Source of the DNA: Paraburkholderia phenazinium
Lineage (GTDB): Bacteria > Pseudomonadota > Gammaproteobacteria > Burkholderiales > Burkholderiaceae
Direction of reading: 5' to 3'
NCBI RefSeq assembly: GCF_900142845.1
Contig: NZ_FSRU01000001.1
Span: forward strand, 434,001-498,000
DNA length: 64,000 nt
A program made the translations under genes and the position numbers. Of the stretch, positions 1 through 64,000 are shown one piece after another. The notes below the pieces were generated by a model that worked only from the letters and a program-made list of their open reading frames with translations, was not told the origin of the DNA and searched no databases. Within the stretch, counting starts at the first letter, position 1; each line of letters begins with the position of its first letter.

Positions 1-27
1 GTCACTCTTGGGCCCAGGATTACGCCA

Positions 28-3000
28 TCAATGGAAATTGCGGCTCATTGATGGCAGCTCGCCGAGGAGATACGACATATCGATGAGGTGTTGCGCGACA
101 AGGTGTCGTACTTCTCCTTCGCACTGCCATACACCAAGTACGCCGAGCAACGATGCGCCTAGCACTTCCTTGCGCTGCCGCTCCAGCACCTTGGGCCAGA
201 TGATGACGTTGACGTTGCCGGTCTCGTCCTCTAGGGTGATAAAGATGACACCTTTTGCCGTCTCGGGCCGCTGACGCACGGTAACGATGCCACAGCCGCG
301 CGCGAGCCGGCCGTTCCGAAAGGTATGCAGGGTGGACGCGGGCATCAACCGGTTTTCGAGCAACTGAGGTCGCAGCAGCGCGAGAGGATGTCGTCCGAGC
401 GTCAGACCCATCGACCGATAGTCGCCGACAATATCGTCGGCTTCAGAGGGTGCACCGAGTGCCGGCGTTTCGTCTTCGACTTTCGCTACCGACAGCATGT
501 CTTTATCCGGCACGGCGGCAACGGATTGCCACAGCGCCTCGCGCCGATTGCCTGCAAGCGACGAGAGTGCGTTCGCCGCGGCGAGCGCCTGCAGGTCGTG
601 ACGGTCGAGTTGGGCGCGCCGGGCGAGGTCAGATACAGTTGCGAACGGACGTATCGCACGTGAGTTTTCGATACGCTCTGCGGCACCATCACGCATCCCT
701 TTGAGCAAGGACAGGCCCAGTCGCACCGCCGGCCGTTCGGCACCGTCTATCGGCTCGAGAGACGAGTCCCAGCCGCTTATCGTGACATCGACGGGAAATA
801 CCTGGACACCATGCCGCGTGGCATCCTGAACGAGTTGCGACGGCGAATAAAACCCCATCGGCTGGCTGTTCAGCATCGCCGCGAGAAAGGCTTCCGGCTC
901 GTGGCGTTTCAGCCAGCTACTCGCGTACACGAGCAGGGCAAAGCTGGCCGCGTGACTCTCCGGAAACCCGTATTCGCCAAAGCCGAGAATCTGCTGGAAG
1001 ATGCCGTCTGCAAATGCCTTGTCGTATCCACGCTCAGTCATCCCGTTGACGATTCGGTCGTAATACCTGTCAAGACCACCCTTGCGTTTCCAGGCCGCCA
1101 TTGCACGCCGCAACTGGTCGGCTTCGCCCGCGGTGAATCCGGCGGCTAACATTGCCACCTGCATCACCTGTTCCTGAAAAATCGGCACACCGAGCGTACG
1201 GCCCAATGCCGTTTCAAGGGCCTTGCTGGGGTAGCTCACAGGCTCGAATCCCTGGCGGCGCTGAAGATACGGGTGAACGGCGCCGCCCTGAATGGGTCCC
1301 GGGCGAACAATCGCCACCTCGATGACGAGGTCATAGAACGTACGGGGCTGAAGTCTCGGCAGCATGCTCATCTGCGCCCGCGATTCAATCTGGAAAACGC
1401 CCACGGTGTCCGCGCGCGAAATCATCTCATACGTTTCCGGGTCTTCAGCCGGTATGTCCTGCATCTCAAATTGTTCACCTCGCTGGTCCGATACGAGGTC
1501 CAGCGCTCGACGGATTGCTGAGAGCATGCCGAGCGCAAGTACATCGATTTTCAGCAACCCCAGCGACTCGAGGTCGTCCTTGTCCCACTGAATCACGCTG
1601 CGGTCGACCATCGCAGCATTTTCAACAGGCACCAGGCGCGTGAGCTTTCCACGGCTGATGACAAAGCCGCCTGAGTGCTGGGACAGATGGCGAGGGAAAC
1701 CGAGCAGTTGTGACGCAAGCGATGCCCACAGCTGAATCAGTGGCGTCTCCGGGTTCAGACCGGACTCGGAAAAGCGGTTGAGGAGGTCCTCCTTGCCATC
1801 AAACCATTGATGGCTCTTGGCCCCCGCATCGACAATCTGCGGGTCAACGCCCAGCGCCTTGCCGGTTTCGCGAAGGGCGCCGCGCGGACGATAGGTCGAC
1901 ACGGCCGCCGCTATCGCGGCACGGTCACGGCCGTATTTCCTGTAGATGTATTGAATCACCTCTTCCCGTCGCTGGTGTTCAAAGTCGACATCGATGTCCG
2001 GTGGTTCGCCGCGCTCCTTCGATATAAACCGCTCGAAGAGCATGTTGCCTCGCGCCGGGTCGACTTCCGTCACGCCCAGGCAGTAACAGACCGCCGAGTT
2101 CGCGGCCGAGCCCCGGCCCTGACACAGGATGTGCTGGCTGCGGGCAAAGCGGACGATGTCATAGACCGTGAGGAAGTACGGCTCGTATTCGAGCTCCCTG
2201 ATGAGTTCGAGCTCGTGCTCAATCTGTTCCAGCACGTCATATGGGATGCCGGATGGAAACCGGCGGCGGGCGCCAATATAGGTCTCCTGCCGCAGATAGG
2301 CGGTCGGCGTGATGCCCGTGGGAACCAGTTCATCCGGATACTCATAGCGCAGCTCGTCGAGCGAGAACGTGCAACGCGACAGGATGTTCGTTGTCTCTGC
2401 GAGCGCGTATTCCGGATACAGGTTCGCGAGACGCAGGCGGGGACGCAGGTGCTGCTCCGCGTTGGGGGAGAGGTCGTAGCCACACTCCTGCACCGGCCTG
2501 CCCACACGGATGGCGGTCATCGTGTCCTGCAACGGTTTGCGCGAGCGCACATGCATCACCACCTGGCCGAGCGCGACGACCGGAATGCCACGGCCGTCGG
2601 CGATGTATTCGACCGCTCCCCGGTGAATATCGTCCATCGCACGTTGATGTAGCACAAGGCCGCACCATCCACGGTTGGGAAACGTCTGTTCGAGCCACTC
2701 GAGCTGGACGTCGAGCACGTCCTCCTTCGCGGGGAAATGCGGTATCAGTATCGCGAGACAGTCCGGCATGCCGCGAAGGTGGCTGCTCTCCGGTTCCGGC
2801 CGCGACAGGTCGTGTGGTGTCAGCCGGTACGTGCCTTTCGGGCCGCGTGTGCGCGCGAGCGTAATGAGTTCGGAGAGGTTTCCGTATCCCTCACGGTTCT
2901 GGGCGAGGAGAATGAGACCGAAACTTGGCGAGCCGTCGGCATTGACGAGCCGAAAGTACGAGCCGACGACAAAGGGAAGGTTCGCCTCCTTCGCGGCGAC

Positions 3001-3177
3001 GTGCGCACGGACGATACCGGCAAGCGAGCACTCGTCAGTTACCGCCAGGCCCGAGTAGCCGAGTTGCGCTGCACGTTGGGCCAGCTCCTCCGCGTGCGAA
3101 GCACCATGCAGGAATGAGAAATTGGAGAGGCAGAACAGCTCGGCATACGCCGGCAAAGCGGTGAAGGTTGTGTCCAT
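28..3177 (-). CDS. dnaE2: Error-prone DNA polymerase DnaE2 (ImuC)
   Basis: A C-family DNA polymerase of 1049 residues, the usual length for DnaE2, which performs SOS-induced translesion synthesis together with ImuA and ImuB. The N-terminal PHP domain is seen from about residue 12 (NFSFLHGASHAEEL). The polymerase acidic motif PDIDVDFEHQRREEV lies near residue 400, followed by GRGSAANSA-type palm motifs just before it, and an OB-fold-like region (ETGNVNVIIWPKVLERQ) near the end. The ATG at 3177 gives a canonical DnaE2 N-terminus. It lies 76 bases downstream of the imuA remnant on the same strand, so both were probably read from the LexA-controlled promoter at about 3980. The imuB gene normally found between them is absent. 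Confidence 0.95.
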   Translation of the reverse strand: MDTTFTALPAYAELFCLSNFSFLHGASHAEELAQRAAQLGYSGLAVTDECSLAGIVRAHVAAKEANLPFVVGSYFRLVNADGSPSFGLILLAQNREGYGNLSELITLARTRGPKGTYRLTPHDLSRPEPESSHLRGMPDCLAILIPHFPAKEDVLDVQLEWLEQTFPNRGWCGLVLHQRAMDDIHRGAVEYIADGRGIPVVALGQVVMHVRSRKPLQDTMTAIRVGRPVQECGYDLSPNAEQHLRPRLRLANLYPEYALAETTNILSRCTFSLDELRYEYPDELVPTGITPTAYLRQETYIGARRRFPSGIPYDVLEQIEHELELIRELEYEPYFLTVYDIVRFARSQHILCQGRGSAANSAVCYCLGVTEVDPARGNMLFERFISKERGEPPDIDVDFEHQRREEVIQYIYRKYGRDRAAIAAAVSTYRPRGALRETGKALGVDPQIVDAGAKSHQWFDGKEDLLNRFSESGLNPETPLIQLWASLASQLLGFPRHLSQHSGGFVISRGKLTRLVPVENAAMVDRSVIQWDKDDLESLGLLKIDVLALGMLSAIRRALDLVSDQRGEQFEMQDIPAEDPETYEMISRADTVGVFQIESRAQMSMLPRLQPRTFYDLVIEVAIVRPGPIQGGAVHPYLQRRQGFEPVSYPSKALETALGRTLGVPIFQEQVMQVAMLAAGFTAGEADQLRRAMAAWKRKGGLDRYYDRIVNGMTERGYDKAFADGIFQQILGFGEYGFPESHAASFALLVYASSWLKRHEPEAFLAAMLNSQPMGFYSPSQLVQDATRHGVQVFPVDVTISGWDSSLEPIDGAERPAVRLGLSLLKGMRDGAAERIENSRAIRPFATVSDLARRAQLDRHDLQALAAANALSSLAGNRREALWQSVAAVPDKDMLSVAKVEDETPALGAPSEADDIVGDYRSMGLTLGRHPLALLRPQLLENRLMPASTLHTFRNGRLARGCGIVTVRQRPETAKGVIFITLEDETGNVNVIIWPKVLERQRKEVLGASLLGVLGVWQCEGEVRHLVAQHLIDMSYLLGELPSMSRNFH

Positions 3178-3253
3178 GGCGTGTCATCCCGACAGGCCAT
3201 GAAGGAACCCGCTCCATTTCTCTTCCCCCGGTACACCGCTGCCATCTGCCAGT

Positions 3254-3962
3254 TCACACGAGCGTATAGGTCGCGATATCGCGAGAGGCAACGTCGGCAA
3301 GTGAACGGCGAGGAAGGCGCGCATGTCGGGAAAACAGAACTGGACTGGGTTGAAGGGAAATCGATAGAGGCGCTGCGCTGGACGGCCCTCGTCGTTTCAC
3401 AATATCGACGCTCAGGCCGTCGACTGATGGTCTTAAAGTCAATCGCAGGAGCGCTGGCGACGAATCCTGCGCGGTGGCGAGCGGCCTGACCATCACGAAA
3501 AGCGTTTCAGACGACTGCGCGGCCAGGTGCAGTCGTCTGAGTGATGACGCTTTCGCATACCCGGTCCAGAACACCACCGCGGCGCAACTGCCTGCGCGGA
3601 GAATCTGCTCAACCGACCACAACGCGTCTCCCGTCTTCGCCGCATCCACGCGAAACACCCGCTCGACAGGAAGGCCGATGTGGCGCAGCCCCCCAGTCCG
3701 TTGAGGGCATGGGGGGCTGCACAAATGCGACCGGACGGATACCGGCCTTGCAGAGCCCTGGCTGCAGCAACCGCAACTCACCCGTACCGGCTTGCTGGAC
3801 CAGCAGGTCGACCAGCGCCCCTACGGGCCATCCGCCGCCAGGCAGCTCCGCCGACAGCGCGGGATACCCCGTTTCCAGAAACCGCCCACGCCCGCGCGCG
3901 AGCTGGGACGCTCGCCACAGGGACGGGTGAATCTCCTCAGCGGGAACGGTAGCGGTGGACAT
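3254..3962 (-). pseudogene. imuA: imuA (SulA/RecA-like mutagenesis protein), frameshifted
   Basis: ImuA is the RecA-like partner of the ImuB/DnaE2 mutasome. The N-terminal part starts with MSTATVPAEEIHPSLW at 3962 and runs through ALVDLLVQQAGTGELRLL to FVQPP. The C-terminal part resumes as LRHIGLPVERVFRVDAAKTGDALWSVEQIL in another frame. Between them, 3690-3716, the third frame encodes the expected HALNGL linker, so there are two frame breaks, one in a C6 run and one in a G6 run; one extra base in each would restore the frame. This is either a true pseudogene or two homopolymer sequencing errors. The ATG at 3962 is preferred because the LexA box lies just upstream. imuB does not follow it. 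Confidence 0.8.
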
Positions 3963-3977
3963 GGGGAAGCAAAAAAA

Positions 3978-3993
3978 CTGTATATTTATACAG
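3978..3993. promoter_or_regulatory. LexA box (SOS operator)
   Basis: A perfect CTGT-N8-ACAG palindrome with an AT-rich centre lies 16 bases upstream of the imuA start codon. This matches the LexA consensus of Beta- and Gammaproteobacteria and is the expected control site of the imuA-imuB-dnaE2 cassette. It is also 56 bases upstream of the divergent gene at 4049, which could share the control. Confidence 0.88.
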
Positions 3994-4048
3994 TATCGTA
4001 CGCGCAATCTTGCGGTAGCGAACTGGCACTTTTAATCGGGGGCTGACT

Positions 4049-4363
4049 ATGGATGCACGCGTTCGGAAGGCCGACCATCCGATGCCCGAGCTGGCAGCCT
4101 TCATGGCCAAACTACGCTCAGCCTTCGGCGACGACGCGATTGACGACGCGGTGAGGCGTGGGAAAAACGGCGAGCCTGTCTTTTTCGCATGCGAAAATGG
4201 CCACGCCGTTGGAACAGCAATGCCCGTGACCGACAACGCCTGGCAGGTCGATGACGCTGTTCGCGACCGACATTACTGTCATGGTTGCGACGGCGAATGC
4301 GTCGGTCTGGGAGTCCGCTGCGGTGACTGGTTAAAGCGAGGCAACAGGGAGAAGGAACGGTGA
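4049..4363 (+). CDS. Conserved small cysteine-rich hypothetical protein
   Basis: A 104-residue protein with no recognised family. The N-terminal half is amphipathic and probably helical. The C-terminal part has the cysteine cluster CHGCDGEC plus a later C, with nearby H residues, which could bind zinc. A GGGGG ribosome site precedes the ATG. Its stop overlaps the GTG of the next gene (GTGA), so the two are translationally coupled. I believe similar gene pairs recur on Burkholderia accessory elements, but no function is known to me. Confidence 0.65.
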   Translation: MDARVRKADHPMPELAAFMAKLRSAFGDDAIDDAVRRGKNGEPVFFACENGHAVGTAMPVTDNAWQVDDAVRDRHYCHGCDGECVGLGVRCGDWLKRGNREKER

Positions 4364-4680
4364 GATTTTCTGGATGTGTCTTGTTGCTGCTCGGCTTCAC
4401 GTCCTCTGCATTTGCAACTCAGGAGTACAAGGAAATCTGGAATCCGCCGGAAGCAAGGGGCGCTTCGCTTAAACACCCAGCGACTTCACACAGGTCGGCA
4501 AAGCATACAGGTGGTGTACAACATATCGCGAAGGCGCGGGCGCATCGTACGCCGGCGCCAAAGCTCGCAGCGAAGCCAGGCAACGCGCCTGACTTCACTG
4601 ACATCCCGCGCCAGATAACGCCTGAGGGAAATGTGCTTCGGGTTGATTCCCGCAATACGACTGCTGAGGTCACGCGCTGA
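4360..4680 (+). CDS. Small secreted protein of unknown function
   Basis: A 106-residue protein beginning with GTG, in a four-base GTGA overlap with the upstream gene. Residues 1-19 form a clear signal peptide (hydrophobic LLLLGF core, cleavage after SAFA). The mature part starts QEYKEIWNPPEARG and continues as a basic, probably disordered tail. The coupling suggests it works with the cysteine-rich protein before it. No family recognised. Confidence 0.6.
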   Translation: MRFSGCVLLLLGFTSSAFATQEYKEIWNPPEARGASLKHPATSHRSAKHTGGVQHIAKARAHRTPAPKLAAKPGNAPDFTDIPRQITPEGNVLRVDSRNTTAEVTR

Positions 4681-4771
4681 TGAAGTCAGAGAGGTACAAC
4701 GGTTATAGAGGTTGGGGGCCGTAAGGAGGACGTAGGCAGACGAAGGATGCATCGCACAACACCTGGTAGTT

Positions 4772-4789
4772 GCGCACAAAAATGTGCGC
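4772..4789. terminator. Hairpin after the small secreted gene
   Basis: GCGCAC-AAAAAT-GTGCGC forms a perfect 6-bp stem about 90 bases after the stop codon at 4680. There is no clear T-run, so termination is only a possibility; it also lies about 60 bases before the next gene. Confidence 0.35.
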
Positions 4790-4850
4790 TAAATTCAGGC
4801 AATAATCGCATGCCCCAATGCAGGCGTGCATCGAGAGAATGAGGGCCGCC

Positions 4851-5459
4851 GTGAAAATCCAGTGGTGCATCAGCGCTGTGCTTCTGCTCGCGTCCGCGCA
4901 TGCGGCCGCCGGCATGTTCACCTCGGACGGCAACACGTTCGAGGAGTGCATGGAGAACCGGATAGACGAAACGAAAACGGAAGTCCAGTATGGCATCGCT
5001 GCGCAATATTGCAGACAGAAGCATCCTGCGCCTGTGGTCCACCTCGATATCCCCGACCCTTGGGCACACGGGGTGCCACAGCTCCGCGTGGTCGTAGGCA
5101 CCGACACGGAGTACGCTAAAGCCCGTCCCGTGATTGCAGCCGTCGCGCTGACCCACGTCACGATTACCAGCGACTCGCAGTCCTGGTACAGCCGGGTTGA
5201 TATCACTAACCGGAACAGGTTCCCGTTGTCCGCTCTCATCGTTGGTTTTGCGGCCAGAGGGGTTAGCCAGTGTGACTGGAACCCCAAGAGCTACACCGAA
5301 ATTTACGAGTGTGATGGCTCGGCAGACTCCGGTATGTCCGGAAGCTTCAGATGCAATATTCCAGGTGTCGAGCAGCGTACCGACGCGCACTACTGCATCA
5401 TTGGTATTGGCGTCACGGCTACACCCGACGACCTAAAGCGCTACTCACTGACCAAGTAG
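4851..5459 (+). CDS. Secreted hypothetical protein
   Basis: An approximately 202-residue exported protein. The GTG at 4851 is chosen because GAGGG lies seven bases upstream and it gives a compact signal peptide (MKIQWCISAVLLLASAHAAAG); ATGs at 4818 and 4839 are alternatives. The mature chain has several cysteines (ECMENR, YCRQK, QCDWNPKSYTEIYECDG, FRCN, HYCIIG), suggesting disulfides in the periplasm or outside the cell. The middle contains the beta-rich segment HVTITSDSQSWYSRVDITNRN, as in proteins that modify or bind at the surface. No family recognised. Confidence 0.6.
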   Translation: MKIQWCISAVLLLASAHAAAGMFTSDGNTFEECMENRIDETKTEVQYGIAAQYCRQKHPAPVVHLDIPDPWAHGVPQLRVVVGTDTEYAKARPVIAAVALTHVTITSDSQSWYSRVDITNRNRFPLSALIVGFAARGVSQCDWNPKSYTEIYECDGSADSGMSGSFRCNIPGVEQRTDAHYCIIGIGVTATPDDLKRYSLTK

Positions 5460-5591
5460 CCGCTCAGGCCGCAGTTTTCGAGCGAATCCATTTTCGCCAG
5501 GCCGTATGTCAAAGCGATATTCCAAAGGAGGCTCCAGTTTGCCCGACCTGCGGAGCCCAAGTAGCGCACTTTTGGGGATTGAAAGGACGAT

Positions 5592-8156
5592 ATGAGCTTC
5601 GAAGAGATTGTCGCGGGTCTTCAGATTCAGCGGCCTGAATTGAGAATTGAACAGCGCAACGATGGTTGTTCGATATGGCTGTCGGATGAGATTCAGCCGG
5701 CCAAGCGTTTGCTGCGTGTGACGCGTGCTCCCGGCGAGGGTCCGTTGACGATAAAGCGCGCAGTCTCCTCCTTGGTCGAAGGAAAGGATGTTCGGTTGAA
5801 ATTCGATGGCTCAGTTGATGATTTTGTCGACATCGTTGACGCAGAGCTAGCTCTTTCGCAAGCCAATGCTGGCGAGCGTGTTGCGGTCGAACGTACAGGA
5901 TTAAAAGTGGCTGGCAAATTACTCGATGAGAACATGTTTCGACGTGAAGTTGAGTCGCTCTTCAAGTCTCCCCCCGCGCGGGAGGCTGAGAATTGGTTTC
6001 CGCGGCTACAGCGGTTTCTGAGCACCACACGTGGCGCGTCTGCCGTTCAGCTTCGCGATAAAGCTTTCCTGAAGGAATTGTTCGATTCCGACCATGTGTC
6101 TGCCACGGGCATGTGCACCGTCAGGTCCGCGCCAGCTATTGAAAACGACGATTTTGTAGCCTGGTTTTCAAACAAGGCATCCCAGCCACTTCCTGCAGAG
6201 TCGCAAGAGGTGGCGGCTTGGCTAGTAGAGCTGCACGACGAAATCGCCGCCAAATTCCGCGAGTTGTGTGGAAAGCGTCCGTTCCTAAAAATCAATCGGG
6301 CACTGTGCGCGCTGTTTCCGGACTACTTCACCACGGTGGCAGATGAAGGGAAGCTCACGGAGCTATATCGAGCGCTCGGCGGAAAGGGGCGAATACATGC
6401 TATTCACATGCACATCGCCATCCGCAAAATGGTGGAAGATATTCTGGGTCCCGCTGCGCCAGGGACGCTAGATAGCGTAAAGCAGATGTGCCTGCCTTGG
6501 TTGCTTTACAGGCAAATCAGCGACGTCAAGGAAGCGGCTGTGCCACAGTCTGAGGCCGCTCCGGCGGATGGTCTGGTCCCTATGCCGGCGGTGCTGCGCC
6601 GGAAAGGGCTTACTGCTATCAAGGGCTACTTTCAGACACTCCTTGGCTACTTGCCCGCGTTGAGCGGCGACGGTCTAACGGAGGAAGACTTTCGCGACCT
6701 CATTCGCGAATCGAATCCGACGTTGGTTGACAGCAGCATTCGAACAACCATTAACGTGGTCATGCGCGAGTTTGACCTCTGTCGGCGCAACGGCGGTGTG
6801 TATCAACTGAACGCACGAGGCATCAACCTCCTTGAGTCCCAAGACCCACAGGAACTCGCTGACCAACTGCTCACGAAGGTTTTAGGGGTCGACTACACCA
6901 TTCGGACACTGGCGGCCGGCTCGAAATCGAAAGCGGAGCTTGTCGCGCTTTTGCAGACGGTTAATCCTGGTTGGACTACGGCCTTTGCTCCAACTGCACT
7001 ACTGGGCTGGTTGATGAGCATGCGGGTTATCTCGTATGAGCCGATAAGTGGCTACGCTCTGACGGAAGTTGGTCAACAATGGAATGAGCTCATCACCTGG
7101 GAGCCGCCCAAACTGCCCAAAGCGACCGAAACTGTGGTCGAAATTCAAGCAGAGGTAGACGCCAAGCTGGCTTTGCCTGATTGGGCTAAGGTAAAACAGC
7201 GTCTCGCAGACGCGGCCGCCGGCAGCTTCAAGTGGGACCAAGGTCTTGTCGAGCAGTTGCACGGTGGCCTGTGGTTCCATCCTGTACGACATTTCGCTGT
7301 GATGGCAGGCTTGTCTGGCTCGGGCAAAACCCAGCTCGCACTTAACTATGCGGACGCCTTGTGCGGAACGCAGCCGGCAGGGCAAGAGAGTGTAAAGGTA
7401 CTGCCAGTTCAGCCCGGCTGGTTTGATACCAGCCCCTTGCTCGGATATGTGCATCCGATTCAGCAGAGCATGTATGTCGGAACGCCGTTCCTGGACCTGG
7501 TGCTGCGTGCAGCAGAGAATCCGACGACCCCGCACGTAGCTATCCTGGATGAGATGAACCTCTCGCATCCGGAGCAGTACCTGGCGCCGATTTTGTCTGC
7601 CATGGAAACTCACGGGGTCATCGACCTGCATCAGATGGATGAGGAAGTCAGTGGTGTGCCAAGCCAGATTCGATACCCGGCAAACCTTGCGATTATTGGC
7701 ACCGTGAACATGGATGAGACAACCCACGGTCTTTCGGACAAGGTCTTGGACCGTGCATTCACGCTGGAGTTTTGGAAGATTGACGTCGAGAGCTTTCCAA
7801 AGTGGGGCACCCTCGAAGCCGAAGATGTTCGAGCCAAGGCCAAAGCTGTGCTCGGAAAACTGATGGAGGCACTCGAGCCCGTACGCCTGCACTTCGGATG
7901 GAGGACGATTGATGACGTCGTGAGCTATCTCGCTTTCTCCCGTGGCTTAGGTGTCAGCCCGGATAAGGCGTTGGATGATGTGTTGTATGCTAAGGTGCTC
8001 CCGAAGTTGCGAGGAGAACACTCCGAGCGCTTCGCCGAGGCGGTTGCGCAGATACAAGACATTTGCCGGGAATATGGATTGGCTCGATGTGCAAGTAAGG
8101 TTCAGGAGATGGTTCGCGACCTGAGCGAGACCGGTTCAACACGCTTCTGGCGATGA
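5592..8156 (+). CDS. McrB-like AAA+ GTPase/ATPase of a restriction-type system
   Basis: An 854-residue protein whose C-terminal third is a McrB/dynein-type AAA+ module: Walker A GLSGSGKT at 573-580, Walker B AILDEMN with D653-E654, the sensor GTVNMDETT near 703-711 and an arginine finger in VLDRAF. The first 550 residues are not a recognised DNA-binding domain and presumably hold target recognition. McrB-type motors drive a nuclease partner on modified or foreign DNA. The next gene starts inside this stop codon (ATGA) and encodes a nuclease, matching a McrBC-like two-subunit machine. Start ATG at 5592 has GAAAGGA upstream. GC content is lower than that of the chromosome at the right of the window. 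Confidence 0.82.
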   Translation: MSFEEIVAGLQIQRPELRIEQRNDGCSIWLSDEIQPAKRLLRVTRAPGEGPLTIKRAVSSLVEGKDVRLKFDGSVDDFVDIVDAELALSQANAGERVAVERTGLKVAGKLLDENMFRREVESLFKSPPAREAENWFPRLQRFLSTTRGASAVQLRDKAFLKELFDSDHVSATGMCTVRSAPAIENDDFVAWFSNKASQPLPAESQEVAAWLVELHDEIAAKFRELCGKRPFLKINRALCALFPDYFTTVADEGKLTELYRALGGKGRIHAIHMHIAIRKMVEDILGPAAPGTLDSVKQMCLPWLLYRQISDVKEAAVPQSEAAPADGLVPMPAVLRRKGLTAIKGYFQTLLGYLPALSGDGLTEEDFRDLIRESNPTLVDSSIRTTINVVMREFDLCRRNGGVYQLNARGINLLESQDPQELADQLLTKVLGVDYTIRTLAAGSKSKAELVALLQTVNPGWTTAFAPTALLGWLMSMRVISYEPISGYALTEVGQQWNELITWEPPKLPKATETVVEIQAEVDAKLALPDWAKVKQRLADAAAGSFKWDQGLVEQLHGGLWFHPVRHFAVMAGLSGSGKTQLALNYADALCGTQPAGQESVKVLPVQPGWFDTSPLLGYVHPIQQSMYVGTPFLDLVLRAAENPTTPHVAILDEMNLSHPEQYLAPILSAMETHGVIDLHQMDEEVSGVPSQIRYPANLAIIGTVNMDETTHGLSDKVLDRAFTLEFWKIDVESFPKWGTLEAEDVRAKAKAVLGKLMEALEPVRLHFGWRTIDDVVSYLAFSRGLGVSPDKALDDVLYAKVLPKLRGEHSERFAEAVAQIQDICREYGLARCASKVQEMVRDLSETGSTRFWR

Positions 8157-9730
8157 AAGTGGCCTGGCGGCATGAGCTTGTCGTCCGCGCCGCCGGTCTG
8201 GCCCAGCCGGAGCTTGGGCGGGCAGTCTCCGGTGGGCTGGTTTCCGGCCTACGGGAGGATGCCTCATACGTGCTGGAAATTGTCGACGGCGCACGGCATC
8301 TGTACGTCGACGATATTCCACTGGCAGAGGGGCCCGCTGGGCGGTTCGCATGGGCTGCCAGTTTCTTTGCCGGTCGCGTGAAAGTTGTATCCGTCAATCC
8401 AAAGGGAGTCGAGACCTCCTACTACCTTGAGGTAGCCCCAGCGAGCCAGAAGGTCCGAGAGGACCAATTTGCGTCGATGGTTGAAGCGATTCGGCAGTTC
8501 GACCAACGTCTCCTCCTAGGGGAGGCAGCCGCCTGTTTGGGATTTGGAAAAGCAGGCTTAGGTGGTAAGTTTGACGAACTGGTTCGCTGGGAGCGCCTGA
8601 GGCAACACGGCAGTGCATTTCTGAAGTGCGTCGAAGCAATCACCCGTATGCCGCATGCCAGTCTCAAACCAGTGCGGCAATCGGTGCCATTGGCCCAGGT
8701 GAAGCGTCTCCCCGTAGCCGCATTGCATGACAGGCGTATCGTCGCGTTGGCGACCGGTCAGTTCCCTGAAGGGGAAAACATCGACTCCATTCAGGTACAC
8801 GTCCAAGTCCCTACTGCCACGGTCGATACTCCCGCGAACCGAGCCATCTTTGCGCTACTCAAGCGGTTTCAACACGCTCTTGTTGTACTGCAAGCGTGGG
8901 TTATGAAGGACCGGGGCGAACTGTCGGAAACTGATGCGTTCGGGAGATGCAGCCGGCGTTTGGAAATCCTCCTCGCCTACGATGCTGACGTGCGACGTTT
9001 GCTCAATCGCTTTCCATTTCGCGGCGTCAAGAAACCTCAAACTACGGCAGCGGGCCTCACTCAGGTAGCGGCCAATCCAACATATGCCCGAGCCTATCGC
9101 ACGGGTACGGAAGCCTTACGTCTCGGCGTAGAACCTGATTTCGCCATAGAACACCTCCATGTCAGCCCCTCATGGGGGGTGTATGAGACCTGGTGCTATG
9201 TGGCTTTGGCAGAGGCGCTGGAATCGTCTTTAAGTGTTGAGTTCAAGCCGGGCAAATCCAAATTTGCGGGGACGTCTCCCGACCTGGTATTGTCCGCGCA
9301 GCTGCCGGACGGTCGAGACCTCGAGTTGCTATTCCAGGCGACGTTTCGCTCTGACGAGCTTGGCGGTACCAAACAGGCATGGAGCCTCTCCAGGGAGCGG
9401 CGCCCAGACATCGTTCTCATAGTCTCGCATGGAGTAGAGAAAAGGACATTTGTCCTGGACGCAAAGTACCGCAGTGGCAAGAGCAACGTGCTTGACGCTA
9501 TGGCGTCCGCACATATCTACCATGACTCTCTGTTCTTGGCCGGCCGGCGCCCGGACCTCTGTTTACTCTTGCTGCCAGGGGAGTCAGAAGTCGAATCGCT
9601 TGAGAGGTACGAGACCTGGGAAACCTATGGCGTGGGTCTTATCAGCGGTTATTCGGTGGGCGCGGAGGGTATTCAGCGGTGCGTGGCAGCACTTTCAACG
9701 TGGCTTTTTGATACTCGTAGCCGCCGATAG
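8153..9730 (+). CDS. DUF2357 / PD-(D/E)XK nuclease, McrC-like partner
   Basis: A 525-residue protein overlapping the McrB-like gene by four bases (ATGA). The N-terminal part is beta-rich. The middle carries the DUF2357-type signature TPANRAIFALLKRFQ near residue 225. The C-terminus has a PD-(D/E)XK-like core: RRPDIVLIV with D419, then VLDAKYR with D436 and K438, followed by a helix AMASAHIYHDSLF as in restriction nucleases. DUF2357 proteins are known partners of McrB-like ATPases, where they act as the McrC equivalent. The likely role is DNA cleavage driven by the upstream AAA+ protein. It ends facing the helicase gene across a 242-base gap. Confidence 0.8.
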   Translation: MKVAWRHELVVRAAGLAQPELGRAVSGGLVSGLREDASYVLEIVDGARHLYVDDIPLAEGPAGRFAWAASFFAGRVKVVSVNPKGVETSYYLEVAPASQKVREDQFASMVEAIRQFDQRLLLGEAAACLGFGKAGLGGKFDELVRWERLRQHGSAFLKCVEAITRMPHASLKPVRQSVPLAQVKRLPVAALHDRRIVALATGQFPEGENIDSIQVHVQVPTATVDTPANRAIFALLKRFQHALVVLQAWVMKDRGELSETDAFGRCSRRLEILLAYDADVRRLLNRFPFRGVKKPQTTAAGLTQVAANPTYARAYRTGTEALRLGVEPDFAIEHLHVSPSWGVYETWCYVALAEALESSLSVEFKPGKSKFAGTSPDLVLSAQLPDGRDLELLFQATFRSDELGGTKQAWSLSRERRPDIVLIVSHGVEKRTFVLDAKYRSGKSNVLDAMASAHIYHDSLFLAGRRPDLCLLLLPGESEVESLERYETWETYGVGLISGYSVGAEGIQRCVAALSTWLFDTRSRR

Positions 9731-9972
9731 CACAACAGCCGACAATTCACTTGCCGCTTGTGTTCTCGACAAAATAAAGTGGAGAGGCGAGATGACGTTA
9801 GACATCGTCAAGGACAAAGTGGGCCAGCTTCCCGTCACCCGCCGGGTACGTGCTTGTCATCTGGTTCCTCGCTAAGTTTGTCGTCGCTCTCGCTGCACAT
9901 TACCCGCTCGCGTCCGAATTTTCTGTACGCCCATCATCGCAGTACATCTGCCGCGCGAAGAAGGTAAAGGCA

Positions 9973-12942
9973 CTACTCGCTTACCAACCAATAGGCATTC
10001 GCTGCGCCGCCTTGTCGTGCATAGTCGATGCCGAACACCATGAGGTCGACCAGGCGCTCATTGACCATGCCGCGTCGAATTCCTGGCTGCACACCGATGA
10101 CGATAAAGCTAAGCTTCGTCGCTAAGGTTTCTTCAAATAGTTGCCTGAGCATGCCGATGTTTCCGCGAAGAAACCGTGAGGGTGCCGCATAACGGCCGTT
10201 CATCCGGTCTTCCATATGCGTGAGTAGGATATGCGAGTCGCAGTAGAAGACCGATTTTACTAACTGCCCAGCCACTTCATAAACGTCACCAACTCTCCCT
10301 CCGCTCGGGGGGCCGCCGGCGCCCTTGCAGTGGTACAACGCAATTTTGACGTCTCCTTGCTGCTCGACACTTACAGCTATGTAGTCGGCAGCCTCGCCAG
10401 ACCGGTGGTCGTAAAAAAGCGCGATGACATCCGCTTGGCCCATCAGATGTTGCTCTAGGTGTTCTTGCACAGTCGCACGCCCAGCAAGTTGTGCCCTGCG
10501 CTCCTGCGCACGAGGAGTTCCGTCATCAACAAGAAACTCAATGGTCACATCACAACCATTCCAGTCAATTACTTCGGTGTCACCTTGCGCCAACGCACGG
10601 GTTTGAAGCTGCGGCGCTGCCATCAAATTCATACCTTCGAATGATGATTTGTCAGCTGCATAGAAAATTGGTGGGTGCTCCGACAACCATTCAGCGAGAG
10701 GCATCCAAGAGTCGACGGCCGACTCGATTTCCAATGTTGTCGCCTCGTCCAACTGCGAGACCATATTGCCCTGACCAACTGCGAAACTCATACGCACGCT
10801 GATATCTTCTGAAGTCACTGAGAACAGCAGTCGACCAGCGATGGGTTGCGGTTCGAATTCGCAGAACTCCCAGTCGGTAAGTCGTCGATAGACTAGTCTC
10901 GCGCCAGCACCACGGAGGCACCGCAGGCGGGGATTCGCCCTAAAGCCAGCCTTTGGCCACGTCCCCGCGATGACCGTTTCCGGAAGCTGCCGCAGAGTTG
11001 TAGCCGCACGTACCAGGTCCAGCTGTGTCGCCTCAAATGGGGTATTGCCCGTCAGCCGGGCGTCGAGCGTCTCCACCCAAGTTAAAAATTCCGCGACGGT
11101 CAGCCGCTGATTGCTCCAAATCCGAGAACTGCTGCTCGCCCCAATAGTCTCCTTGGAATCGCCAGCCATACCGCTTCCGAAGAAATGGCCTTGAGAGTAA
11201 GCGCGACCATCTCCTGCACTTACCGCTCGTTCTGCTGCAGGTCCCGTCAGGGTTCGATAGGTCTCCGCTTGCGAGTTAAACGTGTTGTTCTTCAGGCCGA
11301 CATTGTAGAACTTGACGGCTTGCAGTCCCGCGCGAGCGCGGCTAGTTTCTTCGTAACTAAGCGCTCGATGCGCTGCGGGACATGCCTTATTCATCAACCC
11401 GAGATATATCTTTTCCGTGCGTCGCGTCGAGCCTATGTAACACCGCTGCGTAGCCGGATAGTAGATAAAAAGGAATGCATCATGGCGAATGTTCGAGAGG
11501 GCATCTGACGTAGCCCAACTGGGTGGGTTCTCATCGGCGGTAAGCAGTAGGCTGACGGTTCCATCGTCCGACGACCATTGCTTCATCACTCGCACGTGAC
11601 GCGTGATGCGGTCACCGATTGCCTCGAAGTTGGGCGCTTGAGAACAGTGAAATACGCGTACATGGGCGTAAAGCTCCAACGCCAAAGGCGACACTGCGTC
11701 GTAGTCGGACTCTGCGATGCGCCGTACAGGAAGGCGTTCGAGTACAGCTTGCCCTTCCGCATCACCCGCCAGCTCGGCTGCGGCCGCTGCGTCAATCATT
11801 CTCGCAAGGTCAACGCCCTCTTTGAGGAGCGCGGTAGTCGCATTCTGGACTCGCGCTAGCGGGGCGATGAGAGTACCTCTGCCTGTCGCTCCATCAACAC
11901 GAGCAAATCTCCCAATGAACTGAATTGTGGGTACGAGCGAACGATGCGGTGCATGCAATGCAGCGATTTTTAGTTTGGGAAAGTCATAGCCTTCGCCGAA
12001 CATGTCAACACAGACAATTCCCTGGAGGTCTCCGCTAATCAAACGGCGTTCGCATTCGTCTTGTGTGCGTTTGCTAACTTTGCTGTCGATAGCCTCAACA
12101 TTGACCCCCATTCCTTTGTACAGCGGCACCAGCGCCCGCGCAGCACTGATGGTCGCCGCTCGCACAAATATGCGATGGTCGTAACCCGCATCAATATCGG
12201 ACCGAAGTTGCCGCACCGCGAGCTCCGCAATCACTCTATCCACGTGCTCGTCGTCGAGCGTGTCTTCGACCGGAGCCGCGAGGAAAGCGATTGGCTGAAA
12301 GGCACCTTCCTCAAGCGCTCTCATCACTGGATACCGATATGCCAGCTTGCCCGGAATGACTCGTTCATCCCGTCGAAACGGTGTCGCAGTTAAAAACACA
12401 AATCGAGCGGACCGGTAGTGGTCGAGAAATGCTGCCCACGTGTCTGCCGGCGCATGATGAGCTTCATCGAAAACGACCAGGTCGAAAAGGTGGGGTGCGG
12501 CACCAGGCGCAACCGCCGGCGATGAACTCGCGGGCGTAGATACCACTACGTCAAACTCCTCAAAGGCACGCCAGGCGTCAGCATTTTCGGGCTTGCCTTC
12601 CAACCGAAGCACAGCTGGATTCGGTGTCGCAGGGTCAATTACCTTGATACGTCGAAGCGTCGACAGCTCACGAAAGTGTGAAGAGACCTGCCGTCGAAGT
12701 GCATCAGAGGGCTCTACTACTAGGACGCGCTTTGCGCCGAGCAACATGGGAAGGGCCATCATCACGGACGTCTTACCGTATCCGGTGGGCAGACACACGA
12801 TAGCCGGGTCATCGTGAACCGAGATATGCGCAAGCACTGCGTGTAGCGCGCCGACCTGTCCAGGGCGGAATCCCTCGTTTGGAATCTCGCCTTGCACAAC
12901 CAATTTCAGCGCCCCGCGATTCTGCGAAAAGAAGTCCGCCAT
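9973..12942 (-). CDS. SF2 DEAH helicase with C-terminal nuclease-like domain
   Basis: A 989-residue superfamily 2 protein. Motif I GYGKT is at 54-58, DEAH at 159-162, motif III TATP at 185-188, and motif VI QFIGRFAR at 341-348. The central 400 residues are unassigned. The C-terminus carries DHRSGEAADYIAV (D845-D853), then IALYHCKGA (K873), followed by RVGDVYEVAGQLVKS; this order resembles an acidic-residue/...-x-K nuclease core, with H-C-K at the place of E-x-K. A translocating helicase-nuclease is inferred. It converges on the McrB/DUF2357 pair and may be part of the same defence locus or an independent one. The start ATG at 12942 gives a complete N-terminus before motif Q-like GFRPGQ. Confidence 0.8.
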   Translation of the reverse strand: MADFFSQNRGALKLVVQGEIPNEGFRPGQVGALHAVLAHISVHDDPAIVCLPTGYGKTSVMMALPMLLGAKRVLVVEPSDALRRQVSSHFRELSTLRRIKVIDPATPNPAVLRLEGKPENADAWRAFEEFDVVVSTPASSSPAVAPGAAPHLFDLVVFDEAHHAPADTWAAFLDHYRSARFVFLTATPFRRDERVIPGKLAYRYPVMRALEEGAFQPIAFLAAPVEDTLDDEHVDRVIAELAVRQLRSDIDAGYDHRIFVRAATISAARALVPLYKGMGVNVEAIDSKVSKRTQDECERRLISGDLQGIVCVDMFGEGYDFPKLKIAALHAPHRSLVPTIQFIGRFARVDGATGRGTLIAPLARVQNATTALLKEGVDLARMIDAAAAAELAGDAEGQAVLERLPVRRIAESDYDAVSPLALELYAHVRVFHCSQAPNFEAIGDRITRHVRVMKQWSSDDGTVSLLLTADENPPSWATSDALSNIRHDAFLFIYYPATQRCYIGSTRRTEKIYLGLMNKACPAAHRALSYEETSRARAGLQAVKFYNVGLKNNTFNSQAETYRTLTGPAAERAVSAGDGRAYSQGHFFGSGMAGDSKETIGASSSSRIWSNQRLTVAEFLTWVETLDARLTGNTPFEATQLDLVRAATTLRQLPETVIAGTWPKAGFRANPRLRCLRGAGARLVYRRLTDWEFCEFEPQPIAGRLLFSVTSEDISVRMSFAVGQGNMVSQLDEATTLEIESAVDSWMPLAEWLSEHPPIFYAADKSSFEGMNLMAAPQLQTRALAQGDTEVIDWNGCDVTIEFLVDDGTPRAQERRAQLAGRATVQEHLEQHLMGQADVIALFYDHRSGEAADYIAVSVEQQGDVKIALYHCKGAGGPPSGGRVGDVYEVAGQLVKSVFYCDSHILLTHMEDRMNGRYAAPSRFLRGNIGMLRQLFEETLATKLSFIVIGVQPGIRRGMVNERLVDLMVFGIDYARQGGAANAYWLVSE

Positions 12943-12965
12943 TTCCTTATGCTCTAATCTATTGA

Positions 12966-13103
12966 TTAGTGACGATGCTTGCGATTCAGCGCTTTGTGCT
13001 CAGCACGGACTTTAAAATGCCGCAGCTTCAACGCATCCGGGGGAAGCAAACCGCCAAGGTGCTCCTTGGCGTACACGGCGCAATAGTGGAAGTTGATGTT
13101 CAT
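12966..13103 (-). CDS. Small hypothetical protein upstream of the helicase
   Basis: A 45-residue ORF starting MNINFHYCAVYAKEHLGG and ending in a very basic tail rich in K, R and H. It lies 23 bases upstream of the helicase on the same strand and could be co-transcribed. A weak GAGAG precedes the ATG. Coding status rests on position and plausible codon use only. Confidence 0.35.
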   Translation of the reverse strand: MNINFHYCAVYAKEHLGGLLPPDALKLRHFKVRAEHKALNRKHRH

Positions 13104-13211
13104 TGTGGGTCTCTCGCGATTTAGTTCTTTTTTTTGCTCGTCATTACCGCCGGCGAGCGATAAGTATGCCTGAAATCCTGCCCACAAACGCCGCGCGCAG
13201 TTAACGAAAGG

Positions 13212-13586
13212 TCATCTCCTGATGATTGCGACCAAAAAAACGAAGCCGACTATCAGTCCGAGCACCGCGAGTGCCGATGTCGGCTGCCGCAGTTCAAGAC
13301 TGGCTTCGCCTACACGGCGGCGGCGCTGCCAGACTGAACCTAGCTGAAGCGCATCCCGATGGCTGAACGCGACATCACAGAAAAACGGCTTCGAGTTTTC
13401 AGAGTCCATCCGCTGAAACGCAACCCGCACTCGGCGCGTTTTCCCCTCCAGCTGAGACTGCAGTCCGCCGTACCAAAGCACCATCATCGGAAAATCTTCT
13501 TTCGGGATTCCGTCGCATTCACCCGAATACGCAGTGTTACGAGTCCATTCAAAAGGCATAAATCGCATCCCCGAAATACCAACCAA
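13212..13586 (-). CDS. Hypothetical protein with C-terminal membrane anchor
   Basis: A 124-residue protein with a soluble N-terminal domain (FMPFEWTRN, FFCDVAFSHRDALQ) and a single C-terminal transmembrane segment ALAVLGLIVGFVFLVAIIRR. The last 20 residues closely resemble the C-terminus of the 43-residue membrane protein at 27456-27587 (VLGLIVGFIFVVSIIRK), and the DNA after both stop codons is also similar, so these regions share ancestry. It sits upstream of the helicase on the same strand. Function unknown. Confidence 0.5.
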   Translation of the reverse strand: MVGISGMRFMPFEWTRNTAYSGECDGIPKEDFPMMVLWYGGLQSQLEGKTRRVRVAFQRMDSENSKPFFCDVAFSHRDALQLGSVWQRRRRVGEASLELRQPTSALAVLGLIVGFVFLVAIIRR

Positions 13587-13855
13587 CTCGGTCTTCCTCT
13601 TTGCGCGCGTCTACGTGACGGGATGAGCTCAGCCTCTACCTATTTGTGTGGCTGTCCCGCTCGGCCGCCCACCAACGTCGGTCACGAAGTGACCGACTCC
13701 TGCTGTCAATCTTCGATGCGCTCCGCCGCGGTCGCCCTCAAAGAAGCGAAAGGCGCGTTACGCTGGAACAGTGCGAAGGCGTAACATGCCGCAGCTAGAT
13801 GCCAAGCCGGGTTGAAGGGCGACGGCGGCAACCGGTGGTAAAAGAACGAAACCCG

Positions 13856-14554
13856 TCAGACTTCAATCATCTTTTCTTGGAGGGATACAGAGTCTAATGC
13901 CGCATCATGTCGAGTGATGCCGAGAATGCTTAGGTTAGTCAAGTGTTCGCGTAATAGGGAGTCCTGCACGGGGGGCATGTTGTAGTCAGCGAGTTGCACA
14001 TTCAGAGAACGCAACAAGTCGGCTACGGGAATCGATTTTTTTGAATCGTTCGCAGTCAACATATAAAGCGTTAGCGCAACCTGTCCTTCTTGAGTTGAAA
14101 GCTTTACAGTTGTTGCTCGAATATAGCTTCCGAGAGCAACGAGGATTGCAGTGACATACATCGCGCGCGTTACCCAGGACGACGAGTCTCTCACGCTTGC
14201 CATGGTCCCAATTACCGCGCCTATCAAGGCGCCAGGACGGATGACGACTAGTCCAGGTCTAAAGTCTGGTCGTTTTTTAGCTACGCCAAGAAGAAACTCC
14301 TGATAGTCACGTTCCCCAGCTAGCAGCTTCAGGTGTTCTTCATCGACGTCGTCATAAGCGCTAATCAGTGGCACTTCTCGTCTCATTATTGAGTCAAGTG
14401 GAATCTGCGACGCAATGTTGGAAGCGTCCTCCGAGCTGTCGCCCATTCGCTTCTTGACCTCCTTCGCGACTTCAAACATAAGTCTGCCGTTTTCAATTCT
14501 TCCATGTTCGCGCAACCTAACTTTCAGTGGTCGGTCATCTTGTGGAATCGGCAT
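13856..14554 (-). CDS. Hypothetical membrane-associated protein
   Basis: A 232-residue protein with a soluble, helical N-terminal half (EVAKEVKKRMGDSSEDASN), a central pair of hydrophobic stretches (GALIGAVIGTMASV and YVTAILVALGSYI), and a C-terminal region reminiscent of a winged-helix (VADLLRSLNVQL, LREHLTNLSILGI). No family recognised. It lies alone, with a lower-GC composition and about 530 bases without a good gene upstream. Confidence 0.55.
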   Translation of the reverse strand: MPIPQDDRPLKVRLREHGRIENGRLMFEVAKEVKKRMGDSSEDASNIASQIPLDSIMRREVPLISAYDDVDEEHLKLLAGERDYQEFLLGVAKKRPDFRPGLVVIRPGALIGAVIGTMASVRDSSSWVTRAMYVTAILVALGSYIRATTVKLSTQEGQVALTLYMLTANDSKKSIPVADLLRSLNVQLADYNMPPVQDSLLREHLTNLSILGITRHDAALDSVSLQEKMIEV

Positions 14555-15087
14555 TCTGTGTTCCTCGTCGCCTGAATATTAGCAATAAACGTTATACCAG
14601 AGCGTGAAGACGTTTAGTTAAGCCACCCTAACTTACAGGGCGATGCGAGTTGCATCAAGTCACGATTGAGAGCACCGTCATGACATGAATCGGCGATTTT
14701 TTCGGCCGAACGGGAAGAGCATAATCTCACGCTGTTAGGATATCGACGATGCTGACCACTCAGATGGATGGTTCAAGCCCGATACAGGCAGTCTACTAAC
14801 GCTCACGCGACATCGACGCAACGATGGAAATACTTGAGCCTCCAGACACATTGGGAATCTGCAAACCTCACTCGCCTGTTCGCCGGCGGTGGCGGGTCCT
14901 GGAGCATGGAACGAACTGCGTATCGTCCGCGCATGACAGTGCTGTGTTCACCATACGCAGCGAAACGTCAGCGCGGACGCCATGGTCTCGCTCCCCCGCC
15001 GGAACCTTATTTGCGGTGCGAGCCGCCGTTTCTCCCTCGTACTTACCGGGCCGCGTCGCGGGGCGAGCCCTTCGGTGAATCCATCGA
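14555..15087. other. Gene-poor stretch with truncated kinase leader
   Basis: No convincing gene. It contains a partial copy of the leader of the kinase gene at 16932 (see 14686-14796). The rest looks non-coding in all frames. Confidence 0.6.
14686..14796 (+). repeat. Truncated duplicate of the APH-kinase leader and first 16 codons
   Basis: This stretch matches 16857-16979: the shared text CGATTTTTTCGGCCGA, GAAGAGCATAATCTCACGC and GATATCGACGATGCTGACCAC is nearly identical. An ATG at 14749 opens a reading frame MLTTQMDGSSPIQAVY that stops at 14797-14799, matching MLTTQTDGSNPIRAVY of the intact kinase gene. A 12-base gap separates the copies in the leader. It is a dead remnant of a second copy. 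Confidence 0.85.
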
Positions 15088-15564
15088 GTGACCGACATGC
15101 CAACCACACATCAAGATTTCGAGCGCGAGAGGCTTTACGAGGAAATCTGGTCGGAGCCCGTCAGCAAGGTAGCGAAGCGGTATCAAATTTCCGACGTTGG
15201 TCTTCGAAACATATGCATCGGCCTCGACATACCAGTTCCGCCTGCGGGCCATTGGGCAAAAGTCGCCGCAGGCAAGCCTGTCAAAAGGCCTCCTTTGCCA
15301 CTTACCAAGGGTCCGACACCCGAATCGCTTGTTGAATCCGCACGCATATGGCTTGCGCGCAACGCGTGTCACGCCAGCTGGTTCGAGAGACTCACAATTG
15401 CAATAGAAGCGCAGACTGTTGCCAAAACAGTGCTCGAAGCCGATGTGAAGAGTGGCGAGGATATCCAGCCTGCTCGGCTTTTCACCGACGCGATGACGGT
15501 CAACTATGCAGACCCTCTGGTCGCGAAAGTCTGGCGTCGATGCAGCAAGTCAGAAGATACGTGA
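15088..15564 (+). CDS. Hypothetical HTH-like protein, probably truncated
   Basis: A 158-residue ORF with the N-terminal signature RERLYEEIWSEPVSKVAKRYQISDVGLRNICIGLDIPVPPAGHWAK. This recurs in longer phage- and island-borne proteins of unknown function and looks like a helix-turn-helix. The normal family members that I recall are considerably longer, and further coding-like fragments follow in other frames up to 15700, so this is probably a decayed 5' part. The ATG at 15097 is an alternative start. Confidence 0.5.
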   Translation: MTDMPTTHQDFERERLYEEIWSEPVSKVAKRYQISDVGLRNICIGLDIPVPPAGHWAKVAAGKPVKRPPLPLTKGPTPESLVESARIWLARNACHASWFERLTIAIEAQTVAKTVLEADVKSGEDIQPARLFTDAMTVNYADPLVAKVWRRCSKSEDT

Positions 15565-15802
15565 AGGGTGCTCGCTTCTATGTCGTAGGTACAAGGGTTT
15601 GCAAACCAAAGGCGACCAGATTACCCCTCTTCCAGATTGCACAGCGACCCTATGCAAAGTTTGGAAAATCATTTCCAACGCTCTATCCTGAATCTTTAAG
15701 CAGCTAGCAAATCGGCTGCCTCCCGGGGTACCCCAGCGGGTAACTCCTTTTGACTTTTTCAATGCGCAGTGGACGCGCATCACACCCGATATCGAGACGC
15801 AC

Positions 15803-16039
15803 ATGGAACCAGCAATGGCGCTTGCAATAATGTGTGCGTTCTCAACAGAAAACGAAACAGACTCGCTTCGGGCCATGGTCAAGCTGGCTCGTGTTCTCTC
15901 AGACCTTGATGGCAAGATTCCGCCTGAAGACTGGGAGTCTTTAGTTGAAGCAGGTGCGGCACTCTGGAATGCTGCAATGGGTGACTACAACGCCGAGCAA
16001 CTGACTGCGGACGCCTTGCGACGTGCGCGGCGGAGATAG
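15803..16039 (+). CDS. Small hypothetical ORF (possible gene remnant)
   Basis: A 78-residue ORF, acidic and helical (ENETDSLRAMVKLARVLSDLDGKIPPEDWESLVEAGAALWNAA). The same frame stays open and looks coding upstream to about 15690 without a usual start codon, so it may be the 3' end of a broken gene. Confidence 0.35.
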   Translation: MEPAMALAIMCAFSTENETDSLRAMVKLARVLSDLDGKIPPEDWESLVEAGAALWNAAMGDYNAEQLTADALRRARRR

Positions 16040-16278
16040 CTTTTCAACGCCCGGGCCAAGCACGAAGAGCGGGCAAGGTCTGCGCACCGCGACGCGTTCA
16101 GTGTCGCCCAACTCATTCTTCTGGCGACGCACGGTACACGCCCTCGGCGTCATCCAACAATTCACCCATCCCTAGCTAAGTCGACTTTCTCCAATTTCAA
16201 TCTGAGACGTCATTCCCTTCGGCGACTATGTCGGCTGTGCGCTCGCTAAACGGCATGCACAATTGGCGGTCCGCGCAC

Positions 16279-16524
16279 TTATTGAATGTCGATAGTTCGG
16301 CAGACTCTGCGTCGAATACCCGTTCCGGAGACGGGAGAGGACCTCGTTGCCACTGTTGAGCGGAGCGCAAGTTTTGTTCCGAACGCCTGAGCGATGCTTT
16401 CTAACCCGTCGCGGATGCTCTCTCTACGCAAGGCGGCTTCTGCGATGCTGTCAAACGCGGACTTGACCGTACCGGTAGCGGATGCGAGCACCACTTTTTC
16501 CACCAACGCGTATATACGTAGCAT
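16279..16524 (-). pseudogene. Coding-like fragment of unknown gene
   Basis: An 81-residue frame with helical, coding-like text (SAFDSIAEAALRRESIRDGLESIAQAFGTKL). Its first 16 codons lie in the duplicated DUF29 segment in another frame, so the start is probably artificial. It may be the 3' end of a gene cut by the rearrangement that brought the DUF29 copy here. No family recognised. Confidence 0.25.
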
Positions 16525-16831
16525 CGATGTTGAACGCCAAGGCCCTTAGGTCCACGTGACGAAGCTTCGAGGCGTTGGCTGGCAACCATCCCTCAGAAAG
16601 AACATAGTCGATTGGCCAAGGACATTCCGGTGGAAACCAATCTCGCCCACTATCGGTTGCCGCCTGAACGAGCGCGTCTACCCATATCAACTGGAACGTT
16701 TGGGGCTCATCAATCCTGGCGCGCAGGCTCGGAGAGTCGTCCAGAATTTCGGCAACCCCTATGCCTATCCAGCGGCCCGCCGTGACACCTTTTGTCATGT
16801 CCGAATTCAGGTCGCATGCGAAATGCATCAA
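16474..16831 (-). pseudogene. DUF29 fragment (second copy)
   Basis: Translation from about 16759 downwards gives GVAEILDDSPSLRARIDEP and ECPWPIDYVLSEGWLPANASKL, the C-terminal half of a DUF29 protein. It matches the gene at 26630-27409 over 286 bases (16474-16759 versus 26881-27166). The N-terminal half (MTAYDEDVSAWAFEQARFLRERRFD in the other copy) is missing, so this is a truncated copy. Confidence 0.75.
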
Positions 16832-16856
16832 GCCGCGGTGAGCCGACGGTCTACTA

Positions 16857-16979
16857 TGATTCAGCGATTTTTTCGGCCGAGCAGGAAGAGCATAATCTCA
16901 CGCGGTTGCTCTTTCATGAGGGATATCGACGATGCTGACCACCCAGACAGATGGTTCAAACCCGATTCGGGCAGTCTAT
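16857..16979 (+). repeat. Intact member of the duplicated kinase leader
   Basis: This holds the leader and first 16 codons of the kinase gene and pairs with 14686-14796. It includes GATTTTTTCGGCCGAGC and the GAGGGATATCGACG region just before the ATG at 16932. Confidence 0.8.
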
Positions 16980-17963
16980 TCGACCATCGGGGGCGACGAG
17001 ATTCGCGAAGTGCTTGAGCAAAACTTTGAAATCGGGCCAGTCGTCGATTGCACTTTGTTGCAAGCAGGCTTTAACGACATCTATGAGGTCGTTCTGGCTG
17101 ACGGTCAACGCTGTGTTGCGCGCCTGAGCTCTCGGCTAGAACGAGGTGTGCCGAACGTCGACTACGAGACGGCTCTGCTCCAGCACCTGAAACGCGCTGG
17201 AGCAACTGTCGCTGCCCCTTGGGTCGCTAAAGGCGGTGCTTTAAGCGTAGAGGTTCTGGCGCCTGAAGGGCCGCGTTCCCTGGCCGTCTTTGATTTTCTT
17301 TCCGGCAAGCCACTAGGCGATGAGCCCGCAGATATCACGGCGATGGGCGCGGAACTGGCGCGCATTCATATCCTTTCGCGAGACTACAAGGGGCCTCCGA
17401 GCAACTATCAGCTCGATTTTGACCATCTTCTGCGCCGCCCACTAACGCGGCTGCTGGCGATAAGAGACTTGCACGAGGAAGTTCGCGAGATGCTGAGCTC
17501 GATTGCGCTCAGCCTTGAAGGAAGCATAGCAACACTCAATGACCTCAGCCGCGTCGCATGCCACGGTGATTGCCACGGGTGGAACACGCATATGACCGAC
17601 GGCCCCGACGGAGCGCGAGTGGCCTCATTTTTCGACTTCGACGATGGTGGCCCCGGCTATCTAGCCTATGACCTGGCCGTTTGTCTTTGGAACAACTTGT
17701 TAGGTCGACAGCTTGAAAGGCCGGATGAAGAAGTTGAGACCAAGTGGGGGTATTTCGTGAACGGCTATCGCAGCGTTGAGCCTGTTCCGTCAGTCGATTT
17801 CGAGGCAGTCATGACGTTCGTTGCAATCCGTCACTTCTGGTTGATGGGCGAGTACGCTAGCCGTGTTCACCGGATGGGTTTAGGTGTGTTTCGCGGACCT
17901 TGGTTTCGCAAGGACTTTGAGCTCGTCAAACAGTGGCAATCACTCACTACTCCGGGCGCGTGA
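16932..17963 (+). CDS. Aminoglycoside/choline-type phosphotransferase (APH fold)
   Basis: A 343-residue small-molecule kinase of the APH/homoserine kinase II family. The N-lobe has QAGFNDIYEVVLADGQRCVARLSSR. The catalytic loop is CHGDCHGWN at about residues 213-221, and the metal-binding motif FFDFDDGGPGY lies near 235. This family phosphorylates hydroxyl groups of amino acids, choline, sugars or drugs; the substrate cannot be read from the sequence. It stands alone, with its leader duplicated 2.2 kb upstream. The ATG at 16932 is close to GAGGG. Confidence 0.85.
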   Translation: MLTTQTDGSNPIRAVYSTIGGDEIREVLEQNFEIGPVVDCTLLQAGFNDIYEVVLADGQRCVARLSSRLERGVPNVDYETALLQHLKRAGATVAAPWVAKGGALSVEVLAPEGPRSLAVFDFLSGKPLGDEPADITAMGAELARIHILSRDYKGPPSNYQLDFDHLLRRPLTRLLAIRDLHEEVREMLSSIALSLEGSIATLNDLSRVACHGDCHGWNTHMTDGPDGARVASFFDFDDGGPGYLAYDLAVCLWNNLLGRQLERPDEEVETKWGYFVNGYRSVEPVPSVDFEAVMTFVAIRHFWLMGEYASRVHRMGLGVFRGPWFRKDFELVKQWQSLTTPGA

Positions 17964-18213
17964 CCGCCCGAGGTGGTGTTTTGTCACCTGCTGTGGTTAG
18001 CGTTTCTTTCGCGTGCACCTGACGCACGCGAACATACCACGGTTGCGCCGGTTGAGACGCGAGGCCGTACGAACCGTGCAGGCCGGCCGGCGGCTTAAGG
18101 ACGACGGCGTGATTTGGACCGCTCAGACTGGACGGTCGCATCTGGAACCGGTAGTCTGAGAGCGCGAGACCTGTTTTGGCGATGCTGGTCCTTACAGACA
18201 ACGTGGAGCCGAC

Positions 18214-18522
18214 ATGCAAGTGAGCACAGAAGCGCTTGTGGACATGCTGCGGGAAGTTGAAGCCGATGACCCAATCGACTTCGCCGACTTGCCATTCGGG
18301 GAGCAGGAACTGAGGCGCCTGGTGATGAGCTCGCTTGTAGAACGCCATCAGCTGGTCGAAAAAGATATGTCGGTCTCCGACATCCACGCGCTGTACCTAC
18401 TGAGTACCGCCAAGCTCGTTTTGGAAAACACGGTGCTCCATGCGAGATTGCTTTTGCTTCGAGGACAGCAGATTGACGTGCAGTCACTGTTAGCCCCATT
18501 CACTCTCAAGGGCAAATCTTGA
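18214..18522 (+). CDS. Small hypothetical protein
   Basis: A 102-residue helical protein with many E, L and V residues (ALVDMLREVEADDPIDFADLPFGEQELRRLVMSSLVERHQ). GGAG lies six bases upstream of the ATG. No family recognised; it looks like a compact regulatory or adaptor protein. Codon use is reasonable. Confidence 0.5.
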   Translation: MQVSTEALVDMLREVEADDPIDFADLPFGEQELRRLVMSSLVERHQLVEKDMSVSDIHALYLLSTAKLVLENTVLHARLLLLRGQQIDVQSLLAPFTLKGKS

Positions 18523-18694
18523 ACCGCTTGTCTTCGGCTGGACCCGTTGGGTCCAACGTTCGCTGAAACAAGAGTTCGGCGTCCCGCACATCAAAGCCCA
18601 GCCTCATCGCGAATCATCGAATGCTTGAGCTTCGCATGTTTTCTTCTTTTGATGCGCATGGTTGAGCAGTTGAGCGGCAGCTAGTCAGCCACGG

Positions 18695-18799
18695 TTAATA
18701 GTGGTGATAGTAGCCGCCACCTCCAGGCACAACGATGCAGCCGCTCAACGCGGTCCCGAGACATGCAGCCATCAGCATCAGCGCAAAGATTCGTTTCAT
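18695..18799 (-). CDS. 34-residue lipoprotein
   Basis: A very short gene: MKRIFALMLMAACLGTALSGC, a full lipoprotein signal with lipobox LSGC (C21), then IVVPGGGGYYHHY and stop. GAGG lies upstream at a good distance. Such tiny Gly/Tyr/His-tailed lipoproteins are common in Burkholderiaceae; the function is unknown. Confidence 0.7.
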   Translation of the reverse strand: MKRIFALMLMAACLGTALSGCIVVPGGGGYYHHY

Positions 18800-19448
18800 A
18801 CGTGCCTCACTTGTCAGTAGTGAACGCACTATATTTGGAGCGCAGATTACCAGTGTGTTTGTGTGTAACGAGACGTGTGATTTGAAACACCTACCTCATC
18901 CCGGGTCTTCTCGGAATCCCGTCTGCAGCGAAATATTCGGTTTCAGAACTCACAACTCTTGGCCCGACATCGCGGGAGTCCAATGCGTCGAGGAGATGAA
19001 CGGCCATCCGCTGGACCAACGTCATTCGTCACCTCGACCTTCTTCGCTCGATGGGCCGTTCGAGTGTCCTAATAGTCTTCCTCCTGAAATCATGACACGG
19101 CGGACGTACTTGGGAACAGATGGCGATGGCACGGGCAACTCACTGTCCCGTCTCGCATTCGTGCGGAAGCCTCCGACTGGAAAGTCTGGGACAACCGACA
19201 GTCAAGAATCTCTTGGAACTGCGAAGGCCGCTATCGGCAGGCAGCTGGTGTGAGAGCGATTCGCAGGTCTGCGAAAAGCCAAACCCCCACGGCTTGTCGA
19301 GTTTTCCAAAGCTTCAAAGGGCGTAACGACATGCTGCAGTACAACCGACGCCGGGTCTGGTCCGCGACGTGGCCTTCATGTCGCTACTCCCCTTGACTTC
19401 CGATGCAAAAGCTCTATCACTGACGTGTGCTGCTATCGGACACTTCAC
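18800..19448. other. Intergenic stretch, no gene supported
   Basis: A long forward frame (18735-19253) lacks coding character and runs antisense through the small lipoprotein gene. Otherwise nothing is seen before the recombinase; att or promoter sites may lie here but are not recognisable. Confidence 0.5.
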
Positions 19449-21038
19449 ATGCGTTCTGCACCGCGTTGCAAAGCAAGTTCATCCGTGCCCATCAGGGCCG
19501 CGCAGTATATCCGCATGTCTACGGACCACCAGGAATATTCCTCCGTTTTTCAGAGACAGGCTATCGCAGCCTATGCGCTTGCCCATCACATCCGCATCGT
19601 CAGTATGTACGAAGACGCTGGCATAAGTGGTTTGACCTTGCGAGAGCGTCCGGCGCTCATCCAGTTGTTATTGGACGTTGATAACCCGAAGCGCAAATTC
19701 GCCACTGTGCTTGTGTACGACGTCAGCCGTTGGGGGAGATTTCAGGACGTGGACGAGGCCGCATTTTATGAATATGCCTGCAGACGCGCCGGAATCAACG
19801 TTGTATACGTCGCAGAGCCTTTTGAGAACGACGGAAGTCCAGCGACGTCGATATTGAAGGCGCTGAAACGTGCGATGGCCGCAGAGTTCAGTCGGGAAAT
19901 GTCACGCAAAGTTTTCCTGGGGCACTGCCTCAATGTCGAACGCGGCTTTCATACGGGTGGTCCACCGGGTTACGGATTACGCCGCATCCTTCTCGACGCA
20001 GACCGCAACGTCCGGCACTCCCTCGCCAGATATGAGTACAAAAGTATTCAGACCGACCGCGTTGTCATCGCCCCGGCGGTCAGTGGCGAAGCTGCGGTGG
20101 TTCGGAAAATCTATGAGTGGTACGCAACGCAGCCAATCTCGGCGGCCGCAATAGCAACGCGCTTAAATGATTTTGGGATTTGCAACGGCTCCGGGCGACC
20201 GTGGCAAGGGCAGAACATTCTGAACATCCTCCGCAACGAAATGTACATCGGTACCAATGTGTACAGTCGCACTACTTCCAAGTTGACCAGCCCGTGGGAA
20301 CGGGTTCCAACGCAGGAATGGATTCGTGTCCCCGGAGCGTTTGAGGCTGTCGTCGACAAACGCATCTTCACAGCCGTTCAGCAGAAAATGGAACGAGCCC
20401 GACGCAGACCCACGAGGGACGAGATTACCGACGGTCTGCACAAAATCATCAAACGAGTCGGCAAACTCAATCAGGCAACACTGAGACATTACCGTGGCGC
20501 GCCTTCCGTCGAGCAGATAATGCGCGAGTTTGGAAGCCTGAACGAGGCATACAAGGCTATAGGCTACGCACCGAATCTGGACCCAGCCCGCTCGGAAAAC
20601 CGCTGTGTCGAACGCCGCATGGAGAAGCGGGTCGCCGAAGTGACCATCGACGTCTTGCGGAATCTTGGCCACGAGGTGCGGTACGAAAAGCACACAAATA
20701 CCATGTGTGTCGACGGCTCGTTAAGGCTGAATCTTGTTGTGCGCAGTCCGTGGCTTATCGGCGGCAGCGTCCCCTACTGGGTCGCGCGCTGGCCGGACTG
20801 TTTCCCCGTAGATTTTCTTGTATATGGGCGCATAGAGCGCGCGAATACGGAGCTGCTCGACTTTCACATCTTCCCGCGTGGAAGCCTCGTTCCGGGGGCA
20901 TACACGGTAATCCACCGGCACGGCCAGACACATTTCAAAGCGTATCTGCATCCAAACCTGACACCCCTGCTTGACATCGCTGAGAACGTACCCCTTGAGG
21001 TGTTGGGAAGCACGGTGTCCTGCGGGAGAGTCTCTTGA
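19449..21038 (+). CDS. Large serine recombinase (module A)
   Basis: About 529 residues from the ATG at 19449 (19425 also possible). The resolvase catalytic domain starts with AAQYIRMSTDHQEYS, where S is the nucleophile, followed by YEDAGISGLTLRERPAL and VLVYDVSRWGRFQDVDE. The recombinase domain follows (GFHTGGPPGYGLRR, AIATRLNDFGICNGSGRPW, ILNILRNEMYIGTNVYSR). The C-terminal 170 residues contain an HNH-repeat-like helix pair (MREFGSLNEAYKAIGYAP) and a conserved tail FHIFPRGSLVPG that recurs in the recombinase at 22696. No zinc ribbon is seen. The stop overlaps the next gene (TGATG), so it heads a three-gene operon. Confidence 0.85.
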   Translation: MRSAPRCKASSSVPIRAAQYIRMSTDHQEYSSVFQRQAIAAYALAHHIRIVSMYEDAGISGLTLRERPALIQLLLDVDNPKRKFATVLVYDVSRWGRFQDVDEAAFYEYACRRAGINVVYVAEPFENDGSPATSILKALKRAMAAEFSREMSRKVFLGHCLNVERGFHTGGPPGYGLRRILLDADRNVRHSLARYEYKSIQTDRVVIAPAVSGEAAVVRKIYEWYATQPISAAAIATRLNDFGICNGSGRPWQGQNILNILRNEMYIGTNVYSRTTSKLTSPWERVPTQEWIRVPGAFEAVVDKRIFTAVQQKMERARRRPTRDEITDGLHKIIKRVGKLNQATLRHYRGAPSVEQIMREFGSLNEAYKAIGYAPNLDPARSENRCVERRMEKRVAEVTIDVLRNLGHEVRYEKHTNTMCVDGSLRLNLVVRSPWLIGGSVPYWVARWPDCFPVDFLVYGRIERANTELLDFHIFPRGSLVPGAYTVIHRHGQTHFKAYLHPNLTPLLDIAENVPLEVLGSTVSCGRVS

Positions 21039-21373
21039 TGCGCCCGCGTCGACCAGGCATCGGTTCCTCCGGAATTGAGCCAAACCTGCGCCGGCAAGAT
21101 GGCGCGTCAAAACCAGCAGAGCGCCAACCTGAACCTCGTCGTGCCAGTGGAAGAGCGACTGCAGAGGGAAAGGCCAAAAAAGTTCTCAAGCTCGAGCGTG
21201 CGCGTCAGCGGACTGCAATCAGGCATATGCGGGCGATGCAGTGCGAGATGGCTCTGACGACGAAGGTCCTGCTGAAGCTGCTTTCAGACCCAGCCTTCGT
21301 TGCGCTACTACGTGCCGAGGGGTTCACCTCGATACCGAAGCTCGTTCGTCAGCGGCTCGTGGAGCGGCGTTGA
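21038..21373 (+). CDS. RepB C-terminal-domain-only protein (module A, gene 2)
   Basis: A 111-residue protein in TGATG overlap with the recombinase. The basic, low-complexity N-terminus leads into LTTKVLLKLLSDPAFVALLRAEGFTSIPKLVRQRL. This aligns with the end of the 303-residue ParB/RepB protein of module B (FIVHALRQLMREEGFIGLLEREGLTTLPRVLDQRI). The ParB-like N-terminal domain is absent. The reading frame is intact and tightly coupled at both ends, suggesting a functional short form rather than decay. Confidence 0.6.
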   Translation: MRPRRPGIGSSGIEPNLRRQDGASKPAERQPEPRRASGRATAEGKAKKVLKLERARQRTAIRHMRAMQCEMALTTKVLLKLLSDPAFVALLRAEGFTSIPKLVRQRLVERR

Positions 21374-21993
21374 TGACGAAAGCTCGACCTGCGAGATTCA
21401 TACGTCGTTCAAAGGCTCCGCCCGGGTGCGAAAGACCGCCAGAAATTTGTGCGGAAGCGTTCGCGCTGTTCGTCGGGGAAACGCTTCCCAAACGGACAGT
21501 CGCAGCGCTTGCGAGGATGGTTCCGGCGCGTCAGGTTACATCTGCCCGGACTATGGTCGCAGTGGACAACCTCAGCGGAAATTTCGCTCGAGCCCTATTG
21601 GCAGCGACGCCATCAAGTAAGAGGGGCGATGATGCTCGGGGGCGGCAGTCTCACCCCGATTCAGCACGCCGACTGGCCAGGATGGAACAGGGGCTCATTC
21701 AGATGCAACTCGAGGCGGCAGAACTGCGTTCGCACTACGACGATGACCTGTTTCATTTGGCGCTTGCAGCCTGTTACGTGCGGGGTTGGATGCGGAACGA
21801 AGTGGTGACAACCTGGCTCCACTCGCGCCATCCGGAGTCTGCCGCCGTGCTTGACCGCCTGGCGAAGGCGGCGGACTTCGCAATTGAGCCAAGGCGCCCA
21901 ATGAAACTTCCGTACTCGCCGGCTGCTAGTCCTGCAGCACCTCACAAGAATAAATCAGGTAGGCGCCCGACAGCAGGTGCCCAAGCCCGTTAG
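21373..21993 (+). CDS. RepB-type C-terminal-domain protein (module A, gene 3)
   Basis: A 206-residue protein that starts at ATG 21373 in TGATG overlap with gene 2. Segment PPEICAEAFALFVGETLPKRTVAALARMVPARQV...FARALLAATP aligns with the second ParB/RepB protein of module B (GICREAATLLADKACPATTFNTLKRMRPLRQL...FARAIVAATP). Both share the ensuing coiled-coil and a WLxxRHP tail. The N-terminal ParB-like domain of the longer homologue is missing. Role unknown; probably acts with the recombinase. Confidence 0.65.
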   Translation: MTKARPARFIRRSKAPPGCERPPEICAEAFALFVGETLPKRTVAALARMVPARQVTSARTMVAVDNLSGNFARALLAATPSSKRGDDARGRQSHPDSARRLARMEQGLIQMQLEAAELRSHYDDDLFHLALAACYVRGWMRNEVVTTWLHSRHPESAAVLDRLAKAADFAIEPRRPMKLPYSPAASPAAPHKNKSGRRPTAGAQAR

Positions 21994-21995
21994 AA

Positions 21996-22352
21996 CTACC
22001 GCGTACCAACAAGATAGGTCAGGCAGTGCTGGTAGATGGTCCGCGCTGTTTCCGAACGGAAGTCCAGCCTCAGGTTCTCGCAAAACAGCGTGCAAATCAT
22101 CTGTCTCGAAAAGACAGGCAATGGTTCCGTCTCCAACTGTCGAGCTAGTTCCAAGGCCCGACTCGACAGCATGACCCGCTCGAGAATATCGGCGTTCCCA
22201 CCGTTTGTGTTTAACCATAAGGTCGTGGACTCCACGACGTGACCGTGCGAGAGCCATTCGCCGGTTAGTTGTTTTGCCAGCAAATGCGACGAAACAAGAT
22301 AGGCAAGCAGTTCGGCGCGTGCCCGAAGGTCAAGGTTGAGTGGATTCGTCAC
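21996..22352 (-). CDS. Hypothetical protein convergent to module A
   Basis: A 118-residue ORF with GTG start, rich in helices (LRARAELLAYLVSSHLLAKQLTGEWLSHGHVVESTTLWLNTNG). It ends two bases from the stop codon of the module A gene 3. Text looks coding, with no family recognised. Confidence 0.45.
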   Translation of the reverse strand: MTNPLNLDLRARAELLAYLVSSHLLAKQLTGEWLSHGHVVESTTLWLNTNGGNADILERVMLSSRALELARQLETEPLPVFSRQMICTLFCENLRLDFRSETARTIYQHCLTYLVGTR

Positions 22353-22695
22353 GCTTTAGCGCATTCAATAGGCTCAGTGGGAATGATACATCCGGACACG
22401 AGAGGAGCACGTTATGTCGCGGAAGCGCGCGGAGTTCGCGAATCATGTTCGCGTTTTTTCACTCCGCACGCTCTCAACCGTCCAGCCGAGCTCAACTTCA
22501 TGTCTGTAACCACATACGCGGCAGGCACATTAGGGGCATAACCGACGCGTGAATTCTCTTTTCTAGTTCACTTGGAGCACCGGTGGGCCACGCGGTTGGG
22601 ACCCTAACTGAAACGCTGGGGCGCTGACATCTATCGTCCTTGACTTGGGCGAACATCGAGCTATCACTAATTACCGCGCCAGACGGGAGACGGAA
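22353..22695. other. Intergenic between recombinase modules
   Basis: No gene is supported. It presumably holds the promoters of module B and the convergent gene's upstream region; no clear repeat or att core was recognised. Confidence 0.5.
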
Positions 22696-24318
22696 ATGCC
22701 GCAAGCGGATGGAATATTGACCTCCCTTGCTGGCAGGCTCGCAGCGCAGTATGTGCGGATGTCCACGGACTACCAGCAGTACTCAACCGAAAACCAGAAG
22801 CTGGCCATCGCTGAGTTCGCCGCAATGCAGGGAATATCCATCATCGCTACCTATGAAGACGCAGGAAAAAGCGGTGTGACACTCAAAGGCAGACCTGGTC
22901 TGCTCCAGCTACTTCAGGATGCACAGGCTCCTACACATGCCTTCAGCCTGGTGCTTGTGTACGACGTCAGTCGTTGGGGCCGCTTTCAGGACGTCGATGA
23001 GAGCGCCCACTACGAATACCTGTGCCGGCAGGCCGGCGTACAGGTGGTGTATTGCGCAGAAATCTTCTCACACGACGGCGGCGCTGTGGCGACGTTGATG
23101 AAAACGCTCAAGCGTGCGATGGCCGGGGAATACAGTCGTGAGCTATCCCAAAAGGTTTTCATCGGCCAGTACAAACTTGCTGAGCGAGGTTTTTGGCAAG
23201 GTGCGGCTCCAGGATATGGCCTGCAACGCGTACTGGTTGACTCGGACGGGAATATCAAAGGTCCTCTGCGTCATCGGGAGCACAAAAGCATCCAGACAGA
23301 CAGAGTAATCGTGACGCCCGGTGACGAACGCGAAGTGGCGCTCGTTCGTCGCATCTATGATTGGTACGTTAGTCAGGGAGTTGGGTGCAGACGGATTGCG
23401 GACAGGCTAAACGCGTTCGGGATGTGCAATGCATATGGTCGACCGTGGAATCCACAGAACATTACCGGCATTCTGAGCGGCGAAAAATATGCCGGGACCA
23501 ATCTCTACGCTAGGACATCCAAGAAGCTCGATGCCAACTGGCATAGGAATCCCCCATCCGAGTGGGCTCGTTCAGAGGGCGCGTTTCCTCCTGTCGTTGA
23601 CCACGCGACGTTCGATGCAGCTGAGAGAATCCGGACGAACCGAACACAAAACCTCAGCGACGACGAGATTCTGAAAAGACTGGGTGACTTCGTGCGCTCT
23701 GCGGACGTTGTCAGCGTCAAGGAAATCGACAATGCCCGGACACTACCAGCAGGAAAGACCTACTCCGTACGATTCGGCTGCATCAAGAACGCGTACGCAC
23801 TAGTCGGATACGAGCCAAGCTATCACATGGGAGGACCTGAAGTCTTTCGGGCGTCACGAGCCGCCCAGCAGGAGTGCATTGGAAAGACTACCTCTGCACT
23901 TACGGCTCTTGGCCATCGCGTGGACATTTCCGCGGACGAAACTACCATTCGGGTAGATGATGAACTGGTTATCAGATTCGCTGTGCGCCCGATTCTTCAC
24001 TATGACCGCCGTGGCCCGCGCTGGAGAGTGCGCTGGCCAACCTACTCGTCGCCCGACCTTTTGGTCGTCTTGAGGTTGGACTCCGCGTTTGAGACTCCAA
24101 TCGATTTTTATATTTTTCCCCGAGGCAGTTTGGTGCCCGGTTACGATTTCTCGCTGTCAATCCGCAGCGGCAGTAGCGAACCTTTCGAAATGTTCCGGTT
24201 TTCCGATGAGAGGATTCTGTTTGAACTGACAGCGCGGACTCGCATGGAGGCACTCGATGGAAGCCAATCCCCTCATTCCAATCTCAGATATCCAGATTCG
24301 CCAGATTCGAGTGCTTAA
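22696..24318 (+). CDS. Large serine recombinase (module B)
   Basis: A 540-residue protein from ATG 22696, chosen for GGGAGACGGAA upstream. The catalytic domain begins AAQYVRMSTDYQQYSTENQ, with S as nucleophile, then YEDAGKSGVTLKGRPGL and LVYDVSRWGRFQDVDE. The recombinase domain follows (GFWQGAAPGYGLQR, ITGILSGEKYAGTNLYAR). The C-terminus resembles that of module A (FYIFPRGSLVPGYDFS). The two recombinases are clear paralogues, not recent copies. Gene 2 starts inside its 3' end with a 62-base overlap. Substrate sites are unknown. Confidence 0.88.
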   Translation: MPQADGILTSLAGRLAAQYVRMSTDYQQYSTENQKLAIAEFAAMQGISIIATYEDAGKSGVTLKGRPGLLQLLQDAQAPTHAFSLVLVYDVSRWGRFQDVDESAHYEYLCRQAGVQVVYCAEIFSHDGGAVATLMKTLKRAMAGEYSRELSQKVFIGQYKLAERGFWQGAAPGYGLQRVLVDSDGNIKGPLRHREHKSIQTDRVIVTPGDEREVALVRRIYDWYVSQGVGCRRIADRLNAFGMCNAYGRPWNPQNITGILSGEKYAGTNLYARTSKKLDANWHRNPPSEWARSEGAFPPVVDHATFDAAERIRTNRTQNLSDDEILKRLGDFVRSADVVSVKEIDNARTLPAGKTYSVRFGCIKNAYALVGYEPSYHMGGPEVFRASRAAQQECIGKTTSALTALGHRVDISADETTIRVDDELVIRFAVRPILHYDRRGPRWRVRWPTYSSPDLLVVLRLDSAFETPIDFYIFPRGSLVPGYDFSLSIRSGSSEPFEMFRFSDERILFELTARTRMEALDGSQSPHSNLRYPDSPDSSA

Positions 24319-25168
24319 TCCCCGGACCCGCAGCAGGCGTCAAAAGCAGGCACTGGTCGACAGCATCGCGGCGGTGGGATTGAAGAAGCCGATAACCGTA
24401 AGCCATCGGGCGTGCTCCGGCGATACGGCTGTGTTTGACCTGGTTTGCGGTCAGGGACGACTCGAGGCTGTTCAGGCTCTCGGCCATGACACCATTCCCG
24501 CGCACGTCATCGACAGCGCTGAAGATGAGTGTCTCGTTAAAAGCCTCGTCGAAAATATCGCGAGACGGAACCATTCCACCATGGAATTACTTAAGGACAT
24601 TCAAAGCCTCAGTACGTTCGGGTACACGGACAATCTCATTGCAGACAAGGTAGGCTTGTCTGTCGCATATATGGGAAGCCTGATGTTTCTCCTTGACCGT
24701 GGGGAAGAGCGGCTTATAACAGCCGTTGAGTCCGGGAGCATCCCCATAGCTATCGCCATGCAAATCGCGCGCACCGATGACACAGAGGTGCAATCTGCAC
24801 TGGTTGATGCTTACGAAGACGGCACGTTGAAAGGGCGACAGCTTTCCGTCGTCCGTAAGCTGCTTGTCCGTCGCAGCAGGTCAGGAGGAAAGTTGCTGCC
24901 TGCTTTTAAGGGACCCGGCGCTCCTCGGGCCCGTGAACTGGCTCCGGAGCAGCTACGTCGTCTGTATGTGCGGGAAAGTGACAGGCAAAGGGTGCTTGCA
25001 AAGAAAGTCGAGGTGACTCACGCGCAGTTGCTGTTCATCGTTCATGCCCTGCGTCAGTTGATGCGCGAAGAAGGCTTCATCGGCCTTCTCGAACGGGAGG
25101 GACTCACGACACTTCCTCGCGTGCTCGACCAGCGAATAAGGGCGGAGGCACAACCATGGTCCAGTTAA
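24257..25168 (+). CDS. ParB-like/RepB-like protein (module B, gene 2)
   Basis: A 303-residue protein that starts inside the recombinase gene. A ParB-type N-terminal domain is seen at about 8-110 (KQALVDSIAAVGLKKPITV, CGQGRLEAVQALGHDTIPA, LVENIARRNHST), with an HTH (NLIADKVGLSVAYM) near 130-150, and a RepB plasmid-partition-type C-terminus (LLFIVHALRQLMREEGF...LLEREGLTTLP). ParB proteins bind DNA and CTP; here, linked to a recombinase, it may act as an accessory or segregation factor. No ParA gene is present nearby. Confidence 0.75.
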   Translation: MEANPLIPISDIQIRQIRVLNPRTRSRRQKQALVDSIAAVGLKKPITVSHRACSGDTAVFDLVCGQGRLEAVQALGHDTIPAHVIDSAEDECLVKSLVENIARRNHSTMELLKDIQSLSTFGYTDNLIADKVGLSVAYMGSLMFLLDRGEERLITAVESGSIPIAIAMQIARTDDTEVQSALVDAYEDGTLKGRQLSVVRKLLVRRSRSGGKLLPAFKGPGAPRARELAPEQLRRLYVRESDRQRVLAKKVEVTHAQLLFIVHALRQLMREEGFIGLLEREGLTTLPRVLDQRIRAEAQPWSS

Positions 25169-26130
25169 CAGGACAGCCCCTCAGGGCCGCATTTGAGCGC
25201 CAGCCGATAATGCTACAGCTGGATGCGTTGGTTTCATCACGGCCGCTGCCTCACAATGTCATATCGAGCAAGAAGTTCCTGCAGATTCTGGCTTCCATCT
25301 CTACTGTTGGTCTTGTCGAACCAGTGATTGTGGCGCGCATCGCAGATGACGAAAGCAAGTTCCGGATTCTCGATGGTCGGTTGCGGGTGGAAGCTGTTCG
25401 TCGCCTGAGTTCCACAGAGGTCTTGTGTCTTGTCGCGACCGATGATGAGGCGTACACGTACAACAAGCATATAAGCCGGCTGACACCGGCACAGGACGCA
25501 CGCATGATTGCCAAAGCAATCGAACGTGGCGTTCCAAGGGAGCGGATTGCCCTGGTACTGGGAATCGACATCGGTACTGTCAAGCGCCGGGCGGAACTGC
25601 TGGACGGGATATGTCGCGAGGCGGCGACCCTGCTGGCAGACAAAGCCTGTCCAGCGACGACTTTCAATACATTGAAGCGAATGAGGCCGCTGCGGCAGTT
25701 GCAAGCAGTGGAGCTTATGTGCGGTCAGGGAAATTTCACTTCGGCTTTCGCGCGTGCCATTGTGGCAGCGACTCCGCCGGAGCAACTCGAAGAGAATCAA
25801 GGCACACGAAAGAAATCGGAAAACGAGGTCATGACGCAGCTCGCCAAACTCGAACGGGAACTGGCTACGCTCCAAGCCACGGTGGCTCAAACTGATGAGA
25901 GATACGGTATAGAGCACCTACATCTCACGGTCTCTGTTGCGTACGTGGCAACGCTTGTGAACAATGAGCACGTGTCTCGCTGGCTGAATGAACGGCATCC
26001 CGATTTTGCTGCCCAGTTCGAGACTATTAGCAAGGACGCGCGTGACGCCCGTTCTGCGTCGAACTCAAACGTCTCAAGGTCCAAGAACTTCCGGCACGTT
26101 GGCGGAGAGACTGCTCAACCGCCTCGATAA
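25156..26130 (+). CDS. ParB-like/RepB-like protein (module B, gene 3)
   Basis: A 324-residue protein overlapping gene 2 by 13 bases. The ParB-like N-terminal part has KKFLQILASISTVGLVEPVIV and FRILDGRLRVEAVRRL. An HTH-like segment RERIALVLGIDIGTVKRRAELL follows, and the RepB-like C-terminus (AIVAATPPEQL, then coiled coil LAKLERELATLQATV, and WLNERHP) aligns with module A gene 3. The two ParB-like genes of the module are divergent paralogues and could form heteromers. Confidence 0.75.
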   Translation: MVQLTGQPLRAAFERQPIMLQLDALVSSRPLPHNVISSKKFLQILASISTVGLVEPVIVARIADDESKFRILDGRLRVEAVRRLSSTEVLCLVATDDEAYTYNKHISRLTPAQDARMIAKAIERGVPRERIALVLGIDIGTVKRRAELLDGICREAATLLADKACPATTFNTLKRMRPLRQLQAVELMCGQGNFTSAFARAIVAATPPEQLEENQGTRKKSENEVMTQLAKLERELATLQATVAQTDERYGIEHLHLTVSVAYVATLVNNEHVSRWLNERHPDFAAQFETISKDARDARSASNSNVSRSKNFRHVGGETAQPPR

Positions 26131-26257
26131 ACTGGTTTGCACAGAAGGTGAACTCGATGCGCGATTCAATCATGCGCTGGCAGTTACCCGGGGGCTGAGC
26201 GTGACGCGGTCGCGCACGCGTGAATTTTCGACTTTCATCTGATTGATTTTTAGTCGG

Positions 26258-26560
26258 TCACCGGAACACGCGGTTCCATAACGCGGTGACGACCGCCGCT
26301 ACAATCGTTTTGAGAGAGAGTTCACGGTAGGTATCTAGGGAGTTGATTGGCGGAGACTCCCGAGCGGGTAAGCCCCGGAGGGCCCGAACTTTGCGGTGCA
26401 ACCACGCCGAGCGTGCTGCGCGAGCGAATGCCCTCTCGGCCTCTTGCGGCAGGTCCGTGATAATGTCAAATTCCCGGCCGTCGATGTATCCCGACAACGA
26501 ATATCCCGAGGCCCGCTGCGTCATCCACCCCACATAGCCCCATGCAAAGACTTGGGTCAC
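26258..26560 (-). CDS. Small protein with C-terminal hydrophobic helix
   Basis: A 100-residue ORF with GTG start, overlapping the upstream stop (GTGA). It has AERAFARAARSAWLHRKVRALRGL and ends with the possible membrane helix LKTIVAAVVTALWNRVFR. The coupling supports coding. No family recognised. Confidence 0.45.
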   Translation of the reverse strand: MTQVFAWGYVGWMTQRASGYSLSGYIDGREFDIITDLPQEAERAFARAARSAWLHRKVRALRGLPARESPPINSLDTYRELSLKTIVAAVVTALWNRVFR

Positions 26561-26784
26561 TTCGCCTCCTTCGTCGATATCGCAAGTTTCACGATGAGTT
26601 GATATTCTGTATTGGAGCGGATTGGCCCATCAGCGCTGATTGTCCCAGATACAAAAGACAGTACTTGCCGGACGACGCTTGACCAATCCTCGGGTGTGTT
26701 TCGGTGCTCGTGCGCGACGGACCTTCGCTTTGACCAAACGTCCGAGCGTCCCAGATGGTATGGTGAGAATCGTATCCACCACAT
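26557..26784 (-). CDS. Hypothetical ORF, 5' end uncertain
   Basis: The last 50 codons (TPEDWSSVVRQVLSFVSGTISADG, IVKLAISTKEAK) look coding, and the stop is coupled to the next gene. The 5' half overlaps the extended DUF29 frame; a frame change near 26710 could link the two. Boundaries are therefore uncertain. Confidence 0.3.
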   Translation of the reverse strand: MWWIRFSPYHLGRSDVWSKRRSVAHEHRNTPEDWSSVVRQVLSFVSGTISADGPIRSNTEYQLIVKLAISTKEAK

Positions 26785-27409
26785 CGGGCGCGAGCATGCA
26801 AATCATCAGTGCCATACGCGAAATTATCGCCCCCGCTTTATCGTTAAGGCATTTGGTGGGTCGCCCAACATTAATTCGGTGGTAGCGGATGCGAGCACCA
26901 CTTTTTCCGCCAACGCGTATATACGTAGCGTCCATGTTGAACGCCAGGACCCTCAGGTCCACGTGGAGAAGCTTCGAGGCGTTGGCTGGCAACCAGCTCT
27001 CGGAAAGAACATCGTTGATTGCCCAAGGACATTCCGATGGGAACGAATCGTGTTCGTTTTCAGTCGTCGCCTGAGCGAGTGCGTCTGCCCATATAAACTG
27101 GAACGTTCGGGGCTCATCAATCCGCGCACGCAGACTCGGAGAGTCGTCCAGAATTTCGGCAACTCCTAACCGTCGAGCCTCAATCATTGCCGAACGACTG
27201 CCAGTGCGCTCATCTGGCAAGTAGTGCCACACAAGCAAATAGGCAAGCAGAACCGACACCTGTTTAGTGAACTCACGCAGTTCCGCCTTAGCGACATCGT
27301 CAATCTCGTCGGCAACGTGCTCGGTGTCCAGCCGGTCGAAACGACGTTCCCGCAGAAATCGGGCTTGTTCAAATGCCCACGCGCTTACATCCTCGTCATA
27401 GGCTGTCAT
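26630..27409 (-). CDS. DUF29 family protein with atypical C-terminal extension
   Basis: From ATG 27409 (AAGGAG five bases upstream) a 259-residue frame begins MTAYDEDVSAWAFEQARFLRERRFD and continues with VADEIDDVAKAELREF, LVWHYLPDERTGSRS and VLSESWLPANA, the full DUF29 domain of about 150 residues. The remaining 110 residues are not part of the family and become basic and low in coding quality, so the natural stop may be lost. DUF29 function is unknown; it is common on mobile elements. The start overlaps a 17-codon ORF (ATGA). A truncated copy lies at 16474. Confidence 0.7.
   Translation of the reverse strand: MTAYDEDVSAWAFEQARFLRERRFDRLDTEHVADEIDDVAKAELREFTKQVSVLLAYLLVWHYLPDERTGSRSAMIEARRLGVAEILDDSPSLRARIDEPRTFQFIWADALAQATTENEHDSFPSECPWAINDVLSESWLPANASKLLHVDLRVLAFNMDATYIRVGGKSGARIRYHRINVGRPTKCLNDKAGAIISRMALMICMLAPDVVDTILTIPSGTLGRLVKAKVRRARAPKHTRGLVKRRPASTVFCIWDNQR
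26881..27166 (-). repeat. Dispersed repeat inside DUF29 (286 bp)
   Basis: This segment matches 16474-16759 over its whole length at high similarity and in the same orientation. Both copies begin (plus strand) with GGTAGCGGATGCGAGCACCA. It ends at codon G of GVAEILDD. Confidence 0.75.
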
Positions 27410-27459
27410 CTGAACTCCTTGGTAGAAATCACCCGTGCGCCGCAAGTGACGAAAGTCAT
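27406..27459 (-). CDS. 17-residue linker ORF
   Basis: MTFVTCGARVISTKEFR lies between the 43-residue membrane gene and DUF29, overlapping both by ATGA. It may only serve translational coupling or carry the AAGGAG of the DUF29 gene. Coding is uncertain. Confidence 0.3.
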   Translation of the reverse strand: MTFVTCGARVISTKEFR

Positions 27460-27587
27460 TTCCGGATGATTGAGACCACAAAAATGAAGCCAACTATCAG
27501 TCCGAGCACGAGAGCTATCCGGCCGACCCACTCGACCACGAAATCGACATTCTTCTGTGACTCAGCGAAGCGAAACAGCCATTTCAT
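27456..27587 (-). CDS. 43-residue membrane protein (family member 1)
   Basis: A short gene starting MKWLFRFAESQKNVDFVVEW, with one transmembrane helix IALVLGLIVGFIFVVSIIRK. GAGGAAAG precedes the ATG. A same-length paralogue lies at 28215-28346, and a related C-terminus occurs at 13212. The first residues, MKWLxRFAxSQKN, are conserved. Function unknown; the context is a cluster of small island genes. Confidence 0.65.
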   Translation of the reverse strand: MKWLFRFAESQKNVDFVVEWVGRIALVLGLIVGFIFVVSIIRK

Positions 27588-27711
27588 GACTTTCCTCGGT
27601 GGCGGTATGGACTGCTTTTACAACACACCGCGCGCGGTCCTGTTCGATTGGATGAAGCCTTTGACGCGACCGCCGATGCGCGATGAATATGCCGGAAGCT
27701 TGCGAAGAGCT

Positions 27712-27924
27712 CTACAGACCAAGAGGGTCGCTATCTTCAGATTGCGAATCGAAATACTCTCTGGCAGCGAGCCTCCTATCCGCGGCATATTTCGCAACTG
27801 AAGCGTCGTCGATTTCGTAGTCGCTGTTCTCAGTGGGAGCGCCGGTTAGAGCGCCACGCTCAAGGAGTACCCGCACGTGCGGACGACTTACGAAAAGGAA
27901 CCTGGCTGCTTCCATGACGTTCAT
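27712..27924 (-). CDS. Excisionase-type helix-turn-helix protein
   Basis: A 70-residue protein from ATG 27924 (27975 is a longer option). MNVMEAARFLFVSRPHVRVLLERGALTGAP is an HTH_17/excisionase-like winged helix, and the acidic tail ends DPLGL. Similar proteins act as antitoxins or excision regulators. No toxin partner is recognised next to it, although a small gene could be missed. Confidence 0.65.
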   Translation of the reverse strand: MNVMEAARFLFVSRPHVRVLLERGALTGAPTENSDYEIDDASVAKYAADRRLAAREYFDSQSEDSDPLGL

Positions 27925-28080
27925 GTGCCTCTCATCGGAGTAGTGTGTAGACGACGAATGCGACAGCGGACACAATGCAAAGACTGAACCGGTCCCGGCT
28001 AGCCAAATCGCGACTCGGGCAACTTCTTCTGTGGTGAGGCGAAGCGGGGAGGAGCCATTCTGAAAGAGGGTTGAGCAGCT

Positions 28081-28218
28081 TCATCTCTTGTCTCGGTTGA
28101 TTCGGATGCCGTGTCGCTCGTCGTTACCGCGCAGGAGGGTGCTTGGATAGCGCGCCAGAGCAAAGTTCCTACCATTTCTTCCTCTGCAAATCGTCAGAAT
28201 CACGGCGGTTGTGTTCAT
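28081..28218 (-). CDS. 45-residue ORF coupled to the membrane protein
   Basis: The ATG overlaps the stop codon of the 43-residue membrane protein gene (ATGA). Text MNTTAVILTICRGRNGRNF, basic. It parallels the ATGA-linked mini-ORF behind the other copy, though the sequences differ. Coding is uncertain. Confidence 0.3.
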   Translation of the reverse strand: MNTTAVILTICRGRNGRNFALARYPSTLLRGNDERHGIRINRDKR

Positions 28219-28346
28219 CTGAAAAAACTGGGGACCAGCATCACAAGAACGAGGACCACGCCGAGTAACGCGATGGCCCCGCCGAGCCATGTCGCAACAC
28301 AATCGATATTCTTCTGCGACGAAGCGAATCGGGTTAGCCACTTCAT
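28215..28346 (-). CDS. 43-residue membrane protein (family member 2)
   Basis: It starts MKWLTRFASSQKNIDCVATW and continues with the transmembrane helix IALLGVVLVLVMLVPSFFR. Exactly as long as the copy at 27456-27587 and conserved in its first half. No clear ribosome site is seen. Function unknown. Confidence 0.6.
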   Translation of the reverse strand: MKWLTRFASSQKNIDCVATWLGGAIALLGVVLVLVMLVPSFFR

Positions 28347-28466
28347 GTTGGAGCACGCGTGGTCAATGTCGACGGCATTACCTGCCTCCAGCCAAAAAAT
28401 TGAGCCAATCTCATAAGTACGCACAGTGCAGTCGAGCATTGCCTATGGCACCTCCGTTCGCCTTCG

Positions 28467-29090
28467 TCATGTCTCTACGGGCTGCACGGGATTCTCGAAG
28501 TTCAAGGGCGCAAGGCATTCATCGCAGTAGACGTGATGCCAGTAGATTTCCCTTAGCGTCCCTGGCCTTCCGCAACGCTCGCAGACCCCACGGGCTAGGC
28601 GCATCGCTTTTTGTGCAGACTCAACAATGCGAGGCCACGCTTCCTCATCGCATAAGTAACCAGTGAGTATCGGCATCCTTAGTTTTCCTTCTGTTTCGCG
28701 AATGTCAACGCAAAATGGAATGACCGGAAACACGGCACTCTCGTCCCTCAGCAGGTGGTAGTCCAGCGATGCCATGTTCTCGATACTCGGAGCTTGGTCG
28801 CACCACATTGAGCGAAGCTCCGCCTCTATCTCTTGCGCAGCTGCTTCGATAAGCGGATACCACCCAAGACCGCATTGGATACCAAAAAACGCAAGGTTCG
28901 ACGGGTATGCCTCCGGGTAGCGTACTGCGCGGAAAAACAACGGATAACGCGAGAACAACTGCTGTTGCTTATCAGTAGCAAGCGCAGGACGCAGTTCCGG
29001 GCTAACTGGCCGACTGTCGAGTTCCTTCGCGCGACTCCCTGTGTGACGTTCGTTCACCGGAATGACCTTCGTCTTGTATCCGAGGCGCAA
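28467..29090 (-). CDS. Phage/island-type hypothetical protein with zinc-finger-like end
   Basis: A 207-residue ORF with a TTG start. The text LFSRYPLFFRAVRYPEAYPSNLAFFGIQCGLGWYPLIEAAAQEIEAEL resembles a recurrent prophage protein (LF..Y..LF....P......GIECGDGWY.L). The C-terminus has CERCGRPG and, later, YCDEC, a possible zinc ribbon. Function unknown. Confidence 0.65.
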   Translation of the reverse strand: MRLGYKTKVIPVNERHTGSRAKELDSRPVSPELRPALATDKQQQLFSRYPLFFRAVRYPEAYPSNLAFFGIQCGLGWYPLIEAAAQEIEAELRSMWCDQAPSIENMASLDYHLLRDESAVFPVIPFCVDIRETEGKLRMPILTGYLCDEEAWPRIVESAQKAMRLARGVCERCGRPGTLREIYWHHVYCDECLAPLNFENPVQPVET

Positions 29091-29314
29091 ACACCGCTTG
29101 CAAACCGATTCGGATTTCTAGGTTAGATGTGATGGGCGAGCTATGCGTATAGCGCCGAACGGCAGCGACTATGCCTTTTCTGGCTATACCAGTATCTGTT
29201 GCGTTTACCCTTACATGACGCTTCTCCCAGCCGGACAAGCCGGCCGTATTCCTCACAGCGTTGCACAGCGCTCCAAATGTCAAGTTAAGCAGAGTCTAAA
29301 GCCAAAGTTATGTA

Positions 29315-29374
29315 GTGTAAAGACTGCCAGTTTAAAGACTGTCAGTTTACAAACTGTAGATTTTCACACTGCAA
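29315..29374 (+). repeat. Four 15-bp tandem imperfect repeats before the XRE gene
   Basis: Units start at 29315, 29330, 29345 and 29360, each like GTTTAAAGACTGTCA. The spacing is exactly 15 bases. They end 21 bases before the ATG of the XRE regulator, so they are candidate operator or promoter elements. Confidence 0.65.
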
Positions 29375-29395
29375 TGAGTGATGCTCCTGGCCCAT

Positions 29396-29728
29396 ATGGC
29401 AGAACATACAATTGCGCGCCAAGCGTCAATCCGAGAACGAGTCGCGAACAATCTGAAATTGTTCCGTGGCAGGCAAAGCATGTCCCAAGACGAACTCGCG
29501 GGCCGTGCCGGTTTGCATCGGACGGCGCTCAGTCAAATCGAGCGTGGACTCGCGAACGTGCGGCTCGATAGCCTCGTTGCCTTGGCGGAAGCGCTGGGGA
29601 TTGACGAAGCCAGCTTGCTGACGGTACACGATGAGTCGCCCAAGCCCTTGAAATCGGGACCTAAGGCGAAGGCAGAAAGGGACCCGGCTCAGAAGCCACG
29701 GCGTAAAGTTGTAAAAGCTCTGAAATAA
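29396..29728 (+). CDS. XRE-family DNA-binding regulator
   Basis: A 110-residue protein from MAEHTIARQASIRERVANNLKLF. The HTH is at about 25-75 (MSQDELAGRAGLHRTALSQIERGLANVRLDSLVALAEALGI), followed by a lysine-rich tail. Likely autoregulated through the repeats just upstream. ATG 29378 is less likely, because its extra residues are not family-like. Confidence 0.85.
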   Translation: MAEHTIARQASIRERVANNLKLFRGRQSMSQDELAGRAGLHRTALSQIERGLANVRLDSLVALAEALGIDEASLLTVHDESPKPLKSGPKAKAERDPAQKPRRKVVKALK

Positions 29729-29799
29729 GACAAAAAGAATCTATGGGGCGGTATCCCGGTTGCACAACTCTGCTGCCCACACCACGAGGGCGTGGACAG

Positions 29800-29814
29800 C
29801 CGCCCTCCGGGCGG
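29800..29814 (+). terminator. Hairpin downstream of the XRE gene
   Basis: A 6-bp GC stem with a TCC loop lies 72 bases after the stop. No long T-run. A second GC hairpin follows at 29846. Confidence 0.4.
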
Positions 29815-30280
29815 TTCCAGTGTCACAAACTCGAACGTCTGACGCGCCGGCTTTGCCGGCCTGCCCCGTGCACAATGGAAGGAGTTCAAATCCGACGCGT
29901 AGGATTTGTGCGGCGTGCCGTCCATTCCCGCAGCCGATAATTGTGTGGCGCTAATAGTCAGCCGTCGACGCTGCGCTTGGTGTCGCCGGCAAACCGTGCT
30001 CTAGGCGGACGGCTGCGCTTTGCATGAGTGAAGGGTTCCGGCTGCTTCGGCGAGGAAGCCGATGCCGGCTGCGGGATTGGATAGCTTGAGACTTAGTGAA
30101 TCCGCTTGATTACGCCGCTCGCGATTGTTGCGTGTTGCCTCGCGTGCTCGTGTGCCGTGCTTGCCCGTCCCAAGGCTACCTTTGTTGAGACATGCCTCAC
30201 CGGCCCGCGGCATTAGGTCTGGGGTGAATGTCTGTGCCTGGTTATGGCGGAGTGTTCTAAAACGCAAACCATCACAGGTT

Positions 30281-30341
30281 GTTTCCGTTTCAGTAAAACG
30301 GAAGCTATCACAACATGTTTACATTTTAGTCAAATGTAAAC
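30281..30341. repeat. Tandem palindromes at the usher breakpoint
   Basis: Two related palindromes 36 bases apart: GTTTCCGTTT-CAGTA-AAACGGAAGC (30281-30305) and GTTTACATTT-TAGTC-AAATGTAAAC (30317-30341). A partial third copy (TAAAACGCAAACC) precedes them, and ATCACA follows the first two. The usher homology starts about 14 bases later. They may be recombinase or regulator sites. Confidence 0.65.
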
Positions 30342-30351
30342 TAAGCACGAT

Positions 30352-31682
30352 GTGACCAAACTCAAGTCGCAGGTGACCCTGGGTGACGCCAACACCACGG
30401 GCGACGTGTTCGACAGCGTGGCGTTCCGTGGTGTGCAGATCGCCACCGACGACCGCATGCTGCCCGAATCGTTGCGCGGTTACGCGCCGGTTGTGCGGGG
30501 CACTGCGCAATCGAACGCGCGGGTGACGATCCGGCAAAACGGTCAGGTGATCTATGAAACGAACGTGTCTCCAGGCCCGTTCGAAATCAAGGACCTGTAT
30601 GCCACGGGATACGGCGGCAACCTCGACGTGACGGTGACCGAAGCCGACGGCCGCACCGAAAACTTTACGGTGCCCTACGCTTCGGTCGCACAATCGCTGC
30701 GCCCCGGTACCACGCGTTTTTCGGTGACGGCGGGGCAGTTGCGCGACGATTCCCTCCAAACGAAACCGGCCTTCGCGCAGTTCACGCTGCAACGCGGCCT
30801 CACCAACACGGTGACGGCTTACGGCGGCGGCGTGGCGGCGAACGGCTATGTGGCGGCGGATATCGGCGCTGCGCTCAACACGAAGTACGGCGCATTTTCC
30901 GCCGACGTGACCGGCGCACAGACGCAAGTACCCGGGCAGGAGTCGATGCGCGGCACCAGCTTGCGCATTGGCTATAGCAAGTTCATCGACCCGACCGATA
31001 CCAACATCTCGGTAGCCGCTTACCGTTACTCGACCGCCGGTTTCCTGAGTCTGTCCGACGCGGCATCTGTGCGCGACGAGGCGATGCATGCCGGCGACAT
31101 CAACTCGGTGTATCGCCAGCGTAACCGGCTGCAACTGACGGTGAATCAGAACTTCAAGGATCACGGCACGGTGTTCCTGAGCGCATCGTCGCAACAGTAC
31201 TGGAACCGTAGTGGCAGCGACACGTTCTACCAGGCCGGCTACACCAACAGTTTCAAGTTCGGCACCTACAGCGTCACAGCGGGGCGCACGCGCAACTCGG
31301 ACGGCGATATGTCGGACCAGTTCATGGTTAGCGCGACGATTCCGCTCGGCCACAACCAGCATGCACCTTTGCTGTCGACCAATCTGTCCAGCACCGCCGG
31401 CGCTGCGAATATGCAAGCCAACCTGAGCGGATCGCTGGGCGATAGCAACCAGTACTCGTACAACGCTTACGGCACTTATAACGCCGCCAGCACGGGTAGT
31501 GCTTCGAACGCGGGTGTGAGCGGCGTGTATCGCGCGCCATATGCGCAGATGACGGCGTCGGCCAGCGCGGGTTCCGGTTCGAACCAGGTGTCGGCTGGCA
31601 TTAGCGGGTCCGTGGTCGCGCATCCGGGCGGTGTGACGTTCTCGCAGACGGTGGGCGATACGTTCGGCGTCGTCGATGCGCA
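30352..31682 (+). pseudogene. Fimbrial usher, 5'-truncated, part 1
   Basis: An outer-membrane usher of the chaperone-usher pathway. The remaining frame begins KLKSQVTLGDANTTGDVFDSVAFRGVQIATDD, a mid-barrel usher segment, and includes MLPESLRGYAPVVRG and the plug-domain region. A stop lies in frame at 30337, and the first ~220 residues are gone. The 3' end is cut by IS66; removing the IS and one target duplication restores the frame to part 2. Confidence 0.88.
31675..31682. repeat. Left 8-bp target-site duplication of the IS66 element
   Basis: GATGCGCA lies just before the left terminus and is repeated at 34184-34191. An 8-bp duplication is typical of IS66 transposition. Confidence 0.9.
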
Positions 31683-31754
31683 GTAAGCGGCTCACGTGGG
31701 CCGTTCGTCCACGCGCGTGCACGTGAGGCATGATGGTGATCCGGACTTGGACTG

Positions 31755-33323
31755 TCAGGTAGCGGGTGTCGGCGGACTGGCTGGCGTGTGCAGCTTGTCG
31801 GCCACGCGCCACGGCAGAAGCTCGTCGATGCGATTGATTTTATGGTCAGCGATGTGAGCTAGCACATAGTTCAGGTAAGCGCGCGGATCAATGTCGTTGA
31901 GGGCGCACGTGCCAATCAATGAGTACATCGCAGCAGCACGTTCACCACCGCTGTCGGAACCGGCAAACAGGAAATTCTTCCGACCCAGGCTTACACAACG
32001 CAACGCGTTTTCCGCGATGTTATTGTCGATCTCGAGCGTGCCGTCTTCGCAATATAGCGTCAGGGCGCGCCACTGGTTAAGCGAGTAGTTGATCGCCTTG
32101 GCAGTGTCGGACTTCGACGACAATGTTTCGAGCCTGGCCTTGAGCCACGCTTCATAGATTTGAAGCAGTGGCCTGGCTTTCTCCTGCCGTATTTGTAGCC
32201 GTTCGGCCGCAGGCTTGCCGCGAATGGAGGCCTCGATGTCGTATAGCGCGCCAATGTATTCAAGCGCTTTTTGCGTCGTGTCGGACGGCGTGCGCACGTG
32301 GATGTCGTAGAACTTTCTCCTCGCGTGAGCATGACATGCCGCTTCCAGTACAGAGCCACCCAGGAACAGCTCATCGAAGCCCGCGTAAGCGTCCGCTTGC
32401 AGGGTCCCCCTGAAGCCGGCGAGATGAGTCTGAGGGTGGATGCCCTGTCTGTTCGGCGAGTATGCGAACCATACCGCAGCGGGTTGCGTCGACCCCGAGC
32501 GACGATCGTCGCGCACATAGACCCATAGCCGACCGGTGCGGGTCTTCCTGTTGCCCGGTGAGAGCACCGGGATCGGTGTGTCGTCCGCATGCAGCTTGGC
32601 GGCCGACACCGTATAGCGGCGCAGCGCCTCAATCAGCGGCGCGCACAACGCTTCGCATTGGCCGACCCAGCGACCCATGCTGGCCCGGTCGAGCGTCACG
32701 CCGTCGCGCGCCGCGATCGCCGATTGCCGATACAACGGCTGGTGGTCTGCGTATTTCGAAACGAGGATATCCGCCAGCAAGCTTGGATGGGCGATGCTCC
32801 GCTCGATCGGAAGGCCGGGCATGGGTGGCTGCCTGATGGTGCTGCAGCATGGGCAAACGAATTTGCGCCGGATCGTGCGAACGACTTTGAACGCCGCTGC
32901 GACCCGGGCGAGTTGCTCGGACACGTCCTCACCGAGCACCTGCATCTGTTGACCGCAGTCCGGGCAACTCGATTCGGGCTCGAGCACATGATCCACACGC
33001 GCGAGGTGCGCAGCCAGCGCTTGCCTCGAAGCCGCTTCGTCCATCGTTGCATTGGAGGAGGAAGCGTTTGCGCCTCGAGCTTGCGCTCGCTCCACGTCTG
33101 CAACGCCGCGTCCGGCGGCCAGATCCTCGAGTTGGGTCTCGAGGGTCTCGATCTGCCGCTGCAACTGTTCGGACTTGCGGCCGAACTGCATGCGTCGAAG
33201 TTTGTCGATCTGCGCCTTAAGCTGCTCGATCTCGACATCGCGTTCAGCAAGCAGACTACGGGCCTCGACCAGCAAGGCCTTCAACAATTCGACATCGTCT
33301 GGAAGATCGGCGCCGTTCGACAT
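31755..33323 (-). CDS. tnpC: IS66 transposase TnpC (DDE)
   Basis: A 522-residue IS66 transposase: coiled-coil N-terminus ([30 protein letters not shown]), zinc finger ([15 protein letters not shown]), then the DDE core with [24 protein letters not shown] and an E in [15 protein letters not shown], which is the typical IS66 C-terminal motif. Full length. Confidence 0.95.
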
Positions 33324-33353
33324 ACGCCGTAGTTTACGAGTCCGCGGCGCGGT

Positions 33354-33698
33354 TTACAACATCGATAACGCGGCGGTACGACGGGGCTGTCGCCAATCGA
33401 TGCCCTCGAGAAGCATTGACAGTTGTGCTGAACTCAGATGGACCTTCCCGCCGTCGGCCTGGGGCCAGATAAAACGGCCCCGCTCAAGCCGCTTCGCGAG
33501 AAGCCAGATTCCGTCCTCCGTTGCCCAGAGGATTTTTACGAGGTCGCCCCGGCGGCCCCGGAAGATGTAGACGTTGCCTCCCAGCGGATTCTCTTCAAGC
33601 GCCGTTTGTACCTTTGCGGCCAGTCCCTGGAACCCACATCGCATATCGGTCACGCCTGCAGCGATCCAGATGCGCGTACCAACCGGCAGAGAGATCAT
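33354..33698 (-). CDS. tnpB: IS66 accessory protein TnpB
   Basis: A 114-residue IS66 Orf2 protein with WIAAGVTDMRCGFQGLAAKVQ and VYIFRGRRGDLVKILWATEDGIWLLAKRLERGRF. It overlaps tnpA by four bases (ATGA). Required for transposition in the family; its mechanism is unclear. Confidence 0.95.
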   Translation of the reverse strand: MISLPVGTRIWIAAGVTDMRCGFQGLAAKVQTALEENPLGGNVYIFRGRRGDLVKILWATEDGIWLLAKRLERGRFIWPQADGGKVHLSSAQLSMLLEGIDWRQPRRTAALSML

Positions 33699-34108
33699 GA
33701 TCGCAGACTGCCCAGCACGGTACGCAGCATGTCAGCGTCGACCAGGCCGTCTACCTTAACCATCGCACGGCCGATGCGGATCTCGATCGTGCCCCCAGGA
33801 GACGCCGGCTTCATATCTGGCGCTTGCGGAACCCCCGAAGATGACGCAACGACCTGCGTCAGCGCGTCACTCAGCAGTACGACCGGGAGGAGGCTGGTAG
33901 ACGGAGCTTGCTGCTCGGCGAGATATCGCCGCCGCCAGGTGTACAGCATGTTCGCGTTGATGCCATTCTCACGGGCCAGTCTCGCGACCGAGACGCCCGG
34001 CTCACACGCTGCTGCCGCCAGCCGGTCCCGAAGCTCCCGTGGGTAATTCGGACGGCCTGCTCGACTTCCATGCTTCTTCTCTGGAGACTCTGACAAAGTG
34101 GTGTCCAT
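33695..34108 (-). CDS. tnpA: IS66 accessory protein TnpA
   Basis: A small protein of 137 residues from ATG 34108 (MDTTLSESPEKKHG; 34132 also possible). The HTH segment LRDRLAAAACEPGVSVARLARENGINANMLYTWRRRYLAEQ is of the transposase_8 type. First gene of the IS66 operon. Confidence 0.92.
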   Translation of the reverse strand: MDTTLSESPEKKHGSRAGRPNYPRELRDRLAAAACEPGVSVARLARENGINANMLYTWRRRYLAEQQAPSTSLLPVVLLSDALTQVVASSSGVPQAPDMKPASPGGTIEIRIGRAMVKVDGLVDADMLRTVLGSLRS

Positions 34109-34183
34109 CAAATCGAAAATGATGGACATCACTTTGCTGTGTATCGCAGCAACCGTCTACGACGGTGAGGACGAGCCGCTTAC

Positions 34184-34693
34184 GATGCGCAGGGCGCGGA
34201 AGGGGCGAGCGTGTCGAGCTCGCCAGGCGTGAAGGTGAATAGCCATGGTTACGCGGTAGTGCCGTATTTGACACCTTATGGCATGAACACCGTGGATATC
34301 GATCCGAAGGGGACTTCTACGGACGTCGAGTTTGAATCGACTTCAGAGCAGGCTGCGCCGCGGCTGGGTTCGGTGGTGATGCTGAAGTACAAGACAGTCA
34401 GCGGTCGTGCAGCGTTGATTCGTGCGCCGCAGCTTGGTGATAACGCGCTGCCGTTTGGCGTGGATGTGGTGGACGCGAACGGGCGCACGGTGGGCGTGGT
34501 CGCGCAGGACAGCCGGATCTTTGCGCGCGGGCTTGAAGATAAGGGCTCGCTGTTTGTGAAGTGGGGTGAGGCTGGATCTGAGCAGTGCCGGATTGATTAT
34601 GTGTTGCCGAAGCAGAACGGGAAGGCCACGGCGGCTTATCAATTGTTTGAAGGGCATTGCGTGGGCGGCGAACATGTAGCTTCAATTAAATAG
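34184..34693 (+). pseudogene. Fimbrial usher, part 2 (C-terminus)
   Basis: In-frame continuation DAQGAEGASVSSSPGVKVNSHGYAVVPYLTPYGMNTVDIDPKG, then the usher C-terminal domains (GSVVMLKYKTVSGRAAL, PFGVDVVDANGRTVGVVAQDSRIF, QCRIDYVLP), ending in a normal stop. It is separated from part 1 only by the IS66 element. Confidence 0.9.
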
Positions 34694-34789
34694 GTGGACA
34701 TGATGTTGAATCGGATATTCCGCTGTGAGTTGACTGGTCAAGGCCAAAACATTGACCCGATTTGCAAGGGCCAATCGGGCTCTTCGCTG

Positions 34790-35050
34790 ATGCGTTTCAT
34801 TGCGCGCCTGGCATTCGTGTTGTTCGTGGGGCCGCTTTCTTTCTCTGCGCACGCAAACCTAAGCTGTGACCCCGGTCCACTAAACATGGTACTGAACGCG
34901 GGTACGATTTCGGTCCCCGTAAATGCCACTGTGGGTTCGACGGTAAAAACAATTGCGCCCGACGCATTCCAGTTTCTCTGTTATATGCCTGACGTGTCGG
35001 CTGACGGAATTCGGCCGAACGCCCCATTGGCCACTCACAACGCAAACTGA
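34790..35050 (+). pseudogene. Fimbrial subunit fragment
   Basis: An 86-residue frame from MRFIARLAFVLFVGPLSFSAHANLSCDPG, with a signal peptide and pilin-like beginning (LNMVLNAGTISVPVNATVGSTVKTIAP), that stops soon after a CYMPDV segment. Pilin subunits are usually twice as long, so it was probably frameshifted or cut. It follows the usher, as expected in such operons. Confidence 0.55.
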
Positions 35051-35136
35051 TAGTGGGAAAAATCGAGATGAACGACGAGATAGAAGTTTCTAACCTGGTG
35101 TTGTTGCACATTGCAGAACTTGCGATCGGCTTTGCC

Positions 35137-36096
35137 ATGCGCAAGGCACGGGCGCTTGGCGCCCTCGCGTTGATGTTCGCGTCGATGGGGGCGCTAGCCG
35201 GCAACGTGCACTTGGGTACCGGCGCGGCAGTCCTTCCAGACCTGGTTTTTCCGTCAACGGTCTCCGTGGCGTCGAATGCGACGGTTAATTCGTTGGTAGC
35301 GGATGTGTCACAGGTTGTGGGGATAAGTGCCACAGGCGCGAATTGTATGGTTCAAAAAGCCGTTACGGTGAACGGTACACTGGTTCCCGGGAGTCCGAAT
35401 GTCTACCAGACGAATGTGCCCGGCATCGGAGTGCAATGGATGATCACCAGCGGATGGAACGGTTCATGGTCGACAGCGCCGCTTACCCAGACGCTGTCGT
35501 CTCCAGCGGGTGGTAGTGCCCATTACACCCTAGCCCGTCTGGTGGTTACAGGCCCGGTCGGCGCTGGCGTGCTCGTCACAATCCCTAGCATGACCGTGAC
35601 ATTTTCGGGAAGTTGCGTTGATACCGTGGTGCAAACCCAGAACGTCACGGTTGGCACAGCGATCAACGGACCGACGTGTAACGTGACGACGACCGCGGTT
35701 CAAGTGCCCATGCCGGCGATTTCGGTGACGGCTTTGACGAGCATAGGTGCGACTGCTGGCAGCACGCCATTGAACCTGGGGATTTACTGTTCCGCTGGCA
35801 CACTGGTAAGCATGACACTAACTGATGCGGTGGATATCTCCAATCGATCGACGACCCTGAATCTGGCGCCAGGTTCGACTGCGACCGGCGTCGGTTTGCA
35901 GATCCTCAATAAGTCGGGACCGATTGCTTACGGGCCTGACTCGTCGGCGCAGGGCAGCACAAATCAATGGTTGGTGGGCACGGCAGCGGGCGGCCCAATG
36001 AATATTCCGCTTACCGCGCGGTACGTCCGGACGGAAGGCAAGTTGAGTGCCGGAACAGTGAATGGTCTGGCCACGTTCACGATGTCGTATCAGTGA
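35137..36096 (+). CDS. Fimbrial protein / tip adhesin-like subunit
   Basis: A 319-residue exported protein starting MRKARALGALALMFASMGALAG, with signal peptide. The N-terminal part is beta-rich (NVHLGTGAAVLPDLVFPSTVSVASN) and the C-terminal half is a pilin domain (GIYCSAGTLVSMTLTDAVDISNRSTTLNL, ending TMSYQ). Two-domain length fits a tip adhesin. It lies in a locus with a broken usher and no chaperone in this window, so assembly is unlikely here. Confidence 0.7.
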   Translation: MRKARALGALALMFASMGALAGNVHLGTGAAVLPDLVFPSTVSVASNATVNSLVADVSQVVGISATGANCMVQKAVTVNGTLVPGSPNVYQTNVPGIGVQWMITSGWNGSWSTAPLTQTLSSPAGGSAHYTLARLVVTGPVGAGVLVTIPSMTVTFSGSCVDTVVQTQNVTVGTAINGPTCNVTTTAVQVPMPAISVTALTSIGATAGSTPLNLGIYCSAGTLVSMTLTDAVDISNRSTTLNLAPGSTATGVGLQILNKSGPIAYGPDSSAQGSTNQWLVGTAAGGPMNIPLTARYVRTEGKLSAGTVNGLATFTMSYQ

Positions 36097-36424
36097 TACG
36101 GTCGGGGCGGTCGGCTTCTGGGTTTTGGTGCGTTGGCGGGCGACGTTAAAGTCCCCGCTGTATCTTCCCCCCAAACCCCATTTCCCTCCGTCCGTCCCCA
36201 TGACGTGTATCATTCGTTCCCTGCGCTGTTCTGCGCCGGCCAATCCCGTTTTTTGAAAACGTTCGTTCGCAACCGGCTTGCGAAGCGGCGCGTTTGCTTT
36301 GCCAGGCGGGTTTCCGGACCTGACCTCTGCAGCTCGCCGCCGCCCGCCGCGCCAGACGTGACGGGAGCAGGAGCCACAAGCTCCTGAAGACCGCCCGAAC
36401 CTTTATCCGTGACCGCCCGATCCG
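36097..36424. other. Intergenic before prfC
   Basis: No gene is supported. It contains the prfC leader; no convincing promoter motif was identified. Confidence 0.4.
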
Positions 36425-38026
36425 ATGTCAGTCTCCGAACTCAAACGCCGCCGCACGTTCGCGGTCATTTCCCACCCGGACGCGGGCAAGACCACGCTCA
36501 CTGAAAAGCTGCTGCTGTTCTCGGGCGCGATCCAGATCGCCGGTACCGTGAAGGGCCGCAAGAGCAATCGCTACGCGACCTCGGACTGGATGGAGATCGA
36601 AAAGCAACGGGGCATTTCGGTGGCCAGCTCGGTCATGCAGTTCGAGTACGGCGACGCCGTCATCAATCTGCTCGACACGCCGGGCCACGAAGACTTCTCC
36701 GAAGACACCTATCGTGTGCTGACGGCGGTCGACGCCGCCGTGATGGTGATCGACGGCGCCAACGGCGTCGAAGCGCAGACGCTGAAACTGCTCGAGGTCT
36801 GCCGCAGCCGCAAGACGCCGATCGTCACCTTCATCAACAAGCTCGACCGCGAAGTGCGCGAGCCGCTCGAACTGCTCGACGAGATCGAACAGCATCTGGG
36901 TGTGGCGGCGGTGCCGTTCACCTGGCCGATCGGCATGGGCAAGGAATTCCAGGGTGTCTACGACCTCCAGCGCGACCAGGTCCGCCTGTTCCGCGCCGGG
37001 CAGGATAAAGCGGGCGGCGAGGTCGAAACGCTGCATGCGCTCAGCGACGAGGAGGGCGAACGCCGCTTCGGCCATAGCTGGGTCAAGGCGAAAGAAGAGA
37101 TCGATCTGATCACCGGCGCGTCGCCTGATTTCGACCGCGAGCAATTCCTCGCCGGTCAGCAATCGCCGGTGCTGTTCGGCTCGGCTATCAACAACTTCGG
37201 TGTGAAGGAAATTCTCGACGCGCTGGTCGATCTGGCGCCGCCGCCATCGGCGCGTATGGCGGTCCAGCGGTCCGTGGAGCCGGATGAACCGAAGTTCACG
37301 GGCGTGGTGTTCAAGGTGCAGGCCAACATGGATCTGGCGCACCGCGACCGCGTGGCGTTCATTCGCGTGTGCTCGGGGCATTTCGAGCGCGGTATGGCGT
37401 TGAAGGTGACGCGCTCGAACAAGACGTTCCGCGCCAATAACGTCGTGACGTTCCTGTCGCAACGCCGCGAGACGGTGAGCGAGGCGTATCCGGGCGATAT
37501 CATCGGTATTCCGAATCACGGCACGTTGAGCCTTGGCGATACGCTGACCGAAGGCGAGACGCTGCAGTTTGTGGGCTTGCCGTTCTTTGCGCCGGAAATT
37601 TTTCAGACGGTCGAAGTCGTGGACCCGATGCGCGCCAAGCAGCTTGGCGAAGCGCTCAAGCAACTCGGCGAAGAAGGTGCGATTCAGGTGTTTCGGCCGG
37701 TGGTCGGTGGCCTGATGATTCTCGGCGCCGTGGGGCAACTGCAGTTCGAAGTGGTGTCGCACCGGCTGTCCACCGAGTACAAGGTGGACGTGCGGATGGC
37801 GCCGGCGCGCTATCGGATGTCGCGCTGGGTGACCTGCGACGACGCGGCTGAATTGCGTCGCTTCACTGACGCGTATTCGGCGCGGATCGCGTTCGATGCG
37901 TCGAATGCGCCGACTTATCTGGCCTCGCACGTTTCCGAAATTGAAGTCGCGCAGAAGGCGTGGCCTAGGATCGTGTTCAATGAATTGCGCGAACATTCGG
38001 GCGCGCCGTTCAAGAAGGCAATGTAG
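36425..38026 (+). CDS. prfC: Peptide chain release factor 3
   Basis: A 533-residue translational GTPase: P-loop SHPDAGKTTLTEK, switch I with RGISVASSVMQF, G3 DTPGHEDFSEDTYR, and NKLD of the G4 motif. RF3 recycles RF1/RF2 from the ribosome. Length and motifs are standard. Its start ATG leads MSVSELKRRRTFAVISHP. It marks the beginning of the conserved chromosome on the right. Confidence 0.97.
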   Translation: MSVSELKRRRTFAVISHPDAGKTTLTEKLLLFSGAIQIAGTVKGRKSNRYATSDWMEIEKQRGISVASSVMQFEYGDAVINLLDTPGHEDFSEDTYRVLTAVDAAVMVIDGANGVEAQTLKLLEVCRSRKTPIVTFINKLDREVREPLELLDEIEQHLGVAAVPFTWPIGMGKEFQGVYDLQRDQVRLFRAGQDKAGGEVETLHALSDEEGERRFGHSWVKAKEEIDLITGASPDFDREQFLAGQQSPVLFGSAINNFGVKEILDALVDLAPPPSARMAVQRSVEPDEPKFTGVVFKVQANMDLAHRDRVAFIRVCSGHFERGMALKVTRSNKTFRANNVVTFLSQRRETVSEAYPGDIIGIPNHGTLSLGDTLTEGETLQFVGLPFFAPEIFQTVEVVDPMRAKQLGEALKQLGEEGAIQVFRPVVGGLMILGAVGQLQFEVVSHRLSTEYKVDVRMAPARYRMSRWVTCDDAAELRRFTDAYSARIAFDASNAPTYLASHVSEIEVAQKAWPRIVFNELREHSGAPFKKAM

Positions 38027-38064
38027 ACGGCACCGTTGCTGTGACGCGTTGGAGAAAGAAAGTT

Positions 38065-38086
38065 AACGGCCCTTATATGGGCCGTT
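38065..38086 (+). terminator. Terminator-like hairpin after prfC
   Basis: AACGGCCC-TTATAT-GGGCCGTT forms a perfect 8-bp stem 39 bases after the prfC stop. The following T-run is short (ATCGTTACT), so it is moderate evidence. Confidence 0.6.
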
Positions 38087-38201
38087 ATCGTTACTGGTAG
38101 ACCGATTGGCATAGTCCGCTCACACGGACTACCCGAAGCACGATCCGTTCTTTATAATTAGGACTACCGTCGAAACAGCGACGGTCGGGTTTGGAAGCCT
38201 G

Positions 38202-38405
38202 ATGACAGTAACCACACCGTCTGCGCAAGCAGATTCGTGTGTCTGCCTCTGCGCGCGTATTTTCAATGGGCGGGCCGTGGCGAGGGAGCCGCGAGGCTCG
38301 CCGGTTTGCTACTGTCCCGGTCTTCCAACCTCGTTACGTGCCCGCTCACCCATCTGTTATCGAGTGTCGGGCGATTTCGAGTACCAGTTGGGAGTCGCGC
38401 CATGA
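38202..38405 (+). CDS. Possible 67-residue leader ORF
   Basis: An ORF MTVTTPSAQADSCVCLCARIFNGRAVAREPRGSP rich in C, R and A. Its stop overlaps the ATG of the following gene (ATGA). The DNA resembles a recurring leader seen before small Burkholderia genes, from my recollection of similar loci, but I cannot verify that. It could be a translated leader or part of an RNA element. Confidence 0.35.
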   Translation: MTVTTPSAQADSCVCLCARIFNGRAVAREPRGSPVCYCPGLPTSLRARSPICYRVSGDFEYQLGVAP

Positions 38406-38761
38406 ACGAACCTATTATTTCCTCCGTGCATCCCCAGGTCATGCGCATCGGACGCACCGCCGTAGAAGCCAGCAAGCGCTGTGCGGATCAGTTTGCCGAT
38501 TTGCGCGCGTTGGCGAGACTGTTGACGAAGGCGGTTGAAACAGACCCGGCCGGAACGGCTGATCACCGCAAGGTTGCCGCTGTCATGGCTCGTCTGAGTG
38601 ATGAGTACGCGGGCCACGCGCGAGGCGATGCGAATATGTTCGCGGCCACGCTCGCTTCCGTACCGGAAGACGAGCCTGCGGGCAAGCCTGGCAAACGTGC
38701 GCGCGCGGCCATATCGAGCAAGACCGCATCGGCCAAACGGGTCAGTGCTTTGTCGTCGTAG
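38402..38761 (+). CDS. Small hypothetical protein
   Basis: A 119-residue helical protein beginning MNEPIISSVHPQVMRIGRTAVEASKRCADQFADLRALARLL, with a basic Ala-rich tail. ATGA overlap with the leader ORF. Convergent with the gene at 38742, the 3' ends overlapping by 20 bases. No family recognised. Confidence 0.55.
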   Translation: MNEPIISSVHPQVMRIGRTAVEASKRCADQFADLRALARLLTKAVETDPAGTADHRKVAAVMARLSDEYAGHARGDANMFAATLASVPEDEPAGKPGKRARAAISSKTASAKRVSALSS

Positions 38762-39110
38762 GTAGCGCGGCAATCGATACATCAGGAAACGACTCAGCGC
38801 GTTGCCCGTGCTCGCGACGTAATTCCTGTTTCAAGACTTGCCCGTTTCGCAAGCCTTCGAACAACTCTGCGTCGAGTTTCGCATCTGACTCAGCATTGCT
38901 GGCAATTTCGTCGAACGTGAAGAGCAGTTTCGCACGCGTGGCCGGAGACGAATTGCATTGCTCAATGGCCCGCGCAAGTGTGGCGAGCTTGGCAAACCGC
39001 TCGACATTTCGCTGTGCCACCTGCACCGCTTTCTCGAGAATGCCGTCGATCAGTTGATCGCTGACGGGGACTTCCACCGCGGCTGGACTATGAGGCTTTT
39101 GTTGGGTCAT
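38742..39110 (-). CDS. Small hypothetical helical protein
   Basis: A 122-residue protein, mainly helical (ILEKAVQVAQRNVERFAKLATLARAIEQC). The 3' end overlaps the convergent neighbour. No family recognised; plausible coding text. Confidence 0.55.
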   Translation of the reverse strand: MTQQKPHSPAAVEVPVSDQLIDGILEKAVQVAQRNVERFAKLATLARAIEQCNSSPATRAKLLFTFDEIASNAESDAKLDAELFEGLRNGQVLKQELRREHGQRAESFPDVSIAALPTTTKH

Positions 39111-39278
39111 GATTCGGCTTCCTTAGGCAGGGTTCTGCGAGTCCCGAGGATGAATGAGACTGCCAGACCCACTACCGGTATCTCACTGGCAGCGAAAGTA
39201 TAGAGCATCGAGTGGTTGCGGCCTTTTACGCATCGCTCAATTGCCACATCGGCTCCACAGGCTATCAATGTGGCCCCC

Positions 39279-40148
39279 TCACCCCATCTTCAAAACCTCT
39301 TCCCGCATCCAGCTGGCAAACGCCTGCACATGCTCAAGCGCCCCGTGGCGTTGCGCCACGTCGAGCCAGTAACCGTACGGTCCGCTGACTTCAATTTCTG
39401 AGATCCGCGCCAGGCTGCCATCCGCGAGTTCCTCGACGATCATGTTCCGATCGACCACCGCCAATCCCGCGCCCTTACGCGCCGCATGAATCGCCTGCTC
39501 CAGATTCGAGAACTCGATGCCGTTTTCCGCGTAATGCGCCGGCATGCCTGCCGTGGCGAGCCAGTTTGGCCACAGATCGAGCCGCGTCTCGTTATGCAGC
39601 ACGTGGAGTGCGGGCATGCGCTCGAGCAGCGTCTCCAGCGGCCGCCCGAGAAGATGCGGTGCACCCACCAGCGTATGCCGCTCGATCATCAGCAATTCGG
39701 AATGCGCATCGGGTAGCGCTTCGCGGCCGAAACGGATGTTGCAGTGGCAATCCTCAGTCGGTTCGGTGCGGATGGACAATTCGACATCAGGCAGTTCCAC
39801 CGCCAGCGAGCCTAGCCGCGGCGAGAACCATTGCGTAGCGAAAGTAGGTGGCACGGACAGCACAAGGCGCCGCCGCCCTTTGGCGGTGGTGACCTGGCGC
39901 GTGCCGCGCTCGATCGTATCGAATGCCTCCGACACGCACGGCAGCAATTGCAACCCCGCCGCCGTCAGCCGGATACCCTTGTGATCGCGCTCGAAGAGTT
40001 TCGCGCCGAGCGACTCCTCCAGGATCTTGATCTGCCGGCTCACGGCGCCCTGCGTCACGCACAGCGCACTTGCCGCGCGGTTGAAGCTCAAATGACGAGC
40101 GGTCTCTTCGAAGAAGCGCAACGCAATCAGCGATGGCAAGCGCCGCAT
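39279..40148 (-). CDS. GcvA-like LysR-family regulator
   Basis: A 289-residue LTTR. From MRRLPSLIALRFFEETARHLSFNRAASALCVTQGAVSRQIKILEE (HTH) to a periplasmic-binding-like effector domain. The SLIALRFFEETARHLSFNRAA pattern is of the GcvA/AmpR group. ATG 40148 is chosen over 40274, since the extra residues are not family-like. It is divergent from the acyl-CoA synthetase/GNAT gene across 458 bases and may control it. Confidence 0.88.
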   Translation of the reverse strand: MRRLPSLIALRFFEETARHLSFNRAASALCVTQGAVSRQIKILEESLGAKLFERDHKGIRLTAAGLQLLPCVSEAFDTIERGTRQVTTAKGRRRLVLSVPPTFATQWFSPRLGSLAVELPDVELSIRTEPTEDCHCNIRFGREALPDAHSELLMIERHTLVGAPHLLGRPLETLLERMPALHVLHNETRLDLWPNWLATAGMPAHYAENGIEFSNLEQAIHAARKGAGLAVVDRNMIVEELADGSLARISEIEVSGPYGYWLDVAQRHGALEHVQAFASWMREEVLKMG

Positions 40149-40606
40149 AACTTCACCTTCTGTCTTTTCTGGTCGTCCGGGGGCGCGCCGGGCTGGCGCG
40201 GTCCTGCCGTCCGCAATGGTTGTCATCGTTCTGCGATTGCCGGGGCGCCTCGTCTCCAGAGTGCCATGCGGCAATCGTGCTGCTGTAGGCGGCTGTGCTG
40301 GCCCGTCAGAAGGGCCGCCCGCCGCCTCGCCGCATCTTACTGCCTTTGGGGCTCGACCGATGCCGCGTCACCGCGCGTCGTCTTCAACACGCGTCATGGC
40401 GCGGATTGTCGCATTTCGGACCGCGTCTTGAGCGGGTGCCAGCAACAAAAGGCGCTTGCCGGCGAACAAGTCAAGACAACGGGCCTTAGCACCCGGTTTT
40501 GCTGACCCGTTGGCCTGGACCGCCGCGCAACCAGCCGACATCGCCTATCCTGAGGGGAACGCGCGTTCGTCCCAAACGCGCCCCCTTTCGACTCGCGGAG
40601 TGCCCC
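40149..40606. other. Divergent intergenic region
   Basis: 458 bases between a LysR-type gene and the CoA-synthetase/GNAT gene, presumably containing both promoters. No gene or clear LTTR box seen. Confidence 0.4.
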
Positions 40607-42973
40607 GTGACCGTTCGCAATCTCGATGCCCTGTTTCGACCGAAATCCGTTGCTGTGATCGGCGCCTCGCGACGGCCGCGCAGCACGGGCGCGCTGGTGT
40701 GGGCGAGTCTGCTGGGCGGCGGCTTCGACGGGCCGCTCTGGCCCGTGAACCCGAAATACGACTCGCTGGACGGGCACGCGGTTGTCGCGGACGTCGGTGA
40801 CCTCCCCGAGGCCCCCACGGTGGCGCTGCTCTGCACGCCCCCTGCGACCTGGCCGAGCATCGTCCACAGACTCGGCGGTCTGGGCACGCGGGCCGCCATC
40901 ATCGTCGGGGAAGTGCATAGCGACGAAGACCGTCTCGCGCTTCGGCACACGCTCTCGGCGGCGCGGCCGAATCTGCTGCGTATCGTGGGACCGGGCAGCC
41001 TCGGCGTGGTGTCGCCGGCGCTGCGGGCGCATCTGGGCGCGCCGTCGTGCCTGGTGAAGGCGGGCGGAGTGGCGTGGGTGTCGCAGTCGAATGCCCTGAC
41101 GAATGCCGTGCTGGGCTGGGCGTATGCGCGTGGTCTGGGCTTTTCGCACGTGGTGGCGCTCGGTGGCGAGGCGGATGTGGATGCGGGCGACGTGCTCGAC
41201 TATCTGGCAAGCGACCCCGGCACGCGCGCCATCCTGCTCGAACTCGATACGGTGCGCGCGGCTCGCAAGTTCATGTCGGCGGCGCGGGCGGCGGCGCGCA
41301 ACAAACCGGTCCTCGCTTTGCGCTCGGGCCGCGCCGATCCCTCCGACGGACTCTACACGGCGGCCTTCCGCCGCGCGGGCATGGTGCGCGTCGATTCGCT
41401 CGACGACCTGCTCGACGAAATCGAAACCCTCGGCGTGGGCCGCGTCGCGGCCGGGGCAACAGCGACGTTGATCACCAGCGACCGTGGGATCGCGACGGTG
41501 GCGTGTGACGCCTTCGCTGCCGCGGGCGACACGCTGGCGCAGTGGCCCGCTGAGACCACGGAGGCGGTCACCCAGGCGTTGCCGCGCGCGGTTGCAGGCA
41601 ACCCCCTGCTACTTGGCGACGACGCGCAGGCCGAGCATTTCGGCACGGCCTTGCAGATTCTCGCGCAACATCGCGAGACCGGCACGGCGTTTGTGGTCCA
41701 CGCGTCGACCCATAACGCGCCGGTGAGCGAGGTCGCGCGGGCGCTGATCGCAAATCAACGGTTCGCCTATCGTGGGCTGCTGGCGTGTTTCTTCGGCGGC
41801 TTGGACGCGGCGACTCGCGATGCATTGCATGCGCAGGGCATTCCAGTCCATACGACGCCACAGCGGCTGGCACGAGCGTTTGCCCGTCTGGTCGATTACC
41901 GGCTGGGGCGCGAGTTGCTGATGCAGACGCCAGAGGGGCTGCCGGCGCAAATCCCCACCGAGATCGACGCTGCGCAGGCGCAAGCGCGCGCGGCCCTGGC
42001 GGCGGGCGAGGACACGCTCACTGACGCGCACGCGGCGAATTTGCTCGCGCATTTCGGGCTGCGCGTCGAGCCAGGTGAGGCCACCCAGGACATGATCGTC
42101 GACATCGACGTGGAACTGCACGACGACGACAACTTCGGCCCCGTGTTCCGCTTCACGACGCCGTCGGCGGATGGCGTCTCCGTGCCGCTGCGGGTCTTCG
42201 GTTTGCCGCCGCTTAACCCCATGCTGGCGCGCGACATGGTGACCCGTTCGCCGTATGCGCGGGTCGCCGCGCCTGAGCCTGTGCTGGCCGCTTTTACGGC
42301 GCTCTCGCAAGCGGTGTGCGATGTTCGCGAGATCGTCGGCTTAAAACTCGCGCTGCGGGTGTTCCGCGAGCACACCGTTGTCGTTGCGCCGCATATCCGG
42401 CTCGGCGCCAAACGCAGCCGGCTCGCCATCATGCCGTATCCGCGCCGCTACGAGGAGACGCTCGACTGGCACGGCCTGCGTATCACGGTGCGGCCCATTC
42501 GTCCGGAGGACGAAGCCGCTCATCATGACTTTGTCGAAGCCATGACGCCCGACGATCTGCGTCTGCGCTTTTTCGGCGCGGTGGGCAGCTTCGATCATTC
42601 GCAACTCGCGCGCATGACGCAGATCGACTACGACCGGGAAATGGCGCTGATCGCGACAGTTCCTTCCGAGGAGGGTTTCACGCAGACGTTGGGCGTGGTG
42701 CGCGCAGTGGCGGATCCCGATAACGAGACCGCGGAGTTCGCGGTGGCAATCCGCTCGGATCAGAAGGGACGGCACCTCGGCACGCTGCTGATGGAGAAGA
42801 TCATCGCGTATGCCCGCTCGCGCGGCACACATTGGCTGGTGGGTGAAGCGCTGCGTGAGAATGGGCCCATGATCGCGCTGGCGAGAGCGTGTGGTTTCAC
42901 GGTGTCGCCCACCGAAGATCCCTCGGTGGTGGGGTTCAGGATGGCGCTGGATGAGGCGGAAGCGGCGGCTTAG
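40607..42973 (+). CDS. CoA-binding/acetyltransferase fusion (PatZ-like)
   Basis: A 788-residue protein from GTG 40607 (GCGGAG upstream). Domains in order: CoA-binding (NLDALFRPKSVAVIGAS, residues 3-130), succinyl-CoA-ligase-like (SQSN at the position of SQSG, LGGEADVDAGDVLDYLASDP), a shortened ATP-grasp-like region (DAHAANLLAHFGL..., PPLNPMLARDMV), and a C-terminal GNAT (ITVRPIRPEDEAAH, DQKGRHLGTLLMEKI). Such proteins acetylate lysines, for example of acetyl-CoA synthetase. The ATP-grasp part lacks the usual nucleotide-binding segment. Confidence 0.82.
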   Translation: MTVRNLDALFRPKSVAVIGASRRPRSTGALVWASLLGGGFDGPLWPVNPKYDSLDGHAVVADVGDLPEAPTVALLCTPPATWPSIVHRLGGLGTRAAIIVGEVHSDEDRLALRHTLSAARPNLLRIVGPGSLGVVSPALRAHLGAPSCLVKAGGVAWVSQSNALTNAVLGWAYARGLGFSHVVALGGEADVDAGDVLDYLASDPGTRAILLELDTVRAARKFMSAARAAARNKPVLALRSGRADPSDGLYTAAFRRAGMVRVDSLDDLLDEIETLGVGRVAAGATATLITSDRGIATVACDAFAAAGDTLAQWPAETTEAVTQALPRAVAGNPLLLGDDAQAEHFGTALQILAQHRETGTAFVVHASTHNAPVSEVARALIANQRFAYRGLLACFFGGLDAATRDALHAQGIPVHTTPQRLARAFARLVDYRLGRELLMQTPEGLPAQIPTEIDAAQAQARAALAAGEDTLTDAHAANLLAHFGLRVEPGEATQDMIVDIDVELHDDDNFGPVFRFTTPSADGVSVPLRVFGLPPLNPMLARDMVTRSPYARVAAPEPVLAAFTALSQAVCDVREIVGLKLALRVFREHTVVVAPHIRLGAKRSRLAIMPYPRRYEETLDWHGLRITVRPIRPEDEAAHHDFVEAMTPDDLRLRFFGAVGSFDHSQLARMTQIDYDREMALIATVPSEEGFTQTLGVVRAVADPDNETAEFAVAIRSDQKGRHLGTLLMEKIIAYARSRGTHWLVGEALRENGPMIALARACGFTVSPTEDPSVVGFRMALDEAEAAA

Positions 42974-43011
42974 CGGCGGGGTTATTCCACGGCACTAAAG
43001 GCACTACGGCA

Positions 43012-44568
43012 CTACGGCGCAAATCGCTGCAGCAGCGCCGCCGATACGCGCGTCAGTACCTCTTGCCAGTCGCCCCGTCGCTGCTGGGTAAAGAGGCGCA
43101 CGGTGGGATACCACGGGCTGTCATCCCGGTTGCGCAGCCAGCGCCAGCATCCGGCGAAGCGGTTGAGCAGCCAGACCGGCTTGCCCATGGCCGCCGCCAG
43201 GTGCGCCACCGAGGTATCCACGGAGATCACCAGGTCGAGGTTCTCGATCAGCGCGGCGGTATCTGCGAAGTCCGCGACTTCGTCCGTCCAGTCTGTCAAA
43301 CCCAGGTGGCTCAGCGCGTCCGGACGCTTCGCCGGATCATCGCTCTTCTGCAAACTGATCCAGCGGATGTGCGGCAACGCGAGCAAGGGCGCGATTTGCG
43401 CGGACGTCAGGCTACGCATCTTGTCTTCCATCATGCCTGAATGGCCGCCCGCCCAGACCACGCCGACCTTGGGCAGCACGGGGCCGGGCAAAGCGGCGAG
43501 TTTTGCGCGCCACGAGGCGGCGCGAGTGGGATCGGCAAAGAGATAAGGCGTCGCGGCCGGGATGTTGTCCAGGCGGGTGCCGAACGCCATGGGCAGCGAC
43601 ATCATCGGACAGTACCAGTCCCACTCATCGAAACGCGGCATGCCTACATCAAGCATGACGAGGCCCGGCCAGCGCGAACACAGCGACTCTTCGTAGAGGC
43701 GACGCAAGCCGGGCGGGCAGACGTAGCCTACCTGCGAGAAACGCTGGAGCGCGAGAGGCAGGTAGCGGACAAACTGCAGGCTGTCGCCGTGACCTTGCTC
43801 TGGGATAACCAGCAGACGCGTTCCGCGTGTGGGGGTATCTGCTGAGCGAATGACCGACTCTGGACGTTCCCCCTTCCATTGCGGCAGCGGGATCTGCGGC
43901 CGCGCCGCTGGAGCGTGGCTTCCGTCGGCATTCGCAAAATTGGCCCAGCGGTCTTCGAACCGGGGCCATGCTTCTTCATAACGCCCCGTAGCCAGCAGAA
44001 CCGTCGCGAGATGGGCGCGAGCGCTGAGGTAGTCCGGCGCAAGGGCAATGGCGTGCTGTAGGTGTCGCTCGGCCTCGTCCAGAGCGCCCAGACTCTTGAC
44101 AACCACGCCCAGGTTGGTGAGCGCCTGTACGTTATCGGGAACGAGTTCGAGCAACTTGCGATAGCTGAGCGCTGCGTCGTCGAGGAACCCCTGCACGAAC
44201 AGCGTGCCCGCCTCGTAGTAGCGCAGCGCGATCGAGTCGGGTTGCAGCGCAAGACCTTCCCTCGCTGATTGCAGCGCACCGGCATACGCGTTCAACTTGA
44301 TCTGAACGACGCACAGTGTCAGGTAGAAATCCGCATGGGGATGCACCGCGATCGCGCGTTCAACCCAGCTTTGCGCGGCTTCGAACTGGTTCGAATCGAG
44401 CGCCAACAGTCCGCGCAAGTAAAGGGCGCCGGCACGCTCGGGATCTTGCTCGAGGATTCGTTCAACGGCGGCTTGCGCCGTGGCGATATCACCGGCCTGA
44501 CGCGCGTCGTCCGCCTCGCGATACCAGGATTGAATGTCGTCAGACGGCGAGCGGAATGAGGTCGACAT
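43012..44568 (-). CDS. TPR protein with glycosyltransferase-9-like end
   Basis: A 518-residue protein from ATG 44568 (MSTSFRSPSDD). Residues ~10-210 are tetratricopeptide repeats (QAAVERILEQDPERAGALYLRGLLAL, LTNLGVVVKSLGALDEAERHLQHAIALAPDY). The C-terminal half resembles ADP-heptose-type transferases (LPKVGVVWAGG, LDLVISVDTSVAHLAAAMGKPVWLLN). A role in glycosylation is inferred. Stands convergent to the fusion gene. Confidence 0.8.
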   Translation of the reverse strand: MSTSFRSPSDDIQSWYREADDARQAGDIATAQAAVERILEQDPERAGALYLRGLLALDSNQFEAAQSWVERAIAVHPHADFYLTLCVVQIKLNAYAGALQSAREGLALQPDSIALRYYEAGTLFVQGFLDDAALSYRKLLELVPDNVQALTNLGVVVKSLGALDEAERHLQHAIALAPDYLSARAHLATVLLATGRYEEAWPRFEDRWANFANADGSHAPAARPQIPLPQWKGERPESVIRSADTPTRGTRLLVIPEQGHGDSLQFVRYLPLALQRFSQVGYVCPPGLRRLYEESLCSRWPGLVMLDVGMPRFDEWDWYCPMMSLPMAFGTRLDNIPAATPYLFADPTRAASWRAKLAALPGPVLPKVGVVWAGGHSGMMEDKMRSLTSAQIAPLLALPHIRWISLQKSDDPAKRPDALSHLGLTDWTDEVADFADTAALIENLDLVISVDTSVAHLAAAMGKPVWLLNRFAGCWRWLRNRDDSPWYPTVRLFTQQRRGDWQEVLTRVSAALLQRFAP

Positions 44569-44911
44569 GGGAGATGCGCACGCGAGGATGGGTGTTTTAT
44601 GGGGCGCCAATTATGCGTGCTCTGGGGCGGCGAGTCTGTAGGCCTATTCCGAAGCGTTCGATGCGAAAAAGCTGACTGCTGGCCAGGAGGCGACTGACTC
44701 GCGCGTCGGCTTCTCATGCCGCACCTTTGAGAATCCTCCGAGTGTTTGCGGCGGTCGTTTCCGCTATATTTTTTGGCTTCATTCAGCGATGCCCCGCGTG
44801 GCTCAAACGACCTGTTCAAGGCACGGCGCATCACCTGTCCAGTGCCCCGTTCAGTGTCATGGGGCACGTTCGCCTTGCTGAGCATATCAAAACGTTTCGA
44901 CCGATATTCAA
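44569..44911. other. Intergenic, no gene supported
   Basis: 343 bases without convincing coding text; contains upstream regions of the TPR gene and the small membrane gene. Confidence 0.4.
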
Positions 44912-45226
44912 ATGGATAACCTCGCCGTCTCCGACCAATTCATCAAATCGTTATTGTTCGCGTTTTTCCTGAGCGCCGTCGCCATCTTCGTTCTGCAATT
45001 GACCAATCTCATTGACCCGGACCACCTGGTGGGGCGTGAGGGAATGGCGTGGCTGGTCGCGACCGTCATCTGCACCACCGAGCCGCTGTTGCGTCATCAC
45101 GGCGTTCTGAAGGGCGCCATTGAAAGCCGGATTGGCGAGTTCACCCAGGCAAGCGTACTGGGACGGGTGATTGGCGCGCCGGCGGGTTGTCTGTTCGCAT
45201 GGGCCATCACGATTGTTGGGTCTTAA
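44912..45226 (+). CDS. Small integral membrane protein
   Basis: A 104-residue protein with two or three membrane helices (LLFAFFLSAVAIFVLQL, WLVATVICTTEPLL and GAPAGCLFAWAITIV). No family recognised. No coupling to neighbours. Confidence 0.6.
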   Translation: MDNLAVSDQFIKSLLFAFFLSAVAIFVLQLTNLIDPDHLVGREGMAWLVATVICTTEPLLRHHGVLKGAIESRIGEFTQASVLGRVIGAPAGCLFAWAITIVGS

Positions 45227-45374
45227 GCTGCGTTTTCGTGCAGAGTTGAAAAATATCGTCAAGGATTCCAGATTAAAGCGCAAATGGGTCAACGGCTTGC
45301 GCGGGAAGCCGTTAAACACACGACCGCTACCCGGTCGCCCACTCAATCATGGTTTTTTTCAGGACAGATAGACG

Positions 45375-45590
45375 ATGAACAAGCAGATCACCATTGCCGC
45401 TCTCGCAGGGTTGTTTTCGCTCGGCGCGTTTGCCCAGGCATCCGCACCCACCGCAGCGCCCGCGCAGGAGCAGAGCGCAGCCCCGGCCGACGCAGCGTCC
45501 ACGGCGAAGCATCACCACAAGCGTCACAAACATCACAAGCACCATGCGTCCGCGGCAGTGCCCGCCTCCGCACCGGCCATGAAGCCCTAA
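45375..45590 (+). CDS. Small exported His-rich protein
   Basis: A 71-residue protein: signal peptide MNKQITIAALAGLFSLGAFAQ, Ala/Pro-rich linker, then a run of H and K (KHHHKRHKHHKHH) that probably binds metal ions. Similar acid-shock-like or metal-buffer proteins occur in the group. 46 bases upstream of the NlpD-like gene. Confidence 0.65.
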   Translation: MNKQITIAALAGLFSLGAFAQASAPTAAPAQEQSAAPADAASTAKHHHKRHKHHKHHASAAVPASAPAMKP

Positions 45591-45636
45591 GTCTGGCGTC
45601 GGTTCGCGTCCGCGCTTCGCTAATCGAGAAAAGACC

Positions 45637-46329
45637 ATGTACCTGCACGCTTCTACTCGCTGGCGGCTTCTGCTGCTCTGCGCCACGCTGACGACGTTCA
45701 CGGGTTGCGTGAGTACGCATCGCCCGGTGGCGTCGCCCGAGGACACCGAGGCGCAATCGTTTCCCGTACCGATGGTGGAAGTGTCCTCCGTTTCGTCGGC
45801 GGATGGTGTGCCGTTGCCTGTCGAAGCAGGTTTTTACCGCGCCAACGCCGGTGATACCTTGGTCAGTATTGCGAAGTCTTCCGGACGCGCTCCGGCGAGC
45901 GCTAAACCCAATCCGGCTGTCAGCGTCAAGCGGAATCCCGCTCCTGCTTCGGCAGAGGCAAGCCGCTTCAAATGGCCGGTTTCCGGTGCCGTTGCCGCCA
46001 AATTCGCCGCGGGCCGCTCCAAGGGCGTCGAACTGGGTGGCCGTTTGGGCGACCCGGTCAAAGCTGCCGGAGGCGGCCGGGTGGTGTACTCGGGCGTTGG
46101 CGTCAAACCTTACGGCCGCTTGATTGTCATCAGGCACGACGACCATTTCGTGACCGCTTACGGCGGCCTTCGCAAGCTGCTGGTCGGGCAAGGCGCTGTC
46201 GTCAAACAAGGGCAAAGCATTGCCGAGATGGGAGCAGACACCAACGGCAATGGCTCCCTCAAGTTCGAAGTCCGCAAGGATGGCAAGCCGGTCGACCCGC
46301 TGATCTATCTGCCGAAACGCCAGGGCTAG
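45637..46329 (+). CDS. NlpD/LytM-like M23 lipoprotein, catalytically degenerate
   Basis: A 230-residue lipoprotein (lipobox TGC, C24). A LysM-like stretch FYRANAGDTLVSIAKSSG is followed by a LytM domain (FKWPVSGAVAAKF, VKAAGGGRVVYSG, YGRLIVIRHDDHFVTAYGGL, SLKFEVRKDGKPVDPLIYLP). The zinc-ligand positions HxxxD and HxH are replaced (SLKFE for HLHFE), as in NlpD and EnvC, which activate amidases at division sites instead of cutting. Confidence 0.8.
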   Translation: MYLHASTRWRLLLLCATLTTFTGCVSTHRPVASPEDTEAQSFPVPMVEVSSVSSADGVPLPVEAGFYRANAGDTLVSIAKSSGRAPASAKPNPAVSVKRNPAPASAEASRFKWPVSGAVAAKFAAGRSKGVELGGRLGDPVKAAGGGRVVYSGVGVKPYGRLIVIRHDDHFVTAYGGLRKLLVGQGAVVKQGQSIAEMGADTNGNGSLKFEVRKDGKPVDPLIYLPKRQG

Positions 46330-46431
46330 GCGTTCGCGTCCGGCGTCGGCCGTAGTCGGGGGCTTGCCCCATCACCTGATCGTCTTGCGCTCGAGCGGCG
46401 CTGTCGAATTCATTTCATCAAGCAGATTGTT

Positions 46432-46992
46432 TTGAAAGCATTTCGTTTCTACCGAAACCTTGGAATTCTGTTGTCCTTAGCGTTACTGGCGGGTTGCATG
46501 CAGCCGCCGGGCATAACCGGGCAGGTTAGCTATGAGGCACCGCATAAGGAAGAATCAAGAGCCTTCACGGCGATTACGCCGTTTGGCACGGAGCACTCGC
46601 TGCTCCTATCGAGCCTGCCTGAGTTGCCGCGTCCGCAGACCGAAACCGCATCGTCGCGTGACGAGCGTGACGCCGCGTCGCGCTTCTGGCAATCCGGCAT
46701 GGCGTCCTGGTATGGCAACCAGTTTCAGGGGCACCGCACCGCAAGCGGTGAGCGCTACAACCTGCACGCGTTGACCGCCGCACATCGGACCTTGCCGCTT
46801 GGCTCGTACGTACGGGTGACCGCCGTATCGAGTGCGCGCTCGGTGATCGTGCGGATCAACGACCGTGGACCTTATACGCGCGGGCGGGTGATCGATCTGT
46901 CCTATGCCGCGGCCGCGGCGCTTGATCTGCCACGCACCGGCACCCTGCTGGTCAAGATCGAGACCGTGGCAAAGCAGGAAACCGGCGCGTAG
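46432..46992 (+). CDS. rlpA: RlpA-like septal lytic transglycosylase lipoprotein
   Basis: A 186-residue lipoprotein (TTG start; lipobox LLAGC, C22). The double-psi barrel contains ASWYGNQFQGHRTASGERYN, HRTLPLGSYVRVT and INDRGPYTRGRVIDLS, with catalytic D in INDRGP. RlpA cuts denuded glycan strands at septa. No SPOR domain is present, unlike many RlpA proteins, so septal targeting would need another partner. Confidence 0.85.
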   Translation: MKAFRFYRNLGILLSLALLAGCMQPPGITGQVSYEAPHKEESRAFTAITPFGTEHSLLLSSLPELPRPQTETASSRDERDAASRFWQSGMASWYGNQFQGHRTASGERYNLHALTAAHRTLPLGSYVRVTAVSSARSVIVRINDRGPYTRGRVIDLSYAAAAALDLPRTGTLLVKIETVAKQETGA

Positions 46993-47058
46993 TGCGGACT
47001 GGTGGAGTTATTTCACCGCACGGACCGTGCGAACGGTGACGCTGCCGACAGCGCCGAC

Positions 47059-47601
47059 TCAGGCGGCCAGCTTGGCCGCCGCCTCATCCACCTGGCCGCG
47101 CGTTACGGCCAATTCTTCGAGCCACGCATCGGCGTAGACCGCGCCCGTCTCACGTTCGAGACGCGCGATCGTCGCCGCGCAGCGCGTGGCGTCCTTCGGC
47201 GTCGCGATGAAGTCCTTCACCGACTGCCCTGCCTTGAACGCGTCGAACAGTGGCACGCGGATATCGTCCGGCAAAGCGCGCGTCCATTGGTACGGCTTGC
47301 CGTTGTAGGTGAACGACGGCGGCAGCACACGTTCCTTCTTCGCGGCCGGAATCAGGCCGTAGGTGCGTGCGGCTTCGCCGATCTGCTCCGGCGAAAACAG
47401 CTCGTCCGGGCTGATGTCGAACTGCTGGATATAGGCTTCCATGGCTTGCATGGCGGCGGCGCGATCGTCGCGCTTTTGCTGGGCGCGGGCCACGATGTCG
47501 CGCAGTTCGTCGGCTTCCTCGGGGGTGATCGTGAAGCTCGCCTGCTTCTGCTGGAGTTCGGAAAAACGCTGGAATTCGGAATCGGTCAGAAGTTTCGCCA
47601 T
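47059..47601 (-). CDS. Hypothetical protein
   Basis: A 180-residue protein with a coiled-coil N-terminus (DSEFQRFSELQQKQASFTITPEEADELRDIVARAQQKRDD) and a basic C-terminal part, TYNGKPYQWTRALPDDIRVPLFDAFKAG. Its length and layout recall histone-like or H-NS-type proteins of Burkholderia, but I cannot assign it. Confidence 0.5.
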   Translation of the reverse strand: MAKLLTDSEFQRFSELQQKQASFTITPEEADELRDIVARAQQKRDDRAAAMQAMEAYIQQFDISPDELFSPEQIGEAARTYGLIPAAKKERVLPPSFTYNGKPYQWTRALPDDIRVPLFDAFKAGQSVKDFIATPKDATRCAATIARLERETGAVYADAWLEELAVTRGQVDEAAAKLAA

Positions 47602-47879
47602 GAGGTATCGAGAGCGCGCGCAGGAGGATGCCCACGCGGCGACATTTTTAAGAGGGTCGCCATTCTAAACCATGCAGGGGAGGAGGGAGCGCGAGCAGAC
47701 GGTCAGGGTGATCTCACCCCGCTGTAGAAACGTGGCTAGCACGCGAGCCGCGTCCGTGCGGCGGGCAACTCGGCGGTGGCGTGGGGATGTAGCGTGTGTT
47801 GTAGCGTCAGGCGGTGGAAGCCTGATCCTGCATCCGGCCCATCAGGCGCGGATGCAGGAGGATGGCAGTGCGTCAGGTC

Positions 47880-48356
47880 TTACTGACAGGCCTTGCCGGC
47901 GTCGGCGTGGTAGCCCTTGGCTTTTGCATCCGCTTCGGTCATGTACGCGCCATGCTTGGTCTTGCCGTAGTACTTGTCGGTCGGGCAGTGATAGACCTTC
48001 GTGCTGGTGTTGACCCAAACCTGGCCGGGACCGCCGCCGGGCGCCGGCTTGGCGCTGCTGGCCGCAGCCGGTGCCATCGCGGGTGCCGGTTTGGCGTTGC
48101 TAGCCGCTGCCGGTGCGGCCGTGGTGGCGGCTGTCGCGGGAGCGCCGGATGCCGCAGCGGCCGCCGAGGCGCCGTACCAGGTCTTGAGACCCTTATGGCC
48201 GGCGCAGGCGCCCTTCTTCGTGGCTCCCGAGTAGAACGAGCCGTCCTTGCATAGCCCTGTCGATCCGCTTGGCGCGCTCGCCGGAACCTGCGCGTAGCTC
48301 GCGGTCGCTGCGAGCAGCCCGGCCACGGCGGCCATAGAGAGGAGTAGCTGTTTCAT
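47880..48356 (-). CDS. Secreted DUF3761-like protein
   Basis: A 158-residue exported protein from ATG 48356 (MKQLLLSMAAVAGLLAATASYA). The N-terminal repeat SGSTGLCKDGSFYSGATKKGACAGHKGLKTWYG is of the DUF3761 kind. An Ala/Pro-rich linker follows and then VWVNTSTKVYHCPTDKYYGKTKHGAYMTEADAKAKGY, a frequent C-terminal motif in Burkholderiaceae. Cell-envelope role unknown. Confidence 0.75.
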   Translation of the reverse strand: MKQLLLSMAAVAGLLAATASYAQVPASAPSGSTGLCKDGSFYSGATKKGACAGHKGLKTWYGASAAAAASGAPATAATTAAPAAASNAKPAPAMAPAAASSAKPAPGGGPGQVWVNTSTKVYHCPTDKYYGKTKHGAYMTEADAKAKGYHADAGKACQ

Positions 48357-48563
48357 GGTGTGGATCCTGTGGATCTGCCGCGGGGTCGCCGCGTTCATCG
48401 GGGGACGCAGACAATACGGCCTGCTAAATGGCCGGCTCGCTGCGATTCTTGTGCGCGTCAAGGCGCACTCCTGATAAAACGCGGGACCTCGGTGTTCGGC
48501 TGACGTGCGGCACACCTGACATTGTCAATTATTGCAAAGCGGAAAACGGCCGAGCAACGAGCA

Positions 48564-49355
48564 CTAGCTCGCCTCCTCGCGAAACATCGACAACGCCTCG
48601 ACCGTTTCCCGCAACTGCGCGGTCACCGCATCGAGAGTCGGCGCGACGTATTCGTCAATGCGCCGCAAGTATGGACACGTCAACGCGGCGATCGCCTGGC
48701 CGGATGGCCCGAGCAGCGGGAAGGTCAGATCCGTGACGCCGAAAATCTGCTGGCTGTCTTTCTGCGAAAAGCCGGCGGTGCGGATTTGTTCGCAGGTCTG
48801 TTCGAGTGCGTCGCGGTCGATTGTCACCTCGCCCTTCACCTTGGTATGTTCCGCGAGCATGTGAGCGCGCTGCTCGGCGGTCTGAAACGCCAGCATGACG
48901 CGGCCCGAACCGGTATCGATCAACCCGACCCGCGAGCCGAGCCGCACGGCCATCCCCCACGTGCCGGGGCCGTCGACCTGGGCGATCACCAGCAGATTGC
49001 CACGGTCGTAGACCGCCAGATGACACGACTGCTCAGCGCGGTCCGAAAACCGCTGCATGAGCGGCAGGGCTTCGGCGATCAGCCGGTTCATCGGCGGATG
49101 GCGATGCGCCAGCGCATACAACTTCAGACTCAGCGAATAACGATCGCCTGCCGCCGAGCGCACCACGTATTGGCGCGCAACCAGACGCTCGAGCATCCGG
49201 TACATCTCGCTCGCGTTGCGCCCTAACAGCTTGGTGATTTCGGCGCGCGTCAGCCCGTCCTTCTGCTCGGCAAGCAGTTCGAGGATATCGAGGCCTTTGT
49301 CCAGCGCAGGTGCGCGGTAACGGTCGGCGTCGTCTCTTTCTTCCGCATCCATCAT
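48564..49355 (-). CDS. IclR-family regulator of the adjacent sugar operon
   Basis: A 263-residue regulator with winged HTH (ALDKGLDILELLAEQKDGLTRAEITKLLGRNASEMYRMLERL) and an IclR effector domain (SCHLAVYDRGNLLVIAQVDGPG, GRVMLAFQ). Divergent to the ABC/catabolic operon that begins at 49679. IclR proteins of this group usually repress sugar-acid genes, so it is the likely local regulator. Confidence 0.9.
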   Translation of the reverse strand: MMDAEERDDADRYRAPALDKGLDILELLAEQKDGLTRAEITKLLGRNASEMYRMLERLVARQYVVRSAAGDRYSLSLKLYALAHRHPPMNRLIAEALPLMQRFSDRAEQSCHLAVYDRGNLLVIAQVDGPGTWGMAVRLGSRVGLIDTGSGRVMLAFQTAEQRAHMLAEHTKVKGEVTIDRDALEQTCEQIRTAGFSQKDSQQIFGVTDLTFPLLGPSGQAIAALTCPYLRRIDEYVAPTLDAVTAQLRETVEALSMFREEAS

Positions 49356-49678
49356 GAGTAGGTTCCGGTCCCATGCAGTCGTATGGCTGTCCCATGCACG
49401 GCTGTGCAGGCCCCATTGTTATCCGGCGCGTGAGTGTAGAGCGTAGCGGACCGCACGTGGCCAGGGAAAGTACGGACGGATGGTGCAGTGCACAGTCCTT
49501 GACTTAGAAAAGTCCGTATATGAATAATACGTTCATTGGTGAATTGACGCACACCAATATTCATAAGAAAGCGCAGGACGACGTTCCGGCTCCCCTCGGA
49601 ACCGGTTCAGCTAGTTCAACAACGCATGGGACCGGAGCAGGTGTTGAAGCACCCACCCGGTCGAAAGGAGACAAAGTC
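49356..49678. other. Divergent control region
   Basis: 323 bases between the IclR gene and the ABC operon. It contains the inverted repeat at 49535-49558 and the strong AGGAG of the first operon gene. Confidence 0.45.
49535..49558. promoter_or_regulatory. Candidate IclR operator (inverted repeat)
   Basis: ATTGGTG and CACCAAT form a 7-bp inverted repeat with a 10-base spacer between the regulator and the operon. The location fits an IclR site; no consensus is known for this protein. Confidence 0.45.
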
Positions 49679-50728
49679 ATGACGTTCGCAAAAGGGCCGC
49701 ACGCGGCCCGCCGTTTCATCCAGAGCGCTTTATCCGTCGGGGTCGCCGCCGCATGTGTGGCCGGCCTTGCGATGAGTGGCGCCGCCCGCGCCGCCGATAC
49801 CGGCAAGATCGGTCTCGGTCTGCCGTTGCTGACCTCGCCGTTCTGGCAGTCGTACAACAACTACCTGCCGGTGTACGCGAAGCAGATGGGTCTCGACATC
49901 CTCGCGCCCGTCAACTCGAACGGTGACCCTGCGCAGCAGATCACTGATATGAACAACATCCTCAACCTGGGCGCGAAGGGCATCGTCGTCGGGCCGCTGG
50001 ATTCGGCCGCGATCAGCCGCGCGCTGGATTCCGCCTCGGCCAGGAACGTCCCGGTGGTGGCCGTGGACGTGGCGCCGACGCAAGGCAAGGTGGCCATGGT
50101 GGTGCGCGCCGACAACCACGCCTACGGCGAGATGGCCTGCAAGTACATCGGCGAGCACGTGAAGTCCGGCAAGGTGGTGCAGATCATGGGCGATCTGGCA
50201 TCGGTGAACGGACGTGACCGTTCGGAAGCGTTCCGCGCCTGCCTGAAGCACTATCCGGCGCTGTCGCTGCTGGAGATCCCGGCTGCCTGGAAGGGCGACG
50301 TCGCCGCGACCGCGCTCGACAGCCTGCTGACCGCCAACCCGGATGTGAAGGCCATCTACATGCAAGCGGGCGGGGTCTACCTGTCGCCGACGCTGCAGAC
50401 GCTGCGCCGCAAGCAGATGCTGTTTCCGGTGGGCGATGCGAAACACGTCGTGATCGTCAGTAACGATGGCATTCCGCAGGAATTCGACGCGATCCGCAAG
50501 GGCGAGATCGACGCGACAGTCTCGCAACCGGCTGACCTGTACGCGAAGTACGGCCTGTACTACATCAAGGCCGCACTCGCCGGACAGACCTTCAAGCCGG
50601 GTCCGACCGATCACGGCAGCACGATCATCCAGATCGCGCCGGGCATGCTGGAAGATCAGTTGCCTGCGCCGCTCGTGACGAAGGCGAATGTCGACGACAA
50701 GAACCTGTGGGGCAACACGGTCAAATGA
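49679..50728 (+). CDS. Sugar ABC transporter, substrate-binding protein
   Basis: A 349-residue periplasmic protein of the RbsB/XylF type. A signal peptide with RRFIQSALSVGVAAACVAGLAMSGAARA, then a two-lobe sugar-binding fold (IGLGLPLLTSPFWQSYNNYL, DMNNILNLGAKGIVVGPLDSAA). The ATG at 49679 has AAAGGAG upstream. First gene of the operon; its stop overlaps the ATPase start (ATGA). Confidence 0.93.
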   Translation: MTFAKGPHAARRFIQSALSVGVAAACVAGLAMSGAARAADTGKIGLGLPLLTSPFWQSYNNYLPVYAKQMGLDILAPVNSNGDPAQQITDMNNILNLGAKGIVVGPLDSAAISRALDSASARNVPVVAVDVAPTQGKVAMVVRADNHAYGEMACKYIGEHVKSGKVVQIMGDLASVNGRDRSEAFRACLKHYPALSLLEIPAAWKGDVAATALDSLLTANPDVKAIYMQAGGVYLSPTLQTLRRKQMLFPVGDAKHVVIVSNDGIPQEFDAIRKGEIDATVSQPADLYAKYGLYYIKAALAGQTFKPGPTDHGSTIIQIAPGMLEDQLPAPLVTKANVDDKNLWGNTVK

Positions 50729-52287
50729 GCGAGCCCCTGCACACGCCTGGCATTGCGGCAACAGAAACAGCAACGGCCGGGGCCGCGGCTGCGGTCGTCG
50801 AAGCCTTGGACGTCACCAAGCGCTTCGGCTCCTACGCCGCATTGAACGACGTGAGCATCCGCGTGATGGCGGGCGAGTCGCATGCACTCGTCGGGCGCAA
50901 CGGGGCCGGTAAATCGACGCTGGTGTCGATTCTCACCGGCCTGCGCAAGCCCGACACCGGCGAAGTGCGCTTCGGCGGCATGCCCGCGCCGTCGCTCGCC
51001 GACCGCGACGCATGGCGCGAACGCGTGGCCTGCGTCTATCAGCATTCGACCATCATCCGCGATCTGAGCGTCGCGGAGAATCTGTTCATCAACCGTCAGC
51101 CTGAGCGGCGCGGCATGATCGACTGGCAAGCCATGCGCCGCGATGCGCGTGAATTGCTCGACCACTGGAAGATCGACGTGCGCGAAGATGCCCGCGCCGG
51201 CGATCTGAGCGTCGAGGCGCGTCAGTTGGTGGAGATTGCGCGAGCGCTGTCGTATGGCGCGCGCTTCATCATTCTCGACGAGCCCACTGCCCAACTCGAC
51301 GGCGACGAAATCAAACGGCTGTTTCGCCGCATCACGGAGCTGCAGCGTGAAGGCGTGACGTTTCTGTTTATCTCGCACCATCTGCAGGAGGTGTACGAGA
51401 TCTGCCAGGCCGTGACGGTGCTGCGCGATGCGCGGCATATCGTCAGCGCGCCGGTGTCTGCGTTGCCGCGCGAGCAGTTGATCGAAGCGATGACCGGCGA
51501 ACGCGGCGGCCTCGCCGTTGCCGACGCCGCCGCCCGCGCGCCGCTGCCCGCCGGTACGAAAGTGGCGCTGGAAGTCGCCGGTCTGGGCGGCGCGGACTAT
51601 GAAGACGTGTCGTTCACGGTGAAACGCGGCGAGGTCATCGGTCTGACGGGAGCCACGAGCAGCGGCCGCACCAGCGTCGCGGAGGCGATTGCCGGTCTGC
51701 GCTCGCCGAAGCGCGGCGACATCCGCGTGGCCGGCCAATCCTTGCCGCGCGGCGATGTGCCCGCGGCGCTGGCAGCCGGCATCGGCTGCGTGCCGAAAGA
51801 CCGCCATCACGAAGGCCTTGTGCTGACGCAATCGGTGGCGGAAAACGCCTCCATGACGATCACGCGTCTGCTCGGCAAGTTCGGTCTCACGCCGCCCGCG
51901 AAAAAGAACGCCTTCGGCCGCAAGATGATCGACGCGCTCGGCATCGTGGCGCCGGGGCCGGAGCACGTGGTGTCGGGCCTGTCCGGCGGCAACCAGCAAA
52001 AAGTGGTGATGGCGCGCGCGTTGGCGACCGATCCGAACGTCCTCATCCTGATCGACCCGACTGCGGGCGTCGACGTCAAATCGAAAGAAGCGCTGCTGTC
52101 CGTGGTGGACCGTGTGCGCGAAGAAGGCAAGGCGGTGCTGGTGGTCTCTGGCGAACTGGACGACCTGCGCACCTGTGACCGTGTGCTGGTCATGTTCCGT
52201 GGCCGCATCGCGGCCGAATTCCCCGCGGGTTGGCAGGACCACGACCTGATCGCATCCGTTGAAGGAGTCAGTCTCCATGAAGAATAG
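50725..52287 (+). CDS. Sugar ABC transporter, duplicated ATP-binding protein
   Basis: A 520-residue RbsA/MglA-type ATPase. First domain: Walker A GRNGAGKST, Walker B FIILDEPTAQLD. Second domain: degenerate Walker A GATSSGRTS, signature LSGGNQQKVVMARAL, Walker B VLILIDPTAGVD. Starts in a four-base overlap with the binding protein and ends 11 bases inside the permease gene. Confidence 0.95.
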   Translation: MSEPLHTPGIAATETATAGAAAAVVEALDVTKRFGSYAALNDVSIRVMAGESHALVGRNGAGKSTLVSILTGLRKPDTGEVRFGGMPAPSLADRDAWRERVACVYQHSTIIRDLSVAENLFINRQPERRGMIDWQAMRRDARELLDHWKIDVREDARAGDLSVEARQLVEIARALSYGARFIILDEPTAQLDGDEIKRLFRRITELQREGVTFLFISHHLQEVYEICQAVTVLRDARHIVSAPVSALPREQLIEAMTGERGGLAVADAAARAPLPAGTKVALEVAGLGGADYEDVSFTVKRGEVIGLTGATSSGRTSVAEAIAGLRSPKRGDIRVAGQSLPRGDVPAALAAGIGCVPKDRHHEGLVLTQSVAENASMTITRLLGKFGLTPPAKKNAFGRKMIDALGIVAPGPEHVVSGLSGGNQQKVVMARALATDPNVLILIDPTAGVDVKSKEALLSVVDRVREEGKAVLVVSGELDDLRTCDRVLVMFRGRIAAEFPAGWQDHDLIASVEGVSLHEE

Positions 52288-53320
52288 TGTGCCAAGCCCT
52301 GCATTCGGCGCGGCCCAAGGACAGGTTGGTGCGCAGGCCGCGCAGCGCGGCCGGGTGCGGATCGAATTCGCGCGGCTGCGCGACCTCGCCCTGGTGCCCG
52401 CGCTTGCCCTGTTGATTGTGATCGGCGCATTTGTCAGCCCGAGCTTTCTGACCAAGGCGAACCTGATCAGCGTGCTCGGTGCGTCCGCGGCGCTCGCGCT
52501 GGTGGTGCTCGCCGAATCGCTGATCGTGCTGACCGGCAAGTTCGATCTGTCGCTCGAGTCCACGGTGGGGATTGCGCCTGCGGTCGGCGCGATGCTGGTG
52601 ATGCCGGCCGCCTCCGCGGGCTTTGGCTGGCAATGGCCCGCTGCGGCGGGTTTGCTGGCGATTCTCGTAGTCGGCGCGGTGATCGGTTTTATCAACGGCT
52701 TTCTGGTGGTCCGCTTACGCCTGAACGCCTTCATCGTCACGCTCGCCATGCTGATTGTGCTGCGCGGCATGCTGGTGGGCGCGACCAAGGGCGGCACGCT
52801 GTTCGATATGCCGTCGTCGTTCTTCACGCTCGCTACGACGATTGTCCTTGGGCTGCCGTTGTCGGTGTGGCTCGCGGCGGTGGCATTCGCGGTGGCCGCT
52901 TTTATGCTTCGCTACCATCGGCTTGGGCGCGCGCTGTATGCGATCGGCGGTAATCCCGAAGCGGCGCGCGCCGCCGGGATTCGCGTCGAGCGTATTACGT
53001 GGGGCGTGTTCGTGCTCGGCAGCGTGCTCGCTTCGCTTGGCGGCCTGATCGTCACCGGCTATGTGGGTGCGATCAACGCGAATCAGGGCAACGGCATGAT
53101 CTTCACGGTGTTCGCGGCTGCGGTGATCGGCGGCATTTCGCTCGACGGCGGCAAGGGCACCATGCTCGGTGCGCTTTCCGGTGTGTTGCTGCTCGGTGTG
53201 GTGCAGAATCTGTTAACACTGGCACAGGTGCCGTCGTTCTGGATTCAGGCCATCTACGGCGCGATCATCCTTGGCTCGCTGATGGTGGCACGCCTCGCAA
53301 GCGGCGAAGGCCAGAATTGA
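52277..53320 (+). CDS. Sugar ABC transporter permease
   Basis: A 347-residue RbsC-type permease with eight to ten hydrophobic segments, including LVPALALLIVIGAFVSPSFL, VLAESLIVLTGKFDLSLESTVGI and the family motif AIGGNPEAARAAGI. GAAGGAG precedes the ATG 52277. Inner membrane; works with the two genes upstream. Confidence 0.95.
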   Translation: MKNSVPSPAFGAAQGQVGAQAAQRGRVRIEFARLRDLALVPALALLIVIGAFVSPSFLTKANLISVLGASAALALVVLAESLIVLTGKFDLSLESTVGIAPAVGAMLVMPAASAGFGWQWPAAAGLLAILVVGAVIGFINGFLVVRLRLNAFIVTLAMLIVLRGMLVGATKGGTLFDMPSSFFTLATTIVLGLPLSVWLAAVAFAVAAFMLRYHRLGRALYAIGGNPEAARAAGIRVERITWGVFVLGSVLASLGGLIVTGYVGAINANQGNGMIFTVFAAAVIGGISLDGGKGTMLGALSGVLLLGVVQNLLTLAQVPSFWIQAIYGAIILGSLMVARLASGEGQN

Positions 53321-53345
53321 ACGCACACGTTCACGGAGACGTATC

Positions 53346-53669
53346 TTGAGCAGCCCATTGCATACCGATGTCCGCCTGATCCTGCTCAGTCCGCAGGACA
53401 ACTGTCTGATTGCGGCGGCGCGGCTCGAAGCCGGTACCGAAGTCGAGATTGAAGGCGAGCGCGTCACGCTCAGCAAGGCGATCGATCTGGGCCACAAGGT
53501 TGCGCGCGGCGCGTTGGCCAAAGACGACAAGGTGCTGCGCTATGGCGCGGTGATCGGCCACGTGACAGAAGCCGTCGCGCGCGGCGAGCATCTGCACACC
53601 CACAACCTCGAAAGCGACTACCTGCCCACGTACACCCACGATGCGGGCCACGAATTCGTGCATCATTGA
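53346..53669 (+). CDS. UxaA-type dehydratase small subunit (SAF domain)
   Basis: A 107-residue protein with TTG start and a GGAG-like site upstream. It is the N-terminal SAF domain of altronate/galactarate-type dehydratases (LSPQDNCLIAAARLEAGTEV, IDLGHKVARGALAKDDKVLRYGAVIGHV, HTHNLES). It forms an enzyme with the large subunit that follows after 28 bases. Confidence 0.88.
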   Translation: MSSPLHTDVRLILLSPQDNCLIAAARLEAGTEVEIEGERVTLSKAIDLGHKVARGALAKDDKVLRYGAVIGHVTEAVARGEHLHTHNLESDYLPTYTHDAGHEFVHH

Positions 53670-53697
53670 CGCGGTGTGATACCGCGCTGGAACGATC

Positions 53698-55020
53698 ATG
53701 ACTGACACTTCCGAAGCAACGATCTCCTCAACCGCCGGCTTGCAACCCGTGCTGCAAGGCTTTTTACGCAGCGACGGGCGTAAAGGCATCCGCAATGTGG
53801 TCGCGGTGGCGTACCTCGTCGAATGCGCGCATCACGTCGCTCGCGAGATCGTCACGCAGTTCCGCGAGCCGCTCGACGCGTTCGACGACCCCACAGCAGA
53901 ACGCGAACCGGCCGTGCACCTGATCGGCTTCCCTGGGTGCTATCCCAACGGCTACGCGGAGAAGATGCTCGAACAGCTCACCACGCATCCCAATGTGGGG
54001 GCGGTGCTGTTCGTATCGCTCGGCTGCGAGAGCATGAACAAGCACTACCTGGTCGACGTGGTGCGCGCAACCGGTCGACCTGTCGAAGTCCTGACGATCC
54101 AGGAAAAGGGCGGCACACGCAGCACGATTCAGTACGGCGTGGACTGGGTACGCGATGCGCGCAAGCAACTGGCGGCACAACAGCGCGTGCCGATGGGGCT
54201 CGACGAACTGGTGATCGGCACGATCTGCGGCGGCTCGGACGGCACCAGCGGCATCACCGCGAATCCGGCGGTGGGCCGCGCGTTCGATCATCTGATCGAG
54301 GCCGGCGCCACCTGCATCTTCGAAGAAACGGGCGAGCTGGTCGGCTGCGAGTTTCATATGAAAACGCGCGCGGCGCGGCCCGAACTCGGCGACGAGATCG
54401 TCGCCTGCGTGGCCAAGGCAGCGCGCTATTACTCGATTCTCGGTCACGGCAGTTTTGCGGTGGGCAATGCCGACGGCGGCCTGACCACGCAGGAAGAAAA
54501 ATCGCTTGGCGCCTATGCGAAAAGCGGGGCGTCGCCGATTGTCGGCATCATCAAACCGGGCGATGTGCCGCCGACCGGCGGCCTCTATCTGCTCGACGTC
54601 GTGCCGGACGGTGAACCGCGTTTCGGTTTTCCGAACATCAGCGACAACGCGGAAATCGGCGAGCTGATCGCGTGCGGCGCGCATGTGATCCTGTTCACGA
54701 CCGGACGCGGTTCGGTGGTCGGCTCGGCCATTTCGCCCGTCATCAAGGTGTGCGCGAATCCGGCCACTTATCGCAATCTCGCCGGCGATATGGATGTCGA
54801 CGCCGGCCGGATTCTCGAAGGCCGCGGCACGCTGGAAGAGGTGGGCCGCGAAGTGTTCGATCAGACGCTGGCGGTGGCGCAGGGCGCGGCGTCGAAATCG
54901 GAGACGCTCGGGCACCAGGAGTTTATTCTTACGTATAAGACCTTCGAACCGGTCGGGCCGTCGTGCCTGCCTTCGGGCGCCGCGCCGAGGCATCGGGTGG
55001 TTGAGGTCGCTTCGCATTGA
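53698..55020 (+). CDS. UxaA-type sugar-acid dehydratase large subunit
   Basis: A 440-residue UxaA C-terminal family protein: GFLRSDGRKGIRNVVAVAYLVECA, GFPGCYPNGYAEKML, SLGCESMNKHYL, and CGGSDGTSGITANPAVGRA. Conserved cysteines probably bind the Fe centre. In this operon it would dehydrate an L-fuconate-like acid to the 2-keto-3-deoxy acid, in place of the enolase-type dehydratase seen elsewhere. Specificity is inferred. Confidence 0.88.
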   Translation: MTDTSEATISSTAGLQPVLQGFLRSDGRKGIRNVVAVAYLVECAHHVAREIVTQFREPLDAFDDPTAEREPAVHLIGFPGCYPNGYAEKMLEQLTTHPNVGAVLFVSLGCESMNKHYLVDVVRATGRPVEVLTIQEKGGTRSTIQYGVDWVRDARKQLAAQQRVPMGLDELVIGTICGGSDGTSGITANPAVGRAFDHLIEAGATCIFEETGELVGCEFHMKTRAARPELGDEIVACVAKAARYYSILGHGSFAVGNADGGLTTQEEKSLGAYAKSGASPIVGIIKPGDVPPTGGLYLLDVVPDGEPRFGFPNISDNAEIGELIACGAHVILFTTGRGSVVGSAISPVIKVCANPATYRNLAGDMDVDAGRILEGRGTLEEVGREVFDQTLAVAQGAASKSETLGHQEFILTYKTFEPVGPSCLPSGAAPRHRVVEVASH

Positions 55021-55093
55021 TCGACGCCATGGCGTTGAATGGCCCGTTACGCGCGGCGTGAGACCGCGCGGGATCGACACAGGAGACTTCGGC

Positions 55094-56134
55094 ATGACAG
55101 AGGCGATTCGTTCAAAAGTCAGCCAGCGCCGCACGATCGGCCGGCGCGGCTTGCAAGTCACAGGACTGGGTCTGGGCACCGCGCCGCTTGGCGGTCTGTA
55201 CAACGATCTGTCCGAGGAAGAAGCGCTGGCCACGGTGGCCGCCGCCTTCGAGGCAGGGGTGCGCTTTTTCGACACGGCGCCGCACTACGGCCATACGAAA
55301 GCCGAGCACCGTCTGGGCGACGCGCTACGCCGCTATCCGCGCGATCAATACGGACTGTCGACCAAAACCGGCCGGCATTTCGTGCCGCGCACCACGCCCT
55401 ACGACGGTAGCGAGGGCTGGCAAAATCCTCTGCCGTTCGAGGCAATCTTCGACTACACGCACGACGGCATCCTGCGGTCGTTTGAGGACAGCCAGCAGCG
55501 GCTCGGCATCGTCGAGATCGACATTCTGCTGATCCACGATATTGGCCGTGTCACGCATGGCGAGAAAAATCCGCACTACTGGAAGCAACTCACGGACGGC
55601 GGCGGTTTTCGCGCGCTCGACGAATTGCGCTCGGCGGGCGTGGTGAAGGCCGTCGGTCTAGGGGTTAACGAAGGGGCGGCGATTCTCGAGGTGATGGCCG
55701 CGTTCGACATTGACTGCGCGCTGCTCGCAGGCCGCTATACGCTGCTTGAGCAGGCCACGCTCGACGACCTGCTGCCCGCGTGCGAAGCGCGCGGCGTGAG
55801 CATTCTGCTGGGCGGCGCATTCAACTCGGGGATCCTGGCGCGTGGCGTGCAAGGCGACCTGAAGTTCAACTATGTTGCCGCGCCCAAAGAGGTGATCGAA
55901 CGCGTGGCTCGACTGGAAGCGGTATGCCGCGAGCACGATGTGCCGCTGGCGGCCGCTGCGTTGCAGTTCCCGTATGCCCACCCGGCCGTTGCAACGGTGT
56001 TGACCGGCGCGCGCAGTGTTGGAGAGTTGCGCGAGAACGTCGCATCGTTCGAGCGTCCGATTCCTGCGGAGTTGTGGACGGCATTGCGCGACAAAGGTCT
56101 GCTGGATCCGCGAGCGCCAGTGCCGAAGGATTGA
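55094..56134 (+). CDS. Aldo/keto reductase, likely L-fucose (aldose) dehydrogenase
   Basis: A 346-residue AKR: GLGLGTAPLGGLY, FFDTAPHYGHTKAEHRLGDAL with the catalytic D and Y, STKTGR with K, and LLIHDIGR with H. It belongs to the D-threo-aldose dehydrogenase type that oxidises L-fucose or related sugars to lactones. AGGAGA is located eight bases before the ATG. First oxidative step of the proposed pathway. Confidence 0.88.
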   Translation: MTEAIRSKVSQRRTIGRRGLQVTGLGLGTAPLGGLYNDLSEEEALATVAAAFEAGVRFFDTAPHYGHTKAEHRLGDALRRYPRDQYGLSTKTGRHFVPRTTPYDGSEGWQNPLPFEAIFDYTHDGILRSFEDSQQRLGIVEIDILLIHDIGRVTHGEKNPHYWKQLTDGGGFRALDELRSAGVVKAVGLGVNEGAAILEVMAAFDIDCALLAGRYTLLEQATLDDLLPACEARGVSILLGGAFNSGILARGVQGDLKFNYVAAPKEVIERVARLEAVCREHDVPLAAAALQFPYAHPAVATVLTGARSVGELRENVASFERPIPAELWTALRDKGLLDPRAPVPKD

Positions 56135-56140
56135 CGGACC

Positions 56141-56971
56141 ATGCACATCGATGCGCACCAGCATTACTGGGACCCGGCTCGTGGCGACTACGGCTGGCTG
56201 ACGCCGGACCTGAAGCCGATGTACCGGATCTTCGGGCCGGCCGATCTCGCACCGCTGCGCGAGCGCGCCGATGTGCAGCGTACGGTGGTGGTGCAGGCGG
56301 CGCCCACGGTCGAGGAAAGCCGCTATCTGCTGGAACTTGCGCAGGGCGATGCATCCATTGCGGGGGTGGTCGGTTGGGTGCCGATGCTCTTGGGCGACGC
56401 GCCCGCTCTGATCGCCGAGCTCGCACGTCATCCGCAATTCAAGGGCATTCGCCCGATGCTGCAGGACATCCCCGACGACAACTGGATCGCCAATCCTGAC
56501 CTCACGCCCGCCGTCGAAGCGCTGATTGCGCACGACCTCGCTTTCGATGCGCTGATTTTCACGCGCCACGTCGACGCCTTCGAAACCTTCGCCAAACGCT
56601 TTCCGACGCTGCGTATCGTGATCGATCACGGCGCGAAGCCGCCGATCCGCGACGGCCGCAGCGGCTGGCAAAGCTGGGCAGACGGCATCACGCGTCTGGC
56701 GAGTCTGCCGCATGTACATTGCAAGCTCTCGGGACTCGCGACCGAGGCCGCACCCGGCTGGACCGAAGCGACGCTGCAGCCGTATGTCGATCATCTGCTG
56801 CAGTCGTTCGGCCCGGCGCGTTTGATGTGGGGCAGCGACTGGCCGGTGCTCAACCTGAACGGCGATTACCTGCTGTGGCATTCGGTGGCGAACACCTTGC
56901 TCGCCGGGCTGTCCGACGGGGAGCGCGACGCGGTGTTCGGGGCGAATGCCGTCGCGTTCTATCGCCTGTGA
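56141..56971 (+). CDS. Amidohydrolase-family sugar lactonase
   Basis: A 276-residue TIM-barrel hydrolase: HIDAHQHYWDP (HxH), VVQAAPTVEES, DHGAKPPI and WGSDWPV with the metal-binding D. This is the L-fucono-1,5-lactonase-type group of COG3618. Six bases downstream of the AKR gene, it would open the lactone to the acid. Confidence 0.88.
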   Translation: MHIDAHQHYWDPARGDYGWLTPDLKPMYRIFGPADLAPLRERADVQRTVVVQAAPTVEESRYLLELAQGDASIAGVVGWVPMLLGDAPALIAELARHPQFKGIRPMLQDIPDDNWIANPDLTPAVEALIAHDLAFDALIFTRHVDAFETFAKRFPTLRIVIDHGAKPPIRDGRSGWQSWADGITRLASLPHVHCKLSGLATEAAPGWTEATLQPYVDHLLQSFGPARLMWGSDWPVLNLNGDYLLWHSVANTLLAGLSDGERDAVFGANAVAFYRL

Positions 56972-57036
56972 GACGGGCGCGCATTGCAATACCCGATATG
57001 ACGCAACTGCCATTTCCATTTCGACTGGAGCCGTAG

Positions 57037-57780
57037 ATGACACAAAGACTGGCCGGGAAGACGGCCCTGATTACCGCCGCCGGACAAGGTATCGGTCTCG
57101 CGACCGCCGAGTTGTTCGCGCGCGAAGGCGCGCGCGTGATTGCGACCGACATCCGCATCGATTCGCTCGCTGGCAAACCGGTCGAAGCGCGCAAGCTCGA
57201 CGTGCGCGACAGCGCTGCGATCCACGCGCTTGCCGCCGAGATCGGTGCGATCGACGTGCTGTTCAACTGCGCAGGCTACGTGCACGCCGGTTCGATTCTC
57301 GAAGCGACGGAAGAAGATTGGGACTTCGCGTTCGATCTGAACGCGAAAGCGATGTACCGGACCATTCGCGCGTTTTTGCCGGCCATGCTGGAGAAGGGCG
57401 GTGGGTCGATCATCAATATGTCGTCGGCGGCATCGAGCGTGAAGGGCGTGCCGAACCGCTTCGTTTACGGTGCGTCCAAGGCCGCTGTGATCGGCTTGAC
57501 GAAGGCCGTCGCTGCAGACTTCATCACACGTGGTGTACGCTGTAACGCGATCTGCCCGGGCACGGTGGCTTCGCCGTCGCTCGAACAGCGGATCGCGGCA
57601 CAGGCTCAGACGCAAGGTGCCACCGTCGACGCAGTGCAGGCGGCCTTTGTCGCCCGCCAGCCGATGGGCCGCATCGGCAAGCCCGAAGAGATCGCGGCAC
57701 TGGCGCTGTATCTGGCCTCCGACGAGTCGGCGTTCACCACCGGCCACGCGCATGTAATCGACGGCGGCTGGTCGAACTAG
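57037..57780 (+). CDS. SDR dehydrogenase, likely 2-keto-3-deoxy-L-fuconate dehydrogenase
   Basis: A 247-residue SDR: TAAGQGIGLATAELF (cofactor), NCAGYVHAG, NMSSAAS with the catalytic S, and YGASKAAV (YxxxK). The cofactor strand ends in D (IATDIR), favouring NAD. In this pathway it would oxidise C4 of the 2-keto-3-deoxy acid. Confidence 0.9.
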   Translation: MTQRLAGKTALITAAGQGIGLATAELFAREGARVIATDIRIDSLAGKPVEARKLDVRDSAAIHALAAEIGAIDVLFNCAGYVHAGSILEATEEDWDFAFDLNAKAMYRTIRAFLPAMLEKGGGSIINMSSAASSVKGVPNRFVYGASKAAVIGLTKAVAADFITRGVRCNAICPGTVASPSLEQRIAAQAQTQGATVDAVQAAFVARQPMGRIGKPEEIAALALYLASDESAFTTGHAHVIDGGWSN

Positions 57781-57868
57781 TCGGCAGGGCGCAGTGCATG
57801 CGTGGTGCACGAGCAAGGACTCGCCTGTTTTTTCACTGGACACTCTGGATTGAAAGGGAAGTGCAACG

Positions 57869-58717
57869 ATGAAACTGCTTCGTTATGGACCGAAAGGTCA
57901 GGAAAAGCCCGGCCTGCTCGACGCGCAAGGCAAGATTCGCGATCTGTCGGGCGTAGTGGGCGATATCGACGGCGCCGCGCTGAGCGATGCCAGCCTCGCC
58001 AAACTGCGCGCGCTCGATCCGGCCTCGCTGCCGGTGGTCGAGGGTAATCCGCGCCTGGGGCCGGCTGTCGGCAAGATCGGCAAGTTCATCTGCATCGGCT
58101 TGAACTACGCGGATCACGCGGCGGAATCGAATCTGCCCGTGCCGACCGAACCGGTGGTGTTCAACAAGTGGAATAGCGCGATCAGCGGCCCGAACGACAA
58201 CGTCGAAATCCCGCGCGGCTCGAAGAAGACCGACTGGGAAGTCGAGCTCGGCGTGGTGATCGGCAAGCCGGCCAAGTACATCGACGAAGCCAACGCGCTC
58301 GATTACGTCGCCGGCTATTGCGTGATCAACGACGTCTCCGAACGCGAATGGCAGATCGAGCGCGGCGGCACGTGGGACAAGGGCAAGGGTTTCGACACCT
58401 TCGGCCCGATCGGCCCGTGGGTGGTCACGCGCGACGAAGTGGCCGATCCGCAGAACCTGAACCTGTGGCTCGAAGTGGACGGCCATCGCTATCAGAACGG
58501 CAACACGAAGACGATGGTGTTCGGTGTGGCGAAGCTGGTGTCGTATCTGTCGACCTGCATGAGCCTGCAACCGGGCGACGTGATTTCGACCGGCACGCCG
58601 CCGGGTGTCGGCATGGGCGTGAAACCGAATCCGATCTACCTGAAGCCGGGCCAGACGATTCGCCTCGGCATCGAAGGGCTGGGCGAGCAGCAGCAGAAGA
58701 CTTACGCGGCTGAGTAA
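57869..58717 (+). CDS. FAH-family 2,4-diketo-3-deoxy sugar-acid hydrolase
   Basis: A 282-residue fumarylacetoacetate hydrolase family protein: GLNYADHAAESN, WEVELGVVIGKPAKYI with metal-binding E residues, YCVINDVSEREWQ, and STGTPPGVGMG. It would split the diketo acid into pyruvate and lactate in the L-fucose pathway. Last gene of the operon, followed by a terminator. Confidence 0.9.
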   Translation: MKLLRYGPKGQEKPGLLDAQGKIRDLSGVVGDIDGAALSDASLAKLRALDPASLPVVEGNPRLGPAVGKIGKFICIGLNYADHAAESNLPVPTEPVVFNKWNSAISGPNDNVEIPRGSKKTDWEVELGVVIGKPAKYIDEANALDYVAGYCVINDVSEREWQIERGGTWDKGKGFDTFGPIGPWVVTRDEVADPQNLNLWLEVDGHRYQNGNTKTMVFGVAKLVSYLSTCMSLQPGDVISTGTPPGVGMGVKPNPIYLKPGQTIRLGIEGLGEQQQKTYAAE

Positions 58718-58771
58718 CGCCGCAGCGCTTGCGGCGGCGCCTGGTGCGTCGTAAGCGCTACGCCTGAACGT

Positions 58772-58803
58772 AGGCCGTTCCTGTTTTTGCGGGAGCGGCC
58801 TTG
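58772..58803 (+). terminator. Terminator of the sugar operon
   Basis: An imperfect stem AGGCCGTTCC / GGAGCGGCCT with a TGTTTTTGC loop, followed by TGTTTATTG. Located 55 bases after the last gene. Confidence 0.6.
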
Positions 58804-58884
58804 TTTATTGTGCGGCGTCGATCCTTGGCGTGGCTCAGCGCGAGCCGTGCGCCATTGCTGACCGGCGACGTGGTCCGCCGGCCC

Positions 58885-59319
58885 TCAACTTGCCGCCACG
58901 CTCTCGCCGCCGTCACCAATCCGGTTGATGGTCCCCTGTGCGACGGCGACAAGCCGCTCGCGGTCGCCGTCCATCACGAAGATATTGCATTGACAGGTCG
59001 CCTGGTGCCGTCCGGCGTAGACGACCTGCGCCCGCGCCACCAGTGTGCCGTTCATGGCAGGCCGCAGATAGTTGATCTTGTATTCGCCCGTGACGACGCG
59101 CGGCCCAAGCGCCAGCGCGCCGGCGAAGGTGAGCGCATTGTCGGCAAGATAACTGATCACTCCCCCGTGGACGAAGCCGTGCTGTTGCCGCAACTCGTCG
59201 CGAATCGGCAGGCATAGCGTCAGCTCGTTGGTGCTCGTGTGCATCAGTTCGGCGCCAAGCAGCATGCTGAACGGCTGGGCATGCAGCGCGCCGCGCGCCC
59301 GGTCCAGTAGATCGGTCAT
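58885..59319 (-). CDS. PaaI-type hotdog thioesterase
   Basis: A 144-residue hotdog-fold protein: FSMLLGAELMHTSTNELTLCLPIRDELRQQHGFVHGGVISYLADNA (HGG motif with D) and GTLVARAQVVYAGRHQATCQCNIFV. Such enzymes hydrolyse acyl-CoA thioesters; the exact substrate is unknown. Convergent to the sugar operon. Confidence 0.88.
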   Translation of the reverse strand: MTDLLDRARGALHAQPFSMLLGAELMHTSTNELTLCLPIRDELRQQHGFVHGGVISYLADNALTFAGALALGPRVVTGEYKINYLRPAMNGTLVARAQVVYAGRHQATCQCNIFVMDGDRERLVAVAQGTINRIGDGGESVAAS

Positions 59320-59556
59320 TATCGAGTCCTTCGGGGATGAAACCCGTGGTGGCGTCCCTACCCACTCTAGGAAGCGCCAACGCGCCGCGTCAAGGTGAAT
59401 CGCAAAAATGACATCAGCACTATTGCGTAAAACGGCGCAAATAGAGGGGATGCACGACGAAAGCGTGTGAAAGGCAGCTTTTTCGGCACTTTTCTCAAGA
59501 GAACGTCTGCGTTGCCGTAAACACGCCCGTAGCTCCCGTCATTCATTGCAATTCAG

Positions 59557-61194
59557 GTGTTCAAGATGTTTAGCAAGATCAAGGTCGCATCCGGCCTGTT
59601 GTGTGTGTTGGCTGCTTTCTGTGTGCTGCAACTGGTGACGGAAGGGTTGGGGTTCTGGTCGCTGACCCGCACTCACGATGACGTCGGCGATCTGTCGAAC
59701 GTGGCAATGACGCAGGTCGATGCGGTGAACCGCACCACCCAGGCGCTGATGGACGCGCGTATCAACCTGTCGCGCGCCGGTACGCGGATGGTGAAGGGCG
59801 GCGCCGAACCGGCCGAGATCGTCCAGCACGCGCGCGATCAACTGGCCGCGGCGGATCAGTCCTTCGCGGCTTTCTCGAACGCCCCCAAGACCAGCGACGA
59901 AAACAGCGCCCGCGCGGCCGCGCTCGCCGATCGCTATCAGAAGCTGCATTCGGCGCTGGGCGAACTGGCGCAAGACCTGGACGCGGGCAATATTCAGGCT
60001 TTCCTCGATCAGCCGACCCAATCCTTCCAGGACGCCTATCTCACCGAGTTGCATAACTTCGTACAGTTCGGCGACGCCGCGGGCCGGGCCTCGCTCGATT
60101 CGATCGATAGCCGCCTCGCGCTGTTCCGTACCGTGGGCATCGTAATCCTGCTGTTGCTGCTGGCCGGCACGATTGCCGTTTACGTGGGGTTGAAGCGCGG
60201 CGTAGTTGCACCGCTTGAAGAGGCGGGACGTCACTTCGACCGCATCGCACAAGGCCGGCTCGACCAACCCATCGCATCACGCGGCACGAACGAAATCGGT
60301 CATCTGTTCTCGGGGCTGGCACGCATGCAGGCGAGCGTGGCGCGCACGGTGAAGACGGTGCGCGAATCGGCCGATTCGATTCACCTGGGCGCGGACGAAA
60401 TTGCCACGGGTAACGCGGATCTGTCCGCACGCACGGAGAATCAGGCCGCTTCGCTCGAAGAAACCGCCTCGAGCATGGAGGAACTGACCGCGACCGTGCG
60501 TCAGAACGCCGATCACGCCCGCGAGGCGAACGCGCTGGCGCAGACCGCTTTGGACGCTACCTCGCGCGGCAGCGAAGTGGTCAACCAGGTGGTCGAGAAG
60601 ATGCACGGCATCGCGCAAAGCTCGGACAAGATCGCCGAGATCATCTCGGTGATCGACGGCATTGCCTTCCAGACCAACATCCTCGCGCTGAACGCGGCCG
60701 TCGAAGCGGCGCGTGCGGGCGAGCAAGGCCGTGGCTTCGCGGTGGTGGCCGGCGAGGTGCGCGGGCTGGCGCAGCGCAGCGCGCAGTCGGCCAAGGAGAT
60801 CAAGACGCTGATCAGCGAATCGGTTGCGGAGATCAAGGGCGGCTCGACGCTCGTCGAGCATGCCGGCGACGCCATGCGCAACGTCTCGGCGTCGATCTCG
60901 CGCGTCACGCAGATGATGACGGAGATCAGCGCGTCGTCGCTCGAACAGAGTACGGGCATCGAGCAGGTGAATCAGGCCGTGGTGCAGATGGACGAGATGA
61001 CGCAGCAGAACGCGGCACTCGTCGAAGAGGCGGCCGCGGCTGCGTCTTCGCTGCATCAACAGACCCAGCAGTTGAAGGACGCCGTCTCGGTGTTCGAGAT
61101 TTCCGATGCGGTGTTGAGGACGCAGCTGTTCGGTGCGGTCAATCCGCATGAGCAGGAGTTTTCGCTGAGCGCCGGACCTGCTGCCTGGCGCTAG
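59557..61194 (+). CDS. Methyl-accepting chemotaxis protein
   Basis: A 545-residue Tar-like receptor. TM1 (SGLLCVLAAFCVLQLVTE), periplasmic 4-helix ligand domain (PAEIVQHARDQLAAAD), TM2 (VGIVILLLLLAGTIAVYVGL), HAMP, and the signalling hairpin DGIAFQTNILALNAAVEAARAGEQGRGFAVVAGEVR. No NWETF-type pentapeptide at the end. Stands alone. Confidence 0.95.
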   Translation: MFKMFSKIKVASGLLCVLAAFCVLQLVTEGLGFWSLTRTHDDVGDLSNVAMTQVDAVNRTTQALMDARINLSRAGTRMVKGGAEPAEIVQHARDQLAAADQSFAAFSNAPKTSDENSARAAALADRYQKLHSALGELAQDLDAGNIQAFLDQPTQSFQDAYLTELHNFVQFGDAAGRASLDSIDSRLALFRTVGIVILLLLLAGTIAVYVGLKRGVVAPLEEAGRHFDRIAQGRLDQPIASRGTNEIGHLFSGLARMQASVARTVKTVRESADSIHLGADEIATGNADLSARTENQAASLEETASSMEELTATVRQNADHAREANALAQTALDATSRGSEVVNQVVEKMHGIAQSSDKIAEIISVIDGIAFQTNILALNAAVEAARAGEQGRGFAVVAGEVRGLAQRSAQSAKEIKTLISESVAEIKGGSTLVEHAGDAMRNVSASISRVTQMMTEISASSLEQSTGIEQVNQAVVQMDEMTQQNAALVEEAAAAASSLHQQTQQLKDAVSVFEISDAVLRTQLFGAVNPHEQEFSLSAGPAAWR

Positions 61195-61239
61195 AGGGTA
61201 GCGGGTAGCGGGTAGCCGCCGAGGCGGCAACCGCCCCGC

Positions 61240-62337
61240 TCAGGCCGGCAATGCCGCGTAAGCGGTGGCGAGGTGGTAAGGCGTGGTGGATGGCATGTCG
61301 GCGCGTGAGACTTCGCCCGCAGCCGTCTTGCACTCGTACCAACCCTGGGCGTGCAGAAAGCGCTGCTGGAACCGTTCGATTTGTCCCGGCAGCACAGCGC
61401 GCGCCGCGGCGTCGTCGCGCGTGGCGAGTGCGCGCAGATATTCGCTTTGCGCCCAGATTCGCTGCGTCGCATCCTTGATGCGCCCGGCTTCGTCCAGCGA
61501 CGCACACACCCCGCCTGTGACCGGATCCACGCCATGTTGCTGCGCGAAGCCGAAGGCCCGTGAGAGCGCGTCGTCGAGACCCGTTCCATCCAGCAGCGCG
61601 CCCGCCTGCTTGACCAGCCAGAACCATTCGAACTGATGGCCAGGCTCAAGACGATTGTCGTCCGCGCCCAACGGCAGTTCTGCGATGCATCCCGTCGGCA
61701 CATGTACGAAGGTGCGCTCGATCGCATCGGCGAGCTTGCGCAGGGCGGCATCGAATGCGCTATCCTGGGTGGCCGCGCGCGCGGCGAGCCACGCTTCGGT
61801 GAGGTGCATCATCGGGTTCTGCACCGGTGTGCCGGTCACGCTCGAAAAGTCGGCGTCGAGGGCGGCGTTGAACAGGCCGTGTTGCGCTGCAAAGCGGTCT
61901 TCGATCAGCTCGGAGGTGCTGTGAACAATGGCGAGCGCATCAGGATTGCCGGAACGTGCGCCATATTCGGCACACGCGAAGACCAGGAACGCGTGCGTGT
62001 AGAGGTCCTTCGTCGTATCGAGCGGTGCACCTTGTGTGTCGACGCTAAAGAACCATCCGCCGCGCTGCTTGTCCTGAAAGTAGTGCACGAGGGAATCGAA
62101 CAGCCCGTTGGCGTGGGCCGCCTCGCCTGCCTGGGAGAAGACGAACAACTGGCGCGCACACGCCATCGCGCGGTAGCGTTCGGCAGGCAGCGGACGGTGG
62201 CCTTCGGCGCTGACCGCCTCGTAGGGCAGCTTCAGTGCCGTATTGAAACCCGCTCCACGCCAGATCGGCAAAACGACGCGGGCGAAATGATCGCGTAGCG
62301 TGGCGGCAAGGGTAGTCGTAGAGGCGGGTGTGTTCAT
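61240..62337 (-). CDS. AGE-family epimerase/isomerase
   Basis: A 365-residue (alpha/alpha)6-barrel protein from ATG 62337 (MNTPASTTTLAATLRDHFARVVLP). Family signs: DLYTHAFLVFACAEYG, NPMMHLTEAWLA and GHQFEWFWLV with the catalytic histidines. N-acylglucosamine 2-epimerase family; mannose/lyxose isomerase-type activity is likely. An extended frame upstream to 63081 is antisense to MgtC and is rejected. Confidence 0.9.
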   Translation of the reverse strand: MNTPASTTTLAATLRDHFARVVLPIWRGAGFNTALKLPYEAVSAEGHRPLPAERYRAMACARQLFVFSQAGEAAHANGLFDSLVHYFQDKQRGGWFFSVDTQGAPLDTTKDLYTHAFLVFACAEYGARSGNPDALAIVHSTSELIEDRFAAQHGLFNAALDADFSSVTGTPVQNPMMHLTEAWLAARAATQDSAFDAALRKLADAIERTFVHVPTGCIAELPLGADDNRLEPGHQFEWFWLVKQAGALLDGTGLDDALSRAFGFAQQHGVDPVTGGVCASLDEAGRIKDATQRIWAQSEYLRALATRDDAAARAVLPGQIERFQQRFLHAQGWYECKTAAGEVSRADMPSTTPYHLATAYAALPA

Positions 62338-62487
62338 GCTGAGAAGCGGCTTCGGTAAGGTCGTGAAAGGGGCGGCGCCTGATGCGGCAAGGGCGCCGCG
62401 CGACCAAGCATAAAGCAAACCGTCGGCGATGGCACGCCGGCCAGTACTCAAACGCACTACCAACCATTCGGACAAGGAGGAACAGGC

Positions 62488-63174
62488 ATGCTGGGGAATC
62501 TTGAACTCATCTCGCGACTGGTGTTGGCGGCGGCGCTCGGCAGCGTCATCGGCGTGGAGCGCGAGCGCCTGTCGTGGGCTGCGGGGCTGCGCACGCACAT
62601 GCTGGTGTGCGTCGGGTCGGCGCTCATCATGATCGTCTCGGCGTTCGGTTTTGCCGATGTGCTGGGCACCCAGAACGTCGTGCTCGACCCCTCGCGGATG
62701 GCAGCGCAGGTGGTCTCCGGCATCGGCTTTCTGGGCGCGGGCTCGATCCTGATGCGCGGCGAGATCGTGCGAGGGCTCACGACGGCTGCGAGCCTGTGGT
62801 CGGTGGCGGCCATCGGGCTGGCGGTGGGTGGCGGCATGTACACGGCGTCGATTGCGGCGACGATCATCATCCTGATCATCCTGGCGGGCATCAAGCCGCT
62901 CGAGCGGCGCTTCATCACGGTCAAGCAGCGGCGTCAGGTGACGCTGCTGGTCGAGCGCGGCGCGCTGACGTTTCATTCGCTGCACGAAGCGCTTGGCGCG
63001 GCAAGTCCGCGGGTCAAGCAGTTCGTGATGCAGCAGAGCGACGATGCGCCCGAATACGACGTGGTGATGATCACGTTGCACCGCGTCTCGATGACCGAAT
63101 ATGCGGCGATTCGCGACCGCTTACGTCAATTGCCCTGCGTGAAGGAATTCCGCGAAGACGATTCGACGTCTTAA
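62488..63174 (+). CDS. MgtC/SapB family membrane protein
   Basis: A 228-residue protein with an N-terminal MgtC membrane domain (GVERERLSWAAGLRTHMLVCVGSALIMIVSAFGF, GFLGAGSILMRGEIVRGLTTAASLWSVAAIGLAVGGG) and a C-terminal ACT-like domain. Members support growth at low magnesium. AAGGAGGAA is upstream. Stands alone. Confidence 0.92.
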   Translation: MLGNLELISRLVLAAALGSVIGVERERLSWAAGLRTHMLVCVGSALIMIVSAFGFADVLGTQNVVLDPSRMAAQVVSGIGFLGAGSILMRGEIVRGLTTAASLWSVAAIGLAVGGGMYTASIAATIIILIILAGIKPLERRFITVKQRRQVTLLVERGALTFHSLHEALGAASPRVKQFVMQQSDDAPEYDVVMITLHRVSMTEYAAIRDRLRQLPCVKEFREDDSTS

Positions 63175-63293
63175 ATAGGCGATTGGCTTTAGCACGCGCG
63201 CGTGGCCATGAGACAATGCGGTCTCGAAAAAACTGATGGCATTTTGTAGCGGTATACGGCGCCCGGTGGCCGGCGACGACCGCTTCTTTCTCT

Positions 63294-64000
63294 ATGGCAG
63301 ATTCCGCAGCATCCACGCAGTCCCGTACGACCCGCGCCAGCTCGACGAAGCGGCGCGCGAACACTGTCTCCACCGAGACCGAAAACAAACTGGCGCGCGC
63401 CGCCCGCTCGGCACAGCGCCTCGCCCAACTGAGCGATGCGTCGCGCGACGACAGCACGCTCGATATGTTCCCCGACGATCCGACCCGCGCGACCGTGGAG
63501 GCGATGAATATCGACATCCGGCAAGGCACGCTGCATGGCTTTGAATTGCCGGACGTGGTGCTGGCTGCGGTGGGTGGGACCACCAGTCTGGATGCCGTGG
63601 CAAGCGCCTCGTCCGATACGCGGGCCGCGCGTCGGGCGCCGCGTGAGAAGGTCGAGCCAGCCTATGCTTCGGTGCCGCTGGACGGCTTTGAACGTATCGA
63701 GCCGACGCAGAAGGTCAGTGAGCCTAAGGATGAGTCTGACCGTGTTGTGGGCGCGAGCGGTTCGGTGTCTGAAAAGGCGGATGCCTCGGCGCCGGTGGGC
63801 GGTTCGCAACCGGTGCCGCCGGTTGGTCCGACGTTGATCTCGCCGTCGATGGCGGCGGCGAATCTCGTGCGCAGCGTGACTGCGCGGCGTCAGGTGGCGG
63901 GTGGGGCTTCGTCTGTTCCGACGGACGCGGTTGTGCAGACGGGCGCGGCTCCTCAGCGGTTTGATGCGGCCTTTGCCAAGGCCGCTGCGGCTCCGGGCGA
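63294..64000 (+). CDS. Unidentified gene, cut by the window end
   Basis: An open frame from ATG 63294 (MADSAASTQSRTTRASSTKRRANTV) runs without stop to the end. The first 235 residues are basic, then low-complexity (P, S, A, V), as in linkers of larger proteins; TLDMFPDDPTRATVEAMN is the most structured part. The catalytic or main domain presumably lies beyond the window. No family recognised. Confidence 0.65.
   Translation, partial: MADSAASTQSRTTRASSTKRRANTVSTETENKLARAARSAQRLAQLSDASRDDSTLDMFPDDPTRATVEAMNIDIRQGTLHGFELPDVVLAAVGGTTSLDAVASASSDTRAARRAPREKVEPAYASVPLDGFERIEPTQKVSEPKDESDRVVGASGSVSEKADASAPVGGSQPVPPVGPTLISPSMAAANLVRSVTARRQVAGGASSVPTDAVVQTGAAPQRFDAAFAKAAAAPG

Follow-up and report, generated by a model that had tools for sequence, protein, structure and literature searches.

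Why does a gene for a large serine recombinase form an overlapping series with two genes for proteins related to the partition factors ParB and RepB, with no ParA in sight? The question is raised by a locus in the window, the whole 64,000-nucleotide stretch of Paraburkholderia phenazinium DNA analysed here. The initial annotation described a recombinase gene (recB) overlapping the first partner gene (RB1) by 62 bases, which in turn overlaps the second (RB2) by 13 bases. Both overlaps were confirmed, RB1 starting at 24257 and recB ending at 24318, and RB2 starting at 25156 and RB1 ending at 25168. A second, shortened trio overlooked in that annotation is located directly upstream, at 19449-21993. 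We refer to the two as trio A and trio B.

Two tandem trios and their limits

19386..22390, + strand: unit A, the block common to G158 and G086, holding recA, RB1A, RB2A and a small gene
19393..19420, + strand: recA promoter-like box TTGACT-16-TATCAC, at the left end of unit A
19449..21038, + strand: recA, paralogous large serine recombinase; start taken from a conserved leader, the ORF opening at 19425
21035..21373, + strand: RB1A, 112 aa, limited to the C-terminal portion of RB1
21373..21993, + strand: RB2A, limited to the C-terminal portion of RB2; start uncertain, with 21331 as an alternative
21996..22352, - strand: small gene, 118 aa
22495..26157, + strand: unit B, a block that G149 has without A; G158 and G086 share it to within a few tens of bases
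22501..22519, + strand: left-end sequence of unit B, TGTCTGTAACCACATACGC
22640..22667, + strand: recB promoter-like box TTGACT-16-TATCAC
22696..24318, + strand: recB, large serine recombinase, 540 aa (Pfam, structure model)
24257..25168, + strand: RB1, 303 aa, ParB_N and RepB (Pfam; chain matches by sequence)
25156..26130, + strand: RB2, 324 aa, RepB with weak ParB_N (Pfam; model; structure matches)

The limits of unit A are the points where homology begins or ends in L102 and L103. The recA box, CTTGACTT, is invariant across nine aligned loci, and conservation is lost farther upstream; a conserved promoter-like box precedes both recombinase genes. As start of recB we prefer 22696 to the first TTG at 22645, since the latter falls within the -35 element of the box conserved in relatives. 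Allowing one mismatch at most, TGTCTGTAACCACATACGC was found at seven places in six of 144 genomes, every one of them the left end of a B unit, and the reversed sequence, used as control, gave no match. At this threshold it was not found in G149 and G067, though both carry B units.

In trio A, RB1A aligns to positions 209-295 of the RB1 profile and RB2A to positions 153-301 of the RB2 profile (96.5 bits), the ParB_N and HTH region being missing. The small gene belongs to no NCBIfam family at E 0.1 and has homologues in the G152 and G085 units (41-43% identity). Similarly short RB1A proteins (103-128 aa) are encoded at 17 loci in 16 Paraburkholderia genomes, this one included. Over six genes and two comparisons dN/dS ranges from 0.12 to 0.37 (recA, 0.12-0.13; RB1A, 0.30-0.37; RB2A, 0.19), and by this measure the trio A partners are under purifying selection. 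Recurrence and low dN/dS together led us to reject decay of trio A. As a counterpoint, the recombinase is broken or truncated in two of the 17 A-type loci (L041 and L109), and in G017 and G085 RB1A is not recognisable as a frame of its own within the A-type units.

Domains of the recombinase and its partners

The assignment of recB to the large serine recombinases was borne out by Pfam (Resolvase, 1.5e-21; Recombinase, 9e-19), and recA gave comparable matches over 19512-21038 (Recombinase, 1.6e-22; Resolvase, 7.1e-17). Resolvase (PF00239) and Recombinase (PF07508) domains were found in 40 of 40 recombinases, with the catalytic residues S23, R21, R93 and R96 invariant in A4, and no zinc-ribbon family was detected among these 40 proteins at E 0.01. 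In the recB model (pLDDT 78.9, pTM 0.47) residues 7-357 align with large serine recombinase structures, namely the SPbeta, Bxb1 and phiC31 integrases, and the C-terminal residues 381-518 resemble the homing endonuclease I-Ssp6803I (2ost); a coiled coil of the kind seen in these enzymes is not visible in this one predicted model. Searching the C-terminus against solved structures by sequence gave a best E of 0.76. A missing structure match was not taken to mean that a part has no known fold. A recombinase match was present in 121 phage records, and because a single one of them covers more than 80% of the query, recB is not a conventional phage integrase.

Profile searches confirmed the RepB domains of both partners (RB1, 3.5e-18; RB2, 4.3e-38), PF07506 being present in 41 of 41 RB1 and 39 of 39 RB2 relatives. 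The proposed ParB-type N-termini held for RB1 (ParB_N, 1.9e-9), whereas the RB2 match (7.9e-5; 23.1 bits) lies below the Pfam cut-off of 26.3; at E 0.001 ParB_N was found in all 41 RB1 relatives and in 6 of 39 RB2 relatives. Profiles lend the proposed HTHs weak support: RB1 reaches 17 bits for HTH_ParB against a cut-off of 22.6, and the family was found in 6 of 41 RB1 relatives. In RB2 we read three predicted helices at residues 111-148 as occupying the place of the HTH in ParB. Among protein chains RB1 matches Spo0J, Noc and ParB by sequence, and the RB2 model (pLDDT 80.7) has a ParB/Noc/KorB-like fold by structure match, followed by a 48-residue C-terminal helix. The NCBIfam model partition_RepB (TIGR03454) gave 28.8 and 17 bits, below its cut-off of 201.5.

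The motifs on which the ParB assignment had been based, CGQGRLEA in RB1 and DGRLRVEA in RB2, are both present. The CTP-binding motif of ParB is GERRxR(A); GERRxR is replaced by GQGRLEA in RB1 and GRLRVEA in RB2, which are largely invariant in A5 and A6, and RB1 retains E99, N100 and R103.

The initial annotation had also noted the lack of a ParA. In agreement, the ParA-type Walker A motif, KGG[VTI]GK[TS], was not found in window ORFs of at least 100 codons, nor is a ParA named next to the trio in the annotated loci examined. This bears on the suggestion that RB1 and RB2 partition or stabilise an excised circular form. The RepB domain they share with plasmid partition proteins would fit; the absence of ParA and of any replication gene in the units, together with a conserved trio A whose short partners have no ParB_N and HTH region, disfavours it, as does the occurrence of trios on a chromosome-sized contig and on a plasmid with its own repABC. 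We therefore regard partitioning as very improbable.

The matches to ParB, Noc and KorB folds, and the conserved box ahead of both recombinase genes, would also suit ParB-type repressors that, like KorB or Noc, silence the recombinase operon and take no part in recombination. Against this, RB1A and RB2A are conserved and under selection in spite of having no ParB_N and HTH region; moreover, a homologous divergent regulator-like gene is already present in all five alphaproteobacterial units compared. Repression as the sole function thus seems unlikely to us.

Conservation and movement of the unit

Many proteobacteria have the trio in conserved form. The initial annotation would have given up its module interpretation if homologues never co-occurred or if profile searches failed to confirm the ParB-like motifs. 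Neither was the case: ParB and RepB domains were recognised by profiles, ParB_N weakly in RB2, and homologues co-occur. At 72 of 80 loci found via RB2, recombinase, RB1 and RB2 follow one another in this order, and contig ends interrupt five of the eight exceptional loci. The genes overlap or abut, the commonest gaps among 93 scored trios being -4 (39 trios) and -1 (19) between recombinase and RB1, and -4 (54) between RB1 and RB2; in one record RB1 and RB2 are fused in a single 594-aa frame adjoining the recombinase. Of 398 Pseudomonadota genomes, 31 were found to have an RB2 relative, the present one among them. The full-text literature, in a search with most subscription papers and all preprints outside its coverage, yielded no description of the trio. 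In phage WO a 'methylase/ParB' is named as a single gene rather than as the partner of a recombinase (PMC9203015).

The unit moves, as near-identical copies lie in unrelated surroundings in three cases: a 6.65-kb block (B trio, small gene and A-type pair) is present on two replicons of G085 (95.7% identity), a 3.5-kb A-type unit occurs twice in G152 (91.6%), and Agrobacterium C58 and 1D1460 have a 3.9-kb unit in common (96.9%). The G085 and G152 copies have no visible direct repeat at their ends, and flank searches for their empty sites in 144 genomes yielded nothing usable: the L106 flank matched repeated sequences in 109 genomes, the L107 flank a gene present in 142, and the L108 flank its own genome and short pieces in 10 others. 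We rejected tRNA genes as a general target, since ARAGORN detected them in 8 of 60 loci and in 3 of 40 loci of a second set, a few of them no more than about 1 kb away from the trio, and the window has none.

Two other borders were considered. In Sphingobium the right border of the unit and a replacement cassette (nhaA) have a common boundary, which may reflect homologous recombination and is not counted as evidence of mechanism; a 75-bp sequence, doubled in CAP-1, is located near this boundary. In Rhodobacteraceae ten units have a common right border at a hairpin, which is probably a terminator and not a unit end, and the left border fades.

In Agrobacterium one trio unit is a cassette bounded by the 19-bp site CYTTGANNGGRATYGAACC. 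Within 50 kb of pAt C58 this site has two matches at up to three mismatches (1.7 expected), both at the unit ends. Read backwards it contains GGTTCRATYCC, which we take to resemble a tRNA T-arm; ARAGORN found no tRNA in the Agrobacterium site loci. On Agrobacterium and Rhizobium plasmids CYTTGANNGGRATYGAACC lies at the breakpoints of modules with TA, AbiEii, RidA or the trio, and the site is present on seven of seven examined plasmids that have no RB2 relative, these having been chosen via site-bearing sequences. Hence it is unproven that the trio enzyme acts at the site, and another enzyme may do so. Both observations would agree with a passive cassette moved by another recombinase at CYTTGANNGGRATYGAACC, the trio's own work being unrelated to its position. 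The trio recombinase, however, is the sole recombinase gene within the 3.9-kb unit of C58 and 1D1460, and the Paraburkholderia units have moved while the window shows no excess of the site (11 matches at up to three mismatches, 15.7 expected). We give the passive cassette little credence. At the same threshold CYTTGANNGGRATYGAACC is not enriched at trio borders across 101 loci with a trio (the borders, 160 kb in all, have 2 matches, and the other 1,359 kb have 19). All within a single subfamily, both border matches (L220, L221) and a copy in Aminobacter (L058:6689) fall on the same left border, which is no more than a weak hint.

Proposed role and comparison with known systems

Our preferred explanation, which we consider somewhat probable, is that each trio forms the core of a small serine-recombinase unit that moves itself, with RB1 and RB2 as partners for synapsis or direction control. 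The recombinase would cut and rejoin the putative unit ends, for which an attB/attP pair is not proven. RB1 and RB2 would be its obligate protein partners and would probably form a mixed pair via their C-terminal helices. This pair would bring two ends with bound recombinase together and control which joints may react. ParB-type proteins load on DNA as clamps and bridge DNA. In type B, DNA binding would be contributed by the ParB-like N-termini, possibly gated by a nucleotide, and in type A the protein-contact part alone would remain. The pair would thereby take on the synapsis or direction control that in phage integrases is part of the integrase itself.

The ordered loci with their tight gaps, the fusion, the cases of movement and the low dN/dS argue for this explanation. 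So do the absence of zinc-ribbon families from 40 recombinases, the recB model without coiled coil, the long C-terminal helix of RB2 and the short A partners, which retain C-termini only. Against it stand the damaged recombinases of L041 and L109, the missing RB1A frames of G017 and G085, the copies without direct repeats or usable empty sites, and a site that bounds the C58 unit but is also present on seven plasmids lacking any RB2 relative and shows no enrichment at the borders of other trios. Of the roles offered by the initial annotation, that of accessory factors of the recombinase, with direction control as a putative task, fits best, and the evidence speaks against segregation of an excised element.

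A broader and rather doubtful reading would see the trio as a mobile unit of a new class, a serine recombinase made of three proteins. A mixed ParB-family pair, loading on DNA as nucleotide-gated clamps, would here provide the synapsis and direction control for which phage integrases have a built-in coiled coil, with a reduced contact-domain version and, in Rhizobiaceae, integron-like TA/defence arrays with a 19-bp site. The preferred explanation suggests that partition-type proteins can act as partners of a recombination enzyme. If true, it would mean a new use for the ParB-type DNA clamp, provide a natural case of trans control over a large serine recombinase, and account for a common gene trio for which we found no description. 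Serine integrases are widely used tools, and a naturally split, partner-gated version would be useful.

Among known systems, the RepB of repABC and ParB, Noc and KorB have the RepB domain (RB1 and RB2), ParB_N (RB1) and the fold in common with the partners. The trio, in contrast, has no ParA, its partners have GxxRxEA in place of GERRxRA, they are encoded with a recombinase, and short versions occur. In integron gene-cassette arrays a short site likewise bounds modules, as with the TA and defence-like modules of Agrobacterium plasmids; integrons have the tyrosine recombinase IntI and attC sites, the trio unit holds a serine recombinase only, and the bounding site in Agrobacterium is 19 bp long, the link between enzyme and site being a candidate one. 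The SCCmec recombinases CcrA, CcrB and CcrC are the best NCBIfam models for recB and recA and likewise comprise two different adjoining recombinases, but with 63.8 bits for recB and 49.1 bits for recA against the CcrB cut-off of 900 neither is assigned to Ccr, and we know of no ParB-like partners of CcrA, CcrB or CcrC. With the large serine integrases (phiC31, Bxb1, SPbeta YokA) and TnpX, recB shares the Resolvase catalytic and Recombinase domains; it differs from them in having no detected zinc ribbon and no coiled coil in its model, and in its I-Ssp6803I-like C-terminal domain and two ParB-like operon partners.

Two recombinase-partner trios in tandem

The genes of the two trios in the window are:
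19449-21038: recA, recombinase of the upstream trio A
RB1A, trio A, 112 aa: match to the RB1 profile confined to positions 209-295 (profile comparison)
RB2A, trio A: covers only positions 153-301 of the RB2 profile (profile comparison)
22696-24318: recB, large serine recombinase of trio B
24257-25168: RB1, first partner of trio B
25156-26130: RB2, second partner of trio B

The three genes of trio B lie exactly where the initial annotation had placed them, and Pfam identified Resolvase and Recombinase domains in the recB product. Of the ParB/RepB domains proposed for the partners, ParB_N and RepB in RB1 and RepB in RB2 were recovered, whereas ParB_N in RB2 was weak and remained under the Pfam cut-off. 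The HTHs proposed for both proteins were likewise weak by profile, that of RB2 being read from a structure model. A TTGACT-16-TATCAC box preserved in relatives ends 29 bases upstream of position 22696, indicating that this recB start is correct; the same box with identical spacing precedes the paralogue recA.

Trio A, located directly upstream of B, had been overlooked. We considered decay of this trio. A RB1A of 103-128 aa is found at the equivalent position in 17 loci of 16 Paraburkholderia genomes, the window included, the recombinase being broken or truncated in two of them (L041 and L109), and comparison of the window with two relatives gave dN/dS values of 0.12-0.37 for all six genes. 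Decay was ruled out on both grounds, recurrence and dN/dS, which together show that Paraburkholderia maintains a recombinase-partner system devoid of the ParB_N and HTH region. Trios A and B are arranged in tandem in the window, L034, L102, L103 and L111, and in reversed order in L105 and L106.

Matches to named proteins, with identities of up to 90%, point to Paraburkholderia as the genus of the window. Both trios reside in a block of lower GC content (0.56 vs 0.61-0.64 outside). At 5592-12942 this block also contains a gene pair, which we take to be McrB/McrC-like, and a 989-aa helicase, the latter being similar to type IV restriction enzymes according to PADLOC. Two minus-strand ORFs flanking both trios (16451-16831 and 26630-27493) share a nearly identical stretch beginning with GVAEILDDSPSLRARIDEP, and the longer one presumably encodes a DUF29 protein. 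At the right edge of the block begins an ORF, presumably a fimbrial usher, that apparently lacks its N-terminal part and is followed by a transposase, presumably IS66-type (30352-33323). At 3254-4007 a presumably ImuA-like gene next to dnaE2 is apparently divided over two reading frames; an ORF resembling ImuB was not seen between them.

Distribution and gene order

Searching genome contigs with an RB2 alignment yielded at least 589 stretches, of which at least 541 were confirmed; gene order was analyzed in the best 80 of the 589. A script found recombinase, RB1 and RB2 in a row in 66 of these 80 loci, and reading the remaining 14 rows raised this number to 72, as six loci contain all three genes with frames split, over-long or edge-cut. 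The homologues thus co-occur, as the initial annotation had asked to be checked. The eight exceptions comprise five loci cut by a contig end, one fragmentary locus (L217) and two without recombinase (L147, L154). On viral contigs 27 of 37 loci were scored as trio, L236 also has all three genes, and nine are cut by contig ends. In the 93 scored trios, recombinase and RB1 are most often spaced by a gap of -4 (39 trios, followed by -1 in 19), and so are RB1 and RB2 (54 trios); since gene starts were set mechanically, long overlaps are partly artefacts. In L057 the recombinase is 35% alike and no adjoining RB gene was found.

RB2 relatives occur in 31 of 398 Pseudomonadota genomes (E 1e-20), at least four of the 31 matching the C-terminal half only. 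Some part of 19300-26300 is matched in 77 of the 144 genomes of the genus. This figure is an upper bound, as the final 100 bases of the query recur alone in G007 and G030 at least. The genes are usually annotated as 'recombinase family protein' and 'plasmid partitioning protein RepB C-terminal domain-containing protein'. RB1 and RB2 are fused in L059, a 13-kb sequence deposited as a plasmid of Lactiplantibacillus plantarum (NZ_CP110863.1) that is perhaps a contaminant; its trio is of proteobacterial type.

Five alphaproteobacterial units were compared, and in each of them a divergent gene lies 5' of the recombinase; the five genes are homologous and read as HTH-type regulators, one record assigning the DeoR family. 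In Agrobacterium, TniQ, TniB and Mu-type transposase genes run convergently to RB2 at a distance of about 15 bases (L066:10907-14492, L067:10906-14485), and DUF1403 and ScpB genes are located 5' of regulator and trio at L067:5080-6746. ScpB acts together with SMC, and SMC in turn is loaded by ParB.

Mobility and a 19-bp site on plasmids

The trio units move. In genome G085, a 6.65-kb block composed of a B trio, a small gene and an A-type recombinase with one partner is present on two replicons with 95.7% identity and unrelated flanks, and G152 has a 3.5-kb A-type unit twice (91.6% identity). The Agrobacterium plasmids pAt C58 and pAt1D1460 share a 3.9-kb unit, made up of a regulator gene and the trio, with 96.9% identity within different surroundings. 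The left-end sequence of unit B, TGTCTGTAACCACATACGC, was found at seven places in six of the 144 genomes, and each of these places is a B unit's left end. In G149 and G067 the B units deviate from this sequence by more than one base. A crossover point was not definable for the Paraburkholderia units.

On Agrobacterium and Rhizobium plasmids the 19-bp site CYTTGANNGGRATYGAACC or a close variant coincides with breakpoints of different modules. In five plasmids it terminates an AbiEii module on the right, each time with a different continuation, and in three it marks where a RidA module ends on the left. The trio unit and a VapC-type TA cassette are bounded by it on both sides, in two plasmids each; in a third plasmid the homology of the TA cassette ends at the same two points, with one recognisable copy of the site. 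A Fic module perhaps also belongs here. Copies are located at:
L056: 6619, 10501
L068: 5005, 8887
L069: 8920
L070: 8926, 9815
L269: 5004, 5892
L270: 4004
L271: 4005
L272: 4227

Allowing one mismatch, the pattern occurs 33 times in 12 plasmids (reversed control, 0); ten of the 12 carry it, seven more than once, and in five of these seven all copies are co-oriented. These modules look like an integron-like cassette system. The C58-type trio may be the enzyme acting on the site, and may equally be a passenger. The site is present in 7/7 of these plasmids without RB2 relative (picked via site-bearing sequences), absent, at up to one mismatch, from the unit in the three plasmids with another trio subfamily, and not enriched at the borders of 101 trio loci. 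Aminobacter L058, of the other subfamily, has a copy with two mismatches at its left border. This side finding may outweigh the trio itself in importance.

A possible role of the partners

In phage integrases a coiled coil serves in direction control (PMC10754689, PMC5814800). No coiled coil was seen in the predicted model of the trio recombinase, both RB1 and RB2 end in a helical domain (that of RB1 assigned by similarity and our own reading), and the short paralogues RB1A and RB2A retain just these end domains. The simplest reading of these three features would be that RB1 and RB2 supply this control in trans, which is plausible. Repression alone leaves the partners without HTH unexplained, and a role in partition does not explain the trio either, being at odds with the absence of ParA. 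The trio, with RB1 and RB2 as plausible trans-acting recombination control, is a real, conserved and mobile module, and its architecture is a new variant among large serine recombinases.
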